The translations under genes and the position numbers were made by a program. Below the pieces are notes generated by a model that saw only the letters and a program-made list of their open reading frames with translations, was not told the DNA's origin and did not search any database. 32,265 bases of DNA from assembly GCA_030550625.1 (NCBI GenBank), contig JAUQOZ010000211.1, positions 1 to 32,265 of the forward strand. The letters run 5' to 3'. Shown piece after piece: positions 1 to 32,265 of the stretch (position 1 is the stretch's first letter; every line of letters starts with the position of its first letter). The stretch is from Chloroflexota bacterium (GTDB taxonomy: Bacteria; Chloroflexota; Chloroflexia; Chloroflexales; Chloroflexaceae).

Positions 1-271
1 TCCCGCCAAGGAGCCGATCTTCGCTCACACCAACCGGCATCTCGACTAAATTGCAGGGCAAGGTGGGGTCAAACTCGCGCCCGCTAGCCAGCATACGGGC
101 AAAGGCGCGCACCAGCGCGCTCTTGCCGGTGCCGGCCCCAGCCCCAATCGCAACGCCGGCCAGCATCGGATCGACCGCCAGCAACAACAGGGCCTGCCGG
201 GCCGTCTCAAGGCCGACAATCGCCGTGAACGGGAGCGGCGCTGATGGCAGTTCTTTTACTCTTTGTGCCAT
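1..271 (-). CDS. bchD: Magnesium chelatase subunit D, N-terminal part (cut by window edge)
   Basis: This is the first 90 codons of a gene reading leftward off the window. BchD is the AAA+/integrin-I subunit that with BchI and BchH inserts Mg2+ into protoporphyrin IX, the first committed step of bacteriochlorophyll synthesis. The visible part begins MAQRVKELPSAPLPF and runs into an AAA+ core with an intact P-loop GAGAGTGKS at residues 43-51, followed by a VEMPVGVSEDRLLGG stretch typical of the BchI/BchD family. The ATG at 271 is preceded by AGGAG six bases upstream. It follows bchI in the same direction, as expected for a chelatase pair, but after a 384-base spacer. It differs from BchI in lacking the cysteine cluster after the P-loop. 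The proline-rich/acidic linker and the MIDAS domain would lie outside the window, so the D assignment rests on the N-terminus and position. Confidence 0.85.
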   Translation of the reverse strand, partial: MAQRVKELPSAPLPFTAIVGLETARQALLLLAVDPMLAGVAIGAGAGTGKSALVRAFARMLASGREFDPTLPCNLVEMPVGVSEDRLLGG

Positions 272-655
272 AATCTGCTCCTGCCAGCGTGATCGTTATC
301 GTGCGTCACACTGCCAGATGATCAATGATGAACGGAACGTGCGCGTTAGGGTATCACGGCAAACAAAAGCTTGTCTCGTTCAGCCGTCGCATGGACGCAG
401 CAGTGACATCTGTTCGACAATGAACTATCCTGCTCCACAAGCAGCCAATCTCCCAGCACTGCAACAGCGCGCTGCATCCTGTCTAGGGTAAAAGGCGCAT
501 ACGCGCGTCATTCATCCATTGCATGGTCGTAGTACTGGCATAAAGTGCGGCAGTTTCACTGCCGCACTCCATAACGCTTGGTTGCTGTGGGGCCGGCTCA
601 TTGCGCTATCGCCATACGATGCCTGTTGCATTTCACCTTCGCGGTACTCTTCCAG
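272..655. other. bchI-bchD spacer, no convincing gene
   Basis: These 384 bases separate bchI from bchD. A perfect hairpin (544-568, listed separately) lies near the bchI end. I see no protein with a ribosome binding site and family resemblance. The longest leftward frame with an ATG is a 43-codon stretch (346-477) without a properly spaced ribosome binding site. No clear promoter for bchD could be picked out. Confidence 0.6.
544..568 (-). promoter_or_regulatory. Perfect intercistronic hairpin downstream of bchI
   Basis: An 11-bp perfect stem (AGTGCGGCAGT / ACTGCCGCACT) with a 3-base loop starts about 90 bases past the bchI stop. On the leftward transcript it is followed by UUAUGCC, not a U-run, so it does not look like a canonical intrinsic terminator. 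A processing or 3'-end stabilising hairpin, or a partial terminator setting bchI:bchD ratio, are the likely roles. Confidence 0.6.
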
Positions 656-1771
656 TTACGGCGCCAACACCTCTTCCACCGCCCGCTCGATCCGCACCGC
701 ATCGTCTTGCGTCTCCAACGGATCTTTGCGCAGCCGGTGGCGCAGCGCCAGCACCGCAATCCGGCGCACGTCGTTCACGTTCACCTCGTTGCGCCCCTCG
801 AGCGCAGCCAGTGCCGTTGCTGTGCGGGCCAACGTTAGTTCGCCGCGGTGGCCATCAACCTCAAGCTTGACGCACAGTTCGGCAATCTTGTACAGCACCG
901 GATCAGGCAAGACCACATCAGGCAGGCGGCGTTGGGCCTGCTTGATCTTGCGCTGCAATTTTTGCGTCTCTTTTGCCCACTTTTCGGTAAACGCAAATGG
1001 GTTGGCGTCATATTCGCGCCGCCGTTTCACAATTTCGACCCGCTCGTTGACATCGGTGATGGTGGTGATGCGCGCATGTAAGCCGAAGCGGTCGAGCAAT
1101 TGCGGGCGTAAATCGCCCTCTTCGGGGTTGCCCGATCCGACCAACACAAAGCGGGCCGGGTGGCGCACGCTCACCCCTTCACGTTCGACGACGTTCACGC
1201 CCGAAGCGGCGACGTCGAGCAACACGTCAACCAGATGGTCTTCGAGCAGGTTGACTTCATCAATGTACAAGAAGCCGCGGTTGGCGCGGGCCAACAGGCC
1301 GGGGGCGAACGCTTGCACGCCTTGGGTCAACGCCCGCTCGATATCAAGCGTGCCACAAACACGGTCTTCGGTTGCGCCGAGTGGTAAATCAACCACCGGC
1401 ACCGGGATACTGATCACGCTCGGCTTTTTCGGCTTGCCGGTTTGATTCGGCACTGCCCGGCACTGGTCGCACAATCCGGCGGTGCGGTCGGGTGCGCACG
1501 AATAGGGACAACCGGCCACCGCCTTAATCGGCGGCAACATCGCGGCCAAGGCGCGCACTGCGGTCGATTTCGCGGTGCCGCGGTGCCCCATGACCATCAC
1601 GCCGCCAATCGTTGGATTGACTACACACAGCAACAGGGCTAATTTCAATTCAGCTTGACCGACAATCGCAACAAATGGGTACGGTGGAATCGGCCCATTG
1701 GCAGGCGGGGGAGTCTGACCATTGGTTGACGGTTCGGTTGTTTCGACGGCTTGGTCGTGTTCTTTGTTCAT
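656..1771 (-). CDS. bchI: Magnesium chelatase ATPase subunit I
   Basis: BchI is the AAA+ ATPase that forms hexameric rings with BchD and drives Mg2+ insertion into protoporphyrin IX by BchH. The 371-residue product has Walker A GHRGTAKS at residues 62-69, a conserved cysteine cluster typical of BchI/ChlI (C88, C92, C101, C104), Walker B FLYIDEVNLL with the DE pair at 171-172, the GSGNPEEGDLRPQLLDRFGL sensor/arginine-finger region, and the C-terminal helical lid. Length fits the family (about 340-370). I chose ATG 1771 because AAAGGTG lies seven bases upstream; an in-frame TTG 18 bases earlier would overlap that ribosome binding site. The N-terminal ~30 residues are a Pro/Thr/Asn-rich tail not usual in the family. 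It sits between a small membrane protein and bchD, bracketed by two hairpins. Confidence 0.97.
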   Translation of the reverse strand: MNKEHDQAVETTEPSTNGQTPPPANGPIPPYPFVAIVGQAELKLALLLCVVNPTIGGVMVMGHRGTAKSTAVRALAAMLPPIKAVAGCPYSCAPDRTAGLCDQCRAVPNQTGKPKKPSVISIPVPVVDLPLGATEDRVCGTLDIERALTQGVQAFAPGLLARANRGFLYIDEVNLLEDHLVDVLLDVAASGVNVVEREGVSVRHPARFVLVGSGNPEEGDLRPQLLDRFGLHARITTITDVNERVEIVKRRREYDANPFAFTEKWAKETQKLQRKIKQAQRRLPDVVLPDPVLYKIAELCVKLEVDGHRGELTLARTATALAALEGRNEVNVNDVRRIAVLALRHRLRKDPLETQDDAVRIERAVEEVLAP

Positions 1772-1795
1772 TGCGCAGCACCTTTGCAAAATGAA

Positions 1796-1817
1796 TGGGC
1801 GGGCAAGTGCCCGCCCA
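1796..1817 (-). promoter_or_regulatory. GC-rich hairpin just upstream of bchI
   Basis: A 9-bp stem (TGGGCGGGC / GCCCGCCCA) with a 4-base loop ends about ten bases before the bchI ribosome binding site. On the leftward transcript it is followed by UUCAUUUUGC, moderately U-rich, so it could be a leaky terminator/attenuator or an RNA processing boundary between the small membrane protein gene and bchI. Confidence 0.55.
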
Positions 1818-1908
1818 ACCCATCAAACCCGAATCAGGCGGGACAGACAATAACAACCCGGTCACAATTGCGCGCGACGGGCGTGCCGTGATCCCGCTGT
1901 GGGCCAAA

Positions 1909-2103
1909 TTAACGCTGTGACTTGACGACCGATCCCGCTGCCGGCTTCCGCCCGCTACGCGTGCGGCGCGCAAAGGCGGTCACATTCGTCCACAGGAATG
2001 TGAGACCGAGGCCAAGGACGGTCAGGATTAAACAGGCCCAACACAGGATGGCCGGCGTCAACGGACCGATCATTTGAGTGGCTTCACCGAGTCCGCTTGG
2101 CAT
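1909..2103 (-). CDS. Small single-span membrane protein of the bch operon
   Basis: A 64-residue protein beginning MPSGLGEATQMIGPLTP, with one clear hydrophobic helix (roughly residues 15-38, PAILCWACLILTVLGLGLTF and onward) followed by a basic tail (ARRTRSGRK). By the positive-inside rule the C-terminus should be cytoplasmic. I chose ATG 2103 because GGAG lies eight bases upstream; a GTG nine bases earlier overlaps the stop of the DUF169 gene. Five bases separate it from that gene, so the two are probably translated together. No family is recognised. Its size and topology recall small accessory helices of photosynthetic complexes, which is inference from context only. It lacks a His in the middle of the helix, so it is unlikely to be an LH alpha or beta polypeptide. 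Confidence 0.7.
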   Translation of the reverse strand: MPSGLGEATQMIGPLTPAILCWACLILTVLGLGLTFLWTNVTAFARRTRSGRKPAAGSVVKSQR

Positions 2104-2108
2104 AGTGT

Positions 2109-2861
2109 TCACTCCTCTCGCGACTGTTTTGCCTTTGCGGCATACGACGGCATGATTACCTCACGCATCTTCTGCGGGTCGATGCGGAAGTTCTCTATTA
2201 ATTCTACCACGTAGCGCAAATGTGATCGCGGGATGGAAACGAACATTTCACTCGGATCGAGCCGGTTATGCATCCGTCCGCCGCCGTCGCCAATCGCAAA
2301 CACTGAATTTTTCGTGTGCCATGGCGCAGCAAAAATCGAGGCGCATGCGCTAGCGCCCAACTCGCCAACCGGAAATGTGCCGATCCGCACGCTGGCTGCC
2401 CCGGCAATCTGCATCGCCCGCTGTGGATCGACCACACACACCATCAGATCAACCGGCACGCCGTCGGGCACGTCATCGAGCGGTGCGGCTGCCAATGCTT
2501 TGATCATCCCCGCCGGCAGCGAGTAGCTCTGCTGTTTATTGCAGGCCGCTGCTTCCGGCGTGTAGAAGCCTTGCGCGTCGGTCAGATAGACACCCTCGGT
2601 AATGTATGGCCCCGGATTGGGATTCAGACCGAGGTGATATTGACCGACCCAGCAGTCATGATGCTCGGCATCAACATAGACCCGCCGCCCCTGTTCGGCT
2701 TCGCGCACAATTGCGCACGCCACCACATTGGCCGGTTCGTATCCCGGTGGCGGCCCATCGTAGCAGTAGGTGATCGCAACTGGTCGTCGCTTCACCCGCA
2801 TCCGCTCGATCAAGAGGCGGTTGAGTTCCTTCAAATCGGGAATCGTATCGACTTCGCTCAT
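2109..2861 (-). CDS. DUF169 family protein in the bch operon
   Basis: A 250-residue soluble protein that I assign to the DUF169 family from its overall pattern: KRRPVAITYCYDGPP near the N-terminus, VVACAIVREAEQG, then AEHHDCWVGQYHLGL, and a C-terminal region with ACASIFAAPWHTKNSVFAIGDGGG and IPRSHLRYVVELIENF. Six cysteines (C33, C49, C70, C107, C142, C173) could bind a metal or cluster. The function of the family is not known. I chose ATG 2861 because GGAGG lies five bases upstream; an earlier ATG at 2942 has a badly spaced GAGGG touching it. The gene lies between bchX and the small membrane protein, in the same direction, so a role in pigment synthesis or its regulation is a reasonable inference. 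It does not resemble any standard Bch enzyme I know. Confidence 0.75.
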   Translation of the reverse strand: MSEVDTIPDLKELNRLLIERMRVKRRPVAITYCYDGPPPGYEPANVVACAIVREAEQGRRVYVDAEHHDCWVGQYHLGLNPNPGPYITEGVYLTDAQGFYTPEAAACNKQQSYSLPAGMIKALAAAPLDDVPDGVPVDLMVCVVDPQRAMQIAGAASVRIGTFPVGELGASACASIFAAPWHTKNSVFAIGDGGGRMHNRLDPSEMFVSIPRSHLRYVVELIENFRIDPQKMREVIMPSYAAKAKQSREE

Positions 2862-2966
2862 TACCGCCTCCATAGCGGATGTTGCAACTCTGGGCTTTCG
2901 GCGTGCAATTCCATTGCCGTTTGGCCCCAGCGCCAGATCCATCCCTCAATCCACCAGCGTATTCTC

Positions 2967-2981
2967 AGCGCCAGCGGCGCT
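2967..2981 (-). promoter_or_regulatory. Short hairpin in the bchX-DUF169 spacer
   Basis: A 6-bp GC-rich stem AGCGCC / GGCGCT with a 3-base loop lies in the 206-base interval between the bchX stop and the chosen DUF169 start. It is one of four intercistronic hairpins in the operon. It is short enough to be chance. Confidence 0.35.
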
Positions 2982-3057
2982 ACGCGATACTCGGTGGGTT
3001 TTGTCGCAAGGTGTAGCCGCATTGCTCACCTCCATCATCCGGCTTACGGTTACAATG

Positions 3058-3073
3058 CGCTAGCCGGCTAGCG
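3058..3073. repeat. 16-base perfect palindrome over the bchX stop
   Basis: CGCTAGCCGGCTAGCG is a perfect uninterrupted palindrome overlapping the TAG stop of bchX. It could be a protein binding site or a chance product of the stop context; with no loop it would form only a poor RNA hairpin. Confidence 0.4.
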
Positions 3074-4300
3074 GTAGAACGGGCTGGCCGGACGGCGCAG
3101 GTCAACGTAGCGGAATTGTTCGCCCGATCGCTGCAACGCGGCCAGAATCGCAATCTTGCTGTCAAGATCGTCGGCGCTGCCCATGCAGATGGTGGTATGG
3201 CCATCGATGGTCAACGTCATTCCTTTCTTGGGGTCGTGGTTGGCTTCGGTCACGTACATCCCCAACTCATTGAGCAGACGTTTGACGACCATGCGGGTGG
3301 GGGCGTCCATCTCCGGCTTATCGCCAACCGCCCGTTCCATCAGACCGAGCGTTATCACCGGTGCTGGCCGCCGCACCGTTTGGCCGCCGAACAGTTCTTC
3401 TGCAGTGGCGCCATCAGGCACAATATCTGGCTCTTCGGCCCCGAACACGCTCAAGAACTCTTTGTACTCAAGCGGGCGGACATCTTCCATCTTGACTGCC
3501 GGCAAGGTGCGATCGATGATCTGGCGAGCCAGCCGGTCGAAGATCGCGTCGAAGCGCGGCTCTTGCAGCGCCAACTGGCAAGCGTCGGCCAATTCGCGCA
3601 CCGTGCGATCCAGCGGGATGCTGGTCAAGATGGGTAGGTTGATCTTCTCGGCAAACCGGGCCGCCACACCGCTGCCATCATCGCGGTTGACCACCAGCCC
3701 CAGCAGTTTGGTGCGCCCGCCCATGCTGGCGAAATACTTGGCAGCGCTCGCAATATTATTGGCCGCGTAGAGGCTTTGGCGGTCGTTGCCACAGAGGATA
3801 ATCACCTCTTCGGCCAGCGAGCGCGAGAGCGGCGTCGCGAAGCCGCCGCACACCACATCACCCAGAAAGTCCATCACCACATAATCGAGCGCCCACTGGC
3901 TGAGGCCGAACTTTTCGAGCATATCGAAGCCGAACGTGATCCCGCGCCCGCCGCAGCCGCGCCCGACCTCCGGGCCGCCGATCTCGCAGCCATAGACGGT
4001 GGCCCGGCCCATAATGGTCGTCTTGAAGATCACGTGATGCGCGGCCAATTCATCTTCGCGCCCGGCTTCCTTAAACTCGCGCCAGACGTCGCCGAGGGTG
4101 GGCAAGCTGACGCCGCCAAATAGCGCGTTACAGCTATCGTGCTTCGGATCGCAGCCAAGCTGGAGCACCCGATTCCCCAACAGCGCCAGTTTGCTGACCA
4201 GATTGGTGGTGAAGAACGACTTCCCCATGCCGCCTTTGCCGTAGACGGCGAGCATCCGCGCGGTTGTACCGGTTTGCTTCTGTTTAGGATGCGCTGGCAT
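3068..4300 (-). CDS. bchX: Chlorophyllide a reductase iron protein subunit X
   Basis: BchX is the nitrogenase-NifH-like ATPase that delivers electrons to BchYZ, reducing the C7-C8 bond of chlorophyllide a (ring B). The 410-residue product shows the P-loop GKGGMGKS at residues 21-28, switch I CDPKHDS at 50-56, and the two cluster-ligating cysteines C116 (EVGRGCGGRG) and C151 (DFLGDVVCGGFATP). It is BchX and not BchL because of the YGCEIGGPEVGRGCGGRG segment and the partner genes bchF and bchC. Typical BchX proteins are about 330-360 residues; the last ~100 residues here are an extension with a pattern resembling the C-terminal part of FtsQ (DDLDSKIAILAAL, then FRYVDLRRP). ATG 4300 has only a weak AGAAAGAG upstream; 30 bases separate it from bchC. 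bchY and bchZ are not in the window. Confidence 0.96.
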   Translation of the reverse strand: MPAHPKQKQTGTTARMLAVYGKGGMGKSFFTTNLVSKLALLGNRVLQLGCDPKHDSCNALFGGVSLPTLGDVWREFKEAGREDELAAHHVIFKTTIMGRATVYGCEIGGPEVGRGCGGRGITFGFDMLEKFGLSQWALDYVVMDFLGDVVCGGFATPLSRSLAEEVIILCGNDRQSLYAANNIASAAKYFASMGGRTKLLGLVVNRDDGSGVAARFAEKINLPILTSIPLDRTVRELADACQLALQEPRFDAIFDRLARQIIDRTLPAVKMEDVRPLEYKEFLSVFGAEEPDIVPDGATAEELFGGQTVRRPAPVITLGLMERAVGDKPEMDAPTRMVVKRLLNELGMYVTEANHDPKKGMTLTIDGHTTICMGSADDLDSKIAILAALQRSGEQFRYVDLRRPASPFYR

Positions 4301-4330
4301 GCGTATGGTCTCTTTCTAGGTGAAATGTCA

Positions 4331-5326
4331 CTACACCCCTTCCGGCCCATTCCCGTTTTGCGGCCACGTCACAACCACTTTCAAGCAAGCCGGATCTTCC
4401 AACGCCAGCCGGTACGCGGCCTGAATCCGGTCGAGCGGTACGTGATGGGTGAGCAGGCCATCCACATTCAATTCACCGCTGGCGAGCAAGTCGCGCACTC
4501 GTGGCAAATCGCCATCGGGGCCAAATTCCCACTCACGGGCGACTAAGATCTGCGCTTCGCGCATAAAGACCGGTGCGTAGGGAATGTTGATATGGTCGTA
4601 GTAGCCGAGCAGCACGACGCGCCCGTGGTTGGCGAGCAGCGGCAACGCTCCGGCCAGCGCCCCCATCGAGCCGGTCGCCTCGATCAACACGTCAACCTTC
4701 GACTCGCCAATCGCCTCATCGAGCGACTCGCGGGTCACATCGATCACTTGATCGGCTTGGCTGGCCTGCAACCGAACGGCAACGCGGTCAGCGACAGCCA
4801 CGTGCTGCGCGCCGGCGAGTTTGGCCAGCCGCGCTGCCAATTGGCCGACGATGCCCTGCCCTAACACGAGCACCCGATCAGTCCGCCGGATCTGACCAAC
4901 CTTCACGCCGTGCAGCGCCGTCGCGGCCAGTGCCAGCAGCACGCCGGTAGCCGGATCGATCGATCCCAACGGCACAACCCGCTCATGTTCGGCAGTGATA
5001 TACTCGCTCTGCCCGCCCCAAGCTGCGTTGACGCCGCGGAAACAACGCGCGCCGCCGATATAGACCCATTGGCCGAGCAATTCCTTCGGCGCTTTGCTGC
5101 CAACTTGCACCACCTGCCCAACGGTCTCGTAGCCGGGCACAACTGGGAAGAGGAGCTGTGGTTGCGGCAGACGACCATCGAGCAGCATCCGTTCGGTGCC
5201 GGCGCTGATCGAGGTAAAGGCCGTTCTGATCAGCACATCACCGGCTTTCGGCTCATTGACCTGCACCGTGCGAATCTCGATCGTGTTCCGTTTTGGGATG
5301 ACTACCGCGCGCGATTTGATCGGCAT
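4331..5326 (-). CDS. bchC: 3-hydroxyethyl bacteriochlorophyllide a dehydrogenase
   Basis: BchC oxidises the 3-(1-hydroxyethyl) group to 3-acetyl, the last ring-modification step to bacteriochlorophyllide a. The 331-residue product is a zinc-independent-looking medium-chain dehydrogenase: N-terminal GroES-like part with the family signature SISAGTERMLLDGRLP and PVVPGYETVGQVVQVG, then a nucleotide-binding fold with VLVLGQGIVGQLAARLA near residues 151-167, and a C-terminal LTHHVPLDRIQAAYRLAL typical of the superfamily. Length matches BchC (about 310-330). The order bchF-bchC-bchX matches the conserved photosynthesis cluster order in purple bacteria. The ATG at 5326 has a weak ribosome binding site, and 87 bases separate it from the bchF stop. 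Confidence 0.96.
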   Translation of the reverse strand: MPIKSRAVVIPKRNTIEIRTVQVNEPKAGDVLIRTAFTSISAGTERMLLDGRLPQPQLLFPVVPGYETVGQVVQVGSKAPKELLGQWVYIGGARCFRGVNAAWGGQSEYITAEHERVVPLGSIDPATGVLLALAATALHGVKVGQIRRTDRVLVLGQGIVGQLAARLAKLAGAQHVAVADRVAVRLQASQADQVIDVTRESLDEAIGESKVDVLIEATGSMGALAGALPLLANHGRVVLLGYYDHINIPYAPVFMREAQILVAREWEFGPDGDLPRVRDLLASGELNVDGLLTHHVPLDRIQAAYRLALEDPACLKVVVTWPQNGNGPEGV

Positions 5327-5413
5327 ACGGTCGATCGCTTTCTAGTACGCCGGAGCGTAATCTCTGCTCAGTGACACAGCCAACCTCGAGCTATGTCTTC
5401 AACTTCATCGTTG

Positions 5414-5902
5414 CTATTGCGACTTCGCTGCGCCTGCCGATTGCGCTTGCAATTGCGCTTGCAACAAGCGCCGTTCTTTGGCCGAACGGATCCCGCGCCA
5501 GAGGAATTGGCCGGCGTTGAACAAATAGGTGACATAGGCAAAAACCATCACCCACATCACCGTGCGGCTATCGAGGTGGAGCCACACCGCCACGAAATAG
5601 GCATTGTGGGTGATGATGGCGATCAGATTGCCCAAGTCTTCCCAGAAGAATTCGGGCGCCATGAAGTATTTGCCGTAGATGTCATGCTCCCACAGCATGC
5701 CGGTGATGGTCAGCGCCCAAATCAGCGCGATCTTGATCCAGACGCTGATGGTTGCAATCCAGTATCCCTCACCGGTGGCTAGATACCGGATGACCAGCGC
5801 AAAACTGATAATAAAGACGATGAACTGGATCGGGGCCAGAATAAACTGGGCTTTTGTCCACGGCGATCGGTTGCGCCGTTCCAATTGTTCGGGAGTGTAC
5901 AT
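5414..5902 (-). CDS. bchF: 3-vinyl bacteriochlorophyllide hydratase
   Basis: BchF hydrates the C3 vinyl group of (bacterio)chlorophyllide to 1-hydroxyethyl, supplying the substrate of BchC. The 162-residue membrane protein starts MYTPEQLERRNRSPWTKAQ, the family hallmark, and contains MLWEHDIYGKYFMAPEFFWED near the middle, AYVTYLFNAGQFLWR near the end, and four hydrophobic helices. Length is normal for BchF. ATG 5902 has a strong GGAGGG about six bases upstream. The methyltransferase gene ends 14 bases before it, so the two are tightly linked. The C-terminal tail is Gln/Ala-rich (LQAQLQAQSAGAA). A BchV paralogue (for BChl c) cannot be excluded by sequence alone, but the adjoining bchC supports BchF. 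Confidence 0.95.
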   Translation of the reverse strand: MYTPEQLERRNRSPWTKAQFILAPIQFIVFIISFALVIRYLATGEGYWIATISVWIKIALIWALTITGMLWEHDIYGKYFMAPEFFWEDLGNLIAIITHNAYFVAVWLHLDSRTVMWVMVFAYVTYLFNAGQFLWRGIRSAKERRLLQAQLQAQSAGAAKSQ

Positions 5903-5916
5903 GACATCCCTCCGCT

Positions 5917-6726
5917 TTATGCTCCTTGTGCCGGCGCGCTGGCGCCGGTACGGCTAACCGTCAGCAAAAACCGGTGTTCTACCACCTGCGGTTCATTCAA
6001 ATCGGGCCATTGCTGGCTAGCCCATGCCTGCACGCGCTCGATCGCCGCAGCCAAAATCTCATCGCTCAGCGCCCACGTCTCGGCGTCAATCCGGGCGGCC
6101 ATGCCGGCAATGACTTCAGCCGGACTAATGGTGCGTTGCCAGCGGGCGGCCTCGATCGGTTCGCCCGCTGGTGCGCCGAGTTTGGCGAGGTGTTGCGTCA
6201 CTGCCGCGCCAGCGCCGGGCGGGCGGGCGCCGGGCAACAAGTCCATGACTGCCTGTCGCAATTGCCCGCGCAGCAGACCGACGCACGAAGCCGGATCGCG
6301 CCAATCAACGCCTTGGATAATGGCTCCCCCCGGCTTTACCACTCGCACCATCTCGGCCAGCGCCGCTCGCCAATCCGGCAGCAGATGCAGCACGTGGACG
6401 GCCAAGACGGCATCGAAGACGCCATCAGCGAAGGGCAACGCTTGGGCATCAGCCTTGATCAACCCGAGCGGCAGACCGGCTTCTTTGGCTCGTTCCCGCG
6501 CCGTGGCCAGCATCCCGGTCGAAATATCGATCCCGATCACGTTTGCGCCGGCAGCGGCGACGGGCAGGGCAATCCGGCCACTGCCGATCCCAATCTCAAG
6601 CACACTCGCGCCATTACCGGTCTGGGCAACGATGGCTTGTCCGATGGTGATGGCTGCTTCGGGTGGGTGTGCGCGTTGTGCGTCGTAGACGTCGGCAATC
6701 TTATCGAAGGCGATCTCGATAGCCAT
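5917..6726 (-). CDS. Class I SAM-dependent methyltransferase, substrate unknown
   Basis: A 269-residue soluble protein with the Rossmann-fold methyltransferase motifs in order: motif I VLEIGIGSGRIALP at residues 43-56, acidic residue of motif II in ANVIGIDIST (61-70), LIKADAQALPFADGVFDAVLAVHVLHLL (motifs for post-II and III), and VVKPGGAII. This is the UbiE/Methyltransf_11 type. It does not look like BchM, which has a distinct N-terminus. It lies between the pucC-like gene and bchF in the bch operon; pigment, quinone or carotenoid methylation are possible. I chose ATG 6726 (MAIEIAFDKI) because the family fold starts there and the longer GTG start at 6786 would run through a hairpin; its ribosome binding site (GGAAAG, eleven bases off) is weak. 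Confidence 0.85.
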   Translation of the reverse strand: MAIEIAFDKIADVYDAQRAHPPEAAITIGQAIVAQTGNGASVLEIGIGSGRIALPVAAAGANVIGIDISTGMLATARERAKEAGLPLGLIKADAQALPFADGVFDAVLAVHVLHLLPDWRAALAEMVRVVKPGGAIIQGVDWRDPASCVGLLRGQLRQAVMDLLPGARPPGAGAAVTQHLAKLGAPAGEPIEAARWQRTISPAEVIAGMAARIDAETWALSDEILAAAIERVQAWASQQWPDLNEPQVVEHRFLLTVSRTGASAPAQGA

Positions 6727-6749
6727 ATTGGCTACAGCTTTCCAGTGAC

Positions 6750-6773
6750 GCGGGCTGACACGTGCCAGCCCGC
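6750..6773 (-). promoter_or_regulatory. Hairpin between pucC-like gene and methyltransferase gene
   Basis: On the leftward transcript GCGGGCUGG pairs with UCAGCCCGC (one G-U pair) around a CACGUG loop. It lies in the 63-base gap after the pucC-like stop. No U-run follows, so read-through and possible RNA processing are more likely than full termination. Confidence 0.5.
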
Positions 6774-6789
6774 ACCCTTCAACCACACC

Positions 6790-8148
6790 TTACGAAGCGG
6801 TATCCATTGCCAATGCAGTTGTAATCTCTTGCCGGGTCAGACCCTTGAACTCTTGTACCGAGATGCCGCGCAAGATACCGATCGCTGTCACCATCAAGAG
6901 CGCCTCGATGCCAAAGACGAGACCATACCCAATGGCTGGGGTCACAATCCCGCCTTCGATCATAATCGTATGCCCCAACCCGCTTAGCACGTTCGCAAAC
7001 CCATTGCCGAGACCCTGCGCCATGCCCCACATGCCCATATAAAGACCGGTCTGCCCTTCGACCGTCATTTCCATCATCATAGCCAGCGCGCCTACATTGA
7101 AGAGACCGATGCCTAATCCCATAATAACTAGCGCCGGATTGATGATCTCGCGGTGATGACTCAGTGCCGAAATCATCAGAAGGGCCAGCCCGCCGGCTAT
7201 GCCGAGACCGCCCAGTGTGGCAATTGTCTTCTTCTGGATGGGGAAGATGCTCGATAAAATGCCGATGCCAAGCATGCCAAGCAGCGCACCCGCGCCCCAC
7301 ATCTGCTGGAAGGCGGCGGTGTCTTTCTGCGGCATACCAAAGACTTCAGCGCCAAATGGCTCAAGAATGGCATCTTGCAAGAAGATGCCCATAATTGCCA
7401 GCAGCACGAAGGCGAAGAAGCCGCGCACCTGTGGATTGCGCCCCATCAGGCCGGTCGCCACCCGCCATGTCTCAATCGGGCCGGCCTCGCCCTTCTCTGG
7501 CGCCGCTAGCAGCAGCTTGCGGTGCTCTTCCGGCGAGATCGGCTTCTCAAGCCCAATCACGCCGAGTAATACCGTCACCGTCACAATAATCGGGGTCAGG
7601 TTATAGAGGTATTGCATCGCCTCAGGCGTGTAGTGCGGCATAATCACCCGCGACACACCGGCTGAAACGATCCCGCTGATGATGACCGTTGCCCAGATGA
7701 ACGCCACCACTGCGCCGCGCTCTTTCGGCGTCGTTACCTCGGCGATCAAAGCATTCGACGAGCTGCCGTTCATTGCCATCAACACGCCAAAGAGGAAGAT
7801 GAGACCGAACGCCTCGAGCGTAGCTGCCAGTGAGCGTTCGCCAAGCCCAACCGCAATGCTTGGCAGTGCCATGAAGATCAACGCCGCGCCAATATTTGAC
7901 AAGATGACGTAAGGGGTGCGCCGGAGACCGAAGATGGGGTAGCGGTCGGTGAAGCGGCCCCAATACACTTGGAAGAACGAGATGAAGTGGTGCAGGCCGA
8001 TCAGGGTGGTGACAATAACCGCCATCGCGCCGAGGTCGGCAATGGTGACCCGGTTGAAGTTGAACGTCAACAGCGCGAACATCCATCCGGCGCCTACCCG
8101 CATCAGCGAGAGGCGAAAGGTTTTGACGGCGAAACGGAGCAGACCCAT
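6790..8148 (-). CDS. PucC/BCH2/LhaA-family MFS membrane protein
   Basis: A 452-residue, about 12-span major facilitator superfamily protein of the PucC branch, whose members in purple bacteria are needed for assembly of light-harvesting complexes and probably move or hand over bacteriochlorophyll. The family pattern is clear: FRLSLMRVGAGWMFALLTFNFNRV at the N-terminus, YWGRFTDRYPIFGLRRTPYV in the loop after helix 2, FLFGVLMAMNGSSSNALIAE, and repeated glycine-rich helices to the end. ATG 8148 has AAAGG eight bases upstream; a GTG nine bases earlier is also in frame. It is the first gene of the operon, with a promoter about 160 bases upstream. Its exact substrate cannot be told from sequence; light-harvesting or chlorosome-linked pigment delivery is inferred from family and neighbours. 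Confidence 0.92.
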   Translation of the reverse strand: MGLLRFAVKTFRLSLMRVGAGWMFALLTFNFNRVTIADLGAMAVIVTTLIGLHHFISFFQVYWGRFTDRYPIFGLRRTPYVILSNIGAALIFMALPSIAVGLGERSLAATLEAFGLIFLFGVLMAMNGSSSNALIAEVTTPKERGAVVAFIWATVIISGIVSAGVSRVIMPHYTPEAMQYLYNLTPIIVTVTVLLGVIGLEKPISPEEHRKLLLAAPEKGEAGPIETWRVATGLMGRNPQVRGFFAFVLLAIMGIFLQDAILEPFGAEVFGMPQKDTAAFQQMWGAGALLGMLGIGILSSIFPIQKKTIATLGGLGIAGGLALLMISALSHHREIINPALVIMGLGIGLFNVGALAMMMEMTVEGQTGLYMGMWGMAQGLGNGFANVLSGLGHTIMIEGGIVTPAIGYGLVFGIEALLMVTAIGILRGISVQEFKGLTRQEITTALAMDTAS

Positions 8149-8305
8149 CACGCACACCTTTCTAGTTGTTTCCGATGAGGCGAATAAACCTGTAGCGCAG
8201 AATGCGTACTACTTTTTTCGGGCGCAACGAATAACTCGCTGTCGGCAGACGCGGCAAGCAATCACTGTAGATAATGGAGGCATTCGGAATGTTCTTTTCG
8301 CAGCG

Positions 8306-8334
8306 AGTATAGCATATATTACAGGCGTGTGCAA
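8306..8334 (-). promoter_or_regulatory. Candidate sigma70-type promoter of the bch operon
   Basis: Reading leftward, a -35-like TTGCAC (8334-8329), a 17-base spacer and a -10 TATACT (8311-8306, five of six matches) lie in an AT-rich region upstream of the pucC-like gene. Transcription would begin near 8299, giving a leader of about 150 bases. The -35 is poor, which fits an activated promoter. A better TTGACA exists at 8365-8360 but no -10 sits at proper distance from it. Confidence 0.5.
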
Positions 8335-8355
8335 TATTTGCAAAAATTGTGCAAT
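8328..8355. promoter_or_regulatory. TGTGCAAT direct repeats and TTGCA/TGCAA half-sites at the promoter
   Basis: TGTGCAAT occurs at 8328-8335 and again at 8348-8355, 20 bases (about two helical turns) apart. The first copy is also half of an inverted repeat TGCAA-TAT-TTGCA (8330-8342). Another TTGCA lies at 8376-8380. The sites overlap the -35 of the candidate bch promoter, which is where a repressor or activator would bind. The regulator is unknown; these do not match the TGT-N12-ACA pattern of PpsR/CrtJ. Confidence 0.45.
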
Positions 8356-8399
8356 CGCTTGTCAACCTCAAAATTTTGCATATATACACCTCAATGGAA

Positions 8400-9056
8400 G
8401 CGTTTGATGATGTTCCTTCTGGCAGATCGCTCTGTAAAGCTTAGTAATATCATCGAACTTTCATTAAATGAGTATTATGATCAATTGCATGGCAGTTGAT
8501 ACTATTTGCATTCCTGATGGTGTGGTCGCTGGTTGTGGACTCTCTACACAGAGATAAGATGGTTGCGCCAAGCTGTCTACTATTTGCCGTGCAAACAATA
8601 TCCTCGCCTTGGACGGCATCTGGCCCCGTTCAAGAAGGTATGAGAACCCGCGTTTGCTGCTGAGCAATTCCGGTATCTAGACTCTGCGGTGTGTTATCTC
8701 AAAATGGGCTGCGTCCATACATCACATCGCTGCGGATGTTGTAAAGGCGTCGATGTGACCGCGCTGGTTGAAGCATAGAGAGATAGTTCTTTGCTAATTG
8801 CCCCGGCCTTCCCACCAATATTCGGCTCAAGACGAAGCGTTTACACACCTTTTCCCGGTTTCTTTTACGATTTCATAACTATTAGGTGCTGTGAAGAGGC
8901 GCGTTTTTTTACTGTGGCTATGCATGGCGTTCTGGTAATACGCTGGTTCGTCGTCGAATGTATACTGTTGCAAGACCTTTCGGTCAGCTTTCGGCTGCTG
9001 CCGAGGGGCATTGTCGTCGTCGTCATAGCACCAGTTGTCTATAAGAGGCTACGTTC
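8400..9056. other. Divergent intergenic region, no convincing gene
   Basis: About 650 bases between the bch promoter and the giant repeat gene. Short frames on both strands lack ribosome binding sites and family resemblance. An 8-bp inverted repeat TCACATCG / CGATGTGA (8722-8729 and 8751-8758, 21-base spacer) and a TATACT at 8961-8966 with no good -35 are the only signals I noted. The promoter of the giant gene is probably in 8850-9000 but I cannot define it. Confidence 0.5.
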
Positions 9057-12000
9057 ATGTCACGCCAATTTGCTACCGTTCGCCGTTCCATCCTCAGCTT
9101 GTTGTTGATCATGGCTGTAGCCTTTGTGGGATTGCGGCCTGATGTTGCGTTCGCGAACGCGACCGTCAATGTGGTGCTCAGCACCAATTTCCCAGTGGTG
9201 AATAGCGGCGATTGGTCAGTTATTAATGTTGATTATAGCTGTTCGAGCGTGCTCAATACGCCGTGCGAAAATGCCACTGTAACGGTCGTGATCCCGCCTG
9301 AATTGGCTGGCGGCGCCGGCGATGTCCAAGCTCTCGGCGCTGGGACGTCGCCCTCGTACAATCCGGCAACCCGCACGGTAACGTGGACGTTTACTTCACC
9401 GCTGGCCGCCGGTGATTCCGGCCGGCTTGAGCTGCGAGTGCGCTTCCCCGCCGGCTCGACGCCTGATGGCACGACGGCTACCCTCCGCGCCGAGATGCGC
9501 GCGACCACCGCGCCTCCGCGCCTCTCGAACCCGCTGACGATTACGGCCCGCGCCGAGCCGCAGGCTGTCGCGACCAAGACCTTTGTTTCCGGTGGCGCGC
9601 CTGATGTGCCGACGACCTACCAGTTGCAGGTTTGTATTCCGAATAATGGCTCTGGTTCGCTCAATCTGACCAATGTCCAGATTGTTGATACCCTGCCCGC
9701 CGGCGCGACGTTTGTGAGCGCATCCGATGGCGGTACCTATAATAATGTCACGAATACGGTGACGTGGCCGGCAACCAGCCTGACCGTGCCGGGCAGTCTC
9801 TGCGCCACCCGTACTGTGACTGTGATCTTCCCCTCAGCCTCTTTCCCGGTTGGTACTGAGGTGCGGAATGTGATGGATGTCACGGCGCAAGCCGGTTCGG
9901 TGACGTTGACCTTGACCGCTGATGACGTGCGCCGGATCCAGCCGCCTACCCCCGGTTTGGGTTCGAGCAAGAGCGGCCCCGCTTCGGCGTTAATTGGCGA
10001 TACCGTGACCTATACCCTCAGCGCGGTGAATACTGGTACGACCGCGCTAACTGATGTGGTGATTACCGATCCGGTGCCGCCGGAGTTGCAGGTGACGCGG
10101 ATCACCGCTGGCGGCGGGAACATTTCCGGCATTCGGGTTGCGCTCGAATATACGACGAATCTCAACTCGACCTTTACCGCCGTTCCCGGCAGTCCCTTTA
10201 CTACGACGAGCTGCGTTAATATCGCGCCTACAACCGGCGGCGGTTGCGCGACCCTGACTTTAGCCCCCGGCGAGCAGATTACGGCCATTCGCTGGCGCTA
10301 TCTCGATCCGTTGCCGTTTGGCTTTAGCGCCACCGGCCACAATTTCAGCGCCGTTGTCACCGCTAGCCCGGTGAATGCGGTGATCGTCAATCAGGCGACC
10401 AGCGCCTATACCTTCAATGGGTTTACCTCCACGCGGGTCAGCGAAGCGCGCACCCGCATTATCGAACCCGGCGCGCGCGCCATTGTCACCAAATCAGTTG
10501 ATCCGACGATCGCCTATTCGGGTGATACGGTAGAGTATACGATTACATTGCAGAATGAGCAGGTCGGGACGCCGGCGGCGGCGCTGGTGAATCCGGTGTT
10601 GGCCGATTTGCTGGTGACGAGCCTGAGTTATGTGCCCGGCAGTTGGTCGGTCGTGTCGCGCCCGTCCGGTGCGCCCGATCCGATCTTTGAAGCGATCCCG
10701 AATTACAACGGCACTGGCCGCACCTTGCTGCGCTGGCGCTGGGATAGCTATAGCTTGCCGCCGAATGCAGCGTTCACGATCCGTTTCCAAGCCCAGATTG
10801 ATCCGCGTACTTTGGCCGGCACGGTCAATAATACCGCTTCGTTGGCGAGTTTTGCCAATCCGCCCGGCGAGATCTTTATCGATCGCTGCAGTCAGCAAAA
10901 CCCTGATACTCATGACTTTGATGGCGATGGCAATATCACCGAATTGCTCTGCTCGTCGTCAATTACCAGCCTCAGTCTGGCTGCCGCTGCGAATGCAAGT
11001 TCGGCGAAGTGGGTGCTGGGTCAGCTCGATACGGTTTGGACGCGCTATCCCGATTTTGGTCTGACCACCCCCGGCGGTATGGCCGATTACCAGTTGATTA
11101 TTACCAATACCAATTCGGTTGCGCTGACTAATCTGGTGCTGATCGACATTTTGCCGTGGGTTGGCGATGTTGGTGTCGTGCGCTTTGACCAGTCGCGCGG
11201 CAGCCAGTGGCAGCCTTATCTAGCCGGCCCGATTAGCGTGCCCGATGGCGCAACGGTCTATTACAGCACGACCAATAATCCATGCCGGAATCCTGATCTC
11301 GGCCTGACTGATGTCGATGGTAATCCAATCGACTCACCCGGCTGTGTCGATCCGCAGTGGTCAACCTCGTTGCCGGCTGATATTACCACCGTGCGCTCGA
11401 TCCGGATCAATTTCGGCAGCCGGATTCTCTATCCCCAAGACTCAGTGGTGATTACGTGGCCGATGCGCGCGCCGGTTGGCGGCGATCTCAACGAGGTGGC
11501 ATGGAACTCGTTTGGCTATCAGGCTACGGATATTAATGGCAACCCGCTCTTAGCCGCTGAGCCAGCTCAAGTTGGCATCCGGCGAGGGCCTGTGTTGCCG
11601 CCTTCGTATGGGAACTATGTCTGGCTCGACGCGAATCTCAACGGTCTCCAAGACCCCGGTGAGGTGGGTGTCAATGGCGCCCGGATCGATTTCTATCAGG
11701 ATAATGACGGCATCACCGGCCCTAGCGCCGGCGATCGCTGGGTTGGCTTTACCATCTCTGGCCCGGATAACGACGGCAATCCCGGTTTCTATCTCTTCTC
11801 TGATCCGGATGATATTCCGCCCGGCAATTACTATATCCGCGTGACGCCGCCGGCTGGCTACGGCTTCACTACCCCGAATGTGGGAGCCAACGACGCAATC
11901 GATTCGGATATTGATCCGGCGAGCCGCTATAGCGCCGTGACCGAGCTGGTCTCAGGCGAGCATGATGATACGTGGGACGTCGGTTTGGTGACGGTGACGG

Positions 12001-15000
12001 CGGTTGGCAATTATGTCTGGATTGACCGTAACGGCAATGGGATTCAAGATGAACCTCCCGGCGATGGCGTCAATGGCGTGACCGTGCGGCTCTACCGGTC
12101 AGATAATACGCTGGTGGCGACGACCGTTACCGCCGACGATTTCCTTGGCAATCCCGGTTACTACATCTTTAGCGATCTCAGCGCTGGTGATTACTACATC
12201 GAATTTGTTTTGCCCACCGGCTTTACCTTCACTACGGCCGATGCCGGCAGCAACGATGAGGCTGATTCGGACGCGAATCCGACGACTGGCCGCACGGGGG
12301 TATTTACCCTTGCCGCAAATCAGCTCGACCGTAGCCGCGATGCCGGTCTGCTTGCACCGTCCGGCACGCTCCGGTTGGGCAATCGAGTTTGGTTTGACCG
12401 CGATAACGATGGCCGCTATGAGCCGGCCAATGGCGAGACCGGCATTAATGGGGTGTCGCTGAGCCTGTTCCGCGATTTCAACAACAACGGCCAGCCTGAC
12501 CCCGGTGAGTATGTTGGCAGCTCGGTGACGATGACGGTTGGCGGCGAAGCCGGCTATTACCAGTTCACCAATTTGGCCGCCGGTAACTACATTGTGGTGG
12601 TTGATGACAGCAATTTCGCCCCCGGCGGCGCGTTGTTCGGCATGCGCACCAGCAGCGGCAACGATCCGGCGCCTGATCCCGATAACGATGTTGACCACGA
12701 TGATAACGGCGATCTGATCGGCGGCATTGTGCGCTCGTTGCCGATGACCCTCTCGGTGGGCGGTGAGCCGGTGAACGATGGCGATGACGCCAACGGCAAC
12801 CAGACCCTCGATTTCGGCTTTATCAATGGCGCTGCGCTGGGTGATCGGGTTTGGTTCGATACCAACAATAACGGCATCCAAGATGCTGGCGAGCCCGGCG
12901 TGCCCGGCGTGACGGTTGAACTGCTCGATGGCAGTGGCAATCCGATCGATAGTGATCCGGCGACTCCGGGTGTACAACCGACCATCACCGTCACCGATGG
13001 CGCTGGCCGCTATGGCTTTACCGGTCTGAGCGCCGGCACGTATCGCGTGCGCTTTAGCGGTCTGCCTAGCGGCTACAGTTTCACCACGCCCGATCAGGGG
13101 GCGAACGATGCGCTCGATAGCGATGCTGACGCAACCGGTCTCACGCCGGTGATTACGCTGGCTGCCAATCAGACTGACCTGCGCTGGGATGCCGGTCTGG
13201 TGGCGGCGCCGGCCAGCCTTGGCGATCGGGTTTGGAACGATCTCAATTACAACGGCATCCAAGATGCCGGTGAGCCGGGGGTGAGCGGGGTGGAGGTCAG
13301 CCTCTACCGGCCCGGCTACGATGGCGTCGCTGGTACGTCCGATGATGAGTTAGTGGCAACCACTACGACCGATAGCAGCGGCAACTACAGCTTCACCAAC
13401 TTGCCCCCCGGCCGCTACTTCGTCCAGTTTGGCCCGCCGCCGGCTGGGTATACGATCACAGCGACTGATCAGGGGGCGGATGACGCTGCCGATAGCGATG
13501 CTGACCTCACCACTCGCCGTACCGCGCTGATCGATCTTGCGCCGGGCCAGAACGATCCCAATTGGGATATGGGGTTGTTCGTCTTCGCTACTATCGGCGA
13601 TCGGGTCTGGAGCGATACGAACAATAACGGCATCCAAGATGCCGGCGAACCGGGAGTTGGTGGGGTGCAAGTGCGCCTCTACCGGCCCGGCAGCAGTGTG
13701 CCGGTGGCGACCACTACTACCAATAGTAGTGGCTTCTACACCTTTACCAATCTCATTCCCGCCGATTACTACGTTGAGTTTAGCCTGCCCAGCGGCTACC
13801 GCGCGAGCCCGCGTGATCAAGGATCGGATGATACGCTCGACAGCGACGCCGATCCGGTCACGCGCCAGACGATTGCGACCACGCTCGATCCGGGTGAGAA
13901 TGATCCAACGTGGGATTTCGGCATTGTACCGACCGCCAGCATCGGCGATCGGGTCTGGCTCGATCTCAACGCCAACGGTATTCAAGATGCTAACGAGACG
14001 GCTGGTGTGCCCGGCGTGCAAGTCGTGCTCTACGACGGTGCAGGTAATGTACTCAATACCACCGTCACCGATGCTGATGGCTTCTACCGCTTTGATAATC
14101 TGTTGGCCGGCGATTACTACCTGCGCTTCGTCGTGCCCGCCAGCTTTATCGTCAGTCCGCAGGATCAGGGTGGGAACGATAATGCGGACTCGGACGTTGA
14201 TCCAACGACCTTCCTGACGGCGCCGACGACCCTAAGCGCCGGTGAGAACGATCTGCGCTGGGATCTTGGTCTCTACCAGTTGGCCAGCATTGGCGACCGG
14301 GTGTGGCACGATGTCAATGGCAATGGCCGCCAAGACGGCGGCGAGCTCGGCGTGCCCAACGTGCCGGTGTCGCTCTACCAACCCGGCCCCGATGGCTTGG
14401 CTGGCACTGCTGATGATGTGCTGGTTAACAGTACGACCACCGATATTGATGGATTCTACCGCTTTGATAACTTGATGCCCGGCCGCTACTTCGTCCAGTT
14501 CGGTGCGGCTCCCGGCTACAGCTTGCTGAGCCCGCGCGACGCGGCTGCGGCGACCGACGAAACCGACAGCGATGTTGACGACAACCGGCGCACGCCGATC
14601 GTTGAGTTGGCGTCGAGTACGGCCAATCTCACCCTTGATATGGGTGTGCTCAACCCAGCCACCCTCGGCAACTACGTCTGGTTTGACGCTAATGTGAACG
14701 GGATTCAGGATAGTGGCGAAACCGGCGTGCAGGGTGTGACGGTCAGCTTGTACACCCTCAACGGCACGCTGGTGGCGACGCAGAATACCGATAACGACGG
14801 CCTCTACCTGTTTACGAACCTGCTGCCGGGTGAATACTACGTTGTCTTTAGCAATCTGCCCGCCAATCGCTCGTTCACCCGCCCTGATCAGGGCAGCGAC
14901 GATGCGCTCGATAGCGATGCCAACCCGCTCGACGGGCGCACCGGCATCGTCCGGCTTGCTTCGGGTGAGACCAACCTGACCGTTGACGCCGGTATCTTCG

Positions 15001-18000
15001 AGACGATCACGGTCGGCGATCGGGTCTGGATCGACCGCAATGCGGATGGCATTCAAGATGCCGGCGAGACCGATGGCGTGCCCGGCGTGCGGGTCGAGTT
15101 GCTGCGTGACAGTGACGGCGCGGTGCTCGATGTGACCTACACCGATCTGAACGGTCTCTACCAGTTCACCAATCTCTTCCCCGGCACCTATCGCATCCGC
15201 TTCAGCGAGATTCCAGCCGGATACTTCCGCAGTCCGCAGGATCGCGGCACGGACGATCAGCTCGATAGCGACGCCAACATCAGCTTCGAGACGGCGCCGT
15301 TTACGCCGGTATCGGGCAATAATCCGCAGTACGACCTTGGTCTCTACCGGTTGGCGAGGATTGGCAACTTCGTTTGGGAAGACCGCAACGGCAACGGCCG
15401 CCAAGATGCCGGCGAACCGGCGATTCCCGGCGTGACGGTGACGCTGACCGGCACCACCGGCCCCGGCGATCCGGTGACGCTGTCGCAGACGACCGATGCG
15501 AACGGCTTCTATCTGTTCGATAATCTCGTGCCGGGTACGTACACCGTCAGCGTCACGGCGCCATCTGGCTATGTCTTCACCGCTGCCAATCAAGGTGACG
15601 ATCTGGGTGACTCTGACGCCGATGATAGCGGTGTGATGGCTACCACCACGCTCGAATCGGGTGAAGAAGACTTGACGTGGGACGCCGGTCTCTACCGGCC
15701 AGCCAGCATCGGCAACTTTGTCTGGCGCGATACCAACGGCAATGGTCTGCAAGACGCCGGTGAAGCTGGAATTGATGGTGTTACTGTGACACTAACCGGA
15801 ACGACCGGTGCAGGTGTGACGGTCAACCAGACCACGACCACTGCTGGCGGCGGCCTCTATAGCTTCACCAATCTTGCGCCGGGCACCTATCAGATTACCG
15901 TCACCGCGCCGGGCGGCGAACAGTTTACCTACCGCGACATTACCGCCGCCGAAGTAGCCGGCGCGACCGATGCCAACGATAGCGATGCTGATGCCAGCGG
16001 TGTAATGATCGCCACTACGCTGGAGTCGGGTGAGAATGATCTGACATGGGATGCCGGTCTGGTCATTCCGGCCAGTGTGGGCGATTTGGTCTGGGAAGAC
16101 CTCAACGGCAACGGTGTGCAAGAGGCAGGCGAACCCGGCTTCCCAAATGTGACCGTTGCGCTGATTGGGGCTGGGCGCGACCGCACCTTCGGCACCGCCG
16201 ACGATACGTTAGCGACGACGACTACCAATGGTAGCGGCAGCTACGGCTTTGCCGACCTGCAACCCGGCCTCTACCGTGTCCGCTTTACCCGCCCGGCTGG
16301 CTACGCCTTTACGGTGGGTGATGCGGCAGCAGCGACCGACGCGACCGACTCGGACGTGCCTGCCGGTGTGGCGGCGACCGCGACGACGATCACGATTGAT
16401 CTAGAGTCGGGTGAGAATGATCCAACATGGGACGCTGGTCTCTACCAGCTCCTCTCGCTGGGCAACCGGGTGTGGGAGGATGTGAATAACAACGGCGTGC
16501 TTGATAGCGGCGAGAGCGGGCTCGATGGCGTGCAAGTCCGTCTCTACCGTGACCTCAACGGTGACGGTGATGTCAACGACTCCGGCGAGACGACACCGGT
16601 GGCGACCACGACGACCAGCAACGGCGGCTACTATCTGTTCAGTGGCTTAGAGCAAGGCGACTATCTGGTTGAGGTGGTCTTGCCGAGCGGCTATGTCTCG
16701 AGCACCGGCACGAACGGCAGCGCCAGCGGCCCCTACGAGCCGGCGCCCGATGCTGATGCCAACAGTACCGATAGTGATGACAACGGCACCCAGAGCGGCA
16801 GTGTCGTCCGCAGCTCGATTGTGCGCTTGCGGCCCAGCACCGAACCGACTGGCGAGACCGATCCGTTGCCCGCCGCGATCAGCGATCCGGCCCGCGACGA
16901 GAACAGCAACCTGACGGTTGACTTCGGTCTTTTCCGCCCGGCTAGCCTTGGCAATCTGGTCTGGTTCGACCGCGATGCCAACGGCGTGCAGAACGGCGGT
17001 GATGAGACGGGGATTAGTGGCGTGCAGGTGCGGCTCTACCGTGATGATGACGGCACCGCTGGCCCCAGCGCCGGCGATAGCCTCATCGCCGAGACTACGA
17101 CCAATGCTTCTGGGATCTACGGCTTTAACTATCTGATCCCGGCGAATAACTACTATCTGGTCTTCGACCTGCCCACCGGGTATGTGCGCAGTCCGCGCGA
17201 TCAGGGTAGCGATGATACGGCCGATAGCGATCCCGACCGGACGAGCGGCGCCACCGTGTTGATCACGCTGGTTGCTGGCCAGAATGACCAGAGGTGGGAC
17301 GCCGGTCTCTACCAATTGGTTAACCTTGGCAATCAGGTCTGGAATGATGTCAACAACAACGGCCAGCTCGATGGCGGCGAAAGCGGCATTGATGGCGTGA
17401 CCGTCAATCTCTACTACGACGCTAATCGCAACGGTGTGATCGATGGCGCAGAGAATACGCCGTTCGCAACTACCACCACCAGCGGTGGCGGGTTCTATGC
17501 CTTTGCCGACCTCGATCCGGGCAACTATCTGGTCGAGATTCCGGCCAGCAACTTCGCTGCCGGCGGGGTGCTGGGGCCGAGCGGCACTATGCCGGCCTTC
17601 CGTTCCAGCACTGGAACGAACGGTAGCCCGACTGGGCCGTTTGAGCCAGCACCCGATCCCGATAATAACGTCGATAACGACGACAACGGTACCACCGACG
17701 GCAGCGGCAATGTGCGCGCGGCCCTGATCACGCTGCGCTCGCAAGATGAGCCAACCAACGACGGTGACGGCAATAACGGTAACCTGACGGTTGACTTCGG
17801 CTTCTTCCGCCCGCTGGCGCTGGGCAACTTCGTCTGGCACGATTACAACAACAACCGTGCGGTTGATGCTGGCGAACCCGGCATCGATGGCGTGACGGTG
17901 CAGCTCTACCGCGATACCAACGGTAACGGCGTCTACGATGCCGGCACTGATGCGCTGGTAGCGACGACCACCACTGCCGGCGGCGGTTTCTACCGCTTTG

Positions 18001-21000
18001 ACAACCTCGCTCCCGGCGACTACCTCGTCGTCATTCCGGGGAGCAACTTTGGCGCTAGCGGCGCGTTGCGCTTCTTCCGCAGCAGTGATGGCGGCAATGC
18101 CAACGACAGCACTGGCACGCCCGATCCCGATAACGACGTTGATAATGACGACAACGGCATCGGGCCGAATGTGGGAATTGTGACTGGTGCTACGAATCAT
18201 CGGGTCGTCAGTAGAGCAGTCACGCTGAGCGTTGGTGGCGAGCCAACCGCTGAAGATGGCGACAGCAACACCAATCTGACGGTTGACTTCGGCTTCTATA
18301 GCTTAACCATTGGCAACCGGGTGTGGATCGATGCCAATAACAATGGCGTCGTGGATGCCGGCGAGTCTGGTGTTGCCAATAATACGCCGGTGCAGTTGCT
18401 CTACGATGCCAACGGCAATGGCGTGCTAGAGGGCGCCGAACTCACTACCGTTCTTGCCACCTTCAACACCAACAATGGCGGTCGCTACTTCTTCGGCGGT
18501 TTGCGTGATGGCGGCACCTACGCCATTCAGGTGGTTTCGGATGGGACGCTGGTGTCGAGTACGGGCATCAATGGCATGGCAGCCGGCCCCTATGAGCCGG
18601 GTCTCGATCCGGATACTGACACTGGTGATAACAACGACAACGGTACGGCGGTTGCCAGCAGCACCAATGTACGCAGCCCGGATTTCACGGTGCGGGTTGG
18701 GTCGATGCCTACTGGCGAGGCTGATACTGTCTTGCCGACTGGTATTACGAACCCGGCGATCGATGCTAACAGCAACCTGACCATTGACTTCGGCCTGTTC
18801 GACGAAGCCCAAATCGGCGATCGGGTCTGGCTCGATGTGAACGGCAACGGGTTGCAGGATGCCGGCGAAACCACCAACATCGCTGGGGTGACGATCACGA
18901 TCTACGATGCCACGACCAACCAGCCGCTCGACGGCGATCCGGGGACGCCGGGCATCCAGCCGATTACACGCACCTCGACGGCGGCGGTGACGAGCTATCT
19001 CTTCGACCGCCTGATCGCCGGCTCCTACTATCTGGTCTTTAGCGACATTCCGGCGCAGTACGCGATTAGTCCGCTTGATCAGGGCGCTGATAATGCGGTC
19101 GACTCGGATGTCGATCCGGCAACCCTGCGCACGGCGACGATCACGCTCGGCGCAACCAATAACAACGACCTGACGTGGGATCTCGGTCTCTACCCGCGGC
19201 TCACGCTAGGCAATTTGGTCTGGTACGACAGCAACGACAACGGCGTGGTGGATAGCGGCGAGAACGGCATCCTCGGCGTGCGGGTCGAACTCTACCGCGA
19301 TAGCAATGGCAACAGCCAGCCTGATGCCGGCGAGTTCGTTACCTTCACGACTACCGATGCCAGCGGCAACTACCTCTTCACCGGCCTTGAGCAGGGTGAC
19401 TATATCGTGGTCATCCCAGAGAGCAATTTCGCGCTGGGCCAGCCGCTCTACCGCCACCGCTCGAGCACCGGCGCCAATGGCGCGGCGACCGGCCCCTATG
19501 AGCCGGCGCCCGATCCGGATAACAACGTTGACAATGATGACAATGGCACTGATGTGCCAACCGTTGGTGTCGTCAGCCGCCCGATCACACTTAACCCGTC
19601 GTTCGAGCCAACCACCGACGGCGATGACGCCAACGGCAACCTGACCCTCGACTTCGGCTTCTTCGAGCCGTTGACGCTGGGTAATCTGGTGTGGAACGAC
19701 GTGAACAACAACGGTCTGTTCGAGACCGGTGAAACTGGCATCGATGGCGTGCGCGTCGAGTTGTACCTCGACAGCAACGACAACGGTCAGGTCGATGCGG
19801 GTGAGTTCGTTGCCTTCACTACCACGGCAGGCGGCGGCCTCTACACCTTCAGCGACTTGATCGAAGGCAACTACATTGTGCGCATCCCAGCCAGCCAGTT
19901 CGCGACGGGCCAACCGTTGGCCGGTTTCGTCTCGAGCACTGGCACGAACGGCAGCCCGATCGGGCCGTTTGAGCCGGCGCCCGATCCCGACAATAACGTC
20001 GATAACGACGATAACGGCACGACCGGCCCCGGCGGCAACGTCGATAGCCTGCCGATCACGCTTGCCCGCGGCACTGAGCCGGTGACTGACGGCGATGGCG
20101 ACAACGGCAACTTGACGGTTGACTTCGGCTTCTTCCGCCATGCCCGCCTCGGCGACCGGGTCTGGCACGATGTGAACGCCAACGGTCTGCAAGAGAGCGG
20201 CGAGAGCGGTATTAGCAACGTGACTGTCGAGCTGTACAGCGCCGGCGCTGATGGTCAGATCGGCGGCGGTGACGATACGCTGGTAGCAACCACGACCACC
20301 GATGCCAGCGGGATCTACGGCTTCAGCCACTTGATCCCCGGTAACTACTATGTCCGCTTTGCCCTGCCCGCCGGCTACACCGATGTTAGCCCGCAAGATC
20401 AGGGTAGCGACAACGCGATCGACAGCGACGCCGATCCGGTCACCCGCCAGACGGTGGTGATCGCGCTGGCCGCCGGCGATAACGACCCAACGTGGGATAT
20501 GGGTGTCTTCAACCGGGCCAGCGTCGGCAACTTCGTCTGGGAAGATCGCAACGGCAACGGGGTGCAAGATGCCGGCGAGCCGGGAATCCCCGGTGTGACC
20601 GTGACCCTCTACCGCGCGAGCGATGACTCGGTGGTAGCCGTTGACACGACCGATGGTGATGGCTTGTACAGCTTCACCGGTCTTTTGCCCGGCGAGTACT
20701 ACGTGGTCTTTAGCAACCTGCCCAGCGGCTATGTCTTCACGGTGGCTGATCAAGGCAGTGATAACGCGGTTGATTCAGATGCCAGCCCGACGACTGGCCG
20801 CACTGCCAACTTCACGTTGGTCAGCGGCCAGAGCGACCAGACGTGGGACGCCGGTCTCTACCGGCCAGCCAGCCTTGGCGACCGGGTCTGGCACGATCTC
20901 AACGCGAATGGCGTACAGGAGAGCGGTGAGCTGGGGGTGGCTAGCGTAGGCGTTGCGCTCTTCAGCGTTGGCCCTGATGGTGTGGTTGGCGGCGGCGATG

Positions 21001-24000
21001 ATGTGCTCATAGCCACGACCAGCACTGATGGCAATGGCAACTACAGCTTCAGCGGGTTGGCGCCGGGCCGCTACTATCTGCTCTTCAACCTGCCGGCCGG
21101 ATTCAGCGCAATCAGCCCGCAGGATCAGGGTGGTGATGATACGATTGATAGCGATCCGAACCCGATCTCGCGCCAAACCACGGTGATCACGCTCAATTCG
21201 GGCGATAATGACCCGACGTGGGATATGGGTCTCTACAATCCTGCCAGCGTGGGCAATTTCGTCTGGGAAGATCTGAATGGCAACGGGGTGCAAGATGCCG
21301 GCGAGTCGGGAATTAGCGGCGTGACCGTGACGGTCTACCGCGCGAGCGACAACTCGGTGGCAGGGATCGCTACAACCGCGCTCGATGGCTCCTACAGCAT
21401 TACCGGCCTCGTGCCCGGCGAGTACTACATCGTCTTCAGCAACCTGCCCAGCGGCTATGTCTTCACGGCGGCTGATCAGGGCAGTGATAACGCGGTCGAT
21501 TCGGATGCCAACCCAACCACTGGTCGCACGGCCAACTTCATCTTGGTCAGCGGGCAGAGCGACCTGACGTGGGATGCCGGTCTCTACCGGCCAGCCAGCA
21601 TTGGTAACTACGTCTGGGAAGACCTGAACGGCAACGGGGTGCAAGACACCGGTGAGCCGGGGGTGGCGAACGTGACGGTGACGCTGAGCGGCACGACTGG
21701 CGCAGGGGTGACGGTCAATCGCACCACCACCACCAACGGCGGTGGCCTCTACCTGTTCGACGGTTTGGCGCCGGGTACGTACACGGTGGCGGTGGCGCTG
21801 CCGAGCGGCTACGAGTTCACCGTGGCTAATCAGGGTGCGGATGATGCGGTGGATTCGGACGCCGATCCAACCACCGGCGCGATGAGCGCGACCGTGTTGG
21901 TGTCGGGCGAGGAAGACCTGACGTGGGACGCCGGTCTCTACCGGCCGGCCAGCATCGGCGATCGCGTGTGGCGTGACTCTAACGGCAATGGTGTGCAAGA
22001 CGCCGGCGAGCTGGGGGTGGCGAATGTTGAAGTGCGGTTGAGCGGGACGACTGGTGCCGGTGTGTCAGTTAATCGCACCACCTTCACCGATAGCGATGGC
22101 CTCTACCGGTTCGACGGCCTTGCGCCGGGTGAATACGCCATCACCGTGATCGCGCCGCCCAACGACGCCTTCACCGTGCCCAATCAGGGTGGCGATGATA
22201 CGCTCGACTCTGACGCAGACGCCAGTGGGGCGATGCCAAGCACGACGCTGACGTCGGGCGAGGAAGACCTCACGTGGGATGCGGGTCTGTTCGGCGCGGC
22301 CAGCATCGGCGACCGGGTGTGGGAAGACCTCAATGGCAACGGCATCCAAGATGCTGGCGAGCCGGGGGTGGCGAACGTGACGGTGACGCTGAGCGGGACG
22401 ACCGGCGCGGGGGTGGCGGTCAACCGCAGCACCACTACCGATAGCAATGGCTTCTACCTGTTCGATGGTCTCGCACCGGGTACGTACACGGTGACGGTGG
22501 TGCAACCGAGCGGTTACGAGTTCACCGTGGCCAATCAAGGCACAGACGATGTGGACTCGGACGCCGATCCAACCACCGGCGCGATGAGCGCAACAATCTT
22601 GGTGTCGGGCGAGGAAGACCTGACGTGGGACGCGGGTCTCTACCGTCCAGCCAGCATTGGCAACTTCGTCTGGGAAGACCTGAACGGTGATGGCATCCAA
22701 GACGCCAGCGAGCCGGGGGTGGCGAACGTGACGGTGACGCTGAGCGGGACGACCGGCGCGGGAGTGGCGGTCAACCGCAGCACCACTACCGATAGCAACG
22801 GCTTCTACCTGTTCGATGGTCTCGCGCCGGGTACCTACACGGTGACGGTGGCGCGGCCAAGCGGCTACGAGTTCACTGCGGCCAATCAGGGAACAGACGA
22901 TGCGGTGGATTCAGACGCCGATCCAACCACCGGCGCGATGAGCGCGACGATCTTGGTGTCGGGCGAGGAAGACCTGACGTGGGATGCCGGTCTCTACCAG
23001 CCGGCCAGCGTGGGCAACTTTGTCTGGCGCGATGTGAACGGTGACGGTGTGCAAGATGCTGGCGAACCCGGTATCGGCGGCGTCACTGTGACGCTGACCG
23101 GGGCCGGGCCGGATGGCGTGTTCGGCACGGCAGATGATGTCAGCCGCACCACGACCACCGATAGCAACGGTGAGTACCTCTTTGACAACCTGCCGCCGGG
23201 CAACTACCGGCTGACCTTTAGCGATATTCCGGCTGGATTGACCTTCAGCCCAGCCGATCAAGGCAGCGATGATACCGCTGATAGTGATGTCATCACGAGC
23301 GGCGGCGCTACCGGTGTCTTTGCCCTTGCCAGCGGCCAGAGCGATCTGTCGCGTGATGCCGGTCTGTATCCGTTGTTGAGCCTCGGCAATCTGGTCTGGG
23401 TCGATACCAACAACAACGGCATCGTGGACGGCAGCGAGAGCGGCGCGAGCAGCGTGCAAGTCCGGCTCTACCGCGACAGCAACGGCAATGGGGTGTGGGA
23501 TGCGGCCGATCAACTGGTTGCCACCACGTGGACGGATAGCAATGGCAATTACCGCTTCACCGGCTTGCCGCAAGGCAACTACTTCGTGGTCTTGCCGGGA
23601 TGGCAATTCGGCATCGACGGCTTCTGGTACGGCTACCGCAGCAGCACCGGCGCGTTCTCGCTGACGGCTGGGCCGTATGAGCCGGCGCCTGACGCCAATA
23701 CCGATCTCGACAACGACGATAACGGTACGCGGCAGGCCGATGCTGACTCGGACTTCAACATCGTCAGCGGCCTGATCGAGCTGCGGCCTGATAGCGAGCC
23801 GGATACAGCCGTTGACGGCGACGGGCGCGACAGCAATCTGACCATCGACTTCGGCATCTTCCGGCCGGCGGTGGTGGGTGATCTGGTCTGGAGCGATCGC
23901 GACGGCAATGGCGTCCAAGACGCCGAGGAGCCGGGAGTGGCGAATGTGCGCGTCACCCTTTACTACGTTGGCGTTGACGGCATTGCCGGCACGGCTGACG

Positions 24001-25787
24001 ACGTCGAGGTGGCGACGCAGCTCACCGATAGCAATGGCTTCTACGAGTTTACCGACCTGTTGCCGGGCGACTACTATCTGGTCTTCAGTGAATTGCCGGC
24101 GGGAGCGCGCTTCACCGCCGCCGATCAAGGCGCTGATGACACGCTCGACTCGGATGCCGACCCGGTCACTGGCGTGACTGCCGTCTTCTCGCTCGAGAGC
24201 GGCACGATCGCTTGGGATTGGGACGCCGGTCTGCTCCTGCCGGCCAGTGTGGGCAACCGTGTCTGGCTGGATGCCAACGGCAACGGCGTGCAAGACAGCG
24301 GTGAGCGCGGGATCGAAGGCGTCACCGTGCGCCTGACCGGTACTGACATTGACGGCAACCCGGTTGATCTGAGCACGATCACCGATAGCAACGGTGAATA
24401 CCTCTTTGACAACTTGCCGCCGGGCAGCTACCGGCTGACCTTTAGCGATATTCCGGCTGGATTAACCTTCAGCCCGGCCGATCAAGGCGGCGATGATACC
24501 GCTGATAGTGATGTCATCACGAGCGGCGGTGAAACGGCGGTCTTTGACCTCGGCAGAGGTCAGAACGATCTGTCGCGTGATGCCGGTCTGTATCCGTTGT
24601 TGAGCCTCGGCAATCTGGTTTGGGTCGATGCGAACAACAACGGCGTGGTGGATAGCGGCGAGCGCGGGGCGAGCGGGGTGCAAGTGCGGCTCTACCGTGA
24701 CAGCAACGGCAACGGGGTGTGGGATGCCGCCGATCAACTGGTTGCCACCACGTGGACGGATAGCAATGGCAATTACCGCTTTACCGGCTTGCCGCAAGGC
24801 AACTACTTCGTAGTCTTGCCGGGATGGCAATTCGGTATCGACGGCTTCTGGCCCGGCTACCGTAGCAGCACTGGCGACTTCTCGCTAACGGCTGGGCCAT
24901 ACGAGCCGGCGCCTGACGCCAACAACGATCGCGACAACGACGATAACGGCACACGGCAGGCGGATGCTGACTCGGACTTCAACATCGTCAGCGGCGTGAT
25001 CGAGCTGCGGCCTGACAGCGAGCCAGATACAGCCGTTGATGGTGATGGGCGCGACAGCAATCTGACTATTGACTTCGGCATCTTCCAGCCGGCCAGCGTG
25101 GGCAACCGGGTCTGGAACGACCTCAACGCCAACGGCATTGCCGAGGCGGGTGAAGAGGGCGTCAGCGGGGTCACGGTCAGGTTGTATCGGTCTGACGGCA
25201 CGCTGGTTGGCACGGTCGTGACCGGCGATGATGGCAGCTACCTATTCACCGACTTGCCGCCGGGGAGCTACTACATCGAGTTTGGTCTGCCGGATGGATG
25301 GGGATTTAGCCCGCAAGGACAGGGTAATGATAGCGGGCGTGACAGCGATGTTGACCCGAACACGCAACGCACGCAGGTCTTCACGCTCACCAGCGGCCAG
25401 AATGACCTCAGTTGGTGGGCAGGCATCCACCGCGCGCCGCCGACCGCGATCACGCTGCTCAGCTTCACCGCCGAGCGGCAGAGCAACGGTGTGCTGCTGC
25501 GCTGGGTGACGGGTAGCGAACGGGATACGCTCGGCTTCGTGATCTTGCGCAGTGCGAGCGGCAACCGGGCGGATGCGGTACAGATCGTGGCGACGCCGAT
25601 CCCGGCGCAGGGCAGCGCGGGTGGTGGTGCGAACTACCAGTGGCTCGATCGCACGGCCCAGCCGAACGTGAGCTATCACTACTGGCTGGTCGAGATCGAA
25701 GCTGGCGGCAGCCGCAACGAGTTTGCCTTGCACAGTCCAGCGCTGCAATTCACGTATCGGGTGCTCGTGCCGATCATCCAGCGCTAA
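9057..25787 (+). CDS. Giant secreted SdrD-B-repeat protein (5576 residues)
   Basis: A single uninterrupted frame encoding a surface or extracellular rod. Residues 1-33 are a Sec signal peptide (RR, hydrophobic core ILSLLLIMAVAFVG, cleavage after AFA). Residues ~34-845 hold about five DUF11-like beta-sandwich domains (for example TVTYTLSAVNTGTTALTDVVITDP). Residues 850-5458 hold 35 SdrD-B-like repeats, each with a VGNxVWxDxNxNGxQDxGE loop, GxYxFxxLxPGxYxV and an ending like DLTWDAGLY or LTVDFGFF; such domains bind Ca2+ in staphylococcal Sdr proteins. Residues 5459-5576 form a fibronectin-like domain ending YRVLVPIIQR. No LPXTG, transmembrane anchor or dockerin is seen. ATG 9057 has GAGG eight bases upstream. 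By eye no Lys follows K651 and no Cys follows C763. Adhesion, filament sheath or mat cohesion are likely roles, by analogy only. Confidence 0.95.
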   Translation: MSRQFATVRRSILSLLLIMAVAFVGLRPDVAFANATVNVVLSTNFPVVNSGDWSVINVDYSCSSVLNTPCENATVTVVIPPELAGGAGDVQALGAGTSPSYNPATRTVTWTFTSPLAAGDSGRLELRVRFPAGSTPDGTTATLRAEMRATTAPPRLSNPLTITARAEPQAVATKTFVSGGAPDVPTTYQLQVCIPNNGSGSLNLTNVQIVDTLPAGATFVSASDGGTYNNVTNTVTWPATSLTVPGSLCATRTVTVIFPSASFPVGTEVRNVMDVTAQAGSVTLTLTADDVRRIQPPTPGLGSSKSGPASALIGDTVTYTLSAVNTGTTALTDVVITDPVPPELQVTRITAGGGNISGIRVALEYTTNLNSTFTAVPGSPFTTTSCVNIAPTTGGGCATLTLAPGEQITAIRWRYLDPLPFGFSATGHNFSAVVTASPVNAVIVNQATSAYTFNGFTSTRVSEARTRIIEPGARAIVTKSVDPTIAYSGDTVEYTITLQNEQVGTPAAALVNPVLADLLVTSLSYVPGSWSVVSRPSGAPDPIFEAIPNYNGTGRTLLRWRWDSYSLPPNAAFTIRFQAQIDPRTLAGTVNNTASLASFANPPGEIFIDRCSQQNPDTHDFDGDGNITELLCSSSITSLSLAAAANASSAKWVLGQLDTVWTRYPDFGLTTPGGMADYQLIITNTNSVALTNLVLIDILPWVGDVGVVRFDQSRGSQWQPYLAGPISVPDGATVYYSTTNNPCRNPDLGLTDVDGNPIDSPGCVDPQWSTSLPADITTVRSIRINFGSRILYPQDSVVITWPMRAPVGGDLNEVAWNSFGYQATDINGNPLLAAEPAQVGIRRGPVLPPSYGNYVWLDANLNGLQDPGEVGVNGARIDFYQDNDGITGPSAGDRWVGFTISGPDNDGNPGFYLFSDPDDIPPGNYYIRVTPPAGYGFTTPNVGANDAIDSDIDPASRYSAVTELVSGEHDDTWDVGLVTVTAVGNYVWIDRNGNGIQDEPPGDGVNGVTVRLYRSDNTLVATTVTADDFLGNPGYYIFSDLSAGDYYIEFVLPTGFTFTTADAGSNDEADSDANPTTGRTGVFTLAANQLDRSRDAGLLAPSGTLRLGNRVWFDRDNDGRYEPANGETGINGVSLSLFRDFNNNGQPDPGEYVGSSVTMTVGGEAGYYQFTNLAAGNYIVVVDDSNFAPGGALFGMRTSSGNDPAPDPDNDVDHDDNGDLIGGIVRSLPMTLSVGGEPVNDGDDANGNQTLDFGFINGAALGDRVWFDTNNNGIQDAGEPGVPGVTVELLDGSGNPIDSDPATPGVQPTITVTDGAGRYGFTGLSAGTYRVRFSGLPSGYSFTTPDQGANDALDSDADATGLTPVITLAANQTDLRWDAGLVAAPASLGDRVWNDLNYNGIQDAGEPGVSGVEVSLYRPGYDGVAGTSDDELVATTTTDSSGNYSFTNLPPGRYFVQFGPPPAGYTITATDQGADDAADSDADLTTRRTALIDLAPGQNDPNWDMGLFVFATIGDRVWSDTNNNGIQDAGEPGVGGVQVRLYRPGSSVPVATTTTNSSGFYTFTNLIPADYYVEFSLPSGYRASPRDQGSDDTLDSDADPVTRQTIATTLDPGENDPTWDFGIVPTASIGDRVWLDLNANGIQDANETAGVPGVQVVLYDGAGNVLNTTVTDADGFYRFDNLLAGDYYLRFVVPASFIVSPQDQGGNDNADSDVDPTTFLTAPTTLSAGENDLRWDLGLYQLASIGDRVWHDVNGNGRQDGGELGVPNVPVSLYQPGPDGLAGTADDVLVNSTTTDIDGFYRFDNLMPGRYFVQFGAAPGYSLLSPRDAAAATDETDSDVDDNRRTPIVELASSTANLTLDMGVLNPATLGNYVWFDANVNGIQDSGETGVQGVTVSLYTLNGTLVATQNTDNDGLYLFTNLLPGEYYVVFSNLPANRSFTRPDQGSDDALDSDANPLDGRTGIVRLASGETNLTVDAGIFETITVGDRVWIDRNADGIQDAGETDGVPGVRVELLRDSDGAVLDVTYTDLNGLYQFTNLFPGTYRIRFSEIPAGYFRSPQDRGTDDQLDSDANISFETAPFTPVSGNNPQYDLGLYRLARIGNFVWEDRNGNGRQDAGEPAIPGVTVTLTGTTGPGDPVTLSQTTDANGFYLFDNLVPGTYTVSVTAPSGYVFTAANQGDDLGDSDADDSGVMATTTLESGEEDLTWDAGLYRPASIGNFVWRDTNGNGLQDAGEAGIDGVTVTLTGTTGAGVTVNQTTTTAGGGLYSFTNLAPGTYQITVTAPGGEQFTYRDITAAEVAGATDANDSDADASGVMIATTLESGENDLTWDAGLVIPASVGDLVWEDLNGNGVQEAGEPGFPNVTVALIGAGRDRTFGTADDTLATTTTNGSGSYGFADLQPGLYRVRFTRPAGYAFTVGDAAAATDATDSDVPAGVAATATTITIDLESGENDPTWDAGLYQLLSLGNRVWEDVNNNGVLDSGESGLDGVQVRLYRDLNGDGDVNDSGETTPVATTTTSNGGYYLFSGLEQGDYLVEVVLPSGYVSSTGTNGSASGPYEPAPDADANSTDSDDNGTQSGSVVRSSIVRLRPSTEPTGETDPLPAAISDPARDENSNLTVDFGLFRPASLGNLVWFDRDANGVQNGGDETGISGVQVRLYRDDDGTAGPSAGDSLIAETTTNASGIYGFNYLIPANNYYLVFDLPTGYVRSPRDQGSDDTADSDPDRTSGATVLITLVAGQNDQRWDAGLYQLVNLGNQVWNDVNNNGQLDGGESGIDGVTVNLYYDANRNGVIDGAENTPFATTTTSGGGFYAFADLDPGNYLVEIPASNFAAGGVLGPSGTMPAFRSSTGTNGSPTGPFEPAPDPDNNVDNDDNGTTDGSGNVRAALITLRSQDEPTNDGDGNNGNLTVDFGFFRPLALGNFVWHDYNNNRAVDAGEPGIDGVTVQLYRDTNGNGVYDAGTDALVATTTTAGGGFYRFDNLAPGDYLVVIPGSNFGASGALRFFRSSDGGNANDSTGTPDPDNDVDNDDNGIGPNVGIVTGATNHRVVSRAVTLSVGGEPTAEDGDSNTNLTVDFGFYSLTIGNRVWIDANNNGVVDAGESGVANNTPVQLLYDANGNGVLEGAELTTVLATFNTNNGGRYFFGGLRDGGTYAIQVVSDGTLVSSTGINGMAAGPYEPGLDPDTDTGDNNDNGTAVASSTNVRSPDFTVRVGSMPTGEADTVLPTGITNPAIDANSNLTIDFGLFDEAQIGDRVWLDVNGNGLQDAGETTNIAGVTITIYDATTNQPLDGDPGTPGIQPITRTSTAAVTSYLFDRLIAGSYYLVFSDIPAQYAISPLDQGADNAVDSDVDPATLRTATITLGATNNNDLTWDLGLYPRLTLGNLVWYDSNDNGVVDSGENGILGVRVELYRDSNGNSQPDAGEFVTFTTTDASGNYLFTGLEQGDYIVVIPESNFALGQPLYRHRSSTGANGAATGPYEPAPDPDNNVDNDDNGTDVPTVGVVSRPITLNPSFEPTTDGDDANGNLTLDFGFFEPLTLGNLVWNDVNNNGLFETGETGIDGVRVELYLDSNDNGQVDAGEFVAFTTTAGGGLYTFSDLIEGNYIVRIPASQFATGQPLAGFVSSTGTNGSPIGPFEPAPDPDNNVDNDDNGTTGPGGNVDSLPITLARGTEPVTDGDGDNGNLTVDFGFFRHARLGDRVWHDVNANGLQESGESGISNVTVELYSAGADGQIGGGDDTLVATTTTDASGIYGFSHLIPGNYYVRFALPAGYTDVSPQDQGSDNAIDSDADPVTRQTVVIALAAGDNDPTWDMGVFNRASVGNFVWEDRNGNGVQDAGEPGIPGVTVTLYRASDDSVVAVDTTDGDGLYSFTGLLPGEYYVVFSNLPSGYVFTVADQGSDNAVDSDASPTTGRTANFTLVSGQSDQTWDAGLYRPASLGDRVWHDLNANGVQESGELGVASVGVALFSVGPDGVVGGGDDVLIATTSTDGNGNYSFSGLAPGRYYLLFNLPAGFSAISPQDQGGDDTIDSDPNPISRQTTVITLNSGDNDPTWDMGLYNPASVGNFVWEDLNGNGVQDAGESGISGVTVTVYRASDNSVAGIATTALDGSYSITGLVPGEYYIVFSNLPSGYVFTAADQGSDNAVDSDANPTTGRTANFILVSGQSDLTWDAGLYRPASIGNYVWEDLNGNGVQDTGEPGVANVTVTLSGTTGAGVTVNRTTTTNGGGLYLFDGLAPGTYTVAVALPSGYEFTVANQGADDAVDSDADPTTGAMSATVLVSGEEDLTWDAGLYRPASIGDRVWRDSNGNGVQDAGELGVANVEVRLSGTTGAGVSVNRTTFTDSDGLYRFDGLAPGEYAITVIAPPNDAFTVPNQGGDDTLDSDADASGAMPSTTLTSGEEDLTWDAGLFGAASIGDRVWEDLNGNGIQDAGEPGVANVTVTLSGTTGAGVAVNRSTTTDSNGFYLFDGLAPGTYTVTVVQPSGYEFTVANQGTDDVDSDADPTTGAMSATILVSGEEDLTWDAGLYRPASIGNFVWEDLNGDGIQDASEPGVANVTVTLSGTTGAGVAVNRSTTTDSNGFYLFDGLAPGTYTVTVARPSGYEFTAANQGTDDAVDSDADPTTGAMSATILVSGEEDLTWDAGLYQPASVGNFVWRDVNGDGVQDAGEPGIGGVTVTLTGAGPDGVFGTADDVSRTTTTDSNGEYLFDNLPPGNYRLTFSDIPAGLTFSPADQGSDDTADSDVITSGGATGVFALASGQSDLSRDAGLYPLLSLGNLVWVDTNNNGIVDGSESGASSVQVRLYRDSNGNGVWDAADQLVATTWTDSNGNYRFTGLPQGNYFVVLPGWQFGIDGFWYGYRSSTGAFSLTAGPYEPAPDANTDLDNDDNGTRQADADSDFNIVSGLIELRPDSEPDTAVDGDGRDSNLTIDFGIFRPAVVGDLVWSDRDGNGVQDAEEPGVANVRVTLYYVGVDGIAGTADDVEVATQLTDSNGFYEFTDLLPGDYYLVFSELPAGARFTAADQGADDTLDSDADPVTGVTAVFSLESGTIAWDWDAGLLLPASVGNRVWLDANGNGVQDSGERGIEGVTVRLTGTDIDGNPVDLSTITDSNGEYLFDNLPPGSYRLTFSDIPAGLTFSPADQGGDDTADSDVITSGGETAVFDLGRGQNDLSRDAGLYPLLSLGNLVWVDANNNGVVDSGERGASGVQVRLYRDSNGNGVWDAADQLVATTWTDSNGNYRFTGLPQGNYFVVLPGWQFGIDGFWPGYRSSTGDFSLTAGPYEPAPDANNDRDNDDNGTRQADADSDFNIVSGVIELRPDSEPDTAVDGDGRDSNLTIDFGIFQPASVGNRVWNDLNANGIAEAGEEGVSGVTVRLYRSDGTLVGTVVTGDDGSYLFTDLPPGSYYIEFGLPDGWGFSPQGQGNDSGRDSDVDPNTQRTQVFTLTSGQNDLSWWAGIHRAPPTAITLLSFTAERQSNGVLLRWVTGSERDTLGFVILRSASGNRADAVQIVATPIPAQGSAGGGANYQWLDRTAQPNVSYHYWLVEIEAGGSRNEFALHSPALQFTYRVLVPIIQR
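20520..21587 (+). repeat. Duplicated repeat pairs (units 22-23 and 24-25)
   Basis: Unit 23 (from about 20520) and unit 25 (from about 21246) are close copies at a 726-base offset (242 codons), sharing YRASD-SV, PSGYVF and DQGSDNAVDSDA segments. Units 22 and 24, which precede them, also match each other (SPQDQG, NDPTWDMG). This indicates duplication of a two-domain block. Confidence 0.7.
21588..22997 (+). repeat. Four consecutive near-identical repeats (units 26-29)
   Basis: Units 26 (21588-21941), 27 (21942-22292), 28 (22293-22643) and 29 (22644-22997) all carry VANVxVxLSGTTGAGV and GEEDLTWDAGL. Units 28 and 29 are nearly identical in DNA; 28 lacks one alanine codon (TDDVDSD against TDDAVDSD). 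This is the youngest-looking part of the array. Confidence 0.8.
23158..25091 (+). repeat. About 710-bp block repeated at a 1224-base offset
   Basis: The segment 23158-23867 (end of unit 30 and all of unit 31) recurs at 24382-25091 (end of unit 33 and all of unit 34). Three separate anchor points give exactly 1224 bases, so there is no net indel in 408 codons. Unit 32, lying between, is not matched by unit 35, so either the copy was partial or unit 35 has since diverged or been replaced. Confidence 0.8.
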
Positions 25788-25809
25788 CAGGCGATTGCAG
25801 CGTTCTTAC

Positions 25810-25848
25810 CCGGTTGCCGCTTCTGATGAGGAGCGGCAACCGGTTTTT
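25810..25848 (+). terminator. Intrinsic terminator of the giant gene
   Basis: CCGGTTGCCGCT (25810-25821) pairs perfectly with AGCGGCAACCGG (25832-25843) around a 10-base loop and is followed by TTTTT. It begins 22 bases after the stop codon of the giant gene, in the expected orientation. Confidence 0.9.
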
Positions 25849-25956
25849 AGCAGCATACAGAGAAGCGAGGCCTGCCAAACCTCACCCGCTCGTTGTGCGA
25901 CAAGAAGTGTTTTTCAGACAATTTTTTGACTTTCAAGCAAAAAAGTCATGCTAAAA

Positions 25957-26015
25957 TTGGCGTATCATGATATAATAGGCAAACAAGATCAAAAAGTCTT
26001 ATCTTGGCGTATCAT
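25957..26015. promoter_or_regulatory. Extended -10 promoter flanked by a TTGGCGTATCAT direct repeat
   Basis: TGATATAAT at 25968-25976 is a perfect extended -10 element reading rightward. The 12-mer TTGGCGTATCAT occurs at 25957-25968 and 26004-26015, 47 bases apart, one copy abutting the -10 and the other about 20 bases past the likely start site. Each copy is preceded by an AAAAAGTC stretch (25939-25947 and 25991-25998). The arrangement suggests an operator pair around the promoter of the small gene at 26188. Confidence 0.5.
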
Positions 26016-26187
26016 CACTTGCTACCGGAAGACGCAATCACCTCGCTGAGGCAGAGGACAGACACGAGCGACTGTAACCGCTGGAGATCATCGCAGGGTG
26101 GAGGACTCATCTCCTGTCTGTGCAGGCATACCTCTTTCGGTATCGTCCAATCTGAGCTTGACGAGTATTCGCACAGGAGCCGGCGCT
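26016..26187 (+). other. Leader of the 26188 gene, possibly structured
   Basis: About 170 bases between the extended -10 promoter and the next start codon. Complementary segments are visible (ACAGAC with GTCTGT; GGAGAT with ATCTCC; ATACC with GGTAT), so the RNA may fold. It matches no riboswitch consensus I can recognise. Confidence 0.3.
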
Positions 26188-26613
26188 ATGTATATTCGCT
26201 GGGTTGTGCGGCGGCACAAAAACGCTGAAATTGCCAATACCAATTTCTATGACGCCTACCTTGTCGAGAGCTACCGTGACGAACGGGGTCAGCCGCGGCA
26301 ACGCACGATTGCCTATCTCGGCAATATTCGCCAGATCGCAGGGGAATTTCCGACGATTGAGCGTGAGCTGTTTTTATTGCGCGCAGATCGCATACTTGAG
26401 ACCTTGCCAGAGTTAACCGAAAGCGACCGGCAAGAGGTACGGGAAGCGTTGCGGCGCAAGGTGCCGCCATTAAATCGCGATGAAGTCGTCCGGGGGTTTA
26501 CGGCCAACTTAAGCTGGTACCGGCAGTGGTGGGAACAGAATGGCCAACCGCTCAGTGATGAGGAAGTGCTCAGTATTGTACGGGCAACGCAGGGTAAGGT
26601 CGGTCCGATCTAA
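26188..26613 (+). CDS. Protein with IS1634-transposase-like N-terminal domain
   Basis: A 141-residue basic protein. The start MYIRWVVRRHKNAEIANTNF, followed by LVESYRDERGQPRQRTIAYL and GNI, resembles the opening of IS1634/IS4-type transposases, where a similar beta-rich segment precedes the catalytic part. The DDE catalytic domain is absent; instead there is a helical tail with ESDRQEVREALRRK and WYRQWWEQNGQPLSDEEV. It may be a domesticated DNA-binding domain, a stand-alone small protein, or a remnant; the clean reading frame, the AGGAG eight bases before ATG 26188 and the promoter argue for a working gene. No inverted repeats or target duplications were seen nearby. Function unknown. Confidence 0.65.
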   Translation: MYIRWVVRRHKNAEIANTNFYDAYLVESYRDERGQPRQRTIAYLGNIRQIAGEFPTIERELFLLRADRILETLPELTESDRQEVREALRRKVPPLNRDEVVRGFTANLSWYRQWWEQNGQPLSDEEVLSIVRATQGKVGPI

Positions 26614-26682
26614 GCTATACCTAGACCTAAAATAAACAATTTTGTCATGCCACTGGTAATAGCTCCGTGGTAGGATATAACC

Positions 26683-28179
26683 ATGGAGCAAAATACTGTG
26701 TTAATCGTTGACGACGATGAGCAGATGCGCGCGCTGCTCATCGAAACTATAGCCCCCTTCAACCTCCGTCTGCTAACTGCGCAGCGCGGGGATCAGGCGT
26801 TACAATTGGCCAGACAGTATCACCCTGATCTGATCCTACTCGACGTCATGATGCCGGATGTTGACGGCTTTGAAGTATGCCGATTGTTGCGCGATGATCC
26901 GATGTTAGCCCAGATTCCGATTGTTATGATCACCGCCTTGAATGATCGCGAAGCAAAAATACGCGGTTTCGAGGCTGGCGCGGATGAATTTATTACCAAA
27001 CCGTTTGATCTCGGTGAATTGCAAGCGCGGATTAACACCTTATTGCGCTTGAATCGATACCGCCGGCTCTTGCAAGAGCAAGCGCGCGTGAATGCCGAAC
27101 GAGCGCGGTTTGAGTGGGTGGTCGAGACATCGGATAACGCGTACCTCATTCTTGACCAGCAGGACCGGATCACCTACGCCAATCCCCGCGCTCGGGCATA
27201 CCTTGGCTTGACGGCTGACGAGCAGCCGAGCCGGACCTTCCGTGAGCTAGCTGCGCAGCGATACCAGTTGGTGCCATCCGAGGCATGGGAGCAGTGGCCG
27301 GCCCCGGCTGATCTCCAGTGCTTCTTAGTGCATCCTGAAACGCTGCACAGTTCTGAACAGTGGCTCAAAGTTGAGCCGGCAGTCGTCCATCCGGCTGACG
27401 ATCAAATTGTTGTGACCATCCGTGATTTGACGCAACAAATCACGGCTCAACGCGATATGTGGACGTTTCATACCGCGATCTCGCATAAACTGCGCACGCC
27501 GCTGGTCAGTATTATTGGCGGCTTGAATATTTTGCACGACAATATGGATCAGCTTGATCGCTCGATTGCGCGGAACATTGCGGCGATTGCCCTCAGCGGC
27601 GCGCACCGGCTGCAAAGCGAGATTGATGATATTTTGCTGTATGTGCGCAGTCCCGGTGATGCCCATTACCTTGATACATGCACGGTGTTTGAACTGCCCG
27701 CCATGATCGCTGCGATCAGCCAAGAATTGGGCATGCAAACCGTCAGCCTCAATCTTGACCCCGCGCTCGATGCGCGGCGGTTGCGGATTTCGCGGCGTAG
27801 CCTTGAAACGGTATTGCGGGAATTGTGCGAAAATGCAAAGAAATTTCACCCCCAACGCAACCCGGCGGTGATGGTGCGCGTTGATGCTGATCTGGTTCGT
27901 GATCAGGTGCGGTTGTTGGTTTGCGATGATGGAATCCATTTGCCGCCCGAACAACTGCGCAAGATTTGGCAGCCGTACTATCAGGCCGAGCGTAGCTTTA
28001 CCGGGCAGGTTGAAGGGATGGGGCTGGGGTTGGCGCAGGTGGCGCGGATCGTATTGGCGGTTGGCGGCAGCTACCAGATTCATAATCGCCCTGATCGGCC
28101 CGGCATCTGTGTCGAAATCCGCATTCCCTTTGCGGAAGAACAGGCGCGTGGCGTTGTGATCGGTGCGGGTGAACGCTGA
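26683..28179 (+). CDS. Hybrid sensor: receiver, PAS and histidine kinase
   Basis: A 498-residue cytoplasmic signalling protein with a receiver domain at the N-terminus (acid pocket D10-D11, phosphoacceptor D54 in LLDVMMPD, T84, K106 in ITKPFD), a PAS-like domain around residues 140-250 (VVETSDNAYLILDQQDRITY), a HisKA dimerisation helix with H268 in SHKLRTPLVSII, and an HATPase domain (N box N384 in LCENAKKFHP, G1 CDDG 414-417, G2 GMGLG 445-449). The H-box reads HKLRTP instead of the usual HELRTP. There is no membrane span or output domain, so it probably receives phosphate from one kinase and passes signal by autophosphorylation to an unlinked regulator. ATG 26683 is preceded by AGGA seven bases upstream. 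Confidence 0.93.
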   Translation: MEQNTVLIVDDDEQMRALLIETIAPFNLRLLTAQRGDQALQLARQYHPDLILLDVMMPDVDGFEVCRLLRDDPMLAQIPIVMITALNDREAKIRGFEAGADEFITKPFDLGELQARINTLLRLNRYRRLLQEQARVNAERARFEWVVETSDNAYLILDQQDRITYANPRARAYLGLTADEQPSRTFRELAAQRYQLVPSEAWEQWPAPADLQCFLVHPETLHSSEQWLKVEPAVVHPADDQIVVTIRDLTQQITAQRDMWTFHTAISHKLRTPLVSIIGGLNILHDNMDQLDRSIARNIAAIALSGAHRLQSEIDDILLYVRSPGDAHYLDTCTVFELPAMIAAISQELGMQTVSLNLDPALDARRLRISRRSLETVLRELCENAKKFHPQRNPAVMVRVDADLVRDQVRLLVCDDGIHLPPEQLRKIWQPYYQAERSFTGQVEGMGLGLAQVARIVLAVGGSYQIHNRPDRPGICVEIRIPFAEEQARGVVIGAGER

Positions 28180-28180
28180 G

Positions 28181-28209
28181 TTGACGCTTATCAGCTCTTC
28201 TGCTACTCT
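28181..28209 (+). promoter_or_regulatory. Candidate promoter of the rmlD-glycosyltransferase operon
   Basis: TTGACG (28181-28186, five of six matches), a 17-base spacer and a weak TACTCT (28204-28209) directly follow the stop of the kinase gene and precede the ribosome binding site of the rmlD-type gene by about 20 bases. Confidence 0.4.
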
Positions 28210-28244
28210 GTGAAGCCGGTTAAGCGCAGAGAAGGAGCCAGAGC

Positions 28245-29099
28245 TTGCGGATTGCAATCACCGGAGCACATGGGCAATTAGGGCAGGCTGTGATGGCCGC
28301 GCTCGCCGATCAACACGATCTGGTGCCGTTGGGGCATGGCCAGCTTGAGTTGGCTGATCCGGCAACTGTCGATCAGATTGCGGCCACCGGCGCCGAGGTG
28401 GTGATTCACGCTGCCGCCTACACCAATGTAGATGGGTGCGCGCGCGATCCATTGCTGGCTTATCGGGTCAATGGCTTGGGTACGCGCTATGTGGCCCTTG
28501 GCTGTCGCCGGATTAATGCGGTGCTGGTCTATATCAGCACCAACGAGGTGTTTGCCGGTGATGGCCGGCGGCCCTATTTCGAGCACGATCCCACCGGCCC
28601 GATCAATCCGTATGGCCAGAGCAAGTTGGCCGGCGAGCACGCCGTGCGGGAGCTGTGGCCGCGCCATTTCATCGTGCGAGTGGCATGGCTGTTTGGCGGC
28701 GAACGCAATTTTGTCCGCACGGTGTTGCGGCTAGCGGCCAATCCGCCGGCGGGAGGGTTGCGGATGGTGGCTGACGAGATCGGCAGCCCCACGTACGCGC
28801 CTGATGTGGCGGCGGGTTTGGCGCGGTTGATCACGACCGATTACTACGGCACCTATCACTTTGTCAACGATGGCATGTGCTCACGCTATGAGTTTGCGGC
28901 TGAAATCCTGCGCCGCGCCGGTATTGACACCCCGCTTCACCCTATCCGTTTGCGCGATTTTCAACGCGATAGCACGCCGCCGCCCTATACGCCGCTGGCC
29001 AATGTGGCCGGTGCAGCGTTAGGCATTACCTTCCGTCCGTGGCAAGAGGCGCTCGAAGCCTATCTTGCCCGCTTGCGCCGCGAAGCGTCATTGCCATGA
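28245..29099 (+). CDS. rmlD: dTDP-4-dehydrorhamnose reductase (RmlD family)
   Basis: RmlD reduces dTDP-4-dehydro-L-rhamnose to dTDP-L-rhamnose with NAD(P)H, the last step of rhamnose donor synthesis. The 284-residue product is an extended SDR protein: TGAHGQLG nucleotide loop at residues 6-13, HAAAYTNVDGCARDP (55-69), catalytic region STNEVFAG (98-105) and NPYGQSKLAGE with Y123 and K127, and WLFGGERNFVRTVLRLA. Length is normal. The start is TTG 28245, with AAGGAG seven bases upstream; there is no nearby ATG in frame. The stop overlaps the next start by ATGA. rmlA, rmlB and rmlC are not in the window. A related sugar-nucleotide reductase of the same family is possible. Confidence 0.85.
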   Translation: MRIAITGAHGQLGQAVMAALADQHDLVPLGHGQLELADPATVDQIAATGAEVVIHAAAYTNVDGCARDPLLAYRVNGLGTRYVALGCRRINAVLVYISTNEVFAGDGRRPYFEHDPTGPINPYGQSKLAGEHAVRELWPRHFIVRVAWLFGGERNFVRTVLRLAANPPAGGLRMVADEIGSPTYAPDVAAGLARLITTDYYGTYHFVNDGMCSRYEFAAEILRRAGIDTPLHPIRLRDFQRDSTPPPYTPLANVAGAALGITFRPWQEALEAYLARLRREASLP

Positions 29100-30058
29100 T
29101 TGATGTGATTGTGCCCAATTACAATGGCAGCGCGTTGCTGCCGGTGTGTCTTGACTCGTTGCGCGCGCAGACCCGGCGTGATTTTGTGGTGACGGTGGTT
29201 GATGACGCCAGTACCGACGACTCGGTTGAGTTGGTGCGGGCGCGCTACCCAGAAATGCGGGTGTTGGCCTTGGCGCAGAACCGCGGGTTTGCAGCGGCGG
29301 TGAATGCAGCGATAGCAGCGACCGATCGCCCTTTTGTGGTTTTGCTCAACAACGATACCGAAGCTGACCCTAAGTGGTTAGAGGCGCTGATCGGCGCGCT
29401 CGAACGCTGGCCGCAGTTTGCTTTTGCCGCCGCGAAGCTGCGTCTGTTCGACCGGCGCGAGGTGTTGCATTCGGCAGGTGATTTCTATCGCTTGAACGGC
29501 GAACCGGGCAATCGCGGCGTATGGGAAGTCGATCGCGGCCAATATGATGCTTACACCGAGGTGTTCGGGCCATGCGCCGGCGCAGCCGCTTACCGGCGCA
29601 GCGCACTAGAACTGCTGGCCGAAGATGGTAACGTCTTTGACGAAGAATTGGTAATGTACTGCGAGGATGTCGATCTCAACTTGCGCGCGCGGCGCAAAGG
29701 TCTGCGTACTATCTTTGTCCCCACCGCAGTCGTCTACCACCGGCTGAGCGCCAGCGGTGGCGGCGCTTTGGCCAGTTATTATTGCGGGCGCAATTTTCCG
29801 CTCGTCTGGGTGAAAAATATGCCGCCGCCGCTGGCGCGCCGCTATTGGCCGGCGCTCGTGATCTCGCAGGTGCGTTTCGCCCTGCACAGCTTGTTGCATG
29901 TTCGCGAACCAGCCGCGCGGGCGCGGCTGCGCGGCCAATTGGCTGGTTTGCGCGAGTTGCCGCGCTTTCTGTCACGCCGTTCCGCATTACCCGAAGAAAC
30001 AGCGCCGGTCGTCGCCGCATTGGCGCTTGGCCAGCCACCTACGCAGAGTGCATCATGA
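29096..30058 (+). CDS. Family 2 glycosyltransferase, rhamnosyltransferase-like
   Basis: A 320-residue GT-A fold enzyme with the GT2 N-terminus MIDVIVPNYNGSALL, VVDDASTDDSVEL around residues 35-45, LLNNDTEADP with the metal-binding NND at 85-87, PCAGAAAYRRSAL, and the acceptor/catalytic-base region YCEDVDLNLRARRKG. The pattern is that of WbbL-type rhamnosyl and related transferases acting on surface polysaccharide. A short, weakly hydrophobic C-terminal region may touch the membrane. ATG 29096 overlaps the rmlD stop (ATGA), so translation is coupled; this also tells that the start is not further upstream. Pairing with rmlD suggests dTDP-rhamnose as donor, which is inference. Confidence 0.88.
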   Translation: MIDVIVPNYNGSALLPVCLDSLRAQTRRDFVVTVVDDASTDDSVELVRARYPEMRVLALAQNRGFAAAVNAAIAATDRPFVVLLNNDTEADPKWLEALIGALERWPQFAFAAAKLRLFDRREVLHSAGDFYRLNGEPGNRGVWEVDRGQYDAYTEVFGPCAGAAAYRRSALELLAEDGNVFDEELVMYCEDVDLNLRARRKGLRTIFVPTAVVYHRLSASGGGALASYYCGRNFPLVWVKNMPPPLARRYWPALVISQVRFALHSLLHVREPAARARLRGQLAGLRELPRFLSRRSALPEETAPVVAALALGQPPTQSAS

Positions 30059-30837
30059 CCAACGAACCATTCCTGTCCATTGTGATCCCAGCGTACAACG
30101 AAGAGCGGCGCTTGCCAGCAACGCTCGCTGCAATTATGACCTTTCTCGCCGCCGAGCCATACGCCAGCGAAGTGATCGTTGTCGATGATGGCAGCGAGGA
30201 TCGCACCGCCGAGATTGCCGCTGCCTTCCCCGGTGTCACCGTGTTGCGCTGCGATCATCGTGGCAAAGGGTTTGCGGTGCGCGCGGGGGCGCTGGCAGCG
30301 CGTGGTTCGATCATTTTGCTGTGTGATGCTGATTTAGCGGTGCCGATCGAGGAATGGCCGCGATTGCGCGCTGCGATCGAGGCCGGCTATCCGATTGCGA
30401 TTGGGTCGCGCGAGGGGGTTGGCGCGACCCGCGAGGGTGAACCGTGGTATCGGCATGTGATGGGCCGGGTGTTCAATTGGATCATTCGCCTCGTGGCCCT
30501 GCGGGGTATCAACGATACCCAGTGCGGCTTCAAGGCGTTGCGCCGTGAAGTGGCCCGCGATCTCTTTCGCCGGGTGCGCATTTATGGCGATGATGCGCCG
30601 GTCGTGCGCGGCGCCGCTGTGACTGCGTATGATGTCGAATTGCTCTTCCTTGCCCAACGCCGCGGCTATCCAATCGCCGAGATTCCGGTGACGTGGCGCT
30701 ACGGCGCGGAAACCAAAGTTAATCCGCTACGCGACTCGTGGCGCAACCTGCGCGATGTGCTACGGGTGCGCTGGAATGATCTCCGTGGCCGGTATGATGT
30801 CACATCCGCCCCGGTAGAGGAGGTTGCTCCCCGATGA
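30055..30837 (+). CDS. Family 2 glycosyltransferase, dolichyl-phosphate-glucose-synthase-like
   Basis: A 260-residue GT2 enzyme close in pattern to DPG/DPM synthases (Alg5-like), which load a sugar onto a polyprenyl phosphate. Visible are LSIVIPAYNEERRLPATL (7-24), VVDDGSEDRT (42-51), the GKGFAVRAGA motif (70-79), LLCDADLAVP with DAD at 91-93, GSREG, and the diagnostic INDTQCGFKALRR followed by YDVELLFLAQRRGYPIAEIP. There is no C-terminal membrane domain, as for bacterial soluble members. It overlaps the previous gene by ATGA. It probably makes a polyprenyl-phosphate sugar used in surface glycan or protein glycosylation. Confidence 0.88.
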   Translation: MTNEPFLSIVIPAYNEERRLPATLAAIMTFLAAEPYASEVIVVDDGSEDRTAEIAAAFPGVTVLRCDHRGKGFAVRAGALAARGSIILLCDADLAVPIEEWPRLRAAIEAGYPIAIGSREGVGATREGEPWYRHVMGRVFNWIIRLVALRGINDTQCGFKALRREVARDLFRRVRIYGDDAPVVRGAAVTAYDVELLFLAQRRGYPIAEIPVTWRYGAETKVNPLRDSWRNLRDVLRVRWNDLRGRYDVTSAPVEEVAPR

Positions 30838-31121
30838 CTCCTAGCCAACGTGCGCATTTGCGCCGCCTCGCCCATGCGTTGCCGGTCACGGTGATGATCG
30901 GCAAGCATGGCCTGACCGAAAACATTCTGTCGAAGGTCGAGCAAGAACTTGATGCCCACGAGTTGATCAAAGTGCGGTTTCTCGACTACAAAGATATGAA
31001 AGAGGAGTTGGTCGAGACGATAGTGGCGACGACCGGGGCGATGTTGGTGGCAATTATCGGCCACACGGCGATCCTCTACCGCCAGCACCGCGATCCGGCA
31101 CAGAGGAAGATCCACGTATGA
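30834..31121 (+). CDS. yhbY: YhbY-type ribosome-associated RNA-binding (CRM domain) protein
   Basis: A 95-residue CRM-domain protein. Members bind pre-50S ribosomal particles and assist ribosome assembly. Visible are LTPSQ-like MTPSQRAHLRRLAHAL, the RNA-binding GxxG loop GKHG at residues 23-26 within VMIGKHGLTENIL, HELIKVRF (42-49), and the closing IGHTAILYRQH typical of the family. Length is normal. It overlaps the upstream glycosyltransferase gene by ATGA, so it is co-translated with a glycan operon, an odd pairing. The downstream gene again overlaps by ATGA. Confidence 0.93.
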   Translation: MTPSQRAHLRRLAHALPVTVMIGKHGLTENILSKVEQELDAHELIKVRFLDYKDMKEELVETIVATTGAMLVAIIGHTAILYRQHRDPAQRKIHV

Positions 31122-31498
31122 ATACGAAAGCCTTGCAACGCGGGTTCTGGCTCTCGTTCTGGTCGGTAGTGACCATTATGACGGTGCGCGGCGCGATCAT
31201 TCCGGCGCGGCTGCGCAATCTGCGGATTACCAGCCTCAGCGGGATCGGGCCGGTGTATGCGACCGTGAGTTGGGGCTACAGCGCCGGCAGCCGGCCGGTC
31301 AATGTGATCTTTGATCTGCAATTTGCCGGTGGCGCCACCGGCAGCGTCACCGTTGACGGCGAGGCGCTCGAGGCTGAGGTGCCGTTGATTGGAACGGCGC
31401 GGGCCGGTGAGGCGTATACCATCACGGCGACGTTGGTCTACCGCCGGTTGGGTTGGACGTTCACCCGCCAGATGCAGGCGTCGGGTCAGGTTGGGTAG
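31118..31498 (+). CDS. Small membrane-anchored protein with beta-rich domain
   Basis: A 126-residue protein not assigned to a family. An N-terminal hydrophobic stretch (about residues 10-28, FWLSFWSVVTIMTVRGAII) may be a signal anchor. The remainder alternates strands as in an immunoglobulin or fibronectin-like fold (ATVSWGYSAGSRPVNVIFD, AGEAYTITATLVYR). It is the last gene of the operon, and starts at an ATGA overlap with yhbY. Its end overlaps the tail of the convergent gene by 38 bases. An exported role at the cell surface fits the context but is inference. Confidence 0.7.
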   Translation: MNTKALQRGFWLSFWSVVTIMTVRGAIIPARLRNLRITSLSGIGPVYATVSWGYSAGSRPVNVIFDLQFAGGATGSVTVDGEALEAEVPLIGTARAGEAYTITATLVYRRLGWTFTRQMQASGQVG

Positions 31499-31916
31499 CT
31501 TGCGCTTCTAGTTCGGCGATGCGGGCCCGCACTTCGGCGGCGAGCCGCTGCAATTCACGATTGACCACGTACTGCCATTCGGCGGCTTCGTGGTCTTCGA
31601 GTGCGCCGCCGCCGTACTTCAATTCCATCGCCAAATGCCAACCTTTGCGTTCGGCAAACTTCTCTAATTCGGCGCACCGGCTCGGCGGCCAACGCCGGCG
31701 GATAAATTGGCGAAACGCGCGTTCCATCCGCCCTGATCCATCGGGATTTAGTGATGGCAGGGGGAAAAACGGCTCTTTATCGCGCGGATCGGGGGCGGCT
31801 GCTTTGCTGAAGTAGAGGGTGCGCTGGGTAATCGAGTAGCGCCACTCGCCATCGCCATGGTAATTGCCGGGGTTGTTGGCAATAGCGCCGGTCAGCATGC
31901 GATCGGTGATGGTCAT
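31461..31916 (-). CDS. Hypothetical protein, convergent to the glycan operon
   Basis: A 151-residue protein of unknown function. It begins MTITDRMLTGAIANNPGNYH and contains GDGEWRYSITQRTLYFSKAA, a proline/aspartate linker, and a helical C-terminal part with WHLAMELKYGGGALEDHEAAEW and a coiled-coil-like NRELQRLAAEVRARIAELEA. ATG 31916 has AGGTG about five bases upstream and was preferred over a start 81 bases earlier that would add a cysteine-rich, non-homologous-looking extension. Its 3' end overlaps the convergent gene. No signal peptide or known motif is seen. Confidence 0.65.
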   Translation of the reverse strand: MTITDRMLTGAIANNPGNYHGDGEWRYSITQRTLYFSKAAAPDPRDKEPFFPLPSLNPDGSGRMERAFRQFIRRRWPPSRCAELEKFAERKGWHLAMELKYGGGALEDHEAAEWQYVVNRELQRLAAEVRARIAELEAQATQPDPTPASGG

Positions 31917-32265
31917 CGTTGCACCTATTCGATAAAAACCGATCTTACGACAGTAACTTGTTCTATACAGCATAGCACAGAGCAGGCGAAGAGACAACTC
32001 GTTGGGGAGTAGGGATTAGGGATTGGGGAAGAAGATGTGTAGTGCCGGACGTTGCGGCAGCGTACAGCGATCAACGGTGGTGCTCGACCGCATCTTCTGT
32101 CCACTCCTTAACTCACGAGCGGGAGCCATTCACTCAGGTATGTGTTCCGCCGCTGCGGGAGATTGCTTTGGGCGCTGCGCGCCCTCGCAATGACACATGG
32201 GTGACGCCCCCTCGGCGCCTTCGGCGAAGAGCATGATAGCATCCTCATCATCGCTCCCATTGGCG
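31917..32265. other. Non-coding tail of the window
   Basis: No supported gene. A 6-bp hairpin GGGCGC-TGC-GCGCCC lies at 32170-32184 in a stretch ending CTCGCAATGACA, which looks like a degenerate dispersed non-coding repeat, and GGCGCCTTCGGCG at 32216-32228 is another small GC hairpin. Short frames here lack ribosome binding sites. Confidence 0.4.

Follow-up and report, generated by a model that had tools for sequence, protein, structure and literature searches.

The window analysed here is a stretch of 32,265 nucleotides of Chloroflexaceae DNA (contig JAUQOZ010000211.1), and the gene under study is a minus-strand bchX (Table 1). The original prediction held that this gene is unbroken and quoted peptides from its end: indeed the 410-residue frame at 3068–4300 runs without a break, and the peptides are found at the C-terminus of BchX. 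Over residues 15–302 the protein matches the NCBIfam BchX model TIGR02016 at its full length (model positions 1–296) and scores 473.7 bits (cut-off 331.2); the structural model of this core matches structures of NifH, the nitrogenase Fe protein, and of BchL with Z scores of about 29–33. The protein is predicted to act as the Fe protein of chlorophyllide a reductase (COR). Its partners BchY and BchZ match TIGR02015 and TIGR02014 above the respective cut-offs; in this genome both are encoded on another contig (C348). The same-strand neighbours of bchX comprise bchF (Pfam BCHF), a PUCC-family frame, a methyltransferase frame, a DUF169 frame and a ChlI-type Mg-chelatase subunit, as well as a frame of zinc-dehydrogenase type that takes the position of bchC, a name based on position and length. 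The DUF169 gene (PF02596, E 2.5e-37; 2109–2942, minus strand) follows directly after bchX within the bch gene run. On the plus strand, the window also carries a single open frame of 5576 residues at 9057–25787.

Table 1. Features of bchX and its C-terminal tail (window coordinates).
Feature	Position	Strand	Remarks
bchX	3068..4300	(-)	410 aa, open frame intact, stop at 3068-3070
NifH-like Fe-protein core, residues 15-302	3395..4258	(-)	TIGR02016 and Fer4_NifH matches; fold
Linker, residues 303-332	3305..3394	(-)	sequence and length vary; 311-327 with low model confidence
FtsQ-derived C-terminal domain (almost certain), residues 333-410	3071..3304	(-)	helix, three strands, helix, short strand; sequence and fold
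End segment DLRRPASPFYR, residues 400-410	3071..3103	(-)	occupies the place of the FtsB-binding FtsQ strand (E. coli)

The region 3068–3400 corresponds to BchX residues 301–410. Compared with four BchX proteins of Pseudomonadota, the native BchX end lies at about residue 320; this is a hand count with the last residues of the Pseudomonadota proteins set gapless, because the aligner scatters them. An extension of about 100 residues after the NifH-like fold had been proposed. The extension exists, but by this alignment it amounts to approximately 85–90 residues, with residues 333–410 as the folded part. In the full-length AlphaFold model (40 rows) residues 311–327 of the linker are poorly predicted and a compact domain follows, composed of a helix (333–346), three strands (350–356, 360–365 and 369–374), a second helix (379–392) and a short strand (398–400). 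When the tail was folded alone, using an alignment of 36 tails without FtsQ, a mean pLDDT of 93.5 and a pTM of 0.84 were obtained. These fold predictions suggest that residues 333–410 form a separately folded module, which would be joined to the native end of BchX via a flexible linker.

The 36 tails were compared with the 24,736 families of Pfam. FtsQ_DivIB_C (PF03799) was the sole family matched by any of them at E ≤ 0.01; it was found for 27 of the 36 tails, with a best E-value of 7.1e-6. The window's own tail scores 20.7–20.9 bits against a gathering cut-off of 21, and the BchX tail of a second genome (G222) 20.9 bits alone and 21.4 bits with its neighbours in frame. FtsQ was not among the Pfam families listed for the whole 410-residue protein, was not shown for the tail in NCBIfam and was not listed in a single-sequence tail search of solved chains. 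In the window's own genome the Pfam FtsQ model found FtsQ but missed the BchX tail even at E ≤ 10, and over 41 genomes of the order it matched one BchX tail only, that of G222: when whole genomes are scanned, the model lacks the sensitivity to pick up most tails. A score just below the cut-off, the misses in the whole protein and the whole genome, and the absence of FtsQ from the single-sequence search of solved chains are also what one would see if a short alpha/beta segment resembled FtsQ by chance or through convergence.

Searches with the tails themselves, whose failure to return FtsQ had been named beforehand as the outcome that would speak against the proposed relation, did find FtsQ. 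A profile of 19 tails, built without FtsQ (alignments A2 and A4 each contain 19 rows, A6 contains 36), gave two matches only in the window's own genome, namely itself and the C-terminus of FtsQ (E 3.2e-6). This FtsQ gene (G000:C268) sits between D-Ala-D-Ala-ligase-like and ftsA-like frames (names assigned by eye); nowhere else in this genome does the Pfam FtsQ model match. Applied to 60 genomes of the order, the tail profile returned 43 BchX tails and 50 other matches at E ≤ 0.01, 45 of which were confirmed as FtsQ: 25 coincide with places matched by the Pfam FtsQ model and 20 were identified via an FtsQ-only profile with 92–195 bits. In the opposite direction, the FtsQ-only profile detects all 46 tails examined (19.8–55.6 bits). 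Of a set of 43 bchX loci considered for alignment A1, L015 (short tail), L020 (broken frame) and L021 and L027 (contig ends) were excluded. Profile–profile comparison with hhalign aligned the tails with 26 FtsQ sequences of Chloroflexales over 74 columns at 32% identity (E 1e-17); the score of 95.5 compares with 21.9 for the best of 100 column shuffles and 14.6 for the reversed profile. Extending the query into the linker (122-residue version) yields 75 columns covering the same part.

Comparison with solved structures gave the same answer. For the tail profile, the top single-stretch match among solved chains was FtsQ of P. aeruginosa (E 0.0093), the next such match having an E-value of 0.25. 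In a Foldseek search of the PDB with the tail model the ten top matches were all FtsQ (E 1.7e-3 to 6.2e-2, none at 0.001 or better) and unrelated chains appeared from 0.27 onwards. With VIA-align the seven top entries were all FtsQ, with Z scores of 8.7–6.6 over 81–82 residues, followed by an entry at 5.1. A profile of Chloroflexales FtsQ retrieved no solved FtsQ at E ≤ 1, which indicates that the family drifts fast. RecA also appeared in the solved-structure searches; these hits are made up of small fragments, worth roughly one to two bits each, that recur in concatenated RecA constructs; no stretch passes, and we did not count them as homologous.

The blind genome searches, the profile comparison with its controls and the fold search all point to FtsQ. 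Together, the shuffled and reversed profile controls and the blind genome scans rule out a chance resemblance; to chance or convergence we assign next to no probability. BchX residues 333–410 thus almost certainly descend from the beta domain of FtsQ, namely from its C-terminal half, as judged from profile, fold and whole-genome searches. The idea that the last 50 residues resemble the C-terminal beta region of FtsQ was therefore right about the relation but too narrow in extent, as the resemblance covers about 75 residues.

The tail matches positions 46–114 of the 114-position PF03799 model, so the domain is incomplete: both in sequence and in fold it corresponds to the second half of the FtsQ/DivIB C-terminal beta domain, up to the FtsB-binding edge. 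Unlike FtsQ, BchX contains neither the first half of the beta domain nor the POTRA domain (the 14 Pfam families listed with the full-length protein as query include no POTRA family) nor the membrane segment; the host of the tail is a NifH-like enzyme in which no membrane segment is visible by eye. The FtsQ of the window's own genome, although the sole other place matched by the tail profile there, is a full-length divisome protein from which the BchX tails group apart in the tree described below. In E. coli, FtsB adds a strand at the edge of the last FtsQ strand, in the Y243–W256 region around Y248 (PMC6134095). The end segment of the tail was placed by alignment with chain 2vh1_A of E. coli FtsQ, which ends opposite residue 255 of that protein. 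At the place of Y248, directly after the DLR motif, tyrosine occurs in 7 of 31 tails. All 19 tails of the Chloroflexaceae group, to which the window belongs, carry arginine there, and the 12 tails outside this group carry tyrosine (7), glutamate (3) or histidine (2).

We then considered how widely the tail is spread. Among 301 Chloroflexota genomes 25 contain BchX above the model cut-off, in 26 copies, and the tail is present in all 26, that of G246 matching positions 1–70 of 80 only. BchX was found at E ≤ 1e-85 in 66 genomes among 400 relatives. Two of these 66, both of family f8 (G281 and G358), have a BchX that scores below the cut-off and ends without a tail. The reaction centres of 12 genomes were tested: the ten tail carriers all have type II (Photo_RC) with no type I match, and both tail-less genomes have a PsaA/PsaB match with no type II match. 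Judging from the type I match together with PMC10972752, the latter are probably of the Ca. Chlorohelix kind. The tail profile does match a 313-residue frame in G281 (L176); this frame lies on another contig than BchX and scores 47.4 bits with the FtsQ-only profile. Outside Chloroflexota the comparison of BchX was confined to four proteins from plasmids of Pseudomonadota, the plasmid matches displayed being all of this phylum; a scan of viral contigs for BchX gave no relative. In contrast to the window's BchX, which adds a linker and an FtsQ-type domain, the BchX of both type-I Chloroflexota and of all four Pseudomonadota end without them. The same tail in all BchX proteins had been named in advance as an outcome against the original prediction, and this is not what is seen. 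Far from being peculiar to the window's gene, the tail recurs regularly among the type-II phototrophs of Chloroflexota examined. A Chloroflexales-like bchX with a broken frame was also found on a contig filed under Candidatus Gracilibacteria (L020), probably owing to a binning error.

For the origin of the tail we calculated a tree of 53 FtsQ sequences and 31 tails, for which 113 rows had been reduced to 86 by removing redundancy (>92% alike) and to 84 by removing rows with gaps. The tails form one side of a branch with a support of 98/96, so that a single capture is enough to explain them. In the free tree they fall outside the FtsQ sequences of Chloroflexales with weak support (72/74). A tree joining the two withstands the test (p-AU 0.565), with a slightly better score. 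With only 79 columns both placements are compatible with the data.

Selection on the tail was estimated from 15 pairs. Omega was 0.023–0.109 for the tail (12 usable pairs), 0.012–0.107 for the core (12) and 0.033–0.505 for the linker (11); since many dS values exceed 1, these figures are rough. On this rough measure the tail is constrained like the catalytic core and unlike the linker. One exception in length was observed: in Oscillochloris sp. ZM17-4 (L015/G246) the BchX frame stops inside the tail, ten residues short, and exactly the last segment is lost. Past the early stop, after position 5197, the DNA of this locus no longer matches that of L009.

In a full-text literature search, in which the coverage of subscription journals is thin, we found no report of a BchX–FtsQ fusion or of a BchX tail. 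BchX and FtsQ, the parent families, are both known; their fusion is unexpected. From homology, fold, spread and constraint it follows that a photosynthesis enzyme of the cytoplasm has captured, and retained, a part of an extracytoplasmic division protein. The fusion suggests that one half of the beta domain of FtsQ is able to form an independent module.

What could the module do in BchX? BchX is regarded as cytoplasmic and the beta domain of FtsQ is located outside the membrane; the tail should thus not meet FtsB in its usual place. By analogy with FtsQ, our best guess, to which we give even chances, is that the tail acts in the cytoplasm as a protein-docking handle via its FtsQ-type last strand. 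The exposed last strand of the tail sheet would be offered to a partner, as FtsQ offers its own to FtsB; the partner would come from bacteriochlorophyll synthesis and would most likely be BchYZ or an enzyme of the step that follows. With two such handles on flexible linkers, a BchX dimer could stay near its partner between cycles of electron transfer. We favour docking because FtsQ uses the same fold to offer an edge strand and because the BchX dimer has two such edges. Of the 12 tails that do not belong to the Chloroflexaceae group, 7 have a tyrosine at the FtsB-contact position Y248, which argues for this role. Against it stand the arginine at this position in all 19 tails of the window's group, the glutamate or histidine in 5 of the 12 others and the loss of precisely the last segment in the Oscillochloris BchX. 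It also speaks against docking that, in an alignment of 12 BchY and 12 BchZ rows, we saw by eye no segment that tracks the presence of the tail. Docking to the membrane, which the original prediction had offered as an alternative to BchYZ, finds no support: no membrane segment is visible in the tail by eye, and the corresponding region of FtsQ is described as membrane-distal in PMC6134095.

The tail could instead be purely structural and pack on its own BchX dimer as a lid, a dimer clamp or a thermal stabiliser, with no outside partner. The lack of a tail-matching segment in the aligned BchY and BchZ and the constraint equal to that of the core would agree with this, as would the thermophily of many carriers. 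However, a variable linker of low model confidence is easier to reconcile with a tethered module than with a clamp, and the titles of several carriers (L029–L034) suggest lakes and not hot springs. We regard a structural role as possible though unlikely. It is less probable still that the tail is regulatory and binds a cytoplasmic peptide or protein that is not a COR subunit and tunes COR to light or oxygen. Regulation in type-I Chloroflexota and Pseudomonadota may differ from that in tail carriers, which would agree with the lack of a tail in both type-I genomes and in all four BchX of Pseudomonadota examined, but no candidate regulator was found. That the tail is a neutral passenger of one fusion without any function is very improbable: the Oscillochloris BchX is otherwise normal after losing its last ten residues, but omega in the tail is as low as in the core, and all 26 above-cut-off copies in the 301 genomes carry the tail, only one of them shortened.

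The tail offers a simple entry point to the question of how BchYZ is found by the BchX dimer. The fusion is also a rare genomic event, which among the genomes examined splits type-II from type-I Chloroflexota phototrophs. In a published tree of bacteriochlorophyll-synthesis proteins, RCII Chloroflexota are placed beside RCI Bacteroidota (Chlorobiales), and the BchXYZ placements of type-I Chloroflexota are less stable (PMC10972752). The presence or absence of a tail, or of a trace of it, in the BchX of green sulfur bacteria would bear directly on the question of donor and recipient of bchX. Tentatively, and with the chances rather against it, one may go further: the captured divisome module might still use strand addition in the manner of FtsQ and tether chlorophyllide reductase to a dedicated partner, and the fusion could establish in which direction bchX passed between green sulfur bacteria and Chloroflexota.

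Two observations on gene copies and gene order were made in passing. One genome of family f29 (G262) contains two bchX copies on separate contigs (C37 and C67), both with a tail. In two genomes of family f3 (G142 and G166) bchX, bchY and bchZ adjoin, and in the window's genome bchYZ lie on a different contig from bchX.
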